Source of the DNA: Microbispora sp. H13382
GTDB taxonomy: Bacteria; Actinomycetota; Actinomycetes; Streptosporangiales; Streptosporangiaceae
Length of the DNA: 64,000 nt
Assembly (NCBI RefSeq): GCF_014161445.1
Contig: NZ_JABBXA010000014.1
Coordinates: 1 to 64,000 of the forward strand
Direction of reading: 5' to 3'
The notes below the pieces were generated by a model. It worked only from the letters and a program-made list of their open reading frames with translations. It had not been told where the DNA came from and made no database searches. Below are positions 1-64,000 of this stretch, piece after piece. A program made the position numbers and the translations under genes. How positions within the stretch are numbered: the stretch's first letter is position 1; the number at the start of each line of letters is the position of its first letter.

Positions 1-663
1 GCGGGGGTCGGCGGGGAGGGGGGAGGCGCGGCGGGCGGCCGAGGGGCTGTGCCAGCCGAGGTCGGGGGAGTGCCGCCGGACGACCTTGGCGGGGACCCCG
101 GCGATCACCGAGTGGTCGGGGAACTCGCCGCGCACCACGGCGCCGCCGGCGACCACCGACTGGCGGCCGATCCGCGTCCCCGGCAGGATGATCGCCCCCG
201 TTCCGATCCAGGACCCCGAGCCGATGGAGACCGGCTTGTTGCGCGGCCACTGCCGTCCGATGGGCGTCTCGGGATCGTCGTACACGTGGTTCTGGTCGGT
301 GATGTAGACGTAGGGGCCGGTGAAGACGTCGTCGCCGATGTCGATGGACTGGTGGCCGACGATGTGACTGCCTCTGCCGATCGAGCAGCCCCGGCCGATC
401 CGCACGATCGAGTCGGGTCCGAGATCCACGCCGGGGCCCATGCCCGCCGAGATCGACACCCGCTCTCCGACGAGCGTGTGCGGGCCGATCTCGATCCACT
501 GCTCCCCGAAGATGGCGCCCTGCGGGAAGGACAGGCACACTCCCTCGCCCATGCTGCGGAACCGGTAACCGCCCGGGACGGCCGGGCTGATCGCCGCGGC
601 CTCCCGCACGTAGGCCCACCCCCGGTGGACCAGACGGCCGACGGCGCGCTTCACGAACGACAT
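1..663 (-). CDS. hexapeptide-repeat acyltransferase (partial)
   Basis: The minus strand is open from an ATG at 663 down to the left edge, 221 codons with no stop, so the C-terminus is cut off. The translation shows left-handed beta-helix hexapeptide turns (for example VSIGSGSWIGTGAIILPGTR and DSIVRIGRGCSIGRGSHIVG), the loop DQNHVYDDPETP typical of LbetaH O-acetyltransferases, and the C-terminal signature SVIAGVPAKVVRR. Family members transfer an acetyl group to sugars or maltose/galactoside-like acceptors, usually as trimers. It is divergent from pyrG with about 155 bp between them. The acceptor cannot be read from the sequence. Confidence 0.88.
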   Translation of the reverse strand, partial: MSFVKRAVGRLVHRGWAYVREAAAISPAVPGGYRFRSMGEGVCLSFPQGAIFGEQWIEIGPHTLVGERVSISAGMGPGVDLGPDSIVRIGRGCSIGRGSHIVGHQSIDIGDDVFTGPYVYITDQNHVYDDPETPIGRQWPRNKPVSIGSGSWIGTGAIILPGTRIGRQSVVAGGAVVRGEFPDHSVIAGVPAKVVRRHSPDLGWHSPSAARRASPLPADPR

Positions 664-711
664 AACGCGACAAGTTACCGTTAGGTCGGCTTGTCCGCTA
701 TGGCAGGTTAG

Positions 712-3128
<2,417 letters not shown>

Positions 3129-3145
3129 GTCCGTAGGGAGACGTC

Positions 3146-4090
3146 CTGAGCGAGCCCGAGGCGGTGCTGTCCAGCTACCTCGCCCATCTGGCGGTGGAGC
3201 GGGGGCTGTCTGCCAACACGCTCGCGTCCTACCGTCGCGACCTGCGCCGATACCTCGAGCACCTGCGGGCGCGCGGGCTCGAGACGTTCGCGCAGGTCGC
3301 GGAGGCGGACGTGGTCGCCTTCCTCGCCGCACTCCGGGAGGGCGACGAGGACCACCCGGCGCTGGTCGCGAGCTCCGCCGCCCGCGCCGTGTCGGCCGTA
3401 CGCGGGTTGCACCGCTTCGCCCTGCGCGAGGGCGTGGCGGGTCACGACCCCGCGCACGAGGTGCGCCCGCCGCGCCAGCTCCGGCGGCTGCCCAAGGCGA
3501 TCACCGTCGCGGAGGTCGAGCGGCTGATCGCCGCCTGCGGTCCGGAGGACTCGCCGCTCGCCCTGCGCAACCGCGCGCTGCTGGAGGTCCTGTACGGCAC
3601 GGGCGCCCGGATCTCCGAGGCTGTGGGGCTGGCGGTGGACGACGTGCCCACGGGCCCGGCCCACGAGGAGGACCAGGACCAGGACCAGGTGCGCCTGCGC
3701 GGCAAGGGCGGGCGGACCAGGATCGTGCCCCTCGGCCGTTTCGCCCGTAAGGCGCTCGACGCGTACCTGGTCAGGGCGAGGCCCAGGCTGGCGGCGCACG
3801 GCCGGGGGACGCCCGCGCTGTTCCTCAACGCGCGGGGCGGACGGCTCACGCGGCAGGGCGCCTGGGAGGTGCTGCAGGCGGCGGCGGAACGAGCCGGACT
3901 ATCCGGTGTATCGCCGCATATGTTGCGGCATTCGTTCGCAACCCACCTCCTGGACGGAGGCGCCGACGTTAGGGTTGTCCAAGAGCTGCTCGGCCACGCC
4001 TCGGTGACCACCACCCAGGTGTACACGCTGGTGACGGTCGACAAGCTCCGGGAGGTCTACGCGGCGGCACATCCCCGCGCCTTGCGCTGA
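3146..4090 (+). CDS. xerD: tyrosine recombinase XerD
   Basis: A chromosome-dimer-resolution type tyrosine recombinase, about 314 residues. The N-terminal SAM-like DNA-binding domain reads [20 protein letters not shown], and the C-terminal catalytic domain has Arg in [11 protein letters not shown], Lys in [11 protein letters not shown], the HxxR box in [12 protein letters not shown], and the late His and the nucleophile Tyr in [13 protein letters not shown]. The start is uncertain. A GTG lies at 3164, but GGGAG at 3136-3140 fits a CTG start at 3146 better, giving [15 protein letters not shown], the N-terminus expected for actinobacterial XerD. It sits upstream of parA/scpA/scpB, a usual actinobacterial segregation block. 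Confidence 0.93.
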
Positions 4091-4189
4091 ACACGTGCAT
4101 CTCGGCGGCCTTTGGCGCGCCGCCTTGCCGACCACGTGCCGACCCTTTAGATTCGATCAGGTTCGAGGGCCGTCAGGGAGGACCAACAG

Positions 4190-5077
4190 GTGACTGCGAC
4201 CACAGAGGGGACGTGGGTGGGGGCTCCCGGCGCGATCGGGCCTACCGGCCGTCCCCGTCCGGTGTTCCCCGAGCCGACACCGCCGGAGTCCCACGGGCCC
4301 GCGCGCATCGTCGCGATGGTCAACCAGAAGGGCGGCGTCGGCAAGACGACGACCACGATCAACCTGGGCGCCGCGCTCGCCGAGGTCGGCCAGCGGGTGC
4401 TGCTCGTCGACTTCGACCCGCAGGGCGCGCTGTCGGTCGGTCTCGGCATCGACCCCCGGCCGCTCGAGGCGACGGTCTACGACCTCATCATGGAGGAGCC
4501 CGACGTCACGGTCGAGGACGTGCTGATCGACACCACCGTCGAGGGCATGCAGCTCCTGCCGAGCAACATCTTCCTGTCCGGCGCGGAGATCCGGCTGGTC
4601 AACGAGGTCGCGCGGGAGTACGCCCTGCAGCGGGCGCTCGAGCCCCTGCTGCCGCACTACGACATCTGCCTGATCGACTGCCAGCCGTCCCTCGGCCTGC
4701 TCACGGTCAATGCGCTGACCTGCGCGCACAGCGTGATGATCCCGCTGGAGTGCGAGTTCTTCGCGCTGCGCGGCGTCGCGCTGCTGATGGAGTCGATCGG
4801 CAAGGTCCAGGAGCGGCTCAACAAGAACCTGGAGATCGACGGCCTGCTCGCCACGATGTACGACCCCCGGACGTTGCACGCCCGTGAGGTGCTGCAGACG
4901 ATCATGCAGGGCTTCGGCGACAAGGTGTTCCACACCGTCATCAACCGGACGGTCCGCTTCCCTGACGCCACCCTGGCGGGGGAGCCGATCACGCAGTTCG
5001 ACCCCGGCTCGATGGGCGCCACCGCCTACCGCGAGCTGGCCCGCGAGCTGCTGGCCAGGTGGCCCGCCCGCGTCTGA
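4190..5077 (+). CDS. ParA/Soj-family ATPase
   Basis: A 295-residue deviant-Walker P-loop ATPase. After about 40 unstructured residues (the Pro-rich stretch PVFPEPTPPES) comes VNQKGGVGKTTTTINLG, the deviant Walker A motif with its signature lysine, then VLLVDFDPQGALSVGLG and YDICLIDCQPSLGLLTVNAL (Walker B). The GTG start at 4190 is preceded by a strong GGGAGGA. In actinobacteria this ParA-like gene is regularly next to scpA and scpB and is distinct from the origin-proximal parAB pair, so a role with condensin in chromosome organisation is likely but inferred. No parB accompanies it. Confidence 0.92.
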   Translation: MTATTEGTWVGAPGAIGPTGRPRPVFPEPTPPESHGPARIVAMVNQKGGVGKTTTTINLGAALAEVGQRVLLVDFDPQGALSVGLGIDPRPLEATVYDLIMEEPDVTVEDVLIDTTVEGMQLLPSNIFLSGAEIRLVNEVAREYALQRALEPLLPHYDICLIDCQPSLGLLTVNALTCAHSVMIPLECEFFALRGVALLMESIGKVQERLNKNLEIDGLLATMYDPRTLHAREVLQTIMQGFGDKVFHTVINRTVRFPDATLAGEPITQFDPGSMGATAYRELARELLARWPARV

Positions 5078-5105
5078 CCCCGCGGGGCCGCGACGGTAGG
5101 GGACA

Positions 5106-5981
5106 ATGGCAGGCGTGACGACCGGCCAGGAGATCGACCAGGGGAGCGAGGAGAGCGCGCCGAGCGGCTTCCAGGTGCACCTGGACGTCTTCGAGGGGCC
5201 GTTCGACCTGCTGCTCGGGCTGATCTCCAAGCACAAGCTGGACATCACCGAGGTGTCCCTGCACAAGGTCACCGACGAGTTCATCGCGTACATCCGGTCG
5301 CGGGGGCCGGAGTGGGACCTCGACCAGACCAGCCACTTCCTGCTCGTCGCGGCGACCCTGCTCGACCTCAAGGCGGCGCGGCTGCTGCCCACCGGAGAGG
5401 TGGAGGACGAGGAGGACCTCGCCCTGCTGGAGGCCCGCGACCTGCTGTTCGCGCGGCTGCTGCAGTATCGGGCGTACAAGGAGGTCGCGAAGATCTTCGC
5501 CGGCCGGATGGCCGAGGAGGCGCTGCGCTTCCCGCGCGCCGTGCCGATGGAGAAGCGCTTCGCCGACCTGCTGCCGGAACTCGTGCTCGGCATCGGGCCA
5601 GAACAGCTCGCCAAGATCGCGGCACGGGCCTTCACGCCGAAGGCTCCGCCGTCGGTGTCGGTCTCGCACATCTATCAACCGCTGGCGAGCGTCCGGGAGC
5701 AAGCCGCTATCCTTGTCGAGCGGCTGAGGCGGCTGCACACGGCGACCTTCCGGGCGCTGACCGCCGACTGCGCGGGGACGTTCGAGGTCGTCGCCCGCTT
5801 CCTGGCCGTCCTGGAGCTGTTCCGGGAGGCCGCGGTCTCCTTCGAGCAGGTCGAACCGCTCGGCGACCTGTACGTCACCTGGACGGGCACCGACGACGGC
5901 GATGTCACGGTCGGCGACGACTACGACGAGGGCCGGCGCGAGGAGCGGCCCGCCGAGGCGGACGCGGCACGGGACGAGTGA
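5106..5981 (+). CDS. scpA: segregation and condensation protein ScpA
   Basis: A 291-residue kleisin subunit of the SMC-ScpAB condensin. The N-terminal signature FQVHLDVFEGPFDLLLGLI, then KHKLDITEVSLHKVTDEFI, is diagnostic of ScpA. The C-terminal winged helix, which binds the SMC cap, begins around RLRRLHTATFRALTADC. The tail from about residue 265 is acidic and low-complexity (DDGDVTVGDDYDEG). It follows the ParA-like gene by 28 bp and precedes scpB by about 100 bp, so the three are probably co-transcribed. Confidence 0.95.
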   Translation: MAGVTTGQEIDQGSEESAPSGFQVHLDVFEGPFDLLLGLISKHKLDITEVSLHKVTDEFIAYIRSRGPEWDLDQTSHFLLVAATLLDLKAARLLPTGEVEDEEDLALLEARDLLFARLLQYRAYKEVAKIFAGRMAEEALRFPRAVPMEKRFADLLPELVLGIGPEQLAKIAARAFTPKAPPSVSVSHIYQPLASVREQAAILVERLRRLHTATFRALTADCAGTFEVVARFLAVLELFREAAVSFEQVEPLGDLYVTWTGTDDGDVTVGDDYDEGRREERPAEADAARDE

Positions 5982-6080
5982 GGCGGGACCACCCCGTCAC
6001 ACCGCCGCGCCACACGCCGAGGCGGCGCGGGGCCGACGGCGGCGGCAGAGACGGAACCACCGCACGACGAGCGAGGAGCG

Positions 6081-6734
6081 ATGGAAGCGAGCGACATCCC
6101 CCGTTCCGGCGACGACCCCGGCGCCGGACCGCCCGCCGGGCGGCGGGATCAGGCGTTGGAAGCCGCAGAGCCCGGTGGGGACGGGACGGCGGAGGGACCC
6201 TCGCTCATCGCCGCGCTCGAAGCGATCCTGATGGTGGTGGACGAGCCGGTCGCCGAGGTGACCCTCGCGCAGGTGCTCGAACGCCCGACGATGGAGGTCG
6301 CCGCCGCCCTTCGCGCGCTGTCCGAGGAATACACGGCCTCCGGCCGGGGTTTCGACCTGCGGGAGGTGGCCGGAGGCTGGCGCTTCTACACTCGTGCGGA
6401 TTGCGCCGCGCTGGTGGAGAGGTTCGTCAGGGACGGCCAGCAGGCGCGGCTGACGCAGGCCGCGCTGGAGACCCTCGCCGTGGTCGCCTACCGGCAGCCG
6501 GTCAGCCGGGCCCGGGTGGCGGCGGTGCGCGGCGTGAGCAGCGACGGCGTCATGCGGACGCTGGTCGCACGCGGCCTCGTGGAAGAGGCCGGAACCGACC
6601 CGGAGAGCCAGGCCGTGCTCTACCGGACGACGAGTTACTTCCTGGAGAGACTGGGGCTGCGGAGCCTCGACGAGCTACCCGAACTCGCCCCCTTCCTCCC
6701 GGACGACGTGGAAATTCTTGAGGAGCAGAAGTAG
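6081..6734 (+). CDS. scpB: segregation and condensation protein ScpB
   Basis: A 217-residue ScpB with two winged-helix domains. It is recognised by LIAALEAILMVVDEPVAEVTL at the start of the first domain and by TQAALETLAVVAYRQPVSRA and VRGVSSDGVMRTLVARGLVE in the second. ScpB dimers bind the ScpA kleisin. The first 40 or so residues are a polar, Pro/Gly-rich extension. ATG at 6081 is preceded by GAGGAG. The TAG stop shares one base with the GTG start of rluB, indicating coupled translation. Confidence 0.95.
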   Translation: MEASDIPRSGDDPGAGPPAGRRDQALEAAEPGGDGTAEGPSLIAALEAILMVVDEPVAEVTLAQVLERPTMEVAAALRALSEEYTASGRGFDLREVAGGWRFYTRADCAALVERFVRDGQQARLTQAALETLAVVAYRQPVSRARVAAVRGVSSDGVMRTLVARGLVEEAGTDPESQAVLYRTTSYFLERLGLRSLDELPELAPFLPDDVEILEEQK

Positions 6735-8782
6735 TGAACAACAGGCGTGGCACCCCGTCCGGTGAGGGACGCGGTCGGAGCCGGAGCACCGGTCAGCAGG
6801 GCGCGAGCGCGCGTGGATCCCGCGGTGGATCCGGCGGCTTCCGCCCCCAGGGCGACCGGCGCGGCGGTTCCCGCGTCCCTGGTTCCCGGTCCGGGTACGG
6901 GTTCGACTCCAGGTCCGACAGATCCGACAGGTCCGACAGGTCCGACAGGCCGGACTCTCGGCGGTTCCGCGACGAGGACGCCCCGCGCGGCGGCCGGTAC
7001 GGCGACCGCCGCACCGGCGACGCACGCGACGACCGTCCCCGCGGCCGTCAGGGTGACACCGGTCGCCAGGGTGACACGGGTCGTCAGGGTGACACCGGCC
7101 GGCGCGACGCGCGTTCCGGCGGCGAGCGGTATCGCGACGACGCCCGCGCCCCCTTCAGGTCCGAGCGGGACGGCTCCCGCGCCCGCTACGGCAGGCCCGA
7201 GGGCGGCCGTTCCGGCGACCGCGGCTTCAACCGTGAGGGCGGCCGCGGTTTCAACCGTGAGGGCGACCGTGGTTTCGACCGTGAGGGCGACCGTGGTTTC
7301 GACCGTGAGGGCGACCGTGGTTTCGACCGTGAGGGCGACCGTGGTTTCGACCGTGAGGGCGGCCGCGGTTTCGACCGTGAGGGCGGCCGCGGTTTCGACC
7401 GTGGCTCCGAGCGCGGTTTCGACCGTGATCGCGGCTCCGGCCGGGAGCGCGGCGGGCGGGACGGCTACTCCGCCGAGCGGCCCTCGTTCCGCACCGAGGG
7501 GGCCGGTTCCCGTGGCCGTTACGGCAGGCCCGAGGGCGGCCGGGATCGGCTGCGCGACCGCGACGGCGGCTACGAGACGTCCCGTGAGGGGCGTGCGGCC
7601 GGGCGGCCGGCCTTCCGCGACGAGGAGCGTGGCGGCGGCAGGACCGGCGATCGCGACAGCTACGGCAGCCGGAGCTTCGGCGGCGACCGCGCGCCCCGGC
7701 GTGACGACCGCGACGGCCGGAGCCACCGTGACGACCGCCAGGCGGGCGGCGACCGTGAGGCGCGCGGCGCGCGGCCCGGGCGCGGCGACTACCGCGCGGG
7801 GCGCGACGGCGGCAGGGGCCGGGCGAGCCGCGACGAGGTGCAGACGATCGGCCGCCTGGGCGGCGGCACGCGTGGCCGGTCCGGCGGCGCGGGAGCGGGC
7901 GCGGGCTCACGGAGCGCGGCCCGGCCCGCCGGCGGTCCCAAGCGTGCCGGCGTGGGCGGCCCGGTGGGCAACCCGTTCAAGACTGCCCGGCAGCCGCTTC
8001 GCGACCCGGACTTCTACGACGAGAACTACACCGACGAGCGCGACACGACCGAGGTGCCGGGCGGCGAGCGGCTGCAGAAGGTGCTCGCCCAGGCCGGGGT
8101 GGCCAGCCGCCGGGCCTGCGAGGAGATGATCGGCGACGGCCGGGTGAGCGTGGACGGCCAGACGGTGCGCCGCTTCGGCGCCCGCGTCGACCCCGCCAAG
8201 CAGGTCATCCGGGTCGACGGGAAGCGCATCCCGACGTCGTCCGACACCGTCTACTACGCGCTCAACAAGCCGATCGGCGTGGTGAGCACGATGGACGACC
8301 CCGAGGGCCGGCCGTGCCTGAACGACTACGTGCAGGATCTCGCGCCCCGGCTGTTCCACGTGGGGCGGCTCGACACCGAGACCGAGGGCCTGCTGCTGCT
8401 GACCAACGACGGGGAGCTCGCCCACCGGCTGACCCACCCGAGCTACGGCGTGCAGAAGAAGTACTGGGCCAAGGTGCCCGGCCCCGTCGCGCGCGACCTG
8501 CACAAGGTGCTGCGCAAGGGCGTGGAGCTGGAGGACGGGCTCGCCAAGGTGGACGAGTTCCGGGTGGTGCAGGAGCACGGTCAGCAGGCGCTGGTCGAGG
8601 TCGTCCTGCACGAGGGCCGCAAGCACATCGTCCGGCGGCTCATGGAGACGGTCGGGCACCGGGTGATCGACCTGGCCCGCATCGAGTTCGGCCCGGTCAA
8701 GCTCGGCCGGCTCAAGCCGGGGACCATTCGAGCGCTCACCGTGCAGGAGATCGGTGAGCTGTACGCGGCGGTCGGACTGTAG
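6734..8782 (+). CDS. rluB: 23S rRNA pseudouridine synthase (RsuA/RluB family) with long RG-rich N-terminal extension
   Basis: A 682-residue protein, much longer than the roughly 240-260 residues of the family. The last 240 residues are a complete enzyme: an S4 RNA-binding domain (ERLQKVLAQAGVASRRACE), then the catalytic core with the nucleophile Asp in HVGRLDTETEGLLLLTNDG, and the C-terminal GRKHIVRRLMETVGHRV. The first 440 residues are almost only Arg, Gly, Asp, Ser, Glu and Phe and contain three tandem-repeat blocks: RSD repeats, GRQGDT repeats and GFDREGDR repeats. Such RGG-like extensions suit RNA binding or condensate formation; this is inference. Actinobacterial RluB often has some extension, but this one is extreme. 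Confidence 0.92.
   Translation: MNNRRGTPSGEGRGRSRSTGQQGASARGSRGGSGGFRPQGDRRGGSRVPGSRSGYGFDSRSDRSDRSDRSDRPDSRRFRDEDAPRGGRYGDRRTGDARDDRPRGRQGDTGRQGDTGRQGDTGRRDARSGGERYRDDARAPFRSERDGSRARYGRPEGGRSGDRGFNREGGRGFNREGDRGFDREGDRGFDREGDRGFDREGDRGFDREGGRGFDREGGRGFDRGSERGFDRDRGSGRERGGRDGYSAERPSFRTEGAGSRGRYGRPEGGRDRLRDRDGGYETSREGRAAGRPAFRDEERGGGRTGDRDSYGSRSFGGDRAPRRDDRDGRSHRDDRQAGGDREARGARPGRGDYRAGRDGGRGRASRDEVQTIGRLGGGTRGRSGGAGAGAGSRSAARPAGGPKRAGVGGPVGNPFKTARQPLRDPDFYDENYTDERDTTEVPGGERLQKVLAQAGVASRRACEEMIGDGRVSVDGQTVRRFGARVDPAKQVIRVDGKRIPTSSDTVYYALNKPIGVVSTMDDPEGRPCLNDYVQDLAPRLFHVGRLDTETEGLLLLTNDGELAHRLTHPSYGVQKKYWAKVPGPVARDLHKVLRKGVELEDGLAKVDEFRVVQEHGQQALVEVVLHEGRKHIVRRLMETVGHRVIDLARIEFGPVKLGRLKPGTIRALTVQEIGELYAAVGL
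7223..7438 (+). repeat. 24-bp in-frame tandem repeat in rluB (9 units)
   Basis: Nine consecutive 24-bp units encode octapeptides of the form GF(N/D)REG(D/G)R; units 3 to 6 are almost identical at the DNA level. The ninth unit (GFDRGSER) is degenerate. Two shorter blocks lie upstream in the same gene: an 18-bp unit encoding GRQGDT, about 7045-7105, and a 9-bp unit encoding RSD, about 6911-6945. Near-identity at DNA level implies recent expansion by slippage or recombination. Confidence 0.95.
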
Positions 8783-8899
8783 CCTTTCCGCGCGGCGGGC
8801 GAAAGTCGCAAGTCGAGCAGAATTGGCTAAAAGCGTGTAGATGGGCCGGACTCGTCCTCTCGGGGAGAGACCGGCCCGTCCCAGCGAGAGGGGAACGAC

Positions 8900-9259
8900 A
8901 TGGTGCGGGCGATTCGCGGAGCCATCCAGGTCGACGGCAACGATCGCGACGCGATCCTCGCCGGGACGACCGAGCTGGTGACCGAGGTGATGGGGCGCAA
9001 CAACCTCACGACCGACGACGTCATCAGTGTGATCTTCACGTGCACGCCCGACCTCACCGCCGAGTTCCCCGCCCTGGCCGCGCGCAAGCTCGGGTTCCAC
9101 GACGTGCCCCTGCTGTGCGCGACCGAGATCGACGTGCCGGGCGCGCTCCCGCGCGTGGTGCGGCTGATGGCCCACGTGCAGACCGACCGCCCCCGGCAGG
9201 AGATCCAGCACGTGTACCTGCGCGGCGCCGCCGCGCTGCGCGTGGACATCGCCCAGTAG
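8900..9259 (+). CDS. aroH: chorismate mutase, AroH type
   Basis: A 119-residue monofunctional chorismate mutase, converting chorismate to prephenate. The sequence runs MVRAIRGAIQVDGNDRDAIL, then DVISVIFTCTPDLTAEFPA and GFHDVPLLCATEIDVPGALP, ending in the C-terminal helix DRPRQEIQHVYLRGAAALR. This is the Bacillus AroH trimeric barrel family, not the helical AroQ type. The length is exactly that of the family. GAGGGG precedes the ATG. It directly precedes tyrA, so prephenate is made and consumed by neighbouring gene products. Confidence 0.95.
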   Translation: MVRAIRGAIQVDGNDRDAILAGTTELVTEVMGRNNLTTDDVISVIFTCTPDLTAEFPALAARKLGFHDVPLLCATEIDVPGALPRVVRLMAHVQTDRPRQEIQHVYLRGAAALRVDIAQ

Positions 9260-9384
9260 ACGTCCCCAAGGCGTCCCCTGCGGGACCGGGCCGGGACGAC
9301 GGGTCCGCGCACCATCTCCATCCACCCACGACACATCCGTCGCAGAACAGCGTGTCCGAGGACGGCGACGGCAGGAAGAGCACG

Positions 9385-10479
9385 ATGACTCCCATCGAGG
9401 ATGCCGGTATCGGCAGTGTGGTCGTTGTCGGGACGGGCCTCATCGGCACGTCGATCGCACTGGCGCTGCGGCAGCGGGACGTGCGGGTCTTCCTGGCCGA
9501 CCGGGACGCGGGAGCCGCACGGCTGGCGCGTGAGCTGGGCGCGGGGGAGGACTGGACCGGTGAGCGGCGGGTGGACCTCGCGGTCGTCGCGGTGCCGCCC
9601 CAGTTCGTCGCGCAGCAACTGCTCGATCTGCAGAAGCGCGACAGCGCCCGCGTCTACACCGACGTGGCGAGCGTGAAGGCGCTGCCGCTGGCCCAGGCCG
9701 CCCAACTGGGCTGCGACCTGTCGTCGTACGTCGCGGGGCACCCGCTCGCGGGCCGCGAGCGGTCCGGCCCGGCGGCGGCCCGCGCGGACCTGTTCCTCGG
9801 CCGTCCGTGGGCGTACTGTCCGACGGACGAGGCGTCCCCGCGGGCGGTGGCCGCGGTGGAGCGGCTGATCTCGTTGTGCGGCGGCAACGCCGTGCGGGTG
9901 GACGCGGCCGAGCACGACCGCGCCGTCGCGGTCGTCTCGCACGCCCCGCACGTGACGGCCGCCGCGGTGGCGGCCCGGCTGGCCGAGGCGTCGGAGACAG
10001 CGCTCGGGCTGTCGGGGCAGGGCGTACGCGACGTGACCCGCATCGCCGCCAGCGACCCGTCGCTGTGGACGGGCATCCTCGAGGGCAACGCGCTGCCCGT
10101 CGCCGAGGTGCTGGAGGCGCTCGTGGCCGACCTGAGCGCCGCCGCCCGGTCGCTGCGCGCGCTGGCGGGCGACGGCGCCGCATTGGAGCAGGTCACCGAC
10201 CTCCTGTCGCGTGGCGTGCGGGGGACCGGCAGGATCCCCGGCAAGCACGGCGGCCCGGCGCGGACGTACGCCGTGGTCCAGGTGCTCATCGGCGACCACC
10301 CCGGCGAACTGGCCCGCCTGGTCCAGGCCGCCGGCGAGACGGGCGTCAACATCGAGGACATCCGCCTGGAGCACGCCACCGGGCTGGAGCTCGGCGCGGC
10401 CGAGCTGTACGTCCGGCCGGAGGCGGCGGAGACCCTCACCGAAGGCCTGCGCGAGCGCGGCTGGCAGGTGCCGGGCTGA
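9385..10479 (+). CDS. tyrA: prephenate dehydrogenase
   Basis: A 364-residue NAD(P)-dependent prephenate dehydrogenase of tyrosine biosynthesis. The Rossmann motif is VVVVGTGLIGTSIALALR. The catalytic-site region SSYVAGHPLAGRERSGPAAA holds the conserved His. A C-terminal ACT domain (VVQVLIGDHPGELARLVQAA onward, about residues 295-364) suggests allosteric control by an amino acid, probably tyrosine. The start chosen is ATG at 9385, after AGGAAG. The reading frame is open further upstream, but that part overlaps the chorismate mutase gene out of frame and is not family-like. The 3' end overlaps the convergent MFS gene by 44 bp. Confidence 0.94.
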   Translation: MTPIEDAGIGSVVVVGTGLIGTSIALALRQRDVRVFLADRDAGAARLARELGAGEDWTGERRVDLAVVAVPPQFVAQQLLDLQKRDSARVYTDVASVKALPLAQAAQLGCDLSSYVAGHPLAGRERSGPAAARADLFLGRPWAYCPTDEASPRAVAAVERLISLCGGNAVRVDAAEHDRAVAVVSHAPHVTAAAVAARLAEASETALGLSGQGVRDVTRIAASDPSLWTGILEGNALPVAEVLEALVADLSAAARSLRALAGDGAALEQVTDLLSRGVRGTGRIPGKHGGPARTYAVVQVLIGDHPGELARLVQAAGETGVNIEDIRLEHATGLELGAAELYVRPEAAETLTEGLRERGWQVPG

Positions 10480-11833
10480 CCCGGTCTCCCGGTGCGGCCG
10501 GTGACGTCCGGGCGGCCACCGGCCCTGGGGTGACAGCGGGGGCGGAATCGGGGGCGGTGTAACGGCGCAGGCCGGGGATCGCCCAGGCGATCGCCGCGAC
10601 GGAGGCAACGGTGAGCAGGCCGCCCGCGCAGATCACGACGCGCGGGCCGTACACCGCTCCGGCAGCACCGTGCAGCACGTTCGCGATCTGCGGCCCTCCC
10701 ACCAGCACCACGGTGAGCGCGCCCTGGACGCGTCCGCGAACGGCGTCGCCGGTGTGCGTCTGCACGATCGTGGTGCGGAAGGTGCTGAGAACGAAGTTGA
10801 CCGCGCCGCCGAGCACGAGCGCCGCCAGCGCGACCCACAGCTCGGCGGCCAGGCCGACGAGCACGACGGCGATCCCCCACGCGACGGCGGCGCCCGCCAC
10901 GAGGGCGCCGTGGCGCCGGGCGCGGGTGAACGTGCCCGACAGCAGCCCGGCCGCGAAGACCCCGGCCGGGTAGGCCGCGTAGAGCAGCCCCGTCTCCGGG
11001 CCGCCCCCGGCCGCGCCGCCGAAGACGTGCCGGGCCAGCTCGGGATACAACGCCGAGGGCATGCCGAAGACCATGGCCGCGAGGTCCACGGCCAGCACCG
11101 CCACCAGCAGCCGGTCGGCCGCCAGGTGGCGGAACCCGGCCGGCGTCCGGCGGGCCATCGAGGAGCCTCGGCCGCCGTCCGCCGCGCTCGCCGTGCTCTC
11201 GGGGGGAGGCGGAGGCAGCGGCGGCAGCATGGCGACGGCCCACACCACGGCGAGCAGTGCGACGGCGTCGAACAGGTACAGCATGCCGAGCCCGACGACC
11301 GGGACCAGCACCCCGGCGAGCATCGGCCCCAGGACGGACCCGCCGTAACGGACCAGCGAGCTGAGGCTGTTGGCCGCCGGCAGCAGCTCGGCCGGGACGA
11401 GGCGGGGCACGACGGCCCCCGTCGTCGTCATGACCGTCCCGTAGGCCGCCCCCTGGAAGGCCACCGCCACCAGCAGGACGGGGACGGAGCGGCCGCCCAG
11501 AGTCGCCTGGACCCACAGCGCGGCGTACGTCAGCGCCAGGCAGAGGTCGGCGGCCAGCAGCACCGTCCGCCGGTCCATCACGTCGGCGAGTGCGCCGCCG
11601 CACAGCGCCGCCGCGACCAGCGCGGCGAACGACACCCCAGCGGCGGCTCCCACGGCCGCCGAGGAGCCGGAGATTGTGAACAGCTGCGTCGGCACCGCGA
11701 CCACGCTGAAGGACCCGCCCACGGCACAGATCACCGAGGCGACCCACATCCGCCGGAACGCCGGGATGGCCAGCGGCCGGCGGTCGACGCCGAAAGTCCG
11801 GGAACGGGGCGGCCGCACCGTCGTGGCGCTCAT
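10436..11833 (-). CDS. MFS exporter (12 TM)
   Basis: A 465-residue major facilitator with about 12 hydrophobic segments, starting [20 protein letters not shown] and then IPAFRRMWVASVICAVGGSF. The loop ADVMDRRTVLLAADL is the MFS motif A region between TM2 and TM3. It resembles the EntS/MFS_3 branch that exports siderophores or drugs; the substrate is unknown. Its ATG overlaps the stop of the upstream MerR-PP2C gene (ATGA), so the two form a coupled pair. The pair interrupts the expected tyrA-cmk adjacency of the core block. Confidence 0.88.
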   Translation of the reverse strand: MSATTVRPPRSRTFGVDRRPLAIPAFRRMWVASVICAVGGSFSVVAVPTQLFTISGSSAAVGAAAGVSFAALVAAALCGGALADVMDRRTVLLAADLCLALTYAALWVQATLGGRSVPVLLVAVAFQGAAYGTVMTTTGAVVPRLVPAELLPAANSLSSLVRYGGSVLGPMLAGVLVPVVGLGMLYLFDAVALLAVVWAVAMLPPLPPPPPESTASAADGGRGSSMARRTPAGFRHLAADRLLVAVLAVDLAAMVFGMPSALYPELARHVFGGAAGGGPETGLLYAAYPAGVFAAGLLSGTFTRARRHGALVAGAAVAWGIAVVLVGLAAELWVALAALVLGGAVNFVLSTFRTTIVQTHTGDAVRGRVQGALTVVLVGGPQIANVLHGAAGAVYGPRVVICAGGLLTVASVAAIAWAIPGLRRYTAPDSAPAVTPGPVAARTSPAAPGDRVSPAPASRARAGLR

Positions 11834-12936
11834 CGCGGGGTCCCGTCCGCCGCGCACTCCTCCTCCGCCACCACGTCGGCGACCACGCAGGCGACGTTGT
11901 CGGGGGCTCCCGCGGCGTACGCGAGGTCGATCAGCTCGTCGACCGCCTGCCGCGGGCCGCCGGAGCCGGCGAGCGTCTCGCGCAGCACGCCGGCCGGCAC
12001 GACTCCCGGCAGCCCGTCCGAGCAGAGCAGGTACCGGTCGCCGGGGGCGGCGTCGTGCGTCGACAGGTCCGGCGGGGAGGCTCCCGTGCCGGTCAGCGCG
12101 CGTACCAGCAGCGAGCGCCGCGGGTGGGAGACGGCCTCCTCCGGGGTGAGCCGGCCCTGGTCGATCAACGACTGCACGTAGGTGTGATCGTCGGTCAGCT
12201 GGAACAGGCCACCGTCGCGGAGCAGGTACGCCCGGCTGTCGCCGACGTGCACCAGTCCCAGCCGCGTCCCGGACCACACGAGCGCGGTCAGCGTGGTGAC
12301 CACCTGACCCGACGGGGTCGAGGCGGCGACGTCCCGGATCGCGCGCTCGGCGTCGCCGACGGCGTCGGCGAGCGCGCCGAGCAGGTCCTCGGGGGGCGGG
12401 GACAGGGTCCGCAGGCGCTTGAGCGCGTCGACGGCCGCCGCGGCGGCGCGGTCCCCGCCCGGGCCGCGCATCCCGTCGGCCACCGCCAGCAACCGGTCGC
12501 CGGCGTACGCGACGTCCTCGTTGCTCGTCCGCACCCGTCCCGGCTCCGACCGGGCGGCGTGACGGATCCCCAGCGTGGTCGTGGTGTCCTCCACGGCGCC
12601 GTTCCTTCCCGAAAGGTGATCGACGAGGAAGGCGGCGAGCCGGCCGCGGGCCGCCGTCTCGGCGGTGACCTGCCGCCAGTAGGCCGCCACCGCCTCGGCC
12701 GCGTCCGGCGCGGGCAGGCCGCACACCTGCCGGATGCGTGCCAGCGGCATGCCGAGCCGCCGCAGCCAGGCGATCAGACGGGCCTGCTCCAGCTGGCCGG
12801 GGTCGTAGTAGCGGTATCCCGACTCGCCGTCCACCGCGGCCGGGCGCAGCAGCCCGAGCTCGTCGTACAGCCGCAACGCCTTGGGCGACAGCCGGGCGGC
12901 CCGCGCGAACGTCCCGATGGTCAGCAGGTCCCCCAC
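11830..12936 (-). CDS. MerR-type regulator fused to PP2C phosphatase
   Basis: A 368-residue two-domain protein. Residues 1 to about 75 are a MerR winged helix (LTIGTFARAARLSPKALRLY, GYRYYDPGQLEQARLIAWLR). Residues about 125-360 are a PPM/PP2C Ser/Thr phosphatase with RVRTSNEDVAYAGDRLLAVADGM (metal Asp), VHVGDSRAYLLRDG, YLLCSDGLPGVV and GAPDNVACVV. The usual ADGMGG reads ADGMRG. GTG at 12936 follows GAGGAG. The gene is translationally coupled to the downstream MFS exporter, which it may regulate. The fusion implies that DNA binding and dephosphorylation are linked in one polypeptide; its effector and phosphoprotein target cannot be read. Confidence 0.9.
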   Translation of the reverse strand: MGDLLTIGTFARAARLSPKALRLYDELGLLRPAAVDGESGYRYYDPGQLEQARLIAWLRRLGMPLARIRQVCGLPAPDAAEAVAAYWRQVTAETAARGRLAAFLVDHLSGRNGAVEDTTTTLGIRHAARSEPGRVRTSNEDVAYAGDRLLAVADGMRGPGGDRAAAAAVDALKRLRTLSPPPEDLLGALADAVGDAERAIRDVAASTPSGQVVTTLTALVWSGTRLGLVHVGDSRAYLLRDGGLFQLTDDHTYVQSLIDQGRLTPEEAVSHPRRSLLVRALTGTGASPPDLSTHDAAPGDRYLLCSDGLPGVVPAGVLRETLAGSGGPRQAVDELIDLAYAAGAPDNVACVVADVVAEEECAADGTPR

Positions 12937-13127
12937 GGCTCCTCCTCGTCCCGGCCGTCATGGCCGGTGCGACGATGCTGGGGCTTCACCCAGGGGCAAG
13001 GTCAACACGGGCCGGACCCGGGCGTGGATCGATCGCGCGGGAAGCCCTGTCCGGCCGCCGATGCACGCTTTCCGGCCGTATCCCGGTAGCCTCGGGGACG
13101 ACGATTCGAAGGGGAGAAGGAGAGCCG

Positions 13128-13796
13128 GTGTCGGGTCTGGTCGTCGCCATGGACGGTCCCTCGGGATCGGGCAAGTCGAGTGCCTCGCGAGGCGTCGCGC
13201 GGGCGCTGGGCCTGCGCTACCTCGACACGGGCGCCATGTACCGCGCGGTCACCTGGTGGATGCTCCAGCGGGGTGTGAACCTGGAGGACGCCGCCGGGAT
13301 CGCGGCGAGGTCCGCCGAGCCCGCGCTGGCGATGGGCACCGACCCCGACGCGCCGGGCGTCACCGTGGACGGCGTCGACGTCAGCGGGCCGATCCGCGGC
13401 GCCGAGGTGACCGGCGCGGTGTCGGCCGTGAGCGCCGTGCCCGAGGTCCGCCGCCGCCTGGTGGCCCTGCAGCGGGAGATCATCGCCGAGTCCCTCCCCG
13501 GCGGGGGGATCGTGGTCGAGGGCCGCGACATCGGCACCGTCGTCGCACCGGACGCGCCCGTCAAGATCTACCTGACGGCGAGCGCCGACGCCCGCGCCCA
13601 GCGCCGTACGGCCGAGCTGGACGGGACGACCGTGGAGGCGCAGAAGGCCGCGATGGCCCGGCGCGACTCCATCGATTCGACGCGCAAGGCCGATCCGCTG
13701 GCGAAGGCCGCGGACGCGGTGGAACTGGACACGACGCCGCTGGACCTGGACGAGGTGATCGCCGAGGTGCTCCGGCTGGTCAAGGAGCGGGTCTGA
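13128..13796 (+). CDS. cmk: (d)CMP kinase
   Basis: A 222-residue cytidylate kinase, phosphorylating CMP and dCMP. The P-loop MDGPSGSGKSSASRGVA is followed by the nucleotide-binding signature LRYLDTGAMYRAVTWWML and by GGIVVEGRDIGTVVAPDAPV. Length and motifs match bacterial Cmk. GTG at 13128 is chosen because GGAGAAGGAGAG lies directly upstream and the protein then begins MSGLVVAMDGPSG. It precedes der, as in most actinobacteria. Confidence 0.96.
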   Translation: MSGLVVAMDGPSGSGKSSASRGVARALGLRYLDTGAMYRAVTWWMLQRGVNLEDAAGIAARSAEPALAMGTDPDAPGVTVDGVDVSGPIRGAEVTGAVSAVSAVPEVRRRLVALQREIIAESLPGGGIVVEGRDIGTVVAPDAPVKIYLTASADARAQRRTAELDGTTVEAQKAAMARRDSIDSTRKADPLAKAADAVELDTTPLDLDEVIAEVLRLVKERV

Positions 13797-13937
13797 CGCC
13801 CGCACGCCCCGCCTGACCGCCCCCGGCGCCGCGCGCCGCGTTCCCGGAGGAAGCCCGGGGTGGGCCACGCGGTGCGACATACGAACGAGCCCGGCCCAGG
13901 AGACGGTCCGCGGCCGGGGAGAACGGAAGAGCAGCCG

Positions 13938-15368
13938 ATGAGGCAGGGTATGGACGTGACGGGGGAGTACGACGAGGACGAGGGCGGCTGGATCGAGGCC
14001 GAGCTCGCCGAGCTTTCCGCCGAGGAGGCGGAGCGGGAGCCCGATTCGGGCCCGCTGCCGGTCGTCGCCGTGGTGGGGCGCCCCAACGTCGGCAAGTCGA
14101 CGATGGTCAACCGCATCATCGGCCGTCGTGAGGCGGTCGTCGAGGACGTGCCGGGCGTGACCCGCGACCGGGTCACCTATGAGGCGACCTGGCGGGGCCG
14201 GCGGTTCACGCTGGTCGACACCGGCGGCTGGGACCCGGACGCGACCGGCATGGCCCTGCGCATCGCCGAGCAGGCGCAGATCGCGGCCGAGCTGGCCGAC
14301 GTGATCCTCTTCGTGGTGGACGCGAGCGTCGGGGTCACCGACTCCGACGAGGCCGTCGGCGCGGTCCTGCGCCGCTCGGGCAAGCCGGTCGTGCTGGCCG
14401 CCAACAAGGTCGACAACCAGCAGATGGAGCTGGAGGCGAGCGGGCTGTGGTCGCTCGGCCTGGGCGAGCCGCACCCCGTCTCGGCCCTGCACGGCCGCGC
14501 CAGCGGAGACCTGCTCGACGTGGTGCTCGACGCGCTGCCGGAGACGCCGCCGCAGACGTTCGGCGTGCAGCGGGGCCCGCGCAGGGTCGCGCTGCTGGGC
14601 AAGCCCAACGTGGGCAAGTCGTCGCTGCTCAACAAGCTCGCCGGGGAGGAGCGGGTGCTGGTCGACCCGATGGCCGGCACCACCCGCGACCCGGTGGACG
14701 AGCTGGTCGAGCTGGGCGGCACGACGTACCGGTTCATCGACACCGCGGGCATCCGGCGGCGCGACCGCGAGCTGAAGGGCGCCGACTTCTACGCGGCCAT
14801 GCGCACGCGGGCCGCGCTGGAGCGGGCGGAGGTCGCGGTCGTGCTGATCGACGCCTCCGAGGTGCTGACCGAGCAGGACCTGCGGATCATCGGCCTGGTC
14901 ATCGAGTCGGGCCGGGCGATGGTGGTCGCGTTCAACAAGTGGGACCTGGTCGACGAGGACCGGCGCTACTACCTGGAGAAGGAGATCGACCGGCAGCTCG
15001 TCCGCACGCCCTGGGCGCTGCGGGTGAACATCTCGGCGAAGACCGGCCGCCACGTCGAGAAGCTCGCACCGGCCATCGAACGGGCCCTGGATTCGTGGGG
15101 CACGCGGGTGCCGACGGCCCGGCTCAACCAGTTCTTCACCGAGCTGGTGCAGGCCACTCCGCCGCCGGTGCGCGGGGGCCGGCAGCCGAAGATCCTTTTC
15201 GCCACCCAGGCGTCCACGGAGCCGCCGAAGTTCGTGCTGTTCACCTCGGCGTTCCTGGAGGAGACCTACCGGCGTTTCCTCGAGCGCCGCATCCGCGAGG
15301 AGTTCGGCTTCGCGGGTTCGCCGATCGAGGTGACGATGAAGATCCGGGAGAAGCGCAAGAAGAAGTGA
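13938..15368 (+). CDS. der: ribosome biogenesis GTPase Der (EngA)
   Basis: A 476-residue double-GTPase that acts in 50S ribosome maturation. The first G domain has [18 protein letters not shown] and DTGGW; the second has [26 protein letters not shown] and FNKWDLVDE. The C-terminal KH-like domain ends [14 protein letters not shown], with the usual basic tail. An acidic N-terminal extension ([20 protein letters not shown]) precedes the first domain, as in actinobacterial Der. I chose ATG 13938; ATG 13950 and GTG 13860 are possible alternatives. Confidence 0.95.
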
Positions 15369-15370
15369 CC

Positions 15371-15407
15371 CCGGCCGGGCGCGGGGCGGACGGGAGCGTC
15401 CGGCCGG
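15371..15407. terminator. probable bidirectional terminator
   Basis: Nested inverted repeats lie between the convergent der gene and the secreted-protein gene: an outer CCGGCC/GGCCGG stem and an inner CGGACG-GGAG-CGTCCG stem. There is no T tract, as is common at high GC. Confidence 0.45.
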
Positions 15408-15413
15408 CGCGGA

Positions 15414-16160
15414 TCAGCTCGGCTGATAGGTGTTCTCTTTGCGCGGAAGGGTGAGCTGGACCTTGGTTCCCCACGACGAGAAACGCATGTCGGTGCGGCT
15501 GCTCATCGCTCCCGTCGGGTAGTCCGGATCGGCGAAGGTCGTGTAGAGCCGGGCCGGCAGGCCCTTCCGGTCCGTCCACAACCGCCAGTGGACCTTCAGT
15601 TCGGCCTCTCGCTGACCGGGCTTCATGTCGGGCTGCGCACGCAGGGACGGCGAGGCCTTGTACAGCGTCCCCAGGGTGATGGCGCCCTGATAGACCCCAC
15701 CGGTCCGCCTGGTCGTGGTGGCCAGCAGCGCCTTGTATGTGGCCGCCTCGAAAATCGGCGGAACCGAGTAGAACGGGTTGCGGTCACTGGCCGTGAACCG
15801 CGCCCTCCACCAGGTCTTGCCATCCGGCAACGCCTGCTGCCGCGGCCCTCCCGACTCGTACGTGTACCCACCCGCGGCGAGCAACCGCATCTGCCCCCCG
15901 AGCTGCTTGGTTTTGATGGTGAGGTCGTACGCGGTCAACCCCGGCCGACCGAGCCGTACGGCGCCACGAATGTCGGACTTCTCGAAGAGTTCTTTCCGTA
16001 TGCGGACCTGGTGCACCTCGCTCACTTTCACCCAGCGCTTGGCCGCCACCTGCGCTTTCAACGCCGCGAGGGGATCGGCCGCCCGCGCATCGGCCGGGCC
16101 CGCCGGCCAGGAGACCAGTAACGCCGTGACCAGGCCCACGGAAATCGCCGAGCGTCTCAT
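15414..16160 (-). CDS. secreted protein, function unknown
   Basis: A 248-residue exported protein with an Arg-led signal peptide (MRRSAISVGLVTALLVSWPA, cleavage probably near ADARA-AD). There is no lipobox cysteine. The mature part is rich in beta-forming stretches (VKVSEVHQVRIRKELFEKSD, LPDGKTWWRARFTASDRNPF) and ends VQLTLPRKENTYQPS. It superficially recalls the LppX/LprG-like antiparallel sheet folds of actinobacteria, but I see no diagnostic motif and do not assign a function. It is convergent with der and divergent from the two-component system. Confidence 0.75.
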   Translation of the reverse strand: MRRSAISVGLVTALLVSWPAGPADARAADPLAALKAQVAAKRWVKVSEVHQVRIRKELFEKSDIRGAVRLGRPGLTAYDLTIKTKQLGGQMRLLAAGGYTYESGGPRQQALPDGKTWWRARFTASDRNPFYSVPPIFEAATYKALLATTTRRTGGVYQGAITLGTLYKASPSLRAQPDMKPGQREAELKVHWRLWTDRKGLPARLYTTFADPDYPTGAMSSRTDMRFSSWGTKVQLTLPRKENTYQPS

Positions 16161-16247
16161 ACATTCACTCCCGAAGTCAGATCCCCCGGCTCGCCGAACG
16201 CGCGAGCCGTCGGCCGCAGATTACCCTTGTGGATAGGGCGGCCGCCG

Positions 16248-16352
16248 GTGACGGAAATTGTCCCGATTGTGCGGACAGGTCGCTCCCTCGTGCGCGACGC
16301 CACGGGGGAGCTGCTGAAGATCCTGCCCGAGGCCGCCGGGGTGCGAAGGTAG
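16248..16352 (+). CDS. possible 34-residue small ORF
   Basis: A GTG-started small frame reading MTEIVPIVRTGRSLVRDATG and then ELLKILPEAAGVRR, in the gap between the secreted-protein gene and the histidine kinase. The ribosome-binding site is weak (GGGCGG), but the composition is protein-like. It may be a real small protein or a relic; nothing in it is recognised. Confidence 0.25.
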   Translation: MTEIVPIVRTGRSLVRDATGELLKILPEAAGVRR

Positions 16353-16423
16353 GGAATGCCCTACCCCCGGGACTGCCGTCCGCCGGATCGATCTCCGGTG
16401 GGCGGCTCAATAGCGTTGGAGAC

Positions 16424-17671
16424 ATGCGCCGACTTCTCTCCCGCCTCGGCGGCGACACGGTTTACATCCTCGTCGGGTTCCCCCTCGCGACGATCACTTT
16501 CTGCCTCACGGTGGCCGGCCTGTCGGCCGGAGCCGGGCTGCTGGTGGTCTGGCTGGGCGTGCCCGTCCTCGCCCTCACCCTCCTCATAGCCCGGGGGATG
16601 GGCGACGTCGAACGGCTCCGCATGCGCGCAGTGCTGGGCCGGGAACTGCCCCGGCCGCGTTATCCCGCGTCCCCGCCCGGAGCCGGGGTGTTCCGCAGGA
16701 CCGTCACCCCGCTCGCCGGCGGGCAGCCCTGGCTCGACGCGCTGCACGCCCTGCTGGCCTTCCCGGTCGCGATCGCGGCGTTCTGCGTGACCGTCACCTG
16801 GTGGGCGGTGGCGGTATTCGGGCTGACCTACCCGCTGTTCGGGTGGATCTTGTCGAACATCCCGGACAACCACGAGCTCCCCGAACTGCTCGGCCTCGGG
16901 CGCGGCTACGTCGTGAACAGCGTCTTCTACGTCGCCATGGGGGCGGTCTTCGCGCTCACGCTCTACCCGGTCGTCCGCTCCTGCGCGCTGATCAAGGCGT
17001 CGCTGGGCCGGGCGCTGCTGACGGGCGTCGCCGAGTTGCAGGAGCGCATCGACGACCTCACCGAGGGCCGCCACGCCGCCGCCCACGCGGAGGCGAACGC
17101 GCTGCGCCGCCTGGAGCGCGACATCCACGACGGTCCCCAGCAGCGCCTGGTCCACCTGGCGATGGAGCTGTCGAGGGCCCAGCGGGAACTACAGAAGGAC
17201 GCCACGGCCGCCCACGAGACGATCGGCAAGGCCATCAGCGCCACCCGGGAGACCCTGGACGAGCTGCGGGCGCTGTCGCGCGGCATCGCCCCGCCCATCC
17301 TGGCCGACCGCGGCCTCGCCCCGGCGCTCGCCGCCCTGGCCGGCCGCTGCACCGTCCCCGTGGAGCTGGACGTCCAGACGGCCGAGCGGTATCCCGCGCT
17401 CGTCGAGAACACGATCTACTTCGTGACCGCGGAGTCGCTCACCAACGTGGCCAAGCACAGCAGGGCGACATCCTGCTCGGTCGGGCTGACCAGGATCGGT
17501 GACACGCTCATCCTCACGATCGGGGATGATGGGGTCGGCGGCGCCCATGTCGCCAAGGGACACGGTCTGTCCGGCCTGGCCGACCGGCTGCGGGCCGTCG
17601 ACGGAGAGCTGTCGGTGCGGTCGCCGGCGGGCGGGCCGACACTGATCACGGCGGAGGTTCCGTGCGCGTAG
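16424..17671 (+). CDS. sensor histidine kinase (NarL-type partner)
   Basis: A 415-residue membrane histidine kinase. Four or so hydrophobic segments occupy residues about 10-60 and 100-190, in an actinobacterial sensor domain of the kind found in many uncharacterised HKs. The HisKA_3 phosphoacceptor is His in LERDIHDGPQQRLVHLAMEL, and the ATPase domain ends LTIGDDGVGGAHVAKGHGLS. ATG at 16424 was chosen because the reading frame upstream of it has no membrane-protein character. The stop lies 10 bp inside the response-regulator gene, so the two form a coupled two-component system; the stimulus is unknown. Confidence 0.92.
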   Translation: MRRLLSRLGGDTVYILVGFPLATITFCLTVAGLSAGAGLLVVWLGVPVLALTLLIARGMGDVERLRMRAVLGRELPRPRYPASPPGAGVFRRTVTPLAGGQPWLDALHALLAFPVAIAAFCVTVTWWAVAVFGLTYPLFGWILSNIPDNHELPELLGLGRGYVVNSVFYVAMGAVFALTLYPVVRSCALIKASLGRALLTGVAELQERIDDLTEGRHAAAHAEANALRRLERDIHDGPQQRLVHLAMELSRAQRELQKDATAAHETIGKAISATRETLDELRALSRGIAPPILADRGLAPALAALAGRCTVPVELDVQTAERYPALVENTIYFVTAESLTNVAKHSRATSCSVGLTRIGDTLILTIGDDGVGGAHVAKGHGLSGLADRLRAVDGELSVRSPAGGPTLITAEVPCA

Positions 17672-18309
17672 TGGTGGCCGACGACGCCGTCCTCATCAGG
17701 GAGGGGCTGGTCCGCCTGCTGGAGGAGTTCGGCTGCGAGGTCGTCGAGACCGTGGGCACGGGGGACGACCTGGTCCAGGCCGTGGCCGCCCACCGGCCCG
17801 ACGTGTCGGTGGTCGACGTGCGGATGCCGCCGACGTTCACCGACGAGGGCCTGCGCGCCGCCGTCGAGGCGCGCGAGAAAGTGCCGGGCACGCCCGTGCT
17901 GATCCTGTCGCAGTACGTCGAGGTGTCCTACGCCGACGACCTGCTGGCCGACGCCCGGGGTGCGGTCGGCTACCTGCTGAAGGACCGCGTGGTCGACGTC
18001 GAGGAGTTCATGGACGGCCTGCGCCGCGTCGCCGCCGGGGGGACGGTCTTCGACCCCCAGGTCGTCGCCCAGCTGATGGTGCGGCGGCGGCGCGACGACC
18101 CGCTGGCCTCGCTGACGCCGCGCGAACGCGAGGTCCTCGAGTTGATGGCCGAGGGCAGGTCGAACCCCGCGATCGCCCGCCGCCTCGTCGTCACCGAGGG
18201 CGCGGTGGAAAAGCACATCCGCGGTATCTTCGCCAAGCTCGGGCTGCACGCCGAGGACAGCGACCAGCACCGCCGCGTCCTCGCGGTGCTGGCCTACCTG
18301 CGCTCCTGA
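17662..18309 (+). CDS. LuxR/NarL-family response regulator
   Basis: A 215-residue response regulator overlapping the kinase gene by 10 bp. The receiver domain starts VRVVVADDAVLIREGLVRLL, has the acceptor Asp in VSVVDVRMPP and the conserved Lys in GYLLKDRVVD. The C-terminal GerE/LuxR helix-turn-helix reads LTPREREVLELMAEGRSNPA, then VTEGAVEKHIRGIFAKLGL. It is the cognate regulator of the preceding kinase. The gene ends only 9 bp from the convergent multicopper oxidase gene. Confidence 0.95.
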   Translation: MRVVVADDAVLIREGLVRLLEEFGCEVVETVGTGDDLVQAVAAHRPDVSVVDVRMPPTFTDEGLRAAVEAREKVPGTPVLILSQYVEVSYADDLLADARGAVGYLLKDRVVDVEEFMDGLRRVAAGGTVFDPQVVAQLMVRRRRDDPLASLTPREREVLELMAEGRSNPAIARRLVVTEGAVEKHIRGIFAKLGLHAEDSDQHRRVLAVLAYLRS

Positions 18310-18318
18310 CCGTACGCG

Positions 18319-20250
18319 TCAGGCCGGGCGGTTGCGGCCGCCCATCTCGTACGGCGTGGTGACCCCCTCGTAGGCGAGGTGGAACTCCATCCCCTGGGCG
18401 GCGTGCGCGAGGTCGTGGCAGTGGGACATCCACATGCCGGGGTTGTCGGCAGTCAGGGCCACCTCCCAGACCTCGCCGGGAGCCACGTCGAAGGTGTCCA
18501 TCGGCAGCCCGGTCGCGGGCACGCCGTCGCGGGACAGGATCCGGACGTGGTGGCCGTGCGGATGCATGGGGTGGGTGTCCGTGCCCCGGTTCACCACTGT
18601 GATCCTGACGGTCTGGCCCTGCCGTACGACAGGGGTGGGGATGTTCGGCCAGGCCTTGCCGTTCACCGTGTGCGCGAGCCTCGGCAGGCCGCCGGCCATG
18701 GCGAGGGTCTTGTCCAGCACCCAGGTGATCTCCTGGTCGAACCGGGCCGGCGGGGCGGTGGCCGCGCCGTACCGGGTGATGTCCACGATGGGCCCGGCCG
18801 CCGCCGGTGGCGTCGCCGGTCCGTTGACCAGCAGGGCGGGGCGGTCCCCCGCCGTCAGCAGCACCGGGCCGGACGGCACCGTGAAGGTCAGGTCGTAGCG
18901 GCCGCCCGCGGCGAGGTGCAGGCGGGCGCCGTCCAGGTCGGTCGCCCCCGGCACGTCGCCGCCGTCCACCGCCGCGATCCGGTACGGCGCCCCGGCCAGC
19001 CCGAGGACCACGGGCCGGGTGTCGGTGTTCACCACGCGCAGCCGCGCCCGGGCGCCGGGCGGCAGCGCGAGAGGGACGAGCCCGTCGACCGGCGCGGCGC
19101 CGTCCATCGACAGCGTGGGCCGCGTGCCGAACGTGTGGAGCGTGAGGAGGTGGTCCTCGCTCTCCGGGAGCGGGACGGCCGGGTCGACGACCAGCAGGCC
19201 GAACAGCCCGCGCGGCACGGCGACGCTGGAGTCCTGGTGGCTGTGGTACCAGTACGTCCCGGCGTCCTCGGCCCGGAAGCGGTAGAGGTGGGTCTGCCCG
19301 GGGGCCACGGCGTCCTGGGTGACGCCCGGCACCCCGTCCTCGCCGGACGGCACGTCGTATCCGTGCCAGTGGATCGTGACCGCCTGCCCGTCCGTCAACC
19401 GGTTGCGCAGGACGACCTCCACCAGGTCACCCTGCCGCACCCGCAGCACCGGCCCGGGCACCTGGCCGTCGAACGACCACGCGTCCACCGCGCCGGACGC
19501 GAGCCGTACGGTGGCGGGCCGCGCGGTGAGCGTGAACCGGCGGACCCGCGGCTTCGCCCCGGCCGGCCCGCCCGCGGCCGAGGCCGCCGGGCCGCGCAGC
19601 AGGTCGACGGACAGGCCCGGGGCGACTGCGCCGCCGTCGTGACCGGAGTGCGGGGTGCCGCCCGGCCAGACGCCTCCCACGGCCAGGGCGACGGCGAGGG
19701 CGAGCACGCCGGTCCCGGCTGTCTGCCAGCGGTGCTCAGGCGCGCGGACCGGGCCGAGCAGCCGCCACGACACGAAGGACGCCGCGGCGAACAGCGCGAG
19801 CACCGCCGCCGCCCCGCCGGCCGTGACCGGGTAGGAGACGACCACCCCGCAGGCGACCCCGGCCACCGCGCCGTACGCGGTGACCAGCAGGGGGAACGCG
19901 ACGAGCCGGGGGGAGGGGACGGGGGCGTCGCCGGACGGCACGCGCAGCAGCCGGGGCAGGCTGACGACGGCCGAGGCGAGTGCGGGAAGGACGACCAGGG
20001 GCAGGGCCAGGGTGACCTTCTCCGCCACGAACCACCAGCCCGCCCTGGCGAGGCCGAGCGTGACGGCGACCCGGAGCGCGGTCATGACGATCGCCGCGGC
20101 GCACAGCGCCGCGGCGATCAGGCGGGTCCGCCGCCCGTCCGCGGCGGGCTGCCGCAGACCGGCCAGGGCGACCCCGGCGGTCGCGGCCCAGGCGGCCGCG
20201 ACCAGGACGAACAGGATCTGATCGAGAGCGATCAGCCGTGCGGTGGTCAC
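18319..20250 (-). CDS. membrane-anchored multicopper oxidase
   Basis: A 643-residue protein. The first 200 residues form about six hydrophobic segments (LIALDQILFVLVAAAWAATA onward), and the rest is a multicopper oxidase. Copper ligands are visible in TIHWHGYDVPSGEDG, YWYHSHQDSSVAVPRGLFG, THPMHPHGHHVRIL and the C-terminal MSHCHDLAHAAQGMEF, so the type 1, 2 and 3 sites all appear present. The enzyme domain should face outside. The GTG start overlaps the stop of the upstream membrane-protein gene (GTGA), making a two-gene unit. Copper-containing nitrite reductase is a weaker alternative, because the HCH-x3-H-x4-M arrangement and overall length favour a laccase-like oxidase. Confidence 0.9.
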   Translation of the reverse strand: MTTARLIALDQILFVLVAAAWAATAGVALAGLRQPAADGRRTRLIAAALCAAAIVMTALRVAVTLGLARAGWWFVAEKVTLALPLVVLPALASAVVSLPRLLRVPSGDAPVPSPRLVAFPLLVTAYGAVAGVACGVVVSYPVTAGGAAAVLALFAAASFVSWRLLGPVRAPEHRWQTAGTGVLALAVALAVGGVWPGGTPHSGHDGGAVAPGLSVDLLRGPAASAAGGPAGAKPRVRRFTLTARPATVRLASGAVDAWSFDGQVPGPVLRVRQGDLVEVVLRNRLTDGQAVTIHWHGYDVPSGEDGVPGVTQDAVAPGQTHLYRFRAEDAGTYWYHSHQDSSVAVPRGLFGLLVVDPAVPLPESEDHLLTLHTFGTRPTLSMDGAAPVDGLVPLALPPGARARLRVVNTDTRPVVLGLAGAPYRIAAVDGGDVPGATDLDGARLHLAAGGRYDLTFTVPSGPVLLTAGDRPALLVNGPATPPAAAGPIVDITRYGAATAPPARFDQEITWVLDKTLAMAGGLPRLAHTVNGKAWPNIPTPVVRQGQTVRITVVNRGTDTHPMHPHGHHVRILSRDGVPATGLPMDTFDVAPGEVWEVALTADNPGMWMSHCHDLAHAAQGMEFHLAYEGVTTPYEMGGRNRPA

Positions 20251-20705
20251 GCCGCGACGCGTTCCGCGGCCGGGGCCGCGGCCGTGCCCTTCATCAGGGC
20301 GCGGGCCCGCTGGACCAGGATGACGGCGACGGCGAGGATGGCCACGCCGTCGAGGGCGTGGAAGCCGAGGACCACGAGGCTGCCGGTCGTGGTCGAGTTC
20401 TCGGTCCATCCCGCGATCTCCGCCAGCGAGAAGATGACGAACAGCTGCACCGCGACCAGCACGAACGGCAGGATCGACAGGCCCACCAGCTTGCCGCCCG
20501 CACGGGCGATCAGGGCCACGACCGTCGTCAGCAACGACAGGAGCGGCATGATCATCGTGCCGTTCATGGCGTGGTAGCCGATGGCGGCGTTCGGGTCGCC
20601 CGGCGCCGGATGCGGCGTCTCGAACGCGCCGAACGTGGAGAGGTAGAACTGGGCGAGCACGGCGACGAGCTGCAGAACGGCGAACCCGAAGAACACCTTG
20701 CGCAT
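20247..20705 (-). CDS. small four-TM membrane protein
   Basis: A 152-residue protein with about four hydrophobic segments: VFFGFAVLQLVAVLAQFYLS, MIMPLLSLLTTVVALIAR, LSILPFVLVAVQLFVIFS and a last one near LDGVAILAVAVILVQRARAL. His residues in AAIGYHAMNGTMI and VVLGFHALDGVAI lie at equivalent places in an apparent internal duplication, which could be haem or copper ligands (inference). It is coupled by stop/start overlap to the multicopper oxidase and may be its electron-transfer or assembly partner. Confidence 0.75.
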   Translation of the reverse strand: MRKVFFGFAVLQLVAVLAQFYLSTFGAFETPHPAPGDPNAAIGYHAMNGTMIMPLLSLLTTVVALIARAGGKLVGLSILPFVLVAVQLFVIFSLAEIAGWTENSTTTGSLVVLGFHALDGVAILAVAVILVQRARALMKGTAAAPAAERVAA

Positions 20706-20911
20706 GTGGGGCCTCCTCAGTGGGAAGGGACGAGCCCCGGGGGTTCTGCGGGGCGGCGGCGAGAGCCGGAACGGTACGCCCGCAATGGTGGACCGTGCGG
20801 TGTCCCGGGCACCCGGGACATCCGCCCCTGTCCACCGGGAAGTTCGCCGCCCGGGGAAGCGTGCGCGTCCCGCCCGGCCGCGCCCGCTCCGCGGGGAGGC
20901 GTAGGGACTCG

Positions 20912-21328
20912 TCAGCGGATCCAGGGCGGCACGAGCCGGTCGCTCCCCCGGGGAGCGAGATCGCACGCGTCCGGGGCGGAAACGCCTTCGGGGTTGTAGA
21001 CCTCGCATCCGGCCGGCGCGACCACGATCGCGCTGAAGCCCGACTCGGCGCCGGCGTGCACCTGGCGGCCCACGTCGGCGGGCATGACGACGGTGTCCCC
21101 GGCCTCGACGCCGAGGGTCTCGCCGTCGAGTTCCACGGTCGCCGCGCCGGTGAGGAGGGTCCACACCTGCTCGCCGTCGCAGGCGTGGTAGGGGCCGCTG
21201 TTTCCGGCCGGCATGTCCACGCGCCACACGGCCTGAGCGGCGTCTCCCTGGGTGGGCGAGGCGAGGGTGGTCATGACGCCGTTGGGCGTGGTGCTGACGC
21301 GGCTGTCCGCGGAGCGGATGAGGGGCAT
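20912..21328 (-). CDS. cupin-domain protein
   Basis: A 138-residue single cupin. The metal-site strands are recognisable in SGPYHACDGEQVWTLLTGAA and GDTVVMPADVGRQVHAG. ATG at 21328 follows AAGGAGTCACC, and the frame upstream is not conserved with its neighbour. It is a clear paralogue of the next gene (shared MTT.ASP.GDA.RAVWRV and C-terminal VPPWI), so the pair arose by tandem duplication. The enzyme activity or ligand is unknown. Confidence 0.82.
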   Translation of the reverse strand: MPLIRSADSRVSTTPNGVMTTLASPTQGDAAQAVWRVDMPAGNSGPYHACDGEQVWTLLTGAATVELDGETLGVEAGDTVVMPADVGRQVHAGAESGFSAIVVAPAGCEVYNPEGVSAPDACDLAPRGSDRLVPPWIR

Positions 21329-21393
21329 GGGTGACTCCTTGGTGAGATCGGGCCCGGCCGGGCCGCCGGGGGAATGGGGAGGAGGGGCCGGGT

Positions 21394-21771
21394 TCAGGCG
21401 ATCCACGGCGGCACGCCGTGCACGGTGCCGTCGGGCAGGATGGCCTTGGCCCCTGCGGGGGCCGTGACGACGGCGGTGAAGCCCTCACCGGCGCCCGCGG
21501 TGACGCGGCGCGGGGTCGAGGGCGGCATGACCACGGTGTCGCCGGGCGCGACCGCGAACGTCTCGCCGCCGAGTTCGACCGTGGCGGCGCCGGCGAGGAA
21601 CGTCCACACCTGCTCGGCGTCGAAGTCGTGCAGCGGCCCGCTCGTCGCGGGGGTCGCCTCGACGCGCCACACGGCTCGGGTGGCGTCACCGAGGCTGGGC
21701 GAGGCGAAGGTGGTCATGACCCCGGCGGGGGTCTCGGATCTGCGGCATTCGGTGTGACGGATGACAGGCAT
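21394..21771 (-). CDS. cupin-domain protein, paralogue of its neighbour
   Basis: A 125-residue single cupin with PLHDFDAEQVWTFLAGAATV and APGDTVVMPPSTPRRV. It is transcribed first of the cupin pair, divergently from the MarR regulator, and its promoter region holds the inverted-repeat operator at 21787-21833. Ligand-induced release of the regulator would switch on both cupins; that is inference. The residue usually serving as the third metal ligand is Gln (EQVW) in both proteins. Confidence 0.82.
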   Translation of the reverse strand: MPVIRHTECRRSETPAGVMTTFASPSLGDATRAVWRVEATPATSGPLHDFDAEQVWTFLAGAATVELGGETFAVAPGDTVVMPPSTPRRVTAGAGEGFTAVVTAPAGAKAILPDGTVHGVPPWIA

Positions 21772-21786
21772 CGCCGGCGTCTCCTA

Positions 21787-21833
21787 AGATAGACAACGTC
21801 GTTGTCGTTAATAGTGAACCTGGTTGTCTATCT
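21787..21833. promoter_or_regulatory. MarR-type operator with three GACAAC half-sites
   Basis: A perfect 11-bp inverted repeat, AGATAGACAAC (21787-21797) and GTTGTCTATCT (21823-21833), brackets the cupin/MarR divergent region. A third half-site GTTGTC (21801-21806) forms with the left arm a compact dyad GACAAC-GTC-GTTGTC. The right arm ends immediately before the GTG start of the regulator gene, so bound repressor would cover that start. Confidence 0.8.
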
Positions 21834-22301
21834 GTGTCAAACGACCCGCCCGGCTTCGAGCTGCCCCTGCGGCTCTTCCTGGGCTTCCGCGTCCTGATCG
21901 ACGAACTGCACGCCGAGCTCGCCCGTCAGGGGCACCCGCACGCCCGGCCCATGCACGGGTTCGTCATGCAGGCGATCGGCATCGAGGGCACGACCGCGGT
22001 GGAACTGGGCCGCACGCTGGGCGTCAGCAAGCAGGCGGCGGGCAAGACCATCGAGACGCTCGAACGCCTCGGCTACGTGGAGCGCGCCCGCGACCCCCGC
22101 GACACGCGCCGCAAGATCGTACGGCTCACGCCGTCGGGGGTGGACGTCCTGGTGCGCTCCGCCCGGATCTTCGACGAGCTGCGCGCGCGCTGGGCCGCCG
22201 TCATCGGCGACGAGCGGCTCAGGGAGCTGGAGACCGACCTGCGGAAGGTGACGCCGCCCGACGTCTTCCGCCTCGACGTGCCCGGCTGGTTCGGCGCCTG
22301 A
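21834..22301 (+). CDS. MarR-family transcriptional regulator
   Basis: A 155-residue winged-helix regulator. The DNA-binding region is EGTTAVELGRTLGVSKQAAG, then TIETLERLGYVERARDPRDT and KIVRLTPSGVDVL, the MarR wing. The GTG start lies directly against the right arm of the operator, leaving no room for a Shine-Dalgarno sequence, so the transcript may be leaderless or the true start may lie further in. It probably represses itself and the two cupin genes. Confidence 0.9.
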   Translation: MSNDPPGFELPLRLFLGFRVLIDELHAELARQGHPHARPMHGFVMQAIGIEGTTAVELGRTLGVSKQAAGKTIETLERLGYVERARDPRDTRRKIVRLTPSGVDVLVRSARIFDELRARWAAVIGDERLRELETDLRKVTPPDVFRLDVPGWFGA

Positions 22302-22313
22302 CCGGCTCCCGAT

Positions 22314-22347
22314 GCGGGATCAGGCGCGGGATCAGGGCGGGATCAGG
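22314..22347. repeat. three direct copies of GCGGGATCAGG
   Basis: Copies lie at 22314, 22326 and 22337, in the convergent gap between the MarR gene and the MFS gene, the last one covering the MFS stop codon. Probably slippage-derived; no function is evident. Confidence 0.8.
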
Positions 22348-23944
22348 CGCGGCGGCCGGGCAGGGCGAGGGAGGCGGCGGCGCCGAGCACGCACAGCCCG
22401 CAGGTGATCAGGAAGATCTCGGTGTACTCCGCGTGCAGCGCCGCCTGGACCTTCGCCGTGTAGTCCGCGAGCCTGCGGGCGTACTCGGCCGCGTCCACCC
22501 CGAACGGCAGCGGCGTGTCGAGGTGCGCGGTGAGCGACTGGAACCGGTGGAAGCCCCAGGCCGACAGCGCGGCCACGCCCAGCAGCATGCCCATCATCCT
22601 GGCCACCACGACCGCAGCCGACGCCACGCCGTGCTGCGCCGCCGGCACCAGGCGCAGCACCGCCGACGAGACCGGGGCGATCATCACCCCGAGGCCGAGG
22701 CCGGCCACCACGAGGTCGACGTCCATCCGCACCCCGGCCGAGGCCAGGTCGAGCGGCCACCGGGAGATCATCCAGTAGCCCGCGGCGGCCACCGCCATCC
22801 CCGCCACGGCCACCGGGCGCTCGCCGAACCGCCGCACCAGGATCCCGCCGAGGAAGGCCGCGACCGCCAGCGCGGCGAGGAACCGGGTGAGCACCAGGGC
22901 GCCGCCCACCGCGTCCCTGCCGAGCAGCGTCTGCGCGGCGAGCTGCACGTCGACCAGCGTGACCAGCAGCGCCGCCCCGGCCAGCAGGCTCACCGCCAGC
23001 GTGGCGAGCAGCGGCCGCCGGCGCACGCCCGTCAGGTCGAGCAGGCGGACCGGCGAGCGGATCTCCCACAGCACGAACAGCACGACCGTGACCGCCCCGG
23101 CGACCACGCACGGCAGTCCCCACGGCGGCAGCACTGCCGTGTCGGGGGAGGGGTTGTAGAGCCCGGCGACCAGCAGGCCGAGCGCCAGCGCGAGCAGGGC
23201 GCCGCCGCCCGCGTCCACCTTGCCGGCGCCCACCTGCCCGGCGCCCACCTTGTCCGGGCTCGGCTCGCCGGACCGCCGGCCGTACGGCTCGCGCCCGGCC
23301 GGGACGGCCACGTGCACCGCCACGGCGGCCAGCAGCGCGAGCGGGAGGTTGACCCAGAAGATCCCGCGCCACCCGGCGAGCGCGGCCAGCCCGGCGCCGT
23401 ACAACGGGCCGAGCACGCTGCCGAGCTCCTGCGCCGCGCCGACCGCGCCGAGCGCCACCGGCCGGGCGCGCTCGTCCCACAGGTCGCCGATGAGGGCCAT
23501 GGTGATCGGCAGCAGCGCGCCGCCCGCGACGCCCTGGAGCGTACGGCCCGCGACCAGCGCGGGGACGCCGCCCGCCAGGGCGGTGACGAGGGAGCCGGCG
23601 GCGAAGCCGGCCAGGCACGCGTGGATCAGCGCGCGCCTGCCGTACCGGTCGGACAGGCGGCCGAGCAGCGGCATCGCCGCGACGTAGCCGAGCAGGAACC
23701 CGGTCACGACCGGGGTCGCCCGCTCCAGGCGGTTCAGCGGCACGCCGACGTCGGCGGCCACGTCCACGAGCACCGTGACGACGACGTACGCGTCGAGCGC
23801 GGCGAGCAGCACGGCGGCCCCGCCGACGCCCAGCGCCAGACGCCGGTGCCGCGTGGAGGGCCCGGCCGTCCCGGCCGTCCCGGTCGCGCCGCCGGCGTCG
23901 GTGGCGCCGGTGGGGTCGGTGGAGCGGTTGGTGGCGCCGGTCAC
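22343..23944 (-). CDS. MFS transporter, P55-like, 14 TM
   Basis: A 533-residue MFS exporter of the 14-segment DHA2 type. The N-terminal region [20 protein letters not shown], then [20 protein letters not shown] and [13 protein letters not shown] (motif A), is close to the mycobacterial P55 (Rv1410c) pattern as I remember it. The central loop contains a VGAG-type microrepeat ([17 protein letters not shown]). The GTG start overlaps the stop of the upstream lipoprotein gene, reproducing the lprG-P55 gene order known in mycobacteria. There the pair exports triacylglycerides and lipoglycans; the cargo here is inferred to be lipid-like. Confidence 0.85.
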
Positions 23945-24588
23945 GACGCGGGCGGGGCGACGGTCACGGGGGCGTCGTAGTCGCCCAGGGTCACGGTCAC
24001 GGAGCCGCCGGTGAGCGGCAGTTCGAGCTTGAGCAGGCGGCCGGCGGCCTTGTCGATCCAGAGCGTGCCGGTGACGTTCTGCTGGACGCCGGGGACCAGC
24101 TTGGCCAGCGCCTGCTGCGTCAGCGTGGCCGTCACCCGGTAGGCGGCGGCGTCGCCGACCTTCTCCTCCGCCTGCGACTGGGCGTCCTGGGCGGTGGCCA
24201 GCAGGTCGGGCACGCCGGTCAGCACGGCGGAGGGGTCGTAGAGCGCCATGAGCTGCTGCCGGGTCATCGTCTGGAAGCCGCCGGTGGGTCCCTTGAAGTA
24301 GACCTTGTCGCCGACGAGCACGAACTCGATCTCCTGCAGCCCCACGATCTCGATCTGCAGCGTGCCCTTGGCGTCGCCCTCCCTGGTGAGGCTGCCCTCG
24401 GCGTGCCGGACCGGCACGGCCGGCTTGTCCTTGGTCTCGATCGTGAAGGCGACCGTCTTGACCGTCCGCATGGCCTCGGCCGAGCGCTTCAGCAGCGCGG
24501 GACCGTCCGGCAGGGCCGTCTCGCTCTTCGCGCTGCAGGCGGTCACGAGCAGCAGGCCGGCCACGACGAGCCCGAGGATTGTTCGCAC
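23941..24588 (-). CDS. LppX/LprAFG-family lipoprotein
   Basis: A 215-residue lipoprotein. The GTG start gives [20 protein letters not shown], with the lipobox VTAC and acylated Cys at about residue 18. The mature part [20 protein letters not shown] and the domain around [19 protein letters not shown] are typical of the LppX_LprAFG fold, a half-barrel with a lipid-binding cavity. Translation is coupled to the P55-like exporter, which suggests that the lipoprotein accepts lipid from the transporter at the outer face of the membrane. It is the first gene of a two-gene operon. Confidence 0.88.
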
Positions 24589-24713
24589 AGCCGGATCGTA
24601 GCGAGCGCGCGGGGACCGCACGCGCCCGCCGGGGGAATCGGTTTGGCGCCACCCGCCGGGGGAAGGCGGGACCGGTGCCCAACCCGCGCCGTCCCGCCGC
24701 CTGCGGCGTCCCC

Positions 24714-25181
24714 TCACCTGGTGCCGCGGACCGCCTGGAGGTGGTCGATGATCGGGGCGTAGATCTGCTCCAGAGCGGACACCTGCTCGGGCGTCATCAG
24801 GTCGACGAAGTGCCGGCGGACGCTCGCGACGTGGTCCGGCGCCACCCGCTGGATCGTCTCCCAGCCGTGGTCGGTCAGCACGGCGAACGTGCCGCGCCGG
24901 TCGTCCTCGCAGTCCTGGCGGGTCACCAGACCGGCGGCCTCCATCCGGGAGATCTGGTGGGACAGCCGGCTGCGCGACTGGATGGTGACGTCGGCCAGCT
25001 CGCTCATGCGCATGCGGCGGCCGGGACTCTCGGAGAGGTTCACGAGGATCTCGTAGTCGTTCAGCGACAGCCCGGTGCCCTGCAACTCCCGGTCGAGCTG
25101 GAGGAAGAGCAGGCGGTGGGCGGCCAGATGAGCCCGCCAGGCGCGTTGCTCCTGCGGGGTGAGCCAGGTGGGGGCGTCCAT
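24714..25181 (-). CDS. MarR-family transcriptional regulator
   Basis: A MarR-type regulator of about 155 residues with [20 protein letters not shown], then [20 protein letters not shown] and [19 protein letters not shown], the wing. ATG 25181 (MDAPTWLTP) is preferred over ATG 25193 because only the former has a purine-rich GGTGG upstream. It is divergent from the CDF transporter with under 40 bp between them, so it may control that gene as well as itself; no clear operator palindrome is seen. Confidence 0.9.
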
Positions 25182-25219
25182 GACCACCAGCATAAGATCA
25201 GCTGAGCGGACGGAGCGGA

Positions 25220-26161
25220 ATGCCTGACAGCGAGAACGGCGAGAGCATCGGCACCGTCGTGGTCGCGGGGGCGGCCAACCTCGCCATCGCGCTGGCCAAG
25301 CTGGTGGCCGGCCTGATCAGCTCGTCCTCGGCCATGCTGTCGGAGGCCGCGCACTCGGCGGCCGACACGGCCACCGAGGTCGTGCTGTTCGCCGCGATCC
25401 GGCACGGCGAACGGCCCGCCGACGCCCGCCATCCCCTCGGCCACGGGCGGGCCGCCTACCTGTGGGCGATCGTGGCGGCCTGCTTCACGCTCGTCGTGGG
25501 GGCGGGGTTCTCCCTGACGCACGGCTGGCACACGATCACCGAGGGGGAGAGCCTGGGCGACATCCGCGTCTCGTACCTCGTACTCGCGGTGTCCTTCGTG
25601 ATCGAGTCGGTCTCCCTGTGGCGGGCCCTGCGTCAGCTGCGCGGCGCGGCCCGCCGCTGGCGGGTGAGCCCCGGACGGCTGCTCCAGCGAACCTCCGACA
25701 CCGTGCTCAAGGCCGTCGTGCTGGAGGACTCCGCCGCGCTGATCGGCATCGGGACCGCCGGCCTCGGCCTGCTGCTGTCGCAGCTCACCGGCTCGGCCGC
25801 GTGGGACGGCGTCGCGTCGATCGTCATCGGGCTGCTGCTGCTCGGCGTGGCGCTGACCCTGATCAGGACCAACGCCTCGCTGCTGATCGGCCAGGCCGCG
25901 CCACCGGGGTTGCAGGAGAAGATCCGCGGCGAGCTGGCCGCCCAGCCGGAGGTCGAAGCCGTAGTCGAGCTGGTCACCGTCATGATGGGCCCCGGCCAGG
26001 TCATGGTCGCCGCCAAGGTCGACTTCCTCGACGAGACGTCCGGGGAGCGGCTCGAGCTCGCCTCCGACCAGGTGGAGCGCCGGCTCACCGAGCGGTTTCC
26101 GGAGATCCGGCAGGTCTTCCTCGACCCCACCCCGGGCCGTTCAGCCACCAAGGAGGCGTAG
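25220..26161 (+). CDS. cation diffusion facilitator (CDF) transporter
   Basis: A 313-residue CDF-family metal efflux protein with about six membrane segments. The N-terminal metal-binding helix reads MLSEAAHSAADTATEVVLFA, giving the HxxxD site, followed by HPLGHGRAAYLWAIVAAC. The cytoplasmic C-terminal domain is EVEAVVELVTVMMGPGQVMV onward. Family members export Zn2+, Co2+, Fe2+ or Mn2+; specificity is not readable. The last 21 bp overlap the convergent phosphopantetheinyl transferase gene. Confidence 0.9.
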   Translation: MPDSENGESIGTVVVAGAANLAIALAKLVAGLISSSSAMLSEAAHSAADTATEVVLFAAIRHGERPADARHPLGHGRAAYLWAIVAACFTLVVGAGFSLTHGWHTITEGESLGDIRVSYLVLAVSFVIESVSLWRALRQLRGAARRWRVSPGRLLQRTSDTVLKAVVLEDSAALIGIGTAGLGLLLSQLTGSAAWDGVASIVIGLLLLGVALTLIRTNASLLIGQAAPPGLQEKIRGELAAQPEVEAVVELVTVMMGPGQVMVAAKVDFLDETSGERLELASDQVERRLTERFPEIRQVFLDPTPGRSATKEA

Positions 26162-26788
26162 CTTGGCGGGCTCGTCGGTGACCGCGGCGGCGATCACCGT
26201 GCCGGCCGTCCACTCGACGAAGTGGCGGCCCTGCCACTCCAGCGCGATCGACGGCCCGTCATCGAGCGGCAGGGCCGACAGGTCGGCCTCGCGCAGCCGG
26301 TCGAGGGTGAGCTCTCCCCGCTTGACCAGCGCCTCCTTGCGCACCCACTGCCGGATCAGCCCGCGGTTGTCGTCGCCGACCAGCGTGGCCTCCGCGGGGG
26401 TCAGCGCGAGCGCCGCCAGCCTCTCGTCGGCCGGTCCGTCCGTGGCGTGCTCGGCGTCCACGCCCACCCGTCCCAACCCGGCGACCGCGCAGACGTAGCC
26501 CGAGGTGTGCGCCAGGCTGATCGACACCTCGGGGGCCTCGGCCAGCCAGGGCCGTCCATGAGCCTGGCCGCAGCCCTCGCATCGCTGCACCACGGTCAGC
26601 ATGCAGGCGCGGGTGCCGAGCAGCTCCGCCGCGCAGTGCCGTACGAGCAGGTGGGCGGCGACGAAGTCGAGGCGGTCCCGCTTGCGCGTGAACCGACCGG
26701 CGCGCTCGCGCTCGGCCTCGCTCAAGGTGCCGGCGACCATGTCCAGCACGTCGTCGGTGTGGCCGGCCACGGCCAGTGGAGGGCGCAC
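26141..26788 (-). CDS. 4'-phosphopantetheinyl transferase (Sfp type)
   Basis: A 215-residue enzyme that would load 4'-phosphopantetheine from CoA onto carrier proteins of polyketide, peptide or fatty-acid synthesis. The family signatures are VGVDAEH (Mg2+ Asp/Glu) and WVRKEALVK (the WxxKEA motif), with EVSISLAHTSGYVCAVAG before them. A Cys-rich stretch, VVQRCEGCGQAHGRPWL, is typical of actinobacterial members. No carrier-protein gene occurs in the window, so it probably serves clusters elsewhere. Confidence 0.93.
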   Translation of the reverse strand: MRPPLAVAGHTDDVLDMVAGTLSEAERERAGRFTRKRDRLDFVAAHLLVRHCAAELLGTRACMLTVVQRCEGCGQAHGRPWLAEAPEVSISLAHTSGYVCAVAGLGRVGVDAEHATDGPADERLAALALTPAEATLVGDDNRGLIRQWVRKEALVKRGELTLDRLREADLSALPLDDGPSIALEWQGRHFVEWTAGTVIAAAVTDEPAKLRLLGG

Positions 26789-26850
26789 AAGGCCACTGTA
26801 GGGAAGCGATGTGACGATCGAGTGAACTGGGGCGCTCCGCCTGGGCGGAT

Positions 26851-26878
26851 CCGGTCCGGGCCGCCTGGCCCGGACCGG
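26851..26878 (-). terminator. strong hairpin terminator after the aminopeptidase gene
   Basis: A perfect 12-bp stem, CCGGTCCGGGCC and GGCCCGGACCGG, with the tetraloop GCCT, starts 8 bp past the stop of the minus-strand aminopeptidase gene. There is no U tract. Confidence 0.75.
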
Positions 26879-26885
26879 AAGGTGC

Positions 26886-28280
26886 TCAGCCGGCCAGGGC
26901 GGCCATCCACGACTCGATTTCGTCCGGCCGGCGGGGCAGCGCGGCCGACATCAGCCGCGCGCCGTCGGCCGTGACGACGAGGTCGTCCTCGATGCGCACG
27001 CCGATCCCGCGCAGCTCCGGCGGCAGCGTCAGGTCGTCGGGCTGGAGGTAGAGCCCCGGCTCCACCGTCAGCACCTGGCCCTCCTCCAGCACGCCGTCCA
27101 GGTAGGCCTCCGCCCGCGCCCGGGCGCAGTCGTGCACGTCCAGGCCCAGCATGTGGCCGCTGCTGCACAGCGTGTAGCGCCGGTGCAGGCCCGCGTCCGC
27201 CTGCGTCCGCGTCAGCAGGCCCCACTCGCGCAGCCCGTCGGAGATCACCCGCATCGCGGTCTCGTGGAACTCGCGGAAGCGTGCCCCCGGCCGCAGCACC
27301 GCGATGGCGGCCGTCTGCGCCTCGTAGACCAGCTCGTACACCTGCCGCTGGACAGGGCTGAACCGCCCCGACAGCGGCAGGGTGCGGGTGACGTCGGCCG
27401 TGTAGAGGTTGTCGCCCTCGACCCCGGCGTCCAGCAGCAGCATCTCGGCGGGGTCGAGCCGTCCGTCGTTGCGGATCCAGTGCAGCACGCACGCGTGCGC
27501 CCCGGAGGCCACGATGGACTGGTAGCCCACCGCGTTGCCCTCCAGCCGGGAGCGCATACCGAAGACGCCCTCGACGTAGCGCTCGCCGCGCGGGTGCGCG
27601 AGGGCCGCGGGCAGCGCGCGCACGACGTCCTCGAACCCGCGCACGGTCGCGTCCACCGCCTGCTGCAGCTCCGCGATCTCCCACTCGTCCTTGACCAGCC
27701 GCAGCTCCGACAGGACCGCGGCGAGTTCGGCGTCGCGGTCGTCGCCCGCGGGCGACACGAGCGCGTCGACCGAGGCGTCCACCCCGCGCAGCACGCGGGC
27801 CGGTCCGCTCAGCGCCGCCGGCAGCGTGTCGATGTGCGCGCACTCGATCTGGTACGCCGACTCGGCCTCCGCGAGGTCGAAGCGGCGGCCCACCCAGAAC
27901 TCGCCGTACCGCCGGTCGCGGTAGAACTCCTGCGACCCGGCGCGGGACGGGCGGGGACGCAGGAACAGCCGAGCGGCGCCCGACGGCTCGATCACCAGGA
28001 CGTCGTCGGGCTGCTGGCCGCCGGTCAGGTAGGCGAACGCGCTGTGCGTACGGAACCGGTGGTCGTCGTCGTTGCTCCGGGCCCGCAGCGTGCCCGAGGG
28101 GATGACGAGCCGTTCGCCGGGCAGCCGTTCGGCGAGCCGCGCCCGCCGCTTGGCCGCGTACGCGGCGACCGGCAGCGGCGCCACGTCCTCGCGGGTGTCG
28201 GCCCAGCCGTCGCGCATGAAGTCCGCGAGCGCGTCTGAGATCGGGAGATCGTGGCTCCCGGTGTTGAGCTTCTCGGCCAT
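26886..28280 (-). CDS. Xaa-Pro aminopeptidase (aminopeptidase P family, M24)
   Basis: A 464-residue M24 metallopeptidase that removes N-terminal residues preceding proline. The N-terminal AMP_N domain (PSGTLRARSNDDDHRFRTHS) is followed by the pita-bread domain with all five metal ligands in view: two Asp in LLDAGVEGDNLYTADVTRTL, His in SSGHMLGLDVHD, Glu in TVEPGLYLQ and Glu in RGIGVRIEDDLVV. ATG at 28280 gives MAEKLNTGSHDLPISDALAD. It is divergent from the CBS-domain gene. Confidence 0.93.
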   Translation of the reverse strand: MAEKLNTGSHDLPISDALADFMRDGWADTREDVAPLPVAAYAAKRRARLAERLPGERLVIPSGTLRARSNDDDHRFRTHSAFAYLTGGQQPDDVLVIEPSGAARLFLRPRPSRAGSQEFYRDRRYGEFWVGRRFDLAEAESAYQIECAHIDTLPAALSGPARVLRGVDASVDALVSPAGDDRDAELAAVLSELRLVKDEWEIAELQQAVDATVRGFEDVVRALPAALAHPRGERYVEGVFGMRSRLEGNAVGYQSIVASGAHACVLHWIRNDGRLDPAEMLLLDAGVEGDNLYTADVTRTLPLSGRFSPVQRQVYELVYEAQTAAIAVLRPGARFREFHETAMRVISDGLREWGLLTRTQADAGLHRRYTLCSSGHMLGLDVHDCARARAEAYLDGVLEEGQVLTVEPGLYLQPDDLTLPPELRGIGVRIEDDLVVTADGARLMSAALPRRPDEIESWMAALAG

Positions 28281-28445
28281 CCAGTGCCCCCAGGGTGCGG
28301 TGATATTTCGCCATCGTAGGGGTGGGGGCACTTGACGACACAGGACGGCCGCTGTTGCCTGGGGAAACAGGATTGGCCGCTCCGGCCGGCCGGCGGGAGC
28401 GGAAACGGGGACGTGTCCCCCGGATGCCCCTGAGAGGCGGTGCCG

Positions 28446-28874
28446 ATGCTCATCGGGACGATCTTGCAGAGTAAGGGAACAGGCGTGGCGACCGTTCCTC
28501 CGCACGCCACGGTGTCCGAGCTCCTCACCCGGCTGGCCGAGCTGAACATCGGCGCGGTCGTGGTCTCGGAGGACGGCCTGTCCATCGCGGGCATCGTGTC
28601 GGAACGCGACGTCGTGCGGCGGCTCAACGAGCACGGCGCGGCGCTGCTGGCCATGCCCGTCTCGTCGATCATGACCGCGGAGGTGCGCACCTGCGGCCCC
28701 GACGCCAACGTCGAGGACCTGCGCCGCACCATGACCAACCACAGGATCAGGCACGTGCCCGTGGTCCGTGACGGCCGGCTGGCCGGCATCGTCAGCATCG
28801 GCGATGTCGTCAAGAGCTCCATCCAGGAACTGGAGAGCGAGAAGGAGGCCCTGGTCGGCTACATCAACGGCTGA
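28446..28874 (+). CDS. tandem CBS-domain protein
   Basis: A 142-residue protein made of two CBS domains: ATVSELLTRLAELNIGAVVV with GIVSERDVVRRLNEHG, then VEDLRRTMTNHRIRHVPVVR with GIVSIGDVVKSSIQELE. Stand-alone CBS pairs bind adenosyl nucleotides and sense energy charge or modulate a partner; the partner is unknown. ATG 28446 fits the GAGAGG ribosome-binding site better than GTG 28440. A second protein of this kind is encoded at 58132-58548. Confidence 0.92.
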   Translation: MLIGTILQSKGTGVATVPPHATVSELLTRLAELNIGAVVVSEDGLSIAGIVSERDVVRRLNEHGAALLAMPVSSIMTAEVRTCGPDANVEDLRRTMTNHRIRHVPVVRDGRLAGIVSIGDVVKSSIQELESEKEALVGYING

Positions 28875-28949
28875 CGGGGGCGCCGGCGTGGGGCGCGGTC
28901 ACCGCCTCGCCCCGCGCTCTGCGGCGAGCGGCGATTTAGACTCGCTGGC

Positions 28950-29204
28950 GTGAAGCTGAAGCTGGACCTCCACGACATCTACAACAAGGGCAGCGAGATC
29001 GACAAGGCGCTGCACGGCATCATCCAGGAGGCCGTACGCAAGAAGGCGAGCCAGGTGGAGATCATTCCGGGCAAGGGGTCCGGCCAGCTCAAGAAGAAGG
29101 TGCTGCGCTTCCTTGAGCAGAAGGAGATCAAGGCGCTCTACCACCGGATCGACAAGGACGCCAAGAACCACGGCCGCCTGTTCGTCTACTTCCAGTGGAA
29201 GTAA
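28950..29204 (+). CDS. stand-alone Smr-domain protein
   Basis: An 84-residue protein that is only a Smr domain: LKLDLHDIYNKGSEIDKAL at the N-terminus and VEIIPGKGSGQLKKKVLRFL, the GKG-type nucleic-acid-binding loop, in the middle. It is much shorter than MutS2-linked Smr proteins but complete for the domain, which is a nicking or RNA-cleaving nuclease fold in characterised cases. The GTG start at 28950 lacks a strong ribosome-binding site. Its last codons and stop are part of the attachment-site repeat of the decayed element that follows, so an integrase once used this 3' end as its target. Confidence 0.85.
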   Translation: MKLKLDLHDIYNKGSEIDKALHGIIQEAVRKKASQVEIIPGKGSGQLKKKVLRFLEQKEIKALYHRIDKDAKNHGRLFVYFQWK

Positions 29205-29222
29205 GGGCACCGCGCGTCTACC
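29188..29222 (+). repeat. attachment-site repeat, copy 1
   Basis: The core contains the dyad ACTTCCA-G-TGGAAGT (29188-29202), followed by AAGGGC. In this copy the core encodes the last residues and stop of the Smr-domain gene. It is matched by the copy at 30788-30822. Confidence 0.8.
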
Positions 29223-29232
29223 AGGGTAAACG

Positions 29233-29337
29233 TCATATTGATCTTCCCGAGGGCACAACCAGGGCACTCGGCCCGGTTTGCTCTTGAGTGAAGAACGCGT
29301 CCATGGCCTTGCGCGCCCGGTCGGCTGCGTTCGGCAC
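29233..29337 (-). pseudogene. C-terminal remnant of a tyrosine integrase
   Basis: On the minus strand a frame with stop at 29233-29235 reads VPNAADRARKAMDAFFTQEQ, then TGPSALVVPSGRSI. The stretch ADRARKAMDAFF is what typically follows the catalytic Tyr in actinobacterial element integrases, ahead of a short variable tail. The gene is cut at about 29337, where IS481-type sequence begins, so the catalytic domain is lost. The position right beside an attachment-site copy agrees with an integrase gene adjoining attP. Confidence 0.55.
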
Positions 29338-29338
29338 C

Positions 29339-30219
29339 CGCCAATGTGCGCACCGGTGGGTCAAGCGCTACGACCAGCAGGGCTGGGCCGGCCTGCACGA
29401 CCGTTCCTCCCGCCCCCACCGCGTCGCCAACCGCACCCCGGCACAGCTGGAGCACGCCGTGGTGGACTGCCGCCGGCAGATGCGGCGTGGACCAGCGCAC
29501 ATCGCCGCCCACACCGGCGTGCCCGAGCGCACCGTCTCCCGGATCCTGCACCGCCACAACCAGCCCCACCTGGCCGACTGCGACCCCCTCACCGGGCAGG
29601 ACATCCGCGCCACCCGCACCACCACCACCCGCTATGAGCGCGACCGACCCGGCCAGCTGGTCCACCTGGACGTCAAGAAAATCGGCAAAATCCCCGACGG
29701 AGGCGGCTGGCGTGCCCTGGGACGCGCGGCGACCTCAGCCCACAAACACAAGAAGACCACCATCGGCTACGACTACGTCCACGCCGCCGTCGACGACCAC
29801 TCCCGCCTGGCCTACGCCGAGATCCTGCCCGACGAAACCGGCGACACCAGCGCGGGATTCCTGCGCCGGGCCGCCGCCTTCTTCGCCACCTGCGGGATCC
29901 CCTCCATCGAACGAGTGATCACCGACAACGCCTGGGCCTACCGCCACTCCGCCGCCTTCCGCGCCGCGGTGGCAGCGCTCGGCGCCCGGCAGCAGTTCAT
30001 CAAGCCGCACTGCCCATGGCAGAACGGCAAGGTCGAACGCTTCAACCGCACCCTGCAGACCGAGTGGGCCTACCGCCAGGTCTTCACCAGCAACACCCAA
30101 CGCGCCCAAGCCCTGCAACCATGGCTGGAGTACTACAACACCCGACGACGTCACACCGCACTGGACGGCCTACCACCGATCAGCCGACTGTCACCAACGC
30201 CATGACCGGGTACAGCTAG
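29339..30219 (+). pseudogene. IS481-family transposase, truncated at 5' and frameshifted at 3'
   Basis: About 290 residues of a DDE transposase. Homology starts in the middle of the N-terminal helix-turn-helix at RQCAHRWVKRYDQQGWAGLH; the preceding helix is missing because the upstream bases are the reverse complement of the integrase tail. The catalytic Asp, Asp and Glu are visible in LVHLDVKKIG, RVITDNAWAY and WQNGKVERFNRTLQTEW. The expected C-terminal end (VTNAMTGYS and stop at 30217-30219) lies in another frame; the in-frame reading ends LSPTP at 30205. No start codon gives a full-length protein, so it is probably inactive. Confidence 0.8.
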
Positions 30220-31145
30220 AGCGTGGCATGCGCTGGCTTGGTCAGCGGCCTGGGGGCACTTCACTCACCAGCGGAGGCCCGGCAGGCGGGCTCCTCGCCA
30301 GGCTCGGCACCGTCGCAAGAGTCGGCCGGATCGCCGGAGTGAGTACAGGCCCGCAGCGATGAGATAAGCCCGTGCCCGTAGATCATCAGCGAGTCCACCC
30401 GGCGCCACCCTTCGCATCGGGGATCACAACTGCCCCTGTCGATCGTAATCACATCAACACAATCCGTCATCGGAACGTGTGTTCGCATCGTTCGCTCTGC
30501 ACAGATACGTCCCTCTCGCGGAACCGCCGGTTAGGGGGTGGTGCGGGATGTGCGGCCACACGCTGGCAAGTCACATGTTTGACAGCGCCGCAGGACCCGC
30601 GAATGTAGGGCATCCCTCATGCGGCGGTTCGTGCTGTCTCTAGATGCTTGTCCTCGCGATCAGTGAGGGCACAACGAGGGCACATGACGTCAAGATCAGC
30701 CGTGAAACACCGAGAACCACCGAGACAACCATTGCAGGTCATCAAGGTGGTTCTCAGGGTTACTGCAGGCCAGAACGGCGGCCGATCACTTCCAGTGGAA
30801 GTAAGGGCGTCTCGCGTCTACCGGTGCCGGTCTTCTGTAAGGGCACACAAGGCCATACAGTTCGCCGATGGCCGCAGTCATCGCGACGCCACCGGCATCC
30901 CGCTCGCGGCCGCCGGACGGCGGTCCCCGATGAGGCGGGCGAGGGCTCACCACCCGGCGGACGCGGGGGATGAAAGTTTCACGCCACCTCGTCGGAACGA
31001 TGCGGACGCGTCACGGTAAGGACGCAGACGGTGGGCCGAGGGCACCCGGGCGTCCGAGAGGGTTGATCCACGTACTTGACGCCGGGACCTTCGTTGAATT
31101 GACTCCGGATCACCGTCAACCATCGAATCGATTCGGGCGCTCATC
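30220..31145. other. non-coding stretch with element remnants
   Basis: No convincing gene. Short frames here (75 to 123 codons) have no recognisable motif. Notable items are a 19-bp GAGGGCACAACGAGGGCAC at 30665-30683, which matches 29249-29267 with one mismatch, a further AAGGGCACA at about 30838, and the second attachment-site copy at 30788-30822. GC content is lower than in the flanks, especially 30420-30520 and 30660-30780, in keeping with imported DNA. Confidence 0.6.
30788..30822 (+). repeat. attachment-site repeat, copy 2
   Basis: Second copy of the element boundary repeat with the same ACTTCCA-G-TGGAAGT dyad and AAGGGC. It continues with a GCGTCTACC match to copy 1 after three mismatches. 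It lies in non-coding DNA. Confidence 0.8.
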
Positions 31146-31163
31146 AATGTTAGCGCTAACATT
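31146..31163. promoter_or_regulatory. LacI-family-type operator palindrome
   Basis: AATGTTAGCGCTAACATT is a perfect 18-bp palindrome 60 bp upstream of the arabinofuranosidase start. Its CG-centred TGTTAGCGCTAACA core is typical of operators bound by LacI/GalR-family sugar repressors in actinobacteria. No LacI gene is present in the window, so the repressor must be encoded elsewhere. Confidence 0.8.
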
Positions 31164-31208
31164 ACCTGACGAGGCCTGCCGTCGGTGCCGTCCGATCGTG
31201 ATTCCTGA

Positions 31209-32681
<1,473 letters not shown>

Positions 32682-32733
32682 TTCTGACCATCTTCGGCCC
32701 ATGAGGGCGATCAGGTGAGACGCCTTGGGCGGA

Positions 32734-32768
32734 GGTCCGGACCTTGGGGGGCTACGGCTCCCCGGACC
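32734..32768. terminator. possible terminator hairpin
   Basis: GGTCCGG and CCGGACC arms with an inner GGGG/CCCC pairing lie between the convergent arabinofuranosidase and cupin genes. Confidence 0.4.
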
Positions 32769-32832
32769 GGGCTTCTGCCTCAGGCGCAACCAGGGCCTCG
32801 CCCGGTCTGCGCGTGAAGACAGGGCCGGCGTC

Positions 32833-33312
32833 TCAGAGCCAGAAGGTGTCGTGGCGGAGGTAGAACTCCGCCTTCTCCTCTTCGCTCATGTTCGCGAGCG
32901 TGAGCAGTCCCTCGAAGTACCCCTCGCGCGGCGCGCCGGGCGCGAAGTGCAGCAGCATCGACGCCGGCTCTCCCGACTCGTTGCGGAACGCGTGTACGCC
33001 GCCCTCCGGGACGTGCACGAAGTCACCGGGACCGGTGTCGATCCAGCGCCGCCCGTCGTAGATCCGCACCGTACCGGAGAGGATGTAGAACGATTCGGAG
33101 ATCGAGCGGTGGAAGTGCGCCGCCGGGCCGCTGGGCTTCGGTCCCATGTCCCAGCGGTAGAGCCCGAACTGCCCGTTGGTCGTCGCACCTGTCGCCAGAT
33201 AGTGCACCGTGGTGCCGCTCGGGTAGTCCAGCTCGGGCGTCGCGTCCGGGCGCCGGTACGACGCCGTCAGCTCGCCGGTGTCACCGTGGTAGGACGGCGG
33301 CGGATATGTCAA
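32833..33312 (-). CDS. cupin-domain protein
   Basis: A 159-residue cupin. Metal-site strands are AAHFHRSISESFYILSGTVR (His, His, Glu) and VHVPEGGVHAFRNES (His), so a complete metal centre appears present, unlike the two small cupins near 21 kb. The C-terminus EEEKAEFYLRHDTFWL is helical. Proteins of this type include dioxygenase-like and sugar-epimerase-like enzymes; the substrate is not identifiable. It stands alone, convergent with the arabinofuranosidase. Confidence 0.85.
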   Translation of the reverse strand: MTYPPPSYHGDTGELTASYRRPDATPELDYPSGTTVHYLATGATTNGQFGLYRWDMGPKPSGPAAHFHRSISESFYILSGTVRIYDGRRWIDTGPGDFVHVPEGGVHAFRNESGEPASMLLHFAPGAPREGYFEGLLTLANMSEEEKAEFYLRHDTFWL

Positions 33313-33405
33313 CGGTCTTCCTCTCCCCGGGTTCGAGTCGCTCGTCGGTGGGCCGCGCCGTTCGACGGCGGCCGGACGAGCGGTGTCTCGCCGACGCGGT
33401 GAAGG

Positions 33406-33987
33406 CTAATCGCCGTCGTCGCCCGGTGCGAGGAGTTCCTCGTACGTCTTTTCGCATCGCTCGGCGGGCATGCCGGGTGCGCACAGCAGCACCCGGAGGT
33501 TGAAGTCGACCGTGTGCCGGCGGCCCGCCGACGTGTAGGTGATGCGGACGCCCTCGGCTCCTGCGCTGTCGTCACGGGTCTTCCCGTACTGCAGGGCGAG
33601 TTCGGTGTGGAGGTCGCTCTCCTCGCAGACGGTGGTGACGGCGGGGCCGCGGGCGGGAAAGCCGAGCTCGGTCAGCGGCTTCTCGGCGTTGCCGAGCATC
33701 GGGCCGGTATGCGGCCGGGACGAGAACGCCTGCACCACGATGTCGTTGTACGGCCTGATCGGCTCGACGCTGGTGATGGTGGCCGAACCGGGCCGGTCCA
33801 GGCACATGTCCCAGCCGCCCAGGGAGTACGGCCTGTGGGCGACGGTGTCGTGAAGCACGACGATCCCGACGGGCCCGTCCGTGCCGGAGCCTCCGCTGAC
33901 GACCAGGCGTGGGTCGAAGGCCCCACAGCCGGAGGTCAGGGCAGGTGCCAGGACGAGCGGCAGGACCAGGCGGGTGAGAGCACGCAT
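33406..33987 (-). CDS. putative lipoprotein, function unknown
   Basis: A 193-residue exported protein whose signal peptide ends in a lipobox: MRALTRLVLPLVLAPALTSG, then Cys at residue 21. The mature protein has four further Cys (WDMCLDRPG, TTVCEESD, LLCAPGMPAERCEK), perhaps two disulphides. I recognise no domain. ATG 33987 was chosen because it gives a proper lipoprotein signal; the frame extends upstream without secretory character. Its neighbour on the same strand starts upstream at 35126. Confidence 0.75.
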   Translation of the reverse strand: MRALTRLVLPLVLAPALTSGCGAFDPRLVVSGGSGTDGPVGIVVLHDTVAHRPYSLGGWDMCLDRPGSATITSVEPIRPYNDIVVQAFSSRPHTGPMLGNAEKPLTELGFPARGPAVTTVCEESDLHTELALQYGKTRDDSAGAEGVRITYTSAGRRHTVDFNLRVLLCAPGMPAERCEKTYEELLAPGDDGD

Positions 33988-34055
33988 GAGGGGACCCGAT
34001 ACCCCCGCAGCCCCGTGATAGACGGCCCGGCCGTCGATCGGCCTGCGGGGGAAGG

Positions 34056-35126
34056 TCATGGGGCGGGGGCCAGCCGGGACGACCACATGCGGGCTTCCTC
34101 CTCGGACAGCACGCGGTCGAGAGTGATCGACGGCCGCATCATCGGATAGGTACGGCCGATGTTCCACGTCCGCCGGAACGACGGTCTGTCGAGGACCACC
34201 ACACGACGCCCGTCGAGGAGCGGGATCTCGGCGGGACGCCCGGCGTTGCGGATCAGCTCTCCCGTCGCGTCGCGCACGTCGAACCGATCCACGATCGGCC
34301 CGGCCTCGGGTTTGACAGGCCCGTCCGTGGCGGCCCCGACCCAGGAGGGATGGGGGGTGGTCACCGGCACGTGCTTACTCAGGACGTGCGCCAGCAGCGT
34401 GGAGAGCTGGAAGTTGTCCCCGATCCCGCCGATCGTCGTCGCGTACGCGCGCCCGGCCGGCCGGTGCAGGACGATCAGCGGCTCGTCGTCGAGCACGGCC
34501 AGAAGCCTCGGCAGGCACCACAGGTCGGGGCGGTCGGCCTCCACGGCGGCGACCGCCGCGGTGAGGCGCGGACGCCGGGAGAACTCCGCGCGAATGGCCG
34601 CCGACTGCTGGAGCAGGGTCGTCGCGGCGGTGCTCCAGTCCTCGGCGATCGACCAGCCGACGGACAGATCGAGGGCGCGAGCGAAAGGCAGACGGCGGCC
34701 GAGCCCGAACCGTCCGAGGAGGCCGAAGGGGCCGGAGAGCACGCGCGCCGCGTCGAGGAGCACGTGGTCCTCCGGACCGGGCTCCGGGAGGCGCCGGTCG
34801 GTGACCGCGCGCCAGGCCCGCGCGAACTCGGCGCTCAGCTCCAGCGCGTCGCACAGTCCCGCGACCACGGGGTCGATCAGCGGGGCGGGGTCGGCCCCGT
34901 TCTCGACCATCGCGCCGCCCATGACAGCCAGCCGCGCGCCGAGCCCGGGACTCAGACGGTCGAACAGGTCGCACAGGCGGACGAGGACGGCGTCCGCGGA
35001 GGCCGGGTCGCAGTCCTCGGTCCCCTTCCACAGCTCCTGTAGGGTCGCCAGGAAACCGGGAGGGTCCTGGGCCTCCGCTGCGCGGTGGAGGGCGTCGCAC
35101 TGTCGGTCGGTAACCTGGTCGAGCAC
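34056..35126 (-). CDS. hypothetical protein
   Basis: A 356-residue soluble protein, rich in Leu, Ala, Asp and Arg, without signal peptide or membrane segment. The N-terminal half looks helical (LDQVTDRQCDALHRAAEAQD, LCDALELSAEFARAWRAVTD); the C-terminal half has a motif-like stretch GRAYATTIGGIGDNFQLSTL and ends RRTWNIGRTYPMMRPSITLD. I do not recognise the family and assign no function. A MarR-gene fragment begins just upstream on the opposite strand. Confidence 0.7.
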   Translation of the reverse strand: MLDQVTDRQCDALHRAAEAQDPPGFLATLQELWKGTEDCDPASADAVLVRLCDLFDRLSPGLGARLAVMGGAMVENGADPAPLIDPVVAGLCDALELSAEFARAWRAVTDRRLPEPGPEDHVLLDAARVLSGPFGLLGRFGLGRRLPFARALDLSVGWSIAEDWSTAATTLLQQSAAIRAEFSRRPRLTAAVAAVEADRPDLWCLPRLLAVLDDEPLIVLHRPAGRAYATTIGGIGDNFQLSTLLAHVLSKHVPVTTPHPSWVGAATDGPVKPEAGPIVDRFDVRDATGELIRNAGRPAEIPLLDGRRVVVLDRPSFRRTWNIGRTYPMMRPSITLDRVLSEEEARMWSSRLAPAP

Positions 35127-35158
35127 CGCATGATGCTACGACAGGGGCCGCTCATCGG

Positions 35159-35404
35159 GCGGCGAGCGCGGGGGAGAGCGGCTTCTCCGTCGCCGACGAG
35201 GCCGCGGTCACCACCGCGGCGGCCGTCTACGAGCCGTTCTACCGGCGGTTGAACGACCTGTTCGCCGACTACACTCCCGCGGAGATCGCCGTGCTGTCCG
35301 ACGGGTTCACCCGCGCGCGCGACCTCATGCGGGACTACCTGGAGGAGATCCGGCACGACCAGCTCGCCGGCGTGCCCCGCACCCGGCGCACGCGGAGCCG
35401 TTGA
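35159..35404 (+). pseudogene. 3' fragment of a MarR-family regulator gene
   Basis: An open stretch with no start codon reads ESGFSVADEAAVTTAAAVYE, then PFYRRLNDLFADYTPAEIAV and LSDGFTRARDLMRDYLEEIR, ending at a TGA at 35402-35404. The pattern (E-PFYRRLNDLFADYT-EI-VL-F---D-M--Y) is the dimerisation-helix end of MarR-type regulators. The winged helix-turn-helix part is absent upstream, where the divergent hypothetical gene begins. It is therefore a 5'-truncated relic. Confidence 0.6.
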
Positions 35405-35530
35405 ACCCGGCCCTCACGTGCGGTCTCCCGAGACGCGCCAGAGCGTGCCGTCCACCGTGAAGGGGTCCGGGTCACCCGGCGGCGGCCCTCCGGCCGCCGC
35501 GAGCGGGCCGCGGGCCCGAGTCGTCGGCTC

Positions 35531-35614
35531 CTGGTCGTGGGCTTCTGGTCGTGGGCTTCTGGTCGGGCGCCCCAGAGGCTGCGGGCTCAGAGCTTGCGGG
35601 CTCAGAGCTTGCGG
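35531..35614. repeat. two short tandem repeats 3' of dhaM
   Basis: A 14-bp unit CTGGTCGTGGGCTT occurs twice from 35531 plus a partial third. A 15-bp unit CGGGCTCAGAGCTTG occurs twice at 35582-35611 plus a partial third. The second block overlaps the last codons of dhaM, so the sequence for Lys-Leu-stop is duplicated downstream. Confidence 0.9.
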
Positions 35615-35976
35615 ACCTGCCACGCCTCCTCCGCCGCCGCCAGCACACCGGCCAGCGAGGCCCCGCCGCCCGCCGCGACGACCGCGGAGATGGCGCCCTC
35701 CACGAACGGCACGTCGGCGAGCACGACGTCCCCCGGGGACTCCAGCAGCCGGGCGGTGAGCACCGAGCTGCCGAGATCGGGGATCAGCACGACGCCCTCC
35801 CCCCGGTTCACCTCCTCAATGGCGGCGGTAACCCGGTCGGGACTGGTGCCGAGGCCGCCGTCCTCGGTGCCGCCCGCCGCCGCCAGCGGCACCTGCGCGC
35901 CGCCGATCTGCCTGGCCAGCGCGGCCACCTCCTCGGCGAGGCCGCTGCTGTGCGAGATGAGTACGATGCCGACCAT
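35602..35976 (-). CDS. dhaM: dihydroxyacetone kinase phosphotransferase subunit DhaM
   Basis: A 124-residue EIIA-Man-like subunit that receives phosphate from HPr and passes it to DhaL-ADP. The phosphoacceptor His is in MVGIVLISHSSGLAEEVAAL; GVVLIPDLGSSVLTARLLES and VPFVEGAISAVVAAGGGASL are typical. It is the short, single-domain DhaM, not the long EI/HPr-fused form. ATG 35976 follows AGGGA; the frame opens earlier, but those codons are not family-like. It is the last gene of the dhaKLM operon. Confidence 0.92.
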   Translation of the reverse strand: MVGIVLISHSSGLAEEVAALARQIGGAQVPLAAAGGTEDGGLGTSPDRVTAAIEEVNRGEGVVLIPDLGSSVLTARLLESPGDVVLADVPFVEGAISAVVAAGGGASLAGVLAAAEEAWQVRKL

Positions 35977-36009
35977 TCGCCATCCCTGATACGTGTTCGC
36001 CACCTCCCG

Positions 36010-36636
36010 TCATCGGGAGGCGGCGGCCCTGAGTGCGCCGAACAGGAGAGCCGTCGAGGCCGCGCCCGGATCCTCGTGCCCGACGCTGCGCGGCCCCAGG
36101 TAGCTGGCCCGCCCCTTGCGTGCCTGCAACGGGACCGTCGCCCCGGCCCCCTCCTCGGCCGCGGCGGCCGCCGCCTCCAGGGCCTCCTCCGCCTTCAGCC
36201 CGTCCCGTACGGCCTGGGCCAGTGCCTTGGCGGCCGGGGCGAGGGCGTCGACCATGGTCTTGTCGCCCTCGGCGGCGGCTCCGAGGCGCCGGACGCCGGC
36301 CAGGGCCGCGTCCAGGGCGGTGCTCAGCTCGGCCGGCGAGACCTCGGCGGCCTCGCCGAACGCCTTGCCCATCTCACGGAAGGCCGTGCCGTACAGAGGG
36401 CCGGACGCCCCGCCGACCTTGCGGATGAGCGTGGTGCCGACGAGGACGAGGAGCGCGCCCGGGGTCCGCGGGGAGGCGCCGGTCAGCGCCTCCCGCGCGG
36501 CGGTGAACCCGCGGTCGAGGTTGGCGCCGTGGTCGGCGTCGCCGATCGCGGCGTCGAGCTGGGTGAGGTGGTCGCGCCGCGCCCGCACGACGGCGGCGAT
36601 CTCGTCGATCCACGCGGCGAAGAACTCGGTGTTCAC
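36010..36636 (-). CDS. dhaL: dihydroxyacetone kinase subunit DhaL
   Basis: A 208-residue ADP-binding subunit. The Mg2+-binding Asp residues stand in LDAAIGDADHGANLDRGF (DxDxxGxN type motif), followed by KVGGASGPLYGTAFREM and EGDKTMVDALAPA. The C-terminus contains the arginine signature KGRASYLGPRSVGHEDPGA. DhaL keeps a tightly bound nucleotide as the phosphoryl carrier between DhaM and DhaK. It lies between dhaK (28 bp gap) and dhaM (33 bp gap). Confidence 0.95.
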   Translation of the reverse strand: MNTEFFAAWIDEIAAVVRARRDHLTQLDAAIGDADHGANLDRGFTAAREALTGASPRTPGALLVLVGTTLIRKVGGASGPLYGTAFREMGKAFGEAAEVSPAELSTALDAALAGVRRLGAAAEGDKTMVDALAPAAKALAQAVRDGLKAEEALEAAAAAAEEGAGATVPLQARKGRASYLGPRSVGHEDPGAASTALLFGALRAAASR

Positions 36637-36664
36637 GAGTGGACTCCAGAGGTTCCGATGGCGG

Positions 36665-37657
36665 TCAGCGGCCCCAGCGCAGTGCCGGCGTCTCCACGGG
36701 CGCGTCCCAGAGCCGGGTGAGCTCGCCGGTCAGCGAGCACGTCGTCACCGAGAAGCCCTGCATGTCGAGGCTGGTCACGTAGTTGCCGACGAGGCTGCGC
36801 ACGGCCGTCGCGCCCTTCTCCCGGAGGTACGCCTCCACCTCGGCGAAGACGATGTACAGCTCGATGAGCGGGGTCCCGCCCATGCCGTTGACCATGACGA
36901 GCGTCTCCCCGGACAGCGGGAGGTCGGCGTGGATCGCGTCCATGGCCGTACGGACGATCTCGCGGGCCTCCCGCATCGGGGCCCGGGCGCGGCCGGGCTC
37001 GCCGTGGATGCCGATGCCGAGCTCGATCTCCGCGTCGCTCAGCTCGAAGGTGGGCTTGCCCGCGGCAGGGACCGTGCAGGCGGTCAGCGCCACCCCGAAG
37101 GAGCGGCTGCGCTCGTTGACCTCCCGGGCGGCCCGCGCCACCTCGGCGAGGGGCGCGCCGGTCTCGGCCAGCGCTCCGGCGATCTTCTCCACGAACAGCG
37201 TGGCCCCGGTGCCCCGGCGGCCGGCCGTGAACAGCGAGTCCTGCACGGCCACGTCGTCGTCGACGAGCACGGTCGCCACCTCGACGCCCTCGTCGCCGCC
37301 GAGTTCGGCGGCCATCTCGAAGTTCAGCACGTCGCCGGTGTAGTTCTTCACGATGTGCAGCACGCCCGCGCCGCCGTCGACGCCCTTGGTGGCCTCGATG
37401 ATCTGGTCGGGGACGGGGGAGGTGAATACCTCGCCGGGGCAGGCCGCGTCGAGCATGCCGTACCCGACGAACCCGCCGTGCAGCGGTTCGTGCCCCGATC
37501 CGCCGCCGGAGACCAGGCCGACCTTGCCCGGCGTGGGGGCGCCCGCGCGGAAGACGACCCTGTTCTCGAGGTCCACGCGGAGCGAGGGGTGCGCCGCGGC
37601 GATGCCGCGCAGCGCGTCGGTGACGATGGAGTCGGCGCCGTTGATGAGTTTCTTCAC
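36665..37657 (-). CDS. dhaK: dihydroxyacetone kinase subunit DhaK
   Basis: A 330-residue substrate-binding subunit that covalently binds dihydroxyacetone through a His and presents it to DhaL. The signature region is KVGLVSGGGSGHEPLHGGFV; GVLHIVKNYTGDVLNFEMAA follows, and the hemiaminal His lies in ELGIGIHGEPGRARA. GTG at 37657 begins MKKLINGADSIVTDALRGIA, the usual N-terminus. It is first in dhaKLM, which feeds dihydroxyacetone into glycolysis at the expense of phosphoenolpyruvate. Confidence 0.95.
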   Translation of the reverse strand: MKKLINGADSIVTDALRGIAAAHPSLRVDLENRVVFRAGAPTPGKVGLVSGGGSGHEPLHGGFVGYGMLDAACPGEVFTSPVPDQIIEATKGVDGGAGVLHIVKNYTGDVLNFEMAAELGGDEGVEVATVLVDDDVAVQDSLFTAGRRGTGATLFVEKIAGALAETGAPLAEVARAAREVNERSRSFGVALTACTVPAAGKPTFELSDAEIELGIGIHGEPGRARAPMREAREIVRTAMDAIHADLPLSGETLVMVNGMGGTPLIELYIVFAEVEAYLREKGATAVRSLVGNYVTSLDMQGFSVTTCSLTGELTRLWDAPVETPALRWGR

Positions 37658-37773
37658 GATGCGGTCCCTACTGCCGTTGTCGTGCTCTCCAGCTTGCCCT
37701 TTCCTCACGAAGCCGCAAGCGCCCGCGGCGGTCGGACACCCCGGAGGCGGCCCGGGCGAGCGGCCGGCCCGGA

Positions 37774-39315
37774 TCAGCGCGTACGGGCGCGGAGCCCTCC
37801 CAGCATCCGCCGGTAACCACCCCTGGCCCGCACGGCGAAGTGCGCGCCGGCGGCGAGGGCGAGCAGGCACAAGGCGATCGCCAGCACCACGGCCGTGCCG
37901 TAGTCGTCGGGCCACCCCGCGCTCCAGCCCAGGAAGGGCAGGTAGATCGCCGCGAAGGTCAGCGGTGCGGCGACGATCACGCTCAGCCCCCGCAGGCCGG
38001 CGTGTACGCCGATGCCGGCCAGCCCGGCGGCGGCGCTCGCCGCGAGGAGGAACCCGAAGGCGGCGTAGGGCAACCCGAAGATGCCGGGAGGACCCTTCAC
38101 CATGAGGTAGACGCCGGCCCAGACGAGGAGCCCGAGGACGGCGAACCCGACAGGCGACCGCCGCCACAATCCGGCGGACGCCAGGGCGGCCAGCAGCACC
38201 GTGAGCGCGGCGAGGACGGCCGTCCCGGTCTCCGCCTGGATGTTCTCCCCGGGGTCGGACACGAGCGCGGCCGTCTGCTCGGACAGGTCGTCCCGCCCGT
38301 CGAAACCGAGCCGGTGCCATCGTCCGGCGGCGTCGCGCAGCGCCACGCCCTCGCTGCCGTTCGCCACGGCGACGAGGTGCCCCGCGGGCACGGGCAGCAC
38401 CGCCACGGCCACGGACGCGGCGGGGTCGATGCCGCCGTACAGGTAATCGTCGTGGTGGCGGCGGTCGAGGAAGAGCTGCCGGCCCGGCGAGACCGCCCAG
38501 GCCGGCGACCAGGTGGCGCCCGCGTTGTCGGACTGCTCGACCGCGAGCCGGTGCGGAACGACGCGGTAACAGCGCGACGGCCGGTCCGGGACGCAGGCGA
38601 CGGTCCGCGGCGTCCCCGTCGCGGAGGTGTCCCAGCGGTGCCAAGTGCGGCCCTGGTCGCTCGTGGCCAGCCCTGTGCCACGGCTGGAGGGGTTCAGATA
38701 CACGACGATGACGGCGTCGTGGGCCTCCACGTGCAGCGCGGACGGCCCGGGGTCGGCCGCGCTCGTGGCCGTGACCGCGAGGACGGCCGCGGGCAGGGCG
38801 ACCAGCAGCCGGGCCCGGCGTAGGGCACGCCGGACACGGGCGACGGTCGCCACGGCGCGCAGCCGGACCAGCCAGGCGAGGCCGAGGGCGGGAAGAGCGA
38901 GCAGGTCGGAGGGGTCCGCGACGACGCGGGCGGAGGGGATGAACAGCGCCCAGACGTCCGCGGCCGCCCGGGCCCCCGCCGCCGTGGTCTTCACGACCGT
39001 GAAGACCACGGCGGTCAGCAGGATCGCGGCCAGGGCGGCCCGCCTGTCCGCCTCTCCCGGCGCGCCGGCACCGCTCCGCGAGGCGCTGCCCTGAGCGGCG
39101 CCGAGGCGCCGGACGGCGAGGGCCGCGGCGAGCGCGAGCAGCGGTGGGGCGACCAGCATGCCCGCGACGTCGCTCAGCTTGCCGGTGACCACGCCCGGCC
39201 ACAGGCGCTTGAGCAGGTGGTCGTTGACGAGGAGCACGGCGATCGCGGCGAGCGTCGCGGGATGACCGAGCCACGCCCCGGCAGTCGTGCGGGTCCGATC
39301 GGCAGCCCGCGCCAT
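37774..39315 (-). CDS. membrane protein with an Asp-box (sialidase-like) exposed domain
   Basis: A 513-residue protein. Hydrophobic segments occupy residues about 15-240 (LAAIAVLLVNDHLLKRLWPG, RAALAAILLTAVVFTVVKTT, LVALPAAVLAVTATSAA) and again the last 130. Between them is an exposed segment with two BNR/Asp-box motifs, ATSDQGRTWHRWD and QSDNAGATWSPAW, which mark beta-propeller blades. No sialidase active site is visible, so the boxes probably have a structural role. ATG 39315 was chosen over ATG 39363. The function is unknown. Confidence 0.75.
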   Translation of the reverse strand: MARAADRTRTTAGAWLGHPATLAAIAVLLVNDHLLKRLWPGVVTGKLSDVAGMLVAPPLLALAAALAVRRLGAAQGSASRSGAGAPGEADRRAALAAILLTAVVFTVVKTTAAGARAAADVWALFIPSARVVADPSDLLALPALGLAWLVRLRAVATVARVRRALRRARLLVALPAAVLAVTATSAADPGPSALHVEAHDAVIVVYLNPSSRGTGLATSDQGRTWHRWDTSATGTPRTVACVPDRPSRCYRVVPHRLAVEQSDNAGATWSPAWAVSPGRQLFLDRRHHDDYLYGGIDPAASVAVAVLPVPAGHLVAVANGSEGVALRDAAGRWHRLGFDGRDDLSEQTAALVSDPGENIQAETGTAVLAALTVLLAALASAGLWRRSPVGFAVLGLLVWAGVYLMVKGPPGIFGLPYAAFGFLLAASAAAGLAGIGVHAGLRGLSVIVAAPLTFAAIYLPFLGWSAGWPDDYGTAVVLAIALCLLALAAGAHFAVRARGGYRRMLGGLRARTR

Positions 39316-39463
39316 CCGCGTCCTCCCACGTGAATCGATGATCAGGTCCCCTGTACGGTTCATCGCGCGGGCGGGTGCGGGCGTTGCATGCCCCCGGGGA
39401 TATGGCGTTCGGGGGCGGAGGTGTAGGAGTATCGCAGGGGTGTCCTGACTGTTGGGAGGCGCA

Positions 39464-40237
39464 GTGTCGGTGTTGCGGGATTTGGTGGACGGCATCCGGA
39501 GCGGGGGGATCGAGGTGCTCGACCTCACCGCGCCGCTGAGCGACAAGACACCGATCCTGTTGCTGCCGGAGCCGTTCGGGCAGACGGTGCCGTTCTCGCT
39601 GCAGGAGATCAGCCGGTACGACGACCGCGGCCCGGGCTGGTACTGGAACAACTTCACCACGGGCGAGCACACCGGCACGCACTTCGACGCGCCCGTCCAC
39701 TGGGTGACCGGTCGCGACGGCGAGGACGTGTCGCAGGTGGCCCCCGCCAAGCTGATCGCCCCCGCCGTGGTGCTCGACTTCAGCGCGCAGTCGGCCGCCG
39801 ACCCCGACTTCCTGCTGGAGATCGACCACGTGAAGGCGTGGGAGGCCGAGCACGGGCCGCTGCCGGACGGCGGCTGGCTGCTGTACCGAACCGGCTGGGA
39901 CGTGCGCGCCCACGACCAGGCGGAGTTCCTCAACGCCGACGAGACGGGGCCGCACACGCCCGGCATGTCGCCCGCCTGCGCCCGCTTCCTGGCCGAGGAG
40001 ACGCCGATCGCGGGCATCGGCGTGGAGACCGTGGGCACCGACGCGGGCGCCGCCCACTCCTTCGACCCCGCGTTCCCGTGCCACTCGTACCTGCTCGGCG
40101 CGGGGAAGTACGGCCTGACGCAGCTGCGCAACCTCGACCGGCTGCCGGTGACGGGCGCCGTGGTCGTCGCGGGGCCGCTGCCGATCGTCGGCGGCTCGGG
40201 CAGCCCGGTCCGCGTGCTCGCGCTGGTGGAGCGGTGA
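39464..40237 (+). CDS. cyclase-family metal hydrolase (PF04199 type)
   Basis: A 257-residue member of the cyclase / kynurenine-formamidase-like family. The diagnostic metal motif is GEHTGTHFDAPVHW, the HxGTHxDxPxH pattern, followed by VVLDFSAQSAADPDFLLEID and GAGKYGLTQLRNLDRLPVTG near the end. These enzymes hydrolyse amides or lactones or act as isatin hydrolases with a Zn2+ or Mn2+ ion. GTG 39464 is preceded by GGGAGGC. The stop overlaps the start of the ThDP-enzyme gene (GTGA), so both proteins probably act in one pathway, of unknown substrate. Confidence 0.85.
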   Translation: MSVLRDLVDGIRSGGIEVLDLTAPLSDKTPILLLPEPFGQTVPFSLQEISRYDDRGPGWYWNNFTTGEHTGTHFDAPVHWVTGRDGEDVSQVAPAKLIAPAVVLDFSAQSAADPDFLLEIDHVKAWEAEHGPLPDGGWLLYRTGWDVRAHDQAEFLNADETGPHTPGMSPACARFLAEETPIAGIGVETVGTDAGAAHSFDPAFPCHSYLLGAGKYGLTQLRNLDRLPVTGAVVVAGPLPIVGGSGSPVRVLALVER

Positions 40238-41976
40238 ACGTCGCGGAGGCCGTCGGCGCGGCCCTCGCCGCTCTCGGCGTACGGGCGGCCTTCGGCGTCG
40301 TCGGCAGCGGCAACTTCCACGTCACCAACGCCCTCGTCGAGCACGGCGTGCGGTACGTCGCGGCGCGGCACGAGGGCGGGGCCGCCACGATGGCCGACGC
40401 CTACGCCCGGATGAGCGGCACGGTCGCCGTGCTCACCGTCCACCAGGGACCCGGCCTGACCAACGCGCTGACCGGCGTCACCGAGGCGGCCAAGAGCCGC
40501 ACCCCGCTGCTGGTGCTCGCCCCGGAGGTGACCTCGCCCACCTCCAACTTCCGCGTCGACCAGGCCGCGCTCGCCGAGGCCGTGGGCGCGCACTGCGCCC
40601 GGGTCGGGTCGGCGGAGACGGTCGTGGACGACACCGTGATGGCCTTCCTCGCCGCCCTGCTCGGGCGCCGGACCGTGGTGCTCAACCTGCCTCTGGACGT
40701 GCAGGCCGAGACGCTGCCGGAGGAGGCGGCCGAGGCCGTGCGCGAACTGCTGGCCGGACGCGGGCACCGCGACGTGGCGAGCCGCGTGCCGGCGGCGTGG
40801 GGGCTGACGTTCCCCGTCGATTCCGGGGACGACGAGGAGCCGGAGGGGCTTCCGGCGGAGCCGTCCGACGCGTTGACGCGGTTCGCGCGGCTGCTGGCGG
40901 AGGCGGAGCGCCCGGTCTTCGTGGCCGGCCGGGGAGCCCGGGGCGCGCGGCGGGAACTGGAGGCGCTCGGCGAGCGGGTGGGGGCGCTGTTCGCCACATC
41001 GGCCGTCGCCAAGGGCAACTTCCACGGCAGTCCCTGGGACCTCGACGTGAGCGGCGGGTTCGCCACCCCGCTCGCGGCCGAACTGATCCGCGATGCCGAC
41101 CTCGTCGTCGGCTGGGGCTGCTCGTTCACCATGTGGACCACCCGGCACGGCGCGCTGATCGGGCCGGAGACCAGGGTGGTCCAGGTGGACCTCGACCCCG
41201 ACGCGCTCGGCGTGCACCGCGAGATCGACCTCGGCGTGGTCGGCGACGTACGCGAGACCGCGCGGGCGGTCGCCGCCCTGCTCGGCGACGGCGGGGCCGA
41301 CGGCGAGGCGGGCACGCGTGGATACCGCGCCCCGGAGATCGCCGGGCGCATCGCCCGCGAGGGGCGCTGGCGGGACGTGCCGTACGAGGACCTGAGCGCC
41401 GGGGGACGCATCGACCCCCGCACGCTGACCATCGGGCTCGACGACCTGCTCCCGCAGGAGCGGCTGGTCGCCGTGGACTCCGGGAACTTCATGGGATATC
41501 CGTCGATGTTCCTCACGGTCCCGGACGGCGGCGCGTTCTGCTTCACCCAGGCGTTCCAGTCGATCGGGCTGGGCCTGGCCACCGCGATCGGCGCGGCCGT
41601 CGCGCGGCCCGACCGGCTGGCGGTCGCCGCGCTCGGCGACGGCGGGGCCCTGATGGGCGTCGCCGAGCTGGAGACGGTCGTACGGCTCGGCCTGCCCATG
41701 GTGGTCGTGGTCTACGACGACGACGGGTACGGCGCGGAGGTCCACCACTTCGGCCCCGGCGGGTTCCCGCTCGGCACGGTCACCTTCCCGCCGGCCGACA
41801 TCGCGGCGATCGCCCGGGGCTTCGGCTTCGAGGCGGTGACCGTACGGGGGGAGGAGGACCTGTCCGGCGTCGCCGAATGGCTGAAGGGGCCGCGCGACAA
41901 ACCCCTGCTCGTCCACGCGAAGGTCACCGCCGACCGCCCGTCGTGGTGGCTGGAGGAGGCGTTCCGCGGCCACTGA
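40234..41976 (+). CDS. thiamine-diphosphate-dependent enzyme, acetolactate-synthase-like
   Basis: A 580-residue ThDP enzyme with the three-domain layout of the family. The PYR domain holds the catalytic Glu47 (VAARHEGGAATMADAYARMS) and VLTVHQGPGLTNALTGVTEA. The middle domain follows from about residue 190. The PP domain carries the ThDP/Mg2+ motif starting GDGGALMGVAELETVVRLG; the usual Asn pair at its end is replaced by Asp (VVYDDDGYG). Reactions in the family include decarboxylation and carboligation of 2-oxoacids and C-C hydrolysis. Absence of a regulatory subunit and the coupled cyclase gene argue against branched-chain amino-acid synthesis. Confidence 0.85.
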   Translation: MNVAEAVGAALAALGVRAAFGVVGSGNFHVTNALVEHGVRYVAARHEGGAATMADAYARMSGTVAVLTVHQGPGLTNALTGVTEAAKSRTPLLVLAPEVTSPTSNFRVDQAALAEAVGAHCARVGSAETVVDDTVMAFLAALLGRRTVVLNLPLDVQAETLPEEAAEAVRELLAGRGHRDVASRVPAAWGLTFPVDSGDDEEPEGLPAEPSDALTRFARLLAEAERPVFVAGRGARGARRELEALGERVGALFATSAVAKGNFHGSPWDLDVSGGFATPLAAELIRDADLVVGWGCSFTMWTTRHGALIGPETRVVQVDLDPDALGVHREIDLGVVGDVRETARAVAALLGDGGADGEAGTRGYRAPEIAGRIAREGRWRDVPYEDLSAGGRIDPRTLTIGLDDLLPQERLVAVDSGNFMGYPSMFLTVPDGGAFCFTQAFQSIGLGLATAIGAAVARPDRLAVAALGDGGALMGVAELETVVRLGLPMVVVVYDDDGYGAEVHHFGPGGFPLGTVTFPPADIAAIARGFGFEAVTVRGEEDLSGVAEWLKGPRDKPLLVHAKVTADRPSWWLEEAFRGH

Positions 41977-42032
41977 TCGGCATCGGCGTCACAGCGGGCT
42001 CACCCAAGTGACCGCCGGGCGCTCCGGACGGT

Positions 42033-42064
42033 CCCGGGAGCTGTAAGACGAGGCGCCTCCCGGG
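42033..42064 (+). terminator. possible terminator after the ThDP-enzyme gene
   Basis: CCCGGGAG and CTCCCGGG arms are separated by 16 bases, 57 bp past the stop of the ThDP-enzyme gene. This would insulate the lanthipeptide genes downstream. Confidence 0.4.
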
Positions 42065-42542
42065 TTCCGGTGGTCCTCGGTAGTGCGATCGTCACGGCGG
42101 CCGGGGCGCGTTCGCCTGCTGGTCAGGCAGTGGTCAGTTCTCACCAAACAGGCGCCGGTGACGTATGTGCCCAGGCTGACTCGGGTACGACGCCCAAAGC
42201 GGACGAAAGGGATCATATTGACCCCGGGCCGTCCCGACGCCCTCGCGACGGGGGCTGACCACATCGCCGGGAAAGGCGCCGGCGGGCGAGTTCCCGATCG
42301 CGGCTCGACCTCCTGCCTCGCGGCTTCGGAGTCGGCCCGCGACCGCGTCCCGCCGGAGCGGGCGCGCCCGCGCCGAGGGTCCGCCGTCGGCCCGGAGCCG
42401 CCGGGGGATCGCACCCTGACCGGCGGCACATCCGGCCGCCTGCGGACCGCGTGAGCCGCGTGGTGAACGCCCGTCCGCACGAGATCTCCCCGCCGGGCCG
42501 GGGACGACGAGGGCGGGCCGAGCAGAGAGAAAGGTAGCCGAA
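42065..42542. promoter_or_regulatory. non-coding leader region upstream of the lanthipeptide precursor
   Basis: About 480 bp with no convincing gene. GC content falls between about 42125 and 42220, where the promoter is most likely; I cannot fix its -35 and -10 boxes. Immediately before the precursor there is a purine-rich AGAGAGAAAGG ribosome-binding site. Confidence 0.4.
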
Positions 42543-42806
42543 ATGTCTTCGAGCGCAGAACAGACCTTCGTCATGCGCGCCGGCCAGGCCGCGCCGATCG
42601 CCGACGAGACCTCGGTGCGTGACCTCTGGTCGCGGATCAGCGTCTCGCTGGAGCGGGACCACGCGCTCCGTGCCCGTTTCGCGACGGACCCCATGGGGGT
42701 CCTGTCGGAGCATGGCCTCGGCCGGGACCTCCAGGAGGAGCCGTTCGACGACAGGGGCGGCAGCGTGACCAAGAGGCCGTGCACGTATCGCCGCTGTCCG
42801 GACTGA
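42543..42806 (+). CDS. lanA: lanthipeptide precursor peptide
   Basis: An 87-residue peptide encoded 25 bp upstream of a lanthipeptide synthetase. Residues 1-71 form an acidic, helical leader whose central part (SVRDLWSRISVSLERDHALR, then ARFATDPMGVLSEHGL) resembles nitrile-hydratase-like leader peptides. A Gly72-Gly73 pair follows. The remaining SVTKRPCTYRRCPD is basic and contains one Ser, two Thr and the only two Cys of the protein, Cys80 and Cys85. Thr76-Cys80 and Thr81-Cys85 have the same Thr-x3-Cys spacing, so two small methyllanthionine rings are predicted. The ring pattern and the cleavage site are inference. Confidence 0.82.
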   Translation: MSSSAEQTFVMRAGQAAPIADETSVRDLWSRISVSLERDHALRARFATDPMGVLSEHGLGRDLQEEPFDDRGGSVTKRPCTYRRCPD

Positions 42807-42831
42807 CGAAAGGCGCGGCGAGAGGTCGCTG

Positions 42832-45441
42832 ATGGAAAGGTCATCGTCTGCCGAGCGGTTCCACGCTCGGTATGCGCTGGCTCTCGAGGCGTTCGTCGCC
42901 GGCCTGCCGCAGGAGTGGTCGACCGGTGTTCACCGGGACGGCCCGGTCTCCTGGCGGGTGTGCGAGCCTCCCGGGGAGTTGCCGGCCCAGGGGTGGAAGC
43001 TCCATGTCTCCGCTTCGGCGGCGGACGCCCTCGACCTGCTGGACGTCGTGCTTCCCGCGCTGGTGGAGGCAGGTGCGGCCTTTAAGCTGCCGGACGACGT
43101 GCGGTCGATCCTCCGGATCAACGCAGGGCTCGCCGGCCGCTCCCAGGTGGGGAAGATCGTCACGGTCTATCCCTCCTCCGATGCCGCGCTGGCCGCCCTG
43201 ATCGACCGCCTCGACGCGGTGTGGCGCCCCGGCCAGGCCCCCGCCGTACCGTCCGACCTGCCGGTCGGGCCGGTCAGCGAGGCCCTGTTCATCCGGTACG
43301 GAGAGTTCACCCCCGTGGGAGAGGTGGTCGACTCCACCGGTGTCCGCCGTCCTGCCCTCCGCGCGCCGGACGGAAGCCTGCGCCCGGACGTGCGCGACAT
43401 CCGGGGCCGCCAGCCGGAGTGGGCTGTGCCGCCCGTGCGGCCGGCGGATCGCCCCGTGAACCCCGGGTTCGACGGCCCGATCGAGATCGACGGTGCCACC
43501 TACCTTCCGCTGAAGCTGCTGGGGGAGGACGCCCGCGGATTCGTGGCCCTGGGCGTGCGGCCCGCCGATCAGCGGCTCGTGGTCATCCGGCACCGGCGGC
43601 GCGGGGTCGAGGGCGACGAGTTCGGCGAGGACGTGGTGACCAGGCTGGAGCCTGAGAGACGGGTGCTGGAGCATCTGAGCGGTTCCGGTCTCGCCCCCGA
43701 GCCGCTGGCACACGACGCCTCGGCCGGATATCTCGTCGTCTCGGACGTGGGAGGGGGCCGGCTGGAACGCCTTCCCGTGGAGGAACGTCTCGACCTCATG
43801 CCGGAACTCGCCGCGGCCGTCGCCCGGTTGCACGCCCGGGGCATCGTGCACCGGGATCTGAAACTTCCCAACGTGCGGGTCGGGCCGGACGGCCTGCGCC
43901 TGGTCGACTTCGAACTGGCGGCGCCGATCGGGACGCGGCACCCCGTGCCGTGCCTCACCGACGGGCACACGCCCCCGGAAGGGCCCTTCGCGGCGGTGGA
44001 ACCGGCGTACGACGTCTACGGGCTCGGCTCCTGCCTGGCCCACGCCGTCCTGGGGTGCTGCCCAGGCGAACTGCCGGAGCGAGGCAACGCCGGCCGCCAG
44101 GCCGGTCTGCTCCTGCGGCACGGGCAGCCGACGGCCGCCGCCATCGTGCGAGAGTGTCATCATCCCGATCCAGGACGGCGGCCGGCCGCCGCGCAGGTGG
44201 CCGAGCGGCTGAGGGCGGCGCTGCCCGCCATGCGGGACGAGCGCGCGGCCGGCCCCTCGGCGTACCGGGGCGAGCTCGACGTGCGCTGGGCACGCGGCGC
44301 GGCGATGAGCGCCGGGACGGCGGCCCGCCGGTTCAGGCCCCACGGCCGGCATAACGCCCACGACCTGCCCGGGGACGGAGACGAAGGGCTGAACCTGGGC
44401 GCGGCCGGCATCGTCGTCGCGCTGGCGACGCTGGACACCGCCCTGGGGACCCGGCGGTTCACCCACGACATCACGGGCGCGGCCACGTGGCTCGCCGAGC
44501 GTCCGCCGTCCCCCGCGCACGGCCTTTTCACCGGCGACAGCGGGGTGGCGGTGGCACTGGCCGTGGCAGGCGGACGGCTGGGGCGGGCGGACCTGGTCGC
44601 CGGGGCGCGGCGGCGCTTCGAACACGCGGCGGCCAGCCGCGTTCCCGACTACGACCTGTTCTCCGGGGCGGCGGGGATCGTGTGGGCGGGCTGCCTGCTC
44701 GACGCGGTCCTGGACGCCACCTGGGCGCGCGACCTGGCCGGACGGCAGGCCGGAAGGATCGTCGAAGCCGCCCGGCACATCGACGGCCTCGTCGCATGGC
44801 CGTCCGACCCGGACCTCGAACCGTCCGGCAACGTGTTCCTCGGGGCCGCCCACGGGACGGCGGGTGTGGCGATGGCCCTCGGGATCTGGGGCGGCTCCAC
44901 CGGCGACGCGACCGCGGTGGCGCTCGCCGAGGACGCCTTCCGCGGCGTCGCGACCCACGGGCTGACCGGCGACGGGACCAACATCCTGTCCACGACGACC
45001 GGGGAGAGCCGCCGGGCGCAGCACTGGTGCCACGGAATGGCGGGCTTCCTCTGGTGCCTGCTGCAGGCGAACGCGGGGGACGACGGGGTCCGGGAAGCGG
45101 CGGTCGCGGCGTTCGACCGTGCCACGCCGCTCCTGGACGGCCCGACCATGTGCCACGGGCTGTCGGGCGTGCTGGAGACGTGGCGGATGCTCCAGGCCCT
45201 GCCGGGGCACCGCGCACGCGCACGCCGCCGCGTCGCCCAGGTCGCCGACAGCCTCCGGCCTCTGCACCACTCTCAGGACGGCGTCACGGTGTGGTCGTCC
45301 GAGAGCTCTTCGGTTGTCGCCCCCGGCCTGTGGCTGGGTTTCCTGGGCCCGGCGACCCAGCTCGCGCTCGCTGCCGCCGGATCGGCCGATCCGCTGCTGT
45401 CCGCCCGATGGTTGCGGCGCTGCGCCCGGCCCGTGCGATGA
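42832..45441 (+). CDS. lanL: class IV lanthipeptide synthetase (LanL type)
   Basis: An 869-residue three-domain enzyme. The N-terminal lyase domain (about 1-210) shows QGWKLHVSASA (Lys56, His58), FKLPDDV (Lys85) and EALFIRYGEF. The kinase domain (about 215-470) has VHRDLKLPN (Asp342, Asn347) and VDFELA (Asp359); the Lys expected in the ATP-anchoring strand reads Arg253 in VVIRHRRRG. The cyclase domain (about 515-869) keeps zinc ligands Cys733 in HWCHGMAG and Cys774/His775 in MCHGLSG, which separates it from class III LanKC enzymes. It would phosphorylate and eliminate Ser/Thr of the precursor and cyclise onto Cys. No transporter or protease gene adjoins. Confidence 0.9.
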   Translation: MERSSSAERFHARYALALEAFVAGLPQEWSTGVHRDGPVSWRVCEPPGELPAQGWKLHVSASAADALDLLDVVLPALVEAGAAFKLPDDVRSILRINAGLAGRSQVGKIVTVYPSSDAALAALIDRLDAVWRPGQAPAVPSDLPVGPVSEALFIRYGEFTPVGEVVDSTGVRRPALRAPDGSLRPDVRDIRGRQPEWAVPPVRPADRPVNPGFDGPIEIDGATYLPLKLLGEDARGFVALGVRPADQRLVVIRHRRRGVEGDEFGEDVVTRLEPERRVLEHLSGSGLAPEPLAHDASAGYLVVSDVGGGRLERLPVEERLDLMPELAAAVARLHARGIVHRDLKLPNVRVGPDGLRLVDFELAAPIGTRHPVPCLTDGHTPPEGPFAAVEPAYDVYGLGSCLAHAVLGCCPGELPERGNAGRQAGLLLRHGQPTAAAIVRECHHPDPGRRPAAAQVAERLRAALPAMRDERAAGPSAYRGELDVRWARGAAMSAGTAARRFRPHGRHNAHDLPGDGDEGLNLGAAGIVVALATLDTALGTRRFTHDITGAATWLAERPPSPAHGLFTGDSGVAVALAVAGGRLGRADLVAGARRRFEHAAASRVPDYDLFSGAAGIVWAGCLLDAVLDATWARDLAGRQAGRIVEAARHIDGLVAWPSDPDLEPSGNVFLGAAHGTAGVAMALGIWGGSTGDATAVALAEDAFRGVATHGLTGDGTNILSTTTGESRRAQHWCHGMAGFLWCLLQANAGDDGVREAAVAAFDRATPLLDGPTMCHGLSGVLETWRMLQALPGHRARARRRVAQVADSLRPLHHSQDGVTVWSSESSSVVAPGLWLGFLGPATQLALAAAGSADPLLSARWLRRCARPVR

Positions 45442-45494
45442 GATGACCCGGGGCGGGGCCGGAAGTTACGGGCGAGTAGGTTACGGTTTTCAGT

Positions 45495-46232
45495 ATGGCT
45501 GAGATCGTGTACCCGCCGGTCCTGAGGGCCGCGCTGACCGCCTTCAAACTGCTCGACCTGAGGTTCCACATGGAGGGCACGGAGCGGATACCCCGCAGCG
45601 GCGGCGCGGTCCTGGTGAGCAACCACGTCAGCTACCTCGACTTCATCTTCGCCGGTTTCGCCGCCCACCCCGCGCGGCGGCTGGTCCGCTTCATGGCGAA
45701 GAAGGAGGTCTTCGGCCACCCCGTGTCGGGCCCGCTGATGCGCGGCATGCACCACATCCCGGTGGACCGGTCGGCCGGGGCGGGAGCCTACGACGTCGCC
45801 GTACGGGCCCTCAAGGACGGCGAGATCGTGGGCAACTTCGCCGAGGCGACGATCAGCAGGTCGTTCACGGTCAAGGAGATCAAGAACGGCCCGATCCGGA
45901 TGGCGGCCGAGGCCGGGGTGCCCGTGATCCCGGTCGCCCTGTGGGGCGGCCAGCGGCTGTGGACCAAGGGCCGCCCCCGCAAGCTGCTCCAGCGGCACGT
46001 CCCGATCACGATCCTGGTCGGCGAGCCCATGCACCCGATGCCGGACGACGACATCGCCGCGCTCACCGACGACCTGCGCCGGCGGATGGCGGACCTGCTC
46101 GACGAGGCCCAGCGGACCTACCCCGACCAGGCGCGGGGCGTGTGGTGGCAGCCCGCCCACCTCGGCGGCACGGCGCCCACCCCCGAGGAGGCCGCCGCCC
46201 TCGACGCCGCCGCCCGGCCGCGCCGCTCCTGA
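45495..46232 (+). CDS. lysophospholipid acyltransferase (PlsC-like)
   Basis: A 245-residue acyltransferase. The HX4D catalytic motif is in LVSNHVSYLDFIFAGFA. The acceptor-binding FPEGT block reads GNFAEATISRSF, a variant of the usual motif. It should acylate 1-acylglycerol-3-phosphate or a related lysolipid at the membrane. It starts 53 bp after the lanthipeptide synthetase on the same strand, but a role in peptide maturation (for example lipidation) is only speculation; ordinary phospholipid metabolism is the simplest reading. The C-terminus is Ala/Pro-rich and probably disordered. Confidence 0.88.
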   Translation: MAEIVYPPVLRAALTAFKLLDLRFHMEGTERIPRSGGAVLVSNHVSYLDFIFAGFAAHPARRLVRFMAKKEVFGHPVSGPLMRGMHHIPVDRSAGAGAYDVAVRALKDGEIVGNFAEATISRSFTVKEIKNGPIRMAAEAGVPVIPVALWGGQRLWTKGRPRKLLQRHVPITILVGEPMHPMPDDDIAALTDDLRRRMADLLDEAQRTYPDQARGVWWQPAHLGGTAPTPEEAAALDAAARPRRS

Positions 46233-46910
46233 CAGGGGCCCCGGGCCTGACCTGGACGAGGCGCGACCGGTGCTCGGACGCACTTGGGAAAATCTGTGCC
46301 CTCGTCACGCCGGCCGGATCACGGCGCCCATATGGGGGCGACCGGGAGTCCCTTCCGCCATCACCCTGGCCGGCCTGCCTGTGCTAGACGGCAAACTCTA
46401 GGTCCAGAATGGACCCCAGGAGTATCCACTCGCCCTGTACTCCGTTGTACCAAGCGCGGGGATGCACCTCGATGAATGTTGCTAGGCTGTAGCATCACCC
46501 GGCGGATTCCGGCTTGTATAGTGAATCGACGACGCCGATCCGTACGGCATTTCACGAGATCCGTCTGAGACGATATGCGCCGTGACGATCAAGCGGTCCC
46601 ACATGCCGAAATGCCTCCTGATGCCGCGGTTGAAATCACGCGGATACGTCAACCGATGCGGTTTTGGTCACTCCTGATATCTCGCTGCGGTCAACCCATC
46701 CGAGAAGCGATATCGGGAGGGGGACGGAAGATGAGCGGTCTCTCGTGTGGTACCCGGGGTGACCTTCCTCGCGCCGGCCGTCCTTTCCGGGGGCGGCCAT
46801 GGGAAGCGGCTCCGATATGCAACACGGCCGTTACGCAGGAGGCTTGACCACGGGTCAGGGGACGGGGATAACTGACCCGGGGGCCCGCAATCCGTAGGTT
46901 GGAGCCGTGG
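46233..46910. other. 678-bp region without a recognised gene
   Basis: The region is lower in GC than its flanks between about 46380 and 46700, so it probably holds promoters for the LAL regulator downstream. A 90-codon frame (46575-46847) has no recognisable motif. Within it an ATG at 46731, behind a strong GGGAGGGGG site, would give a 38-residue peptide starting MSGLSCGTRGDLPRAG. I cannot say whether it is expressed. Confidence 0.4.
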
Positions 46911-49835
46911 ATGAGCATCGTGCCCTCGCCCCCGCTGGTCGGACGCGCCGCTGAGCTGCGGACCCTCATCGACGCGGTGACCCGGCCGCCTGCGGTCGTG
47001 CTGGTGGAGGGCGAGGCGGGCATCGGCAAGACCCGGCTCGTCCGCGCCGCGCTCGACCGGCTGCCGTCCGGCGACCGGGCCGTCCTGCTCGGCTACTGCC
47101 ACCAGATCCGCGAGCCGTTCCCGTACGGGCCGGTCTTCGAGGCGCTGCGGGACATCAGGGGACGGCTCCCGGCGGCGCACCGGCTCAACCCGGTCACCGG
47201 TGCGCTCCGCGGCCACCTCCCCGAGCTGGCCGGCGCGCTGCCGCCGCCGCCCCAGCCCCTGGACGACCCGAGGGCCGAGCGCCACCGGGTTTTCCGCGCG
47301 ATACGCGCCCTGCTGGCGGCCGTCGGACCGGCCGTACTCGTCGTCGAGGACCTGCACTGGGCCGACGACGGCACGCTCGACTTGCTGCGCTTCCTGGCCG
47401 GTCAGCCGCCGCGGGGGCTGGCGGTGGTCGCGACCTGCCGGCGGGACGGCACGGCCGGGCCGCCGCTCGGCAGGGCCTACCGGCACCAGCCGGACACGGC
47501 CAACGTGGTCGTACGGCTGGCGCCGCTGGACGTGCCGGGTGTGGCCAGCCTGGCCGGCGCGCTGCTGGAGCGGTCAGACCTGGCTCCCGGGTTCGTCGCG
47601 CGGCTGCACGAGCGCACGGCGGGCATCCCGTTCGTGGTGGAGGAGCTGGTCCGATCGCTGCCCGCCGGTCTGCCCGGCGCCGGCGATCCTGACTCGCTCG
47701 ACCGTGCCGTCGACCGCGCCGGCGTCCCGCTGCTGCTGCGCGAGGCGATGGCCGAGCGGATGGCGGGGCTGTCCCCGGCGGCGGCGAGCGCGGTCCGGGC
47801 GGCGGCGGTGCTACGGCTGCCCGCGGACGAGGAGATGATCACCGCGGTCGCCGGAAACTCCGCCGGGCTGAGCACTCTTGGGCCGGGCTCCGCCGGCCTG
47901 GGCACCCTCGGGCCGGGCTCCGCCGGGCTGGGCACCCTTGGGCCGGGCTCCGCCGGCTTGGCCGAGGCGCTGCGCGCCGGGGTCCTGCACGAGCACCCCG
48001 GCGGCCGGTACGGCTTCCGCCACGCGCTGGCCCAGCAGGCCGTCTACGACGCCGTCCCTGGTCCGGAACGCCGGTCGGCGCACGTCAGGGCCATGGCCGC
48101 GCTCGCCGCCACGGACGCGCCGCCGCTCGTGCAGCTGGCCTTCCACGCCCGGCGGGCCGGGGACACCGGCGCCTGGGTGCGCCACGGGACCGCCGCCGCC
48201 AAGCAGGCCGCCGCGCTGGGCGACACCGCCCTGGCCGTCGAGGTGATCGAGGGCATGCTCGACGATCCCGATCTCCCGGCCACCGGGCGCGGCCCGCTGG
48301 TGCTGATGCTGAGCCGCCTGGCGGCGACGGGCCTGTCGCACCAGCGGGTGGTGCGGCTGCTGCGCCAGGTGCTGCGGGGCGACTTCCTCTCCCGGGACGT
48401 GCGCGGCGAGGTGCGGCTCAACCTTGGCGTCGTCCTGTCCAACCAGGCGGGCGACGCCGCCGCGGGGCGTCCGGAGATCCTGGCCGCCCTGGCCGAGCTG
48501 AGTGACCGGCCGACGCTGGCCGCCCGCGGCTGGGCCAGCATCGCGATGCCGGAATGGGGCACCGAGTCGCTGGCGGAGCACGCGGAGTGGATGGCCCGCG
48601 CCGAGGCGCTCGTCGCCACCGCCGACAACCCGGAGCTGTCGGCCGCGGTCCTGGCCAACCGGGCCTCCTTCGAGATGACGACCGGTTCTCCCGGCGCGTT
48701 CGACGTCGCCGCCCGGCTTCCGGCCGCCGATCCGCGTTCGGCCGTCCGGCGGGAGGTCGCCCGGGCGTACTGCAACCTCCACGACTCGGCGACCACCGTG
48801 GGGCTCTACGCGGCGGCCGAGCGGTTCGCCCGGGAAGGCCGGCGGCTCGCCCTGGAGACCGGCGCGCAGTATCCCGCCTTCCTCCTCGACGCCTCCGTGA
48901 TCCGCAGGGAGTGGCTCACCGGACGGTGGGACGGGCTCCGTGACCGGGCGGCGTCCCTGGGGGAGTCGGCGACGGAGACGCCGCTGATCGCGGTGGACCT
49001 CTGGCTGGTGCTCGGATTGCTGGCCCTGGCGAGGGGCGAATGGGAGGAGGCGGTCAGGCAGCTCCACCGCGCCGGGCTGGACGCCCCGGACGCCCGCAAC
49101 GTCCCGGTCGTGACGGCAGCCGCCGGGGGGCTCGTCGACCTGCATCTCGCCCGCGGGACGGCGGACGAGGCGGCCGCGGAGGCCGGGCGGGCGGTCGCCC
49201 GGCTGCGCCGCAAGGGCGTGTGGGTGTGGGGGGCGAGCCTGGTCCCGTCCGCCGTCGCCGCGTTCGCCCGGGCCGGGCGGACGGGGATGGCGGCCGATCT
49301 GGTGGACGAGTACGCCGCCGGGATCGCGGACCGGGTGGCGCCCGCGGCGCACGCCGCGCTCGACGCCGCCCGGGGCGTGCTCGCCGCCGCCGAACTGCGG
49401 CACGCCGACGCCGCCGCCTGCTTCGCCCGGGCCCGCGAGGCGTACGCCGCGCTGCCCCAGCCGTACGCGGCGGCGCGGGCGGCCGAGGGCGAGGCGCGGG
49501 CCGGGCTCGCGCGGGGGGACGTAGCCGCGGCGGCGGGTTTCCGGGAGGCCGCCCAGTGGTACGGCCGGCTCGGCGCCACCCACGACGCCGCCCGGTGCCG
49601 GCGGGCCCTGCGCGACATCGGGGTGGACGTCCCGCTGCCGCGCGGCGGGCGGCGGGGCGCCGGCGCGCTGTCGCAGCGGGAGCGGGAGGTGGCCCGGCTC
49701 GTCGCGCTCGGCCGGACCAACCGCGAGATCGCCGACGTGCTCTTCCTGTCCACGCGCACGGTCGAGACCCACGTCGCCACCGTGCTGCGCAAGCTCGGCG
49801 TACGGTCGCGGACCCAGATCGCGCCGCCCTCCTGA
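46911..49835 (+). CDS. LAL-type (MalT-like) LuxR regulator
   Basis: A 974-residue large ATP-binding regulator. The N-terminal AAA/NACHT-like ATPase has Walker A VEGEAGIGKTRLVRAAL and Walker B LVVEDLHWADD. The middle 500 residues are Ala-rich helical repeats of TPR type. The C-terminus is a LuxR helix-turn-helix, LSQREREVARLVALGRTNRE, then FLSTRTVETHVATVLRKLGV. Between ATPase and TPR region sits an in-frame 30-bp repeat. LAL proteins usually activate secondary-metabolite or sugar-use genes; no target is evident here. ATG 46911 (MSIVPSPPLVGRAAEL) is preferred over TTG 46899. Confidence 0.93.
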   Translation: MSIVPSPPLVGRAAELRTLIDAVTRPPAVVLVEGEAGIGKTRLVRAALDRLPSGDRAVLLGYCHQIREPFPYGPVFEALRDIRGRLPAAHRLNPVTGALRGHLPELAGALPPPPQPLDDPRAERHRVFRAIRALLAAVGPAVLVVEDLHWADDGTLDLLRFLAGQPPRGLAVVATCRRDGTAGPPLGRAYRHQPDTANVVVRLAPLDVPGVASLAGALLERSDLAPGFVARLHERTAGIPFVVEELVRSLPAGLPGAGDPDSLDRAVDRAGVPLLLREAMAERMAGLSPAAASAVRAAAVLRLPADEEMITAVAGNSAGLSTLGPGSAGLGTLGPGSAGLGTLGPGSAGLAEALRAGVLHEHPGGRYGFRHALAQQAVYDAVPGPERRSAHVRAMAALAATDAPPLVQLAFHARRAGDTGAWVRHGTAAAKQAAALGDTALAVEVIEGMLDDPDLPATGRGPLVLMLSRLAATGLSHQRVVRLLRQVLRGDFLSRDVRGEVRLNLGVVLSNQAGDAAAGRPEILAALAELSDRPTLAARGWASIAMPEWGTESLAEHAEWMARAEALVATADNPELSAAVLANRASFEMTTGSPGAFDVAARLPAADPRSAVRREVARAYCNLHDSATTVGLYAAAERFAREGRRLALETGAQYPAFLLDASVIRREWLTGRWDGLRDRAASLGESATETPLIAVDLWLVLGLLALARGEWEEAVRQLHRAGLDAPDARNVPVVTAAAGGLVDLHLARGTADEAAAEAGRAVARLRRKGVWVWGASLVPSAVAAFARAGRTGMAADLVDEYAAGIADRVAPAAHAALDAARGVLAAAELRHADAAACFARAREAYAALPQPYAAARAAEGEARAGLARGDVAAAAGFREAAQWYGRLGATHDAARCRRALRDIGVDVPLPRGGRRGAGALSQREREVARLVALGRTNREIADVLFLSTRTVETHVATVLRKLGVRSRTQIAPPS
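47856..47958 (+). repeat. 30-bp in-frame tandem repeat in the LAL gene
   Basis: About 3.5 units of a 30-bp sequence encode the decapeptide GPGSAGLGTL. Units at 47881-47910 and 47911-47940 differ at few positions. The repeat lies at the end of the ATPase module just before LAEALRAGVLHEHPG and probably forms a flexible linker. Confidence 0.9.
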
Positions 49836-49854
49836 CCTGCCCTGGACGCGGAAA

Positions 49855-49880
49855 CCCCCGGGACCGCGTGGTCCCGGGGG
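49855..49880. terminator. bidirectional terminator
   Basis: CCCCCGGGACC and GGTCCCGGGGG form a perfect 11-bp stem with GCGT loop between the convergent LAL and metallopeptidase genes. Confidence 0.75.
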
Positions 49881-49895
49881 CCGCGCCGCCGTCAC

Positions 49896-52121
49896 TCAGA
49901 GCGTGATGCTCCAGGAGTCGAGGTAGCCGGTGTCGTAGGTGTACTGGTCACGGACCTCCAGGGTCCAGGTGCCCGCCGCCGTCTGGGTGACCGGGACGGA
50001 GTAGGTGCGGGTGCCGAAGGAGGCGCAGCTCCCGCCGCTGGACTTGACCGTGTAGTAGGTGCCGTTCGGGCCCTGGAGCCTGATCCGCAGGTCACCGGCG
50101 CAGGTGTGCGAGATCGTGATGCTCAGCTGCACCGGGGAGATCGCCGTGCCCGTGGCGGTCGAGGTGATCGGGCTGTTGATCGTGCTCAGGTCGTTGATCG
50201 TGTAGTCGGTGCCGTTGGTGAACGTGCGCGTGCCGGAGGTGCCCGACACGGTCAGCGTGTACGCCGCGGTGTGGGCGCCCGACGATCCGCTGCCGGTGAC
50301 GGTGACGGTGTAGGTGCCCGCGGGTGTCGACGCGCTGGTGGCGATGGTCAGGGTGGAGGAGCCGCCCGAGCTCACCGACGACGGGCTGAAGCTCGCGGTG
50401 GCGCCGGAGGGAAGCCCGGAGGCGCTGAGGCTCACCGTCTGCGCGCTGCCCGAGGTCGTGGCCGTCGCGACGGTGGTGGTGGCGGAACCGCCCGGCGTCA
50501 CCGTGCCCGCGGTGGGACTGAGCGACAGCGAGAAGTCGCTGCTCGATGAGCTGCAGCTCGCCTCGCCCGACTGCGCCGGCACGCCGGCCGCGCTCCACGC
50601 CGCCTTGGTGGCCGCGCACTCGGCGCTGCTCGCGCCGTACAGCTCGACCGCCGCCGCCAGCGACGCGGTCCTGACGTTGACGTACTTCCAGGTCGAGGTC
50701 TTGCGCATCAGCGCGCCCATGTAGATCTTGCCGGCCTTCTGGATGCCGATGCCGGTCACCGAGGAGGGGCCGCCGGAGCAGATCGGGCTGTTCGGCTTGC
50801 CGCCGCCCGGCGACGAGCCCTCGGCGAGCAGGTAGAACCAGTGGTTCAGCGGACCGGCCGCGGAGTGCACCTCGGTGCTCGGAATCGAGCTCGAGTAGCA
50901 GTTGGGGTCGCCGGCGAGGGACGGGTTGTACATGTAGCGGATCGGCCCGTCACCGACGAGGTTGACCTCCTCGCCCACCTGGTAGTCCGGCGGGTCGTTC
51001 GGGTTGTTGGCGTACGCCTCGGTGAGCGCGCCGAAGATGTCGCCGGTGGCCTCGTTCAGGCCGCCGTTCTCGTTGCCCGAGCCGGCGTTCCCCGGGGTCG
51101 TCTGGAAGATGGCGTGGCCGAACTCGTGCGCCACGACGTCGATCGGCGTGGCCTGGCGGGCGTTGTCCTGGGAGTGGCCGAAGTTGGTGTAGCTGCCGTT
51201 CCAGTACGCGTTGACCTGGTTCAGGCCAACCCGGGCGGGGAAGCCGCCGCCGTTGCCGTTGATGCCGTTGCGGCCGAGCCAGTCGCGCAGCATGTCCCAC
51301 TCGCGCTGCACGGCGTAGAGCGCGTCCACGCAGGCCGTCTCCAGGTTGGTCCCGCCGCCGTTGCCCCAGGAGTCGTCGGTGCCGGTGTAGGCCGAGCCGT
51401 TCTGCCCGCCGCACCGGATGCCGCTGCGGGTGGAGTCGGTCATCGAGTACGACGTGCCGGAGCCGCTGGTGTTGATGGTGACCGTGCCGTAGTAGTAGCC
51501 GTTGCCGGTGCCGGCCCTCACCTGGTCGTAGGAGTCGGCGATCTCACCGGTCGTCGCGTCGACGAAGACGTGCTGGATGCTCGGCTTGCCGTCGGCGATG
51601 CCGGAGACCACCGCCTCCCACGCCAGGCGGGGCTGGGCGCCCCACGCCAGGACCACCAGGCGCGGGGCGGCGCTGTCGTCGACGCGGGACAGCACGGTCT
51701 TCGCCGTCGCGGTGGCGGTCTCGGCGGTGACCGCCGGCGAGGTCGGCACGCCCAGGGGGAGGGCGCCGGAGGCCGCCTCGGAGTCGCGCACCCGCCCATT
51801 GGCGTCGGTGACCACGACCGCGTCGCCGCCCACGATGGGCAGGCCCTTGTACGCGCGCTCGTAGGTGACGTAGTACATGCCGGCACCCGCCGTCACGGCG
51901 GTGCGCCGGTAGGTCTCGTTGGGGGACATGCGCAGGTCGTCCAGGCCGCTCGCGACGGCCTGGTCGGCCGCGGCCGCGGCCCGCTGTGCCGGATCGTCGG
52001 CGAGGGACCTCACCGCGACCTCGCTGCCGGGCGGGGGCTTCGCGGCGGCGGCTGTGGGGGGTGCCACGACGCCGGTCACGGCCAGCGCGGCGGTCGCCGC
52101 GAGCAGTGCTGTGCGCCTCAT
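49896..52121 (-). CDS. secreted M4 (thermolysin-like) metallopeptidase with Ig-like and P-domains
   Basis: A 741-residue exported protease. The signal peptide is MRRTALLAATAALAVTGVVA; an FTP/PepSY propeptide follows (TVLSRVDDSAAPRLVVLAWG, VFVDATTGEIADSYDQV). The catalytic domain has the zinc motif VVAHEFGHAIFQT and the third ligand Glu in GGLNEATGDIFGAL, and the C-terminal M4 lobe includes STEVHSAAGPLNHWFYLLAE. Next come an Ig-like module (FSLSLSPTAGTVTPGGSATT) and a terminal P-domain (NDLSTINSPITSTATGTA to TGYLDSWSITL). ATG 52121 follows GAAAGGAAGAC. The P-domain probably stabilises the protease or anchors it to substrate. Confidence 0.93.
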   Translation of the reverse strand: MRRTALLAATAALAVTGVVAPPTAAAAKPPPGSEVAVRSLADDPAQRAAAAADQAVASGLDDLRMSPNETYRRTAVTAGAGMYYVTYERAYKGLPIVGGDAVVVTDANGRVRDSEAASGALPLGVPTSPAVTAETATATAKTVLSRVDDSAAPRLVVLAWGAQPRLAWEAVVSGIADGKPSIQHVFVDATTGEIADSYDQVRAGTGNGYYYGTVTINTSGSGTSYSMTDSTRSGIRCGGQNGSAYTGTDDSWGNGGGTNLETACVDALYAVQREWDMLRDWLGRNGINGNGGGFPARVGLNQVNAYWNGSYTNFGHSQDNARQATPIDVVAHEFGHAIFQTTPGNAGSGNENGGLNEATGDIFGALTEAYANNPNDPPDYQVGEEVNLVGDGPIRYMYNPSLAGDPNCYSSSIPSTEVHSAAGPLNHWFYLLAEGSSPGGGKPNSPICSGGPSSVTGIGIQKAGKIYMGALMRKTSTWKYVNVRTASLAAAVELYGASSAECAATKAAWSAAGVPAQSGEASCSSSSSDFSLSLSPTAGTVTPGGSATTTVATATTSGSAQTVSLSASGLPSGATASFSPSSVSSGGSSTLTIATSASTPAGTYTVTVTGSGSSGAHTAAYTLTVSGTSGTRTFTNGTDYTINDLSTINSPITSTATGTAISPVQLSITISHTCAGDLRIRLQGPNGTYYTVKSSGGSCASFGTRTYSVPVTQTAAGTWTLEVRDQYTYDTGYLDSWSITL

Positions 52122-52523
52122 GGGCGTCTTCCTTTCTCTGCCTCCCACGCGGCGTCCCGCCTTGTGGGCGGGCACCGGCGGTCGCGCGGCCGGGAGACGA
52201 GCCCGGGCGGCGGACACCGTGGGAAGTGGGGGGTGATGAGAGAAATGGAGGGGGATGTCCGCTGTGCGGGGCACGAGCGGGCACGTCTCTCCCATGGCGG
52301 AATAAAAGGCTGGGAGAAAGAGAGGGGTTCTACGTCACGGGGCTCCTCGCTTCGCCGACCCGCCGGGGAAACCGGCTCGTGCGCGACGTTAGAACCATGG
52401 TCGGGACGCGAACATCCGTAGCGATATCCGTACATCTACGGAAAAGCGACTGCCATGGTGCGTAGGGCGTAAGAAGCGGCCGGCGAGGCGGAGAGCCGGG
52501 GGAGGGGCACTAGGTTCGAGGGC
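52122..52523. promoter_or_regulatory. divergent intergenic region with TCCGTA repeats
   Basis: About 400 bp between the divergent metallopeptidase and PPOX genes. The hexamer TCCGTA occurs at 52415-52420 and 52427-52432 in direct orientation, 12 bp apart, and inverted as TACGGA at 52437-52442. This looks like a multi-half-site operator. No gene is seen in the gap. Confidence 0.5.
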
Positions 52524-52949
52524 ATGGAAAGGATGACCGAGGCGGAGTGGCGGGAGTTCGCGACGAGCGGCACCAGGACCGGCAAACTCGCCATAACCAG
52601 GGCGGACGGCCGGCCACACGTGACCCCGATCTGGTTCGCCCTCGACGGGGACGACGTGGTCTTCACCACGCACGAGAGCAGCGTGAAGGCCCGCGAACTG
52701 CGGCGTGAACCACGCGCGACCCTGTGCGTGGACGACCAGCGGCCGCCGTACTCGTACGTGATGATCGAGGGGGAGGCGACGCTGTCGGACGACCTCGACG
52801 AGGTGCGCCACTGGGCGACGGTGCTCGGCGGCCGCTACATGGGGGAGGACCGGGCCGAGGAGTACGGCAGGCGCAACGGCGTCGCGGGGGAGTTCCTGGT
52901 GCGGTTGCGCGTCGGCAGGGTCGTCGCCTTCAAGGACGTCGCCGGCTGA
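52524..52949 (+). CDS. PPOX-class, F420-dependent-type flavin reductase fold protein
   Basis: A 141-residue split-barrel protein of the pyridoxamine-phosphate-oxidase-like class: TGKLAITRADGRPHVTPIWF, VFTTHESSVKARELRREPRA, VMIEGEATLSDDLDEVRHW and GEFLVRLRVGRVVAFKDV. Actinobacterial members with this pattern bind coenzyme F420 and reduce varied substrates; cofactor and substrate are inferred from family. ATG 52533 is an alternative start. It is divergent from the metallopeptidase gene. Confidence 0.88.
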   Translation: MERMTEAEWREFATSGTRTGKLAITRADGRPHVTPIWFALDGDDVVFTTHESSVKARELRREPRATLCVDDQRPPYSYVMIEGEATLSDDLDEVRHWATVLGGRYMGEDRAEEYGRRNGVAGEFLVRLRVGRVVAFKDVAG

Positions 52950-52974
52950 CCCCCGCCGGCCGGTCCGCTTGTCC

Positions 52975-53004
52975 GCACACGGCCGCACACGGCCGCACAC
53001 GGCC
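52975..53004. repeat. three tandem copies of GCACACGGCC
   Basis: A 10-bp unit is repeated three times just downstream of the PPOX gene, in a 258-bp gap before the SDR gene. The gap otherwise contains only an unrecognised plus-strand stretch that is open but lacks a start (LAEPGFGEALAQVEDVHRLD), possibly a relic. Confidence 0.85.
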
Positions 53005-53207
53005 ACGCGGGGGCAGGCGGGCGGACCCGGGACGGAGGATCCGGCTCGCGGAGCCCGGTTTCGGCGAGGCGCTCGCCCAGGTCGAGGACGTGCACCGGCT
53101 GGACCCGCTGCGGGCGATCGGCGGACGGGTCATCCCCGCCGTCGCCTTCCTGCGACGCCGAGGGGCGGGTGGGTTCCCGCCCCTCACCGATTCTCGCTCC
53201 GGCGGGC

Positions 53208-53714
53208 CTACTCGTCCCCGGCCGGGGAGGTGCCGCCCTTGCCGGGTTCGGCCATGCGGCGGTGCATGGCGGCCTTGGCCGTGTCCGGGGTGATCCGGCC
53301 CGCCACGCCCTGGACCTTGTTCACGAAGGACCCGGCGACGACCTTGTCGTCGCCCTTCATCAGCGCGTCGAAGCCCTGCCGGGCGACCTCGGCCGGGTCG
53401 TCCTTCTTGCCCGAGCCCACCCGCGTGTCCTCCTTGCCGGCCCGCTCGAAGAACTCGGTGTCCGTCGGTCTCGGCAGAAGCGAGGTGACGGTGACCCCCG
53501 AGTCCTTCAGCTCATTGCGCAGGGCCTCGGCGAACGAGTGGAGGAACGCCTTGCTGGCGGCGTACACGGCCTCGAACGGCCCGGGCGTGAGCGCGGCGAC
53601 CGACGACGTGAACAGGATCTTCCCCGTCCCGCGGGTGGACATGGCGGCCATGGCGTATCCGATGCCGCTGGAGGCGCCCGTCACGAGCGCCAGGGGCCGT
53701 TCCGTCGTCGTCAT
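53208..53714 (-). CDS. short-chain dehydrogenase with internal in-frame deletion
   Basis: A 168-residue frame recognisable at both ends as an SDR oxidoreductase: ALVTGASSGIGYAMA, the glycine-rich NAD(P) motif, and AVYAASKAFLHSFAEALRNE, the YxxxK catalytic pair, with LLPRPTDTEFFERAGKED after it. Family members are about 250 residues. Here the glycine motif is followed after a few residues by GTGKILFTSSVAALTPGPFE, so about 80-90 residues that complete the Rossmann fold are missing without loss of frame. It is probably non-functional. Its ATG overlaps the stop of the membrane-protein gene upstream. Confidence 0.75.
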   Translation of the reverse strand: MTTTERPLALVTGASSGIGYAMAAMSTRGTGKILFTSSVAALTPGPFEAVYAASKAFLHSFAEALRNELKDSGVTVTSLLPRPTDTEFFERAGKEDTRVGSGKKDDPAEVARQGFDALMKGDDKVVAGSFVNKVQGVAGRITPDTAKAAMHRRMAEPGKGGTSPAGDE

Positions 53715-54184
53715 CTCTCCTCCTTCGCGTCGTTTCGCCCGCCCGTCCCGCGCATGGCGCGGACCGCGAGCGCCAGCGTGGTGCCGTACACCACGTGCGC
53801 CGCGGCCATGACGACCGGGCGGCCGCGCGCGGGGTCACGCGAGGCGGGCGGCAGGATGTTCAGGGCCGGCACCCAGCCCTCGTAGGCGCCGAGCCAGATC
53901 AGCAGCGCGTAGCCCACGCCGAGGGGGACGCCGGCCCCGCGCCCGCGGGTGAACACCGCGAACGCCGCGCCGCAGGCGGCACCGAAACCCAGGTGCGCGG
54001 CGGCGCCGAGGACGTTCTCCCCGGGTTTCGGCCGGTGCCGGTGGCCGGGCAGGGCCGCCCGCACGATGTGCTTGGGCGGCTGGCCCGGCATCAGGCCGGT
54101 CTTCTGCCCGGCGAGCATCACCGTGCTCATCGTGACGGTGGACAGCGCGCCGGCGGCCGCGCCGCGTACGAGTTGGCGGATCAA
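53711..54184 (-). CDS. small membrane protein, function unknown
   Basis: A 157-residue protein with about four hydrophobic segments: LVRGAAAGALSTVTMSTVML, AAHLGFGAACGAAFAVF, GVGYALLIWLGAYEGWVPAL and VVMAAAHVVYGTTLALAVRA. The motif GQPPKHIVRAALPGHRHRP lies in the first loop. Similar proteins occur across actinobacteria as uncharacterised DUF families. It is coupled to the SDR gene by an ATGA overlap. Confidence 0.75.
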   Translation of the reverse strand: MIRQLVRGAAAGALSTVTMSTVMLAGQKTGLMPGQPPKHIVRAALPGHRHRPKPGENVLGAAAHLGFGAACGAAFAVFTRGRGAGVPLGVGYALLIWLGAYEGWVPALNILPPASRDPARGRPVVMAAAHVVYGTTLALAVRAMRGTGGRNDAKEER

Positions 54185-54205
54185 GGTTCTCCCTCCAGGA
54201 GGCTG

Positions 54206-54616
54206 TTACAGGCGCCGGGAGAGCTTCTCGGCGAGTCCCGCGGGATCGGCGACCGTCATGGTCAGGCCAGGGTGGCGCAGCAGCCCGAACGGCTCGCCGC
54301 CCCGGATCGGCTCGTGGAACCGCACGCACAGTCCTCTGCGGGCGTTGGTGGCGAACGTCAGGCCCCGGTCGGCGAGCGACACGTGGACGCCGATCGCCCG
54401 GAACGGGGAGTAGGGGCCGGTCGTCTCGACGCCGGAGACGTTGGCCAGCGGGGTCTCGGTCACCCACGGCCCGAACCGGACCCGCAGGGTGCCCGGGCCG
54501 ACCAGGACGCCGGCGGTGTCCGGGCGGATGCCCAGGACGGACAGAAGCGGGGCGAATCGAGGGTCGAAGTCGAACGCGTAGCGCTCCGGTTTGCCCGCGG
54601 TGGTGTCGTCGGTCAT
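54206..54616 (-). CDS. hypothetical protein
   Basis: A 136-residue protein with no signal peptide or membrane segment. It reads YAFDFDPRFAPLLSVLGIRP, then GTLRVRFGPWVTETPLANVS and GLCVRFHEPIRGGEPFGLLR, ending LTMTVADPAGLAEKLSRRL. The strand-rich pattern recalls small beta-sandwich or PH-like proteins, but I assign no function. ATG 54616 is preferred over the upstream extension. It lies 21 bp upstream of the membrane-protein gene and is probably its operon partner. Confidence 0.7.
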   Translation of the reverse strand: MTDDTTAGKPERYAFDFDPRFAPLLSVLGIRPDTAGVLVGPGTLRVRFGPWVTETPLANVSGVETTGPYSPFRAIGVHVSLADRGLTFATNARRGLCVRFHEPIRGGEPFGLLRHPGLTMTVADPAGLAEKLSRRL

Positions 54617-55049
54617 CGCCACCCCTCCCGGCGTCTGGGGTCCTGGCCCAGGATCGAGCACGTGTGCCGCGGGCCCGGTCGTCGCGGCGCGGCCCCCGGC
54701 TGCGGCCGGGCAGGGCGCCGCAAGGCCGCCATACCCTCACGACCGTGCCCAAACAGGGCGCCTCCCACAGCCGTCGGGGCGCGCGCCCGCCTCCCTCCTC
54801 GATCGGGGGATGACTTCTGCTGCGTACGGGAGAAGTGCTGACAGAAATAGGAACAGCTATCTCACTTCTGTCAGTAACTTTTTATGTTACAGACGAAAGT
54901 TCGTCAGGTCATTGACAAAGTTCCGAGATGCGGCTCACACTTCCGGAAGTCATCGCGTTAATCCGTAGATCATCGCCTCACCCGGGTCGGCGCTCGTGGG
55001 GTCGGCGTCCGAGGCGCGATGTGTTTTTCGTCCCGACAAGAGGAGTGAC
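54617..55049. other. 433-bp divergent intergenic region
   Basis: No gene seen. GC content drops sharply around 54830-54950, where inverted repeats lie; this is the probable promoter region of the ThuA-like gene. Confidence 0.6.
54838..54890. promoter_or_regulatory. inverted repeats in the ThuA-gene promoter region
   Basis: CTGACAGAA (54838-54846) pairs with TTCTGTCAG (54866-54874), and GTAAC (54874-54878) with GTTAC (54886-54890), in an AT-rich stretch about 160-210 bp upstream of the ThuA-like gene. An operator is likely; the binding protein is unknown. Confidence 0.5.
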
Positions 55050-57449
55050 ATGCGATCCTCTCGCACACGTCCCGGGCTGCGGTCGCGATCGGCTCTGGCT
55101 GCCGCCGTGCTCGCGGTGCCGGCCATGGTGCTCGGCTCGCAGGGCCCGGCCGCCGCGGCCGAGACCGGAGCCGCGCCCGTTCTCGACGCGGCCACGCTGT
55201 CGCCGGTCGCCGAGCCGAACTACAACGGTGCGACGAACACCGCGTACACCCCGTCGACCACGACCGGGACCAACGGCTGGTTCACCAACGGCGATGTGAC
55301 GCTGAACCTGTCCGCCACGGACGACGACGCCGTCGCCTCGTTCCGCGTGACAGTGGGAACGGAGGCCGCCGTCGAGGTGCCGGCCGTGCGGAACGGCACC
55401 CGCGGCACGGCCACCTACGTCGTCACGGGCGACCGCAACAGCACGGTCCGCTACGTCGCGGTCGACGCGGCCGGCAACGTCTCGGCCGCCAGGACGATCA
55501 GCGTGCGGATCGACACCAAGCCGCCGGTCGCCGCCTGGCCGGGCGTCGCGAACGGCAAGGTGCCGCACAGCGCGGCGGCCTCCTCCATCACGCCGACGCG
55601 GACCGACCCCACCCCCGGATCGGGCGGCGCCGCGGTGCGGGACATGTGGATCGACGGCAAGTGGACCTACCCGCTGCCGCTCGACCCGGCCACCCTGTCC
55701 GTCGGCGCGCACACGTGGGCGGTCACGCTCGGCGACGCCGCCGGCAACGGGGCCACGTACACCCTGACCTTCCAGATCACCACCTCGGTCGCGGACGTCC
55801 GCGCCCTCGTGCAGCGCTACGTCGCCGCCGGCAAGGTCTCGGCCTCCAACGGCGACCGTCTCCTGGCGCTGCTCACCCAGGCCGACGCCGGTGGCGACGC
55901 CGCCGTGGCCGCGCTGACGCGCTTCGGCGCCCTGGCCGGCCAGGTCGTGCCCCAGGGCCACATGCGCGACTCCCTCGTGAAGGACGCCGCCTACCTGGTC
56001 GAGGAGCTCCGGGGGGTCCAGCACCCCGACGTGGCCACCGGCGTCACCGTGAGCGCGGCGCGCGGCATGGAGCGTGCGCCGTTCCGGCTCCCGGGCGAGT
56101 CCGTGCGCAACGAGAAGCCGAAGTTCAGGGTGCTCGCCTTCGGCAACAAGCCGGGCGCCTTCCGGCACGAGCACATCCCGCTCACCATGGCCGTGCTCCA
56201 GGACATGGGCCGGGCCAACAACTTCGACGTCGACGTGTACGACTACCTCAGCCCCGACGTCTCGGTGCCGAACCCCTTCGAGAGCATCGAGCGCCTGTCG
56301 CAGTACGACGTGATCATCGGCGTCTCGAGCGTCGGCAACGACACGTTCTCCACGGCCCGGCCCACCGAGGCCGACCCCAACGTCAAGGTGGACGAACAGG
56401 CCGTCCTCAAGCAGTACATCAACAACGGCGGCGGATTCGTCGCCCTGCACGGCGCCACCGACTCCATGCACCGGTGGGACTGGTACAAGGGCCTGGCCGG
56501 CGGCGAGTTCGACAACCACGGCTCCAACGGCAGCGGCCTTCAGAACACCTGCGGAGCCTGCAACATCGGCGAGCTGGTGACCGAGGACGGCACCAACCCG
56601 GCCACGCGCCAGTTCCCCGAGAAGCTGAAGATCGTGGACGAGCTCTACAACTGGATCGGCCTGCCGCGCCAGAAGACGCACGTCCTGCAGACGCTGAACG
56701 AGGCCACGTACGTGGGCAGCATCGGCGCCACCGCGGGCCGCGTCGAGGGCGCCGACCACCCGATCTCGTGGTGCCAGAACTACGACGGCGGGCGCGCGTT
56801 CACCCAGGCGCTGCTGCACAACTGGGCGAACACGCTCGACCCGTTGTTCCAGAAGAACATCCTCGAGGGCGTCAAGTGGGCCGCCGGTCAGACCGAGGCG
56901 AACTGCGTCAGCCACGAGGAACTGAGCAAGCTCGTCGCCGCCGGCGCGGCGGACGGGTCCGTCGGCGCCGACCTGGCCGCCCGGCTCAGCCAGGCGCTCA
57001 CCGCGTCGTACGACGCCTACCTGGTGAAGGACTACGCCGGCGCGCTCGCGCAGGCGAAGGCGTTCCGTCAGACGGCCGACTCCGGCCACCTGGGCGGACG
57101 TGCCCAGAGCACGCTCCGGGATCGGGCCCACGAGCTCGTCGAGTGGATGAAGACGCTCGACGACAAGAGTGTCCACCTGGGGTTCGTGTCCCAGCCCAAG
57201 ACGACGGCCGTGGGCAACGGTGAGGACGCGGTCTTCTCCGCGCCCGCCGAGGGCAGGAACGTCGCCTACCAGTGGCAGGTGAAGTCGCCGGGCTCCTCGG
57301 AGTGGGCCGACATGGCGGGCGAGACGTCCTTCGCGATCGCCGTCACGGCGACCCCTGACCTGTCCGGCTCCGAGTACCGGGTCCGCGTGACCGACCCGAC
57401 CGGCGAGATCGTCTCCCGTTCGGCGTCTCTCAAGGTCAGCGGGCGCTGA
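55050..57449 (+). CDS. secreted modular protein with ThuA-like domain
   Basis: A 799-residue exported protein. A signal peptide (ALAAAVLAVPAMVLGSQGPA) is followed by an Ig-like region (NGWFTNGDVTLNLSATDDDA, VRYVAVDAAGNVSAARTISV), a FIMAH-type helical module (VRALVQRYVAAGKVSASNGD), and a ThuA/class-I-amidotransferase-like domain (FRVLAFGNKPGAFRHEHIPL, GGFVALHGATDSMHRWDWY, HPISWCQNYDGGRAFTQALL). After a second helical module comes a C-terminal Ig-like domain (YQWQVKSPGSSEWADMAGET). ThuA-like domains act on sugars. The FIMAH and Ig modules suggest binding to polysaccharide. AGGAGTGAC precedes the ATG. Confidence 0.88.
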   Translation: MRSSRTRPGLRSRSALAAAVLAVPAMVLGSQGPAAAAETGAAPVLDAATLSPVAEPNYNGATNTAYTPSTTTGTNGWFTNGDVTLNLSATDDDAVASFRVTVGTEAAVEVPAVRNGTRGTATYVVTGDRNSTVRYVAVDAAGNVSAARTISVRIDTKPPVAAWPGVANGKVPHSAAASSITPTRTDPTPGSGGAAVRDMWIDGKWTYPLPLDPATLSVGAHTWAVTLGDAAGNGATYTLTFQITTSVADVRALVQRYVAAGKVSASNGDRLLALLTQADAGGDAAVAALTRFGALAGQVVPQGHMRDSLVKDAAYLVEELRGVQHPDVATGVTVSAARGMERAPFRLPGESVRNEKPKFRVLAFGNKPGAFRHEHIPLTMAVLQDMGRANNFDVDVYDYLSPDVSVPNPFESIERLSQYDVIIGVSSVGNDTFSTARPTEADPNVKVDEQAVLKQYINNGGGFVALHGATDSMHRWDWYKGLAGGEFDNHGSNGSGLQNTCGACNIGELVTEDGTNPATRQFPEKLKIVDELYNWIGLPRQKTHVLQTLNEATYVGSIGATAGRVEGADHPISWCQNYDGGRAFTQALLHNWANTLDPLFQKNILEGVKWAAGQTEANCVSHEELSKLVAAGAADGSVGADLAARLSQALTASYDAYLVKDYAGALAQAKAFRQTADSGHLGGRAQSTLRDRAHELVEWMKTLDDKSVHLGFVSQPKTTAVGNGEDAVFSAPAEGRNVAYQWQVKSPGSSEWADMAGETSFAIAVTATPDLSGSEYRVRVTDPTGEIVSRSASLKVSGR

Positions 57450-57523
57450 CCCCCGCTCCGGCGGCTCGGGCGCGCACCGCGCCCGGGCCGCCGGAGCCCC
57501 CCGACGAGACAAGGAGTGGACGG

Positions 57524-58036
57524 ATGGGCCAGGCCCTCACCCGGGTCGCACTCGCCGTGGCAGCGCTCGCGTTCTGCGCCGGGTGCGGCGGGGCCGGCTC
57601 CGCCGCGTCCTCCGGGGTGAACGGCACGGCGAACGGCACGACGAACGACACGGCGGCGTCGCCGGTCACGTGCGACATGCGGCCGCGCACGGCCCCCGGC
57701 GAGACGACCTCCTGGGCGCACCCGGCCCAGTCCTTCTACAGCCCGTCCGACCAGGACATCCCCACCAGGGCGAGCCTCGACCACCTGCTCGTCAAGGACG
57801 ACGCCCTGGTGATCGAGTACTCGACGCGGCTGCCCGCCGCGTCGCTGCAGGCGCTGCGTGACTGGACGTATATGCAGACCGCGACCGTGGCCGTGCCGGG
57901 GGACGACTCCGCCGCGCTGCGTGCCGTGATCGCCTCGACGGAGCTGGTCTGCGACGGCGTCGACACGGTGCAGCTCTCGGAGCTGGCCCGCAGCAGGGCC
58001 TTCGGCCAGGTGGCCGGACACGGCGACGCGGGATGA
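57524..58036 (+). CDS. putative lipoprotein, function unknown
   Basis: A 170-residue exported protein. The signal ends ALAFCAGCGGAG; the lipobox would be CAGC, with Cys instead of Leu at -3, so lipidation is probable rather than certain. A low-complexity linker with NGT repeats (NGTANGTTNDT) follows, then a globular part containing ASLDHLLVKDDALVIEYSTR and LVCDGVDTVQLSELARSRAF. The pattern slightly recalls DUF3105 proteins, but the match is weak. It lies 74 bp downstream of the ThuA gene and may be co-transcribed. Confidence 0.75.
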   Translation: MGQALTRVALAVAALAFCAGCGGAGSAASSGVNGTANGTTNDTAASPVTCDMRPRTAPGETTSWAHPAQSFYSPSDQDIPTRASLDHLLVKDDALVIEYSTRLPAASLQALRDWTYMQTATVAVPGDDSAALRAVIASTELVCDGVDTVQLSELARSRAFGQVAGHGDAG

Positions 58037-58078
58037 GGGGGCGCCGGCACCGGCCGCGGTAGGGCCCGACACGCACGG

Positions 58079-58103
58079 AGCCCCGGCCGGGAGGGCCGGG
58101 GCT
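58079..58103. terminator. bidirectional terminator
   Basis: AGCCCCGGCC and GGCCGGGGCT form a perfect 10-bp stem with loop GGGAG between the convergent lipoprotein and CBS genes. Confidence 0.75.
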
Positions 58104-58131
58104 CGGAAAGGCGTGCGGCGGCGGACGTCCG

Positions 58132-58548
58132 TCAGTCGGTGCTGATGGCGTCCACGAGGTCGCCCACCGGGCGGTCGGGCAGGGCGCGGGCGACGTCGGC
58201 CAGCGCGACGATCCCCACCAGCTTGTGACCGTCGATGACCGGCAGACGCCGGATCTTGTGCGTGGCCATCGTGGTCAGGATCTCGGCCGCGTCGTCGTCC
58301 GCGCCGATCGTCACGGCCTCGCCCTGGGCGAGCTCGCCGGCCTGGCACGACTTGGGGTCCTTGCCCTGGGCCAGTACCTTCACGACGATGTCGCGGTCGG
58401 TCAGCACACCCTTGAGCCGGTCGTCGGTGCCGCAGATCGGCAGCGAGCCCACGCCGAGGCGCGCCATCTTCTCCGCGGCGTCGAGGACGGTCTCCTCCGC
58501 GTTCACACACTCGGCTCGGGGGGTCATGATGTCGCGAGCGGTCGTCAT
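58132..58548 (-). CDS. tandem CBS-domain protein
   Basis: A 138-residue CBS pair: NAEETVLDAAEKMARLGVGS with GVLTDRDIVVKVLAQGKD, then DDDAAEILTTMATHKIRRLP with GIVALADVARALP. It is of the hypoxic-response/HRP1-like type (MTTARDIMTPRAECVNAEET). It presumably senses nucleotides. It is divergent from the broken rsbQ gene by about 170 bp and may belong to a stress-response locus; that link is inference. Confidence 0.92.
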   Translation of the reverse strand: MTTARDIMTPRAECVNAEETVLDAAEKMARLGVGSLPICGTDDRLKGVLTDRDIVVKVLAQGKDPKSCQAGELAQGEAVTIGADDDAAEILTTMATHKIRRLPVIDGHKLVGIVALADVARALPDRPVGDLVDAISTD

Positions 58549-58716
58549 GCCTTCTCCTTTCTTTCGTGTGTCGTACGCGCGGCCGGGGGACGGCCGTGCG
58601 AAGGGGCGGGGAGTGGGGACTCCCGCCGCCTACCCCCGACGGCACGGCGTACACGGCCATCCGGATTTTCGCCCCGAATTACACCCATAGTGGATTGGTT
58701 TGTACGCTTGCGCGTC

Positions 58717-59135
58717 ATGAGCGTGATGGTGCGCAACAACGTGCGCATCATCGGCCGGCCTGACGGCCGCCCGATGGTCTTCGCCCACGGCTTCGGGTGC
58801 GACCAGAACATGTGGCGCCTGGTCGCTCCCGCCTTCGAGGACGAGTACAGGATCGTCCTGCGCTGACCAACAGCTTCTGCCGTACCGACCCGGACATCGC
58901 CAGGCGGTTCGCCACCGTCACGTTCATGTCGGACAACCGGGCCGACCTGTCCCGGGTGCCGGTGCGCAGCCTGATCCTGCAGTGCTCCGATGACGTGATC
59001 GCCCCCGTGGAGGTGGGCAAGTACGTCCACGAGAACGTCCCCGGCAGCGAGCTGGTGCTGATGCGGGCGACCGGGCACTGTCCCAACCTGAGCGCGCCCG
59101 AGGAGACCATCTCCGCGATCAAGAAGTTCCTGTAG
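58717..59135 (+). pseudogene. rsbQ-like alpha/beta hydrolase, destroyed by deletion and frameshift
   Basis: Two pieces of an RsbQ-type hydrolase survive. The first (58717-58866) reads VRNNVRIIGRPDGRPMVFAH, then GFGCDQNMWRLVAPAFEDEY, and stops. The second, in another frame from about 58863, reads LTNSFCRTDPDIARRFATVT, then FMSDNRADLSRVPVRSLILQ and ATGHCPNLSAPEETISAIKK, ending at 59135. About 120 residues between them, including the nucleophile-elbow Ser, are missing. The catalytic Asp (CSDDVIAP) and His (TGHC) remain. RsbQ normally activates RsbP, whose gene follows immediately. Confidence 0.82.
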
Positions 59136-60266
59136 GTGAGCCTCGCCGAGGAGGACGTCGAGGATCTCTACGAGCACGCGCCCTGCGGCCACCTGTCCAC
59201 GCTGCCCGACGGGACGATCATCCGGGTCAACCGGACGCTGATCGAGCTCACCGGGTACGACCCCGGCGAGCTCACCGGCGGCATGCGGATCCAGAACCTG
59301 CTGGCCGTCGGCGACCGCATCTTCTACGAGACCCACTTCGCCCCGCTGCTCGCGCTGCAGTCGGTCGTCCGCGAGATCGCGGTCGACGTGCGCCGGGCCG
59401 ACGGCACCCGGCTGCCGGTGCTGCTCAACGCGGTCATGCGGGGCGACCCGAGGGTCATCCGCTTCTGCGTCTTCGCCGCGACCGACCGGCGGGAGTACGA
59501 GCGCGAGCTGCTGCGCGCCCGCCAGCGTGCCGAGCGGTCGGAGGCTGAGGCGCGCGAGCTGGCCCGCACCCTGCAGCGCAGCTTCATCCCGCCGGCTCTG
59601 CCGGAGATCCCAGGACTCCAGGTCGCCGGGGCGTTCCGGCCGGCCGGAAACGGCGACCTGGTGGGCGGTGACTTCTACGACATGTACGAGACCGCCGGCG
59701 GCTGGGCCCTCGCCCTCGGCGACGTGTGCGGCAAGGGGGTGGAGGCCGCCGTCGTCACCAGCCTGGCCCGCTACACACTGCGGGCCGCGCCGATCCGGGA
59801 GCCCAGCCCCTCGGCGGTCCTGTCCGCGCTCAACCGGACCCTGCTGCGCGAGCGGGCGGGCCGGTTCGTGACGGCCGTGTACGGCCAGCTCGCACCCGCC
59901 GGCCGGCACTTCCGTCTCACGCTCTCCCTGGCCGGTCACCCGCCTCCGCTGCGGGCCCGGGGGGAGGCGGTCGGCGAAATCGGACGGCCGGGCAACGTCC
60001 TCGGCCTGCTGCCCAGCGTCAGGCTGACCGACGTGGACGTCGATCTCGTGCCCGGCGACGCGGTCCTCTTCCACACCGACGGTGTCGTCGAGGCCCGCAG
60101 GGACGGGGAACTGTACGGCGAGGAGCGACTGCGCCGACTGCTGGGCGACACCCGCGCCATGGAGGCGGACGGGATCGCGGACGCGATCGTGGCTGACGCC
60201 GTCGCCTTCCAGTCCGGGCTGACCCGCGACGACATCGCCCTCGTCGTGCTGAAGATCCCCGGCTGA
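59136..60266 (+). CDS. PAS-PP2C phosphatase (RsbP type)
   Basis: A 376-residue regulator beginning with GTG directly after the rsbQ remnant's stop. The PAS domain (about 10-125) shows DGTIIRVNRTLIELTGYDPG; a coiled linker (RARQRAERSEAEARELARTL) leads to a SpoIIE/PP2C phosphatase with metal-site motifs VGGDFYDMYE, GDVCGKGVEAAVV, HTDGVVEAR and DDIALVVLK. RsbP-type enzymes dephosphorylate an anti-anti-sigma factor when energy is low. All phosphatase motifs look intact although the hydrolase partner is lost, so another signal or constitutive activity must be assumed. Confidence 0.92.
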   Translation: MSLAEEDVEDLYEHAPCGHLSTLPDGTIIRVNRTLIELTGYDPGELTGGMRIQNLLAVGDRIFYETHFAPLLALQSVVREIAVDVRRADGTRLPVLLNAVMRGDPRVIRFCVFAATDRREYERELLRARQRAERSEAEARELARTLQRSFIPPALPEIPGLQVAGAFRPAGNGDLVGGDFYDMYETAGGWALALGDVCGKGVEAAVVTSLARYTLRAAPIREPSPSAVLSALNRTLLRERAGRFVTAVYGQLAPAGRHFRLTLSLAGHPPPLRARGEAVGEIGRPGNVLGLLPSVRLTDVDVDLVPGDAVLFHTDGVVEARRDGELYGEERLRRLLGDTRAMEADGIADAIVADAVAFQSGLTRDDIALVVLKIPG

Positions 60267-60372
60267 CCCGCCCGCGCCGGCGGGACGGGGGACGGCGACT
60301 GGTGATTTCCCCGATGCCGTGAGCCGAACCGATCGCGAGACTCCTTGTCATCCCCCACGGCAAGGAGATCTC

Positions 60373-61038
60373 ATGCGTCGGATCGTCGGCCCCCTCCTCG
60401 GCCTCCTGGCCCTGCTCGGCTTCCTCGCCCCCACTGCCCCCGCCCAGGCCGCCACCCACGACCCCGTCGTCTTCGTCCACGGCTACACGGGAAACAGCAC
60501 CAACTTCGCCGCCCTGCAGGCGTACCTGGTGGCCAACGGGTGGTCCGGCAGCAGACTGTTCGGCTACAACTACAACTGGGCCGGGTCGAACGTGGTCAGC
60601 GCCCAGGGCCTGGCCGCCTTCGTCAACCAGATCAAGGCCAGCACGGGCGCGTCCAAGGTGGACATCGTCAACCACTCGATGGGCGGCCTGGTGACGCGGT
60701 GGTACCTGCAGAAGCTCGGCGGAGCCGCCAACGTCGGCCACGTCGCCTCACTGGCCGGGGCCAACCACGGCACGACCTACGCCGGTGCCTGCACCATCTA
60801 CGTCTCGTGCATCGAGATGCTGCCCGGCTCGGCGTACATCACCTCGCTCAGCGGCGACGAGACGCCTGGGTCGGCGAAGTACGGCACCTGGGTGTCGCCC
60901 TGCGACGGCATCATCATCCCCTATACCAGCACCCGGCTGTCCGGGGCGGACAACCACACCCTCGCCTGTGTCGACCACCTGTCGATCCTGAGCAACATCC
61001 AGGCGATGTCCGGCGTCCGCGACCTGCTCGACAGCTGA
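60373..61038 (+). CDS. secreted lipase/esterase (class 2 lipase family)
   Basis: A 221-residue exported alpha/beta hydrolase. The signal peptide ends near APAQA-AT. The mature protein starts with DPVVFVHGYTGNSTNFAALQ (oxyanion-hole region) and has the nucleophile elbow VDIVNHSMGGLVTRWYLQ with Ser in NHSMG instead of GHSMG. SLAGANHGTTYAGACT and ADNHTLACVDHLSILSN supply the remaining catalytic Asp/His region. It resembles small actinomycete and Bacillus LipA-type lipases. ATG 60373 follows AAGGAGATCTC. Confidence 0.9.
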   Translation: MRRIVGPLLGLLALLGFLAPTAPAQAATHDPVVFVHGYTGNSTNFAALQAYLVANGWSGSRLFGYNYNWAGSNVVSAQGLAAFVNQIKASTGASKVDIVNHSMGGLVTRWYLQKLGGAANVGHVASLAGANHGTTYAGACTIYVSCIEMLPGSAYITSLSGDETPGSAKYGTWVSPCDGIIIPYTSTRLSGADNHTLACVDHLSILSNIQAMSGVRDLLDS

Positions 61039-61227
61039 TCGTCTCCGTGCCCCAACCGCCGGGCGGCCCGCAGGCCGCCCGGCGGTGTCCCGCGACTCCG
61101 CCACCGGCGCGCGCCCTCCTCGATCGGTAACGGCCCTGCCACAATCGCGGGGGAACGGCGGCTTTTACGCCACTTCGCGGGCACCCTGGGGTCAGGCAGG
61201 AACGGGGAGCCGGAAAGCGGGGGCGGG

Positions 61228-63357
61228 ATGGCGTGGGCAGCCCGCGCGGGCGCTGTCGTCATGGGTGCGGTGTCCGCGGTGCTCGTGGCCGCGGCGCTGC
61301 TGATCCTCGCGGGGCTCCCGGCGGAGTGGCGGGTGCCGGGGACGGTCTCGCCGCTGATGCCGGCGGGGGTGACCTTCCCGGCGGTCGGCGCGTTCCTCAT
61401 CGCGTACCGGCCCCGGCTCACGCTGGCGTGGCTGATGTGCGCGGGCGGGCTCGCCGCCGCCGTCCACGACTTCTGCCAGATGGCGATGCTGGCGTCGATG
61501 GCGCGCGGGGACCTCGCGCTCGCGGAGTTCCTGAGGTTTCCGGCGCAGGTCGGCTGGGCGGTGGGCGGGATCACACTGGAGACGCTGCTGCCGCTGTACT
61601 CCCCGGACGGCAGGCTGCCCTCGCGGCGCTGGCGGGCGGTGGTGCTGCTCGGTGTGGCGTCCGTCGGGACCGAGACGGCGCGCCAGTTCGTGCGGCCGGA
61701 TCCGCCCCTCGAGGGCTATCCGCTCCCCGCGGTCGTCCACAATCCGCTGCAGATCCCGGCCCTGGCGCCGTACATGCCGGCGATCGGGACGCTGGCCTGG
61801 ACGGCGATCACCGTGTCGCTGGCTCTGGCGGCGCTGTCACTGCTGTCGCGCTTCCGCCGGGCGGACCCGGCGGGCAGGCGGCAGATCGGCTGGCCGCTGT
61901 TCGCGTTCGCCGGATACGTCGTGTTCTCGCTCGTGGGCGTGGCCGCGCCCGAGCTGGTCTGGCTGTCGATCGTCTGGGCGGCGCTCGTCCCCGTCGCGAT
62001 CGTGTTCTCGGTGACCCGCTACCGGTTGTACGGCATCGACACCGTCGTCAGCCGGACCTTCGTCGCCGCGGGGCTGCTGGCCGTGGTCGGCGGGGTCTAC
62101 TTCGGTGTGGCCGCGCTGTCGAGCCTGGTCGTGTCCGGCTACGACCAGGTCGCCGGGCTCGCCGCCGCCCTGCTCACGGGCGCGTTCTTCCAGCCGCTGC
62201 GCCGGATGCTGCAACGTGCCGTCGACCGCCTGTTCTACGGCCCGGTGGGCGACCCGCGGGTGCTGGCCGAGCGGCTGGTCCAGGAGGTGCGCCGGGGCGA
62301 TCCGGCGCAGGCGCTGGAGCCGGTGATCGGTGTGCTCCGGGAAGGCCTGGCGGTGCAGGGCGTCGCGGTGGAGGTGACCGGCGGTGAGCCGGGGCTCGGC
62401 GCCGGGGTGGTCAGCACGGTCAGCGGGCAGGTCGGCGACTCCCCGCGCGAGGTGCCGCTGGTCTGGCACGGCGAGCGGGTGGGGCGGCTGCTGGTCGGCC
62501 CGCCCGCCCCACGCCGCTTCCCCGCCGCGCACGACGAGCGGGTGCTGGCCACGCTGGTCCCGTACGCGGCCGACGTGGCGCACGCGGTGCGCCTGGCGGC
62601 CGACCTGCAGCGCTCCCGGGAGCGCATCCTGACCGCCCGGGAGGAGGAACGGCGGCGGCTGCGCCGCGACCTGCACGACGGCCTGGGCCGGACGCTCGGG
62701 GAGATGGCCATGGCCGTCACCATGGCCCGCGCCAGCCTGAAGAGCTCCCCGGAGACGGCGGACAGGCTGCTGCGCGAGTTGCGCTCCGGCATGGACACGG
62801 TCACGCACGACGTCCGGCAGCTCGTGTACGGCCTGCGCCCGCCCGCCTTGGACGACCTGGGCCTGGCCGCCGCCCTGCGAGCGCTGGCCGGGCGGGACGA
62901 TCCCGAAGGCCCGGCCGCTGAGGTGCGCGCCGAGGGCGACCTGGCCGACCTGCCCGCCGCCGTCGAGGTGGCCGTCTACCGGATCGCGCAGGAGGCGCTG
63001 ACCAACGTCCGGCGCCACGCGCGTGCCACCCGGGTCCGGGTGGAGCTGCGCCGCGAACCCGCGGCGCTGCGCCTGCTGGTCGCCGACGACGGCGTGGGCC
63101 TGCCGCCGGAACGCCGCACGGGTCTCGGCCTGACCTCCATGCGCGAGCGCACGGCGGAGCTGGGCGGGATCTGCCTCATCACCGGCGAGCCGGGGGCGGG
63201 CACCACGGTCGAGGTCACGCTCCCTGCGCCTGCCAACGGAGCACCTGCTAACGGAGCGCCGGCGGACGGAGCGCCGCCGGCACGGCGCCACCCTGCCGGT
63301 CCGCCCGGAGAGGCCGCCGGGATGTCCGGCGGGGCGGCCGATTTCGTGGTCTCCTGA
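61228..63357 (+). CDS. orphan NarL-type sensor histidine kinase
   Basis: A 709-residue membrane kinase. Eight or so hydrophobic segments fill residues 1-310 (VVMGAVSAVLVAAALLILAG, LAVVGGVYFGVAALSSLVVS). A cytoplasmic GAF-like region follows. The HisKA_3 box is RRLRRDLHDGLGRTLGEMAM with the acceptor His, and the ATPase domain contains VADDGVGLPPERRTGLGLTS. The last 45 residues are Ala/Pro-rich with a NGAPANGAPADGAP microrepeat. No response regulator adjoins within the window, so it is an orphan here; the partner may lie beyond the right edge. Confidence 0.9.
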   Translation: MAWAARAGAVVMGAVSAVLVAAALLILAGLPAEWRVPGTVSPLMPAGVTFPAVGAFLIAYRPRLTLAWLMCAGGLAAAVHDFCQMAMLASMARGDLALAEFLRFPAQVGWAVGGITLETLLPLYSPDGRLPSRRWRAVVLLGVASVGTETARQFVRPDPPLEGYPLPAVVHNPLQIPALAPYMPAIGTLAWTAITVSLALAALSLLSRFRRADPAGRRQIGWPLFAFAGYVVFSLVGVAAPELVWLSIVWAALVPVAIVFSVTRYRLYGIDTVVSRTFVAAGLLAVVGGVYFGVAALSSLVVSGYDQVAGLAAALLTGAFFQPLRRMLQRAVDRLFYGPVGDPRVLAERLVQEVRRGDPAQALEPVIGVLREGLAVQGVAVEVTGGEPGLGAGVVSTVSGQVGDSPREVPLVWHGERVGRLLVGPPAPRRFPAAHDERVLATLVPYAADVAHAVRLAADLQRSRERILTAREEERRRLRRDLHDGLGRTLGEMAMAVTMARASLKSSPETADRLLRELRSGMDTVTHDVRQLVYGLRPPALDDLGLAAALRALAGRDDPEGPAAEVRAEGDLADLPAAVEVAVYRIAQEALTNVRRHARATRVRVELRREPAALRLLVADDGVGLPPERRTGLGLTSMRERTAELGGICLITGEPGAGTTVEVTLPAPANGAPANGAPADGAPPARRHPAGPPGEAAGMSGGAADFVVS

Positions 63358-63412
63358 AGCGATCCGCCCGGGCGTGGCGGTTCCGGTCACCGCAATGGAA
63401 GGGGAACTTGGG

Positions 63413-64000
63413 ATGACGACACGGGGGCTGCGGGTCCGGGACGCGCGGGCCGCGGCGGCCCGGTGGGTGGCCCAGGAGGCGGCCGCCGCCCCGAACTTCG
63501 CCGGGGCCTTCCTGACCGGGTCGGCGGCCTGGGCGGACCCCGGCGCGGTGCTGCCGCCCACCTCGGACGTCGACGTGGCGGTCGTGGTCACCGATCCCGT
63601 CGCGCCGCCCAAGCTCGGCAAGATCCCATGGGACGGCGTGCTCGTCGAGGTCACGTACATGTCCTGGGACCGGCTCGCCTCGGCGCACGACGTGCTGGCG
63701 TCCTGCCACCTGGCCGGCGCCTTCCGCACCGACACGGTGATCGCCGACCCCACCGGGCGCCTGGCCCGGCTCCAGGCCGCCGTCGCGGCGGGCTTCGCCG
63801 AACGGCGCTGGGTCCGCCTGCGCTGCGCGGACGCCGAGAGCCGCATCACCGGCGGGCTCGCGGCTCTCGACGCACACGCGCCGTTCCACGACCAGGTCAC
63901 GGCCTGGCTGTTCCCGGCAGGCATCACGACCCACGTGCTCCTCACCGCCGGGCTGCGCAACCCCACCGTACGGCTGCGCTACCCGGCGGTCCGCGAACTC
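63413..64000 (+). CDS. nucleotidyltransferase-domain protein (partial)
   Basis: ATG 63413, preceded by GGAAGGGG, opens a frame that runs off the right edge after 196 codons. The Pol-beta-type nucleotidyltransferase signature is AFLTGSAAWADPGAVLPPTS, then DVDVAVVVTDP, the GS-x(n)-DxD arrangement of aminoglycoside-type and MNT-type nucleotidyltransferases. A third acidic residue may be in GVLVEVTYMSWDRL. The family modifies antibiotics, nucleotides or proteins; the substrate cannot be judged from the truncated sequence. Confidence 0.8.
   Translation, partial: MTTRGLRVRDARAAAARWVAQEAAAAPNFAGAFLTGSAAWADPGAVLPPTSDVDVAVVVTDPVAPPKLGKIPWDGVLVEVTYMSWDRLASAHDVLASCHLAGAFRTDTVIADPTGRLARLQAAVAAGFAERRWVRLRCADAESRITGGLAALDAHAPFHDQVTAWLFPAGITTHVLLTAGLRNPTVRLRYPAVREL

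What the first reader, a model, noticed from the sequence alone, without database searches (positions are those of the whole stretch)
42543..45441. Orphan class IV lanthipeptide locus with an unusual precursor
A 2.9-kb unit consists of one precursor and one lyase-kinase-cyclase. The cyclase has three zinc ligands (Cys733, Cys774, His775), placing it with LanL. The leader, however, looks like a nitrile-hydratase-like leader (ALRARFATDPMGVLSEHGL), a type I associate with other RiPP classes rather than with class IV. This combination may represent an undescribed subfamily.
Basis: partly seen in the sequence, partly recalled or inferred. Interest (0 to 1): 0.88.

Follow-up and report, generated by a model that had tools for sequence, protein, structure and literature searches.

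The report
Class IV lanthipeptide with hydratase-like leader
A two-gene unit in a soil actinobacterium encodes a small peptide and the enzyme predicted to stitch it into rings, and both belong to a little-noticed branch of such peptide makers that spans several bacterial phyla and uses a type of address tag better known from other peptide families.

Summary
Window 42543-45441, in a Microbispora genome, carries an 87-aa precursor and, 25 bases on, an 869-aa lyase-kinase-LanC enzyme with zinc ligands Cys733, Cys774 and His775. The pair is in 3 of 15 Microbispora genomes, is conserved, and in M. oryzae sits alone at another locus, so it behaves as a two-gene cassette.

The enzyme is LanL-like but divergent (382.7 bits; cut-off 650; two classic LanLs score 1093 and 1211). 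The leader resembles the NHLP clan, below every curated cut-off. The combination is not an orphan: the leader was found in 20 of 80 enzyme loci, all within one enzyme superclade of several phyla, and in 0 of 48 loci outside it; nine further non-duplicate loci agreed.

Most likely product (inferred): two adjacent rings, Thr76-Cys80 and Thr81-Cys85. Two oddities: the kinase beta-3 lysine is arginine in the window's enzyme and its five nearest relatives, and sister-clade cores repeat Cys-x-x-Ser/Thr. No chemistry was tested.

The parts
42530..42534 (+). ribosome-binding site AAAGG of the precursor
   Evidence: read directly from sequence, 8 bases before the ATG
42543..42806 (+). precursor peptide, 87 aa
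   Evidence: ORF; orthologs in two Microbispora species; co-occurs with the enzyme in 3 of 15 genomes
42606..42710 (+). helical part of the leader, residues 22-56, NHLP-clan-like
   Evidence: AlphaFold helices 22-38, 40-48, 50-56; profile alignment to sister-clade leaders E 7.5e-10; weak NCBIfam matches
42756..42761 (+). Gly72-Gly73 before the core, a possible cleavage site
   Evidence: sequence; not kept in M. catharanthi or M. oryzae
42762..42803 (+). proposed core, residues 74-87, with Ser74, Thr76, Cys80, Thr81, Cys85
   Evidence: [ST]xxxC-TxxxC-PD shared by three Microbispora precursors; core limits inferred
42832..45441 (+). class IV-like lanthionine synthetase, 869 aa
   Evidence: AlphaFold pLDDT 90.1; best PDB match CuvL 8cav
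42919..43437 (+). lyase domain (RamC_N, residues 30-202), with Lys56, His58, Lys85, Tyr113
   Evidence: Pfam; columns
43588..43590 (+). Arg253 at the kinase beta-3 lysine position
   Evidence: alignment of 88 enzymes; strand 248-255 in the model
43777..44202 (+). kinase domain, the Pfam-matched part (residues 316-457)
   Evidence: Pfam
44386..45222 (+). LanC-like cyclase domain (residues 519-797)
   Evidence: Pfam
45028..45030 (+). zinc ligand Cys733
45151..45156 (+). zinc ligands Cys774 and His775

Best explanation
A minimal two-gene lanthipeptide locus. The precursor has a helical, NHLP-clan-like leader and a short C-terminal core. Inferred working: the leader docks the peptide on the class IV-like synthetase; the kinase domain phosphorylates Ser/Thr of the core; the OspF-like lyase domain eliminates phosphate to Dha/Dhb; the zinc LanC domain adds Cys80 and Cys85 to them. 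The likeliest product has two adjacent five-residue rings, Thr76-Cys80 and Thr81-Cys85, with Ser74 dehydrated or free. Leader removal and export would rely on genes elsewhere. Shown: genes, conservation, domain order, zinc and most catalytic residues, homology of the leader to that of sister loci, phylogenetic place. Inferred: every chemical step, the rings, and the leader's docking role.
For: Domain order; fold like CuvL over the whole chain, TM 0.79/0.80 to 8cav_B; zinc ligands in 83 of 88 enzymes including this one; lyase Lys56, His58, Tyr113 match VenL Lys51, His53, Tyr108 of PMC2843593 (passages); kinase HRD and Asp359 kept; precursor and enzyme in the same 3 of 15 Microbispora genomes; [ST]xxxC-TxxxC kept in three species; leader homologous to those of sister loci and tied to the enzyme clade.
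Against: The kinase beta-3 lysine is Arg253, which in ordinary kinases usually cripples catalysis (general knowledge). The VenL Arg83 position is not Arg here, nor in the classic LanL L128. Both curated model cut-offs are missed. No leader protease or transporter gene was recognised among the neighbours scanned. The precursor's dN/dS against M. oryzae is a weak 0.65.
Confidence: 0.78

Rival explanations
1. An ordinary LanL system: the leader only looks NHLP-like because it is a short amphipathic helix, and there is no special subfamily.
For: The window precursor's matches to NHLP-clan models are weak and below cut-off; L078, L079 and L080 match no NCBIfam model at E 0.1; the precursor's fold has no significant PDB match.
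Against: Leader alignment to sister-clade precursors E 7.5e-10; leader HMM 20 of 80 loci, 0 of 48 outside the superclade, 0 of 9,074 shuffled ORFs, 4 of 4 v 0 of 5 in further non-duplicate loci; enzyme scores far under classic LanLs.
Confidence: 0.12
2. The enzyme dehydrates but the rings differ: as in sister cores with Cys-x-x-Ser/Thr, Cys adds onto a downstream Dha/Dhb, or the product is only partly cyclised.
For: In 26 sister-clade cores Ser/Thr stands at Cys+3 56 times against 13.7 in shuffles, reached in 0 of 2000; in 7 window-clade cores 9 v 3.2, reached in 1 of 2000.
Against: The three Microbispora cores have no Ser/Thr at Cys+3; they share Ser/Thr at Cys-4 (window clade 8 v 3.1, P 0.007, six of the eight by my count from Microbispora).
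Confidence: 0.15
3. The kinase domain is inactive because of Arg253, and the locus is decaying or makes an unmodified peptide.
For: Arg at the beta-3 lysine in the window and L074-L078.
Against: HRD and Asp359 are kept; all six Arg253 enzymes have Lys228, otherwise seen in 2 of 82 rows; dN/dS below 1 in each comparison that gave a value; no stop or frameshift in the pairs compared.
Confidence: 0.1

Closest known systems
Class IV lanthipeptide synthetases LanL (VenL; NCBIfam NF038150; CuvL, PDB 8car/8cav)
   Same: Lyase, kinase and zinc LanC domains in one chain; lyase Lys, His and Tyr of VenL; best NCBIfam match.
   Different: 382.7 bits against a cut-off of 650, while two classic LanLs score 1093 and 1211; Arg253 instead of the kinase lysine; NHLP-clan-like leader; CuvL has Cys-Cys-Gly where this has Cys-His-Gly.
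Class III synthetases LanKC (ThurKC 8sam/8sao/8sap, NCBIfam NF038151)
   Same: Overall three-domain fold.
   Different: LanKC-type enzymes of the same genome lack the zinc ligands kept here; lower score (270.6 bits).
NHLP-leader precursors (TIGR03793, TIGR04509, TIGR04351, NF038399)
   Same: Helical leader with a conserved D-x3-Lxx[RK]-x4-[DN]P-x3-L-x3-G(L/I/V) run followed by a variable core rich in Cys, Ser and Thr.
   Different: Below every curated cut-off; in passages read such leaders are paired with cyclodehydratases, LanM or a LanM-like hybrid, here with a LanL-like enzyme.

Membership tests
Class IV LanL | N-terminal phosphoSer/Thr lyase, central kinase, C-terminal LanC-like domain | tested here: met
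Class IV LanL | zinc ligands in the LanC domain | tested here: met
   Cys733, Cys774, His775
Class IV LanL | lyase residues Lys51, His53, Arg83, Tyr108 of VenL | tested here: inconclusive
   Lys56, His58, Tyr113 match; Arg not kept, as also in classic L128
Class IV LanL | intact kinase catalytic set | tested here: not met
   HRD and Asp359 kept, beta-3 Lys replaced by Arg253
Class IV LanL | NCBIfam NF038150 curated cut-off, 650 bits | tested here: not met
   382.7 bits
Class IV LanL | dehydration and cyclisation of the cognate peptide | not testable with these tools
   needs co-expression and mass spectrometry
Class III LanKC | LanC-like domain without zinc ligands | tested here: not met
   ligands present; 270.6 bits, cut-off 575
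NHLP leader family TIGR03793 | curated cut-off, 50.9 bits | tested here: not met
   window precursor not listed at E 0.1; 7 of 18 precursors match at E 0.1, best 8.7e-6
NHLP leader clan | homology to the NHLP helical leader | tested here: inconclusive
   weak hits to three related models; E 7.5e-10 to sister leaders, some of which hit NHLP models
NHLP leader clan | leader of about 70-83 aa ending in Gly-Gly (PMC4289311 passages) | tested here: inconclusive
   73 residues up to Gly72-Gly73 in the window; Gly-Gly not kept in the two other Microbispora

The most novel reading that the evidence does not exclude
The locus belongs to a deep, cross-phylum branch of LanL-like enzymes that use NHLP-clan leaders and escape annotation because they miss the LanL cut-off. 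The branch's usual substrate is a tandem Cys-x-x-Ser/Thr core, cyclised from an upstream Cys onto a downstream Dha/Dhb, opposite to the common direction. The window's own subgroup has moved the kinase's ATP-binding lysine (Lys228 for Arg253), and the Microbispora cores have switched to forward Ser/Thr-x-x-x-Cys rings.
Probability: 0.25. Interest if true: 0.78.

Novelty: new variant of a known kind. Interest (0 to 1): 0.6.

Why it matters
If right, class IV-type synthesis is wider than the usual actinobacterial set: a 2025 review places class IV only in Actinobacteria and Firmicutes (PMC12328550, passages), although PMC9576775 reports one product from the deltaproteobacterium Chondromyces (passages). 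One leader type would serve cyclodehydratases, LanM and LanL-like enzymes, so leader exchange between classes becomes testable. The Cys-x-x-Ser/Thr cores predict an unusual ring direction, and the Arg253 kinases ask how ATP is held without the usual lysine. All can be tested with two-gene expression.

Tried and rejected
A genome-contig scan with the single enzyme found no relatives; the alignment scan did. Plasmids gave 5 records, each under half the query at 31.7-33.7% identity; viral contigs none. My first idea that 8car is SgbL was wrong: it is CuvL. The thermolysin-like protease at 49899-52295 was considered as leader peptidase and set aside: other strand, 4.5 kb away, and M. oryzae DNA around its pair does not match that stretch. 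The M36 peptidase of the S. aureus cluster has no match in 15 Microbispora genomes, though that search had no positive control. A comparison with curated NHLP members was not made: TIGR03793 gave no match over cut-off in 148 genomes. The precursor model has no significant PDB match. I recognised no precursor with confidence beside 22 classic LanL loci, so the core statistics lack a class IV control. In one search two window ORFs were given in a poor frame or were doubtful and matched nothing; one was re-run in its right frame (TPP enzyme). L081 shows no precursor; only 619 bases of its locus precede the enzyme. Promoter and terminator scans found nothing.

Full report
WHAT IS THERE. The window is part of contig C6 of an 8.7-Mb genome. 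At 42543-42806 lies an 87-aa ORF with a ribosome-binding site; 25 bases on, at 42832-45441, an 869-aa ORF with RamC_N, Pkinase and LANC_like domains. Neighbours identified by Pfam are a Dak1 protein, a putative cyclase (39452-40237), a thiamine-diphosphate enzyme (39838-41976), an acyltransferase (45495-46232), a LuxR-type regulator (46899-49835) and a thermolysin-like protease on the other strand (49899-52295); several other ORFs scanned matched nothing and some may not be genes. No transporter or other RiPP gene was recognised among those scanned.

CONSERVATION. Precursor and enzyme occur in the same 3 of 15 Microbispora genomes (precursor; enzyme). In 345 genomes of the order the enzyme profile found three orthologs above 1700 bits, all in the genus, and three more genomes at 218-248 bits. 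The precursor profile matched the same three plus G003 at E 5.5e-5 inside a 530-aa frame; the later leader HMM did not report that stretch (L064) at E 0.01. A sample of 394 genomes of the class added one ortholog, G439 at 1286 bits, whose contig length is that of Streptomyces aureus L075; 392 genomes of its genus added no other at that level. M. catharanthi DNA matches the window on both sides of the pair; M. oryzae matches only 42502-45402: a cassette. dN/dS by NG86 / YN00 against M. catharanthi: precursor 0.33 / 0.11, enzyme 0.41 / 0.15; against M. oryzae by NG86 only, 0.65 and 0.39.

ENZYME. 382.7 bits to LanL and 270.6 to LanKC, under both cut-offs. The zinc ligands are present in 83 of 88 aligned enzymes, this one included. 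Lyase Lys56, His58 and Tyr113 align with VenL residues named in PMC2843593 (passages). The AlphaFold model (pLDDT 90.1) matches CuvL best, then LanKC structures. The kinase beta-3 residue is Arg253: Arg in the window and L074-L078, Leu in L054, unreliable in L095 (misread frame), Lys in the other 80 of 88. All six Arg enzymes have Lys at 228, which is Lys in only 2 of the other 82 rows. These six are close kin, so the link may be inherited rather than functional; a moved lysine is a guess.

PHYLOGENY. Of 372 relatives in genome contigs the best 80 were kept. In a 58-row tree the window lies in a nine-member clade (SH-aLRT 100) with three Microbispora in all, S. aureus, Actinacidiphila, Pseudonocardia, Nitrospira defluvii, a deltaproteobacterial and an actinomycete MAG. 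Its sister (92) holds 14 rows from Chloroflexota, Thermomicrobiota, Cyanobacteriota, Alphaproteobacteria and Actinomycetota; Massilia, Legionella and Eisenbacteria join next (98), then Herpetosiphon L101 (97). A 41-row tree gives 100/100 for the nine, 91/82 for their join with the sister clade, 99/99 with the Massilia group and 90/92 with L101: the deep joins are moderate. The place of CuvL next to this superclade is not firmly resolved. Eight superclade members scanned score 324-598 bits to the LanL model; classic L144 and L128 score 1211 and 1093.

LEADER. The window peptide matches IniB_NTERM (E 4.6e-4), TOMM_nitrile_2 (0.0026) and TIGR04509 (0.014), all below cut-off. Of 18 superclade precursors, 9 match NF038399, 8 IniB_NTERM, 7 leader_NHLP (best 8.7e-6), 6 TIGR04509 and 5 TIGR04351 at E 0.1; Pfam Nif11 matches 2; scanned singly, L078, L079 and L080 match none. 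Seven window-clade precursors align with twelve sister-clade ones at E 7.5e-10. The model has three helices at 22-56 and a disordered core. A leader HMM, iterated on 9,074 small ORFs of the 80 loci, settled on 32 ORFs in 20 loci. All 20 are among 32 loci I assign to the superclade (27 on the tree, five by likeness to Massilia or Legionella rows); 0 of the other 48 (22 on that tree, 26 not) have a hit. The HMM was trained on these same loci. The 12 superclade loci without a hit: L079, where a short ORF just upstream scores E 3.2; L081; L101; and nine Massilia, Legionella or Eisenbacteria loci, eight of them listed at E 0.04-1.1 at best. Control: 0 of 9,074 shuffled ORFs. Further test: 12 other loci, three of them duplicates. 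The leader is beside exactly the four that the tree puts in the superclade (L061-L063, L069) and 0 of 8 others; three of the four hits had already been seen, before the tree.

CORES. The three Microbispora cores share [ST]xxxC-TxxxC-PD, suggesting two adjacent five-residue rings. S. aureus and Pseudonocardia keep the leader with quite different Cys/Ser/Thr-rich cores. In 26 sister-clade cores Ser/Thr stands at Cys+3 56 times v 13.7 (0 of 2000 shuffles), also at Cys-1 33 v 14.7, Cys-6 26 v 12.5 and Cys+7 28 v 12.0. ORFs of Massilia and Legionella loci chosen by Cys count, some of them not precursors, show Cys+3 187 v 62.5 and Cys-1 181 v 64.8 (0 of 500). Related sequences inflate these figures. 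A four-residue period fits, but whether Cys adds to a downstream or an upstream residue is open.

ACCESSORY GENES. The S. aureus locus has a FAD-synthetase-like gene between precursor and enzyme and an M36 peptidase after it; Pseudonocardia has similar-looking ORFs, judged by eye. Two Ktedonobacteria loci have an S8 peptidase. The S. aureus M36 protein has no match in 15 Microbispora genomes, so leader removal there is unexplained.

LITERATURE. Ten searches. In passages read, NHLP leaders are paired with cyclodehydratases, LanM or a LanM-like hybrid (PMC2887384; PMC7268733; PMC4289311; PMC10676384); none pairs them with LanL. The passages of PMC9576775 on two class IV products do not give leader type; its supplement was not read. 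Four class IV papers sought are not held. I cannot say the combination is unpublished, only that these searches did not show it.

VERDICT. A genuine two-gene lanthipeptide locus and a new variant of a known kind.

Noticed in passing
L111 5281-5601 and 5824-7278 (cyanobacterium FACHB-502); L138 5902-7377; L149 5863-7305: Three proteins with RamC_N and kinase domains and no LanC-like match: possible dehydratase-only enzymes. Beside the one in L111 is a 106-aa ORF with a Gly-Gly and an almost pure Thr tail, a possible dehydrobutyrine-rich product.
   Followed up: partly
L106, L108, L113, L115, L100, L136, L140, L145, about 4590-5870: Precursors beside LanL-like enzymes in Legionella and Massilia carry two or three near-identical Cys/Ser/Thr-rich blocks built of Cys-x-x-Ser/Thr tetrads: apparent multi-core precursors.
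   Followed up: partly
L135 3155-5646 (Tengunoibacter): Seven precursor ORFs with the same leader and varied cores stand in front of one synthetase.
   Followed up: no
L068 8322-9101 and L078 5225-5986: A FAD-synthetase-like gene sits between precursor and synthetase in Streptomyces aureus (PF06574); a similar-looking ORF is at the same place in Pseudonocardia (by eye). Its role is unknown.
   Followed up: partly
L101 5590-5748 (Herpetosiphonaceae MAG): A 52-aa ORF upstream of the synthetase has a different short leader but three Cys-x-x-Thr tetrads at its end.
   Followed up: no
L079 8654-10464 (Nitrospira defluvii): Two dioxygenase-type genes (PhyH, TauD) follow the synthetase directly.
   Followed up: no
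window 61320-61414 (+): The window's only tRNA call, tRNA-Ile (GAT), lies inside a 709-aa ORF (61228-63357) and may be false.
   Followed up: no
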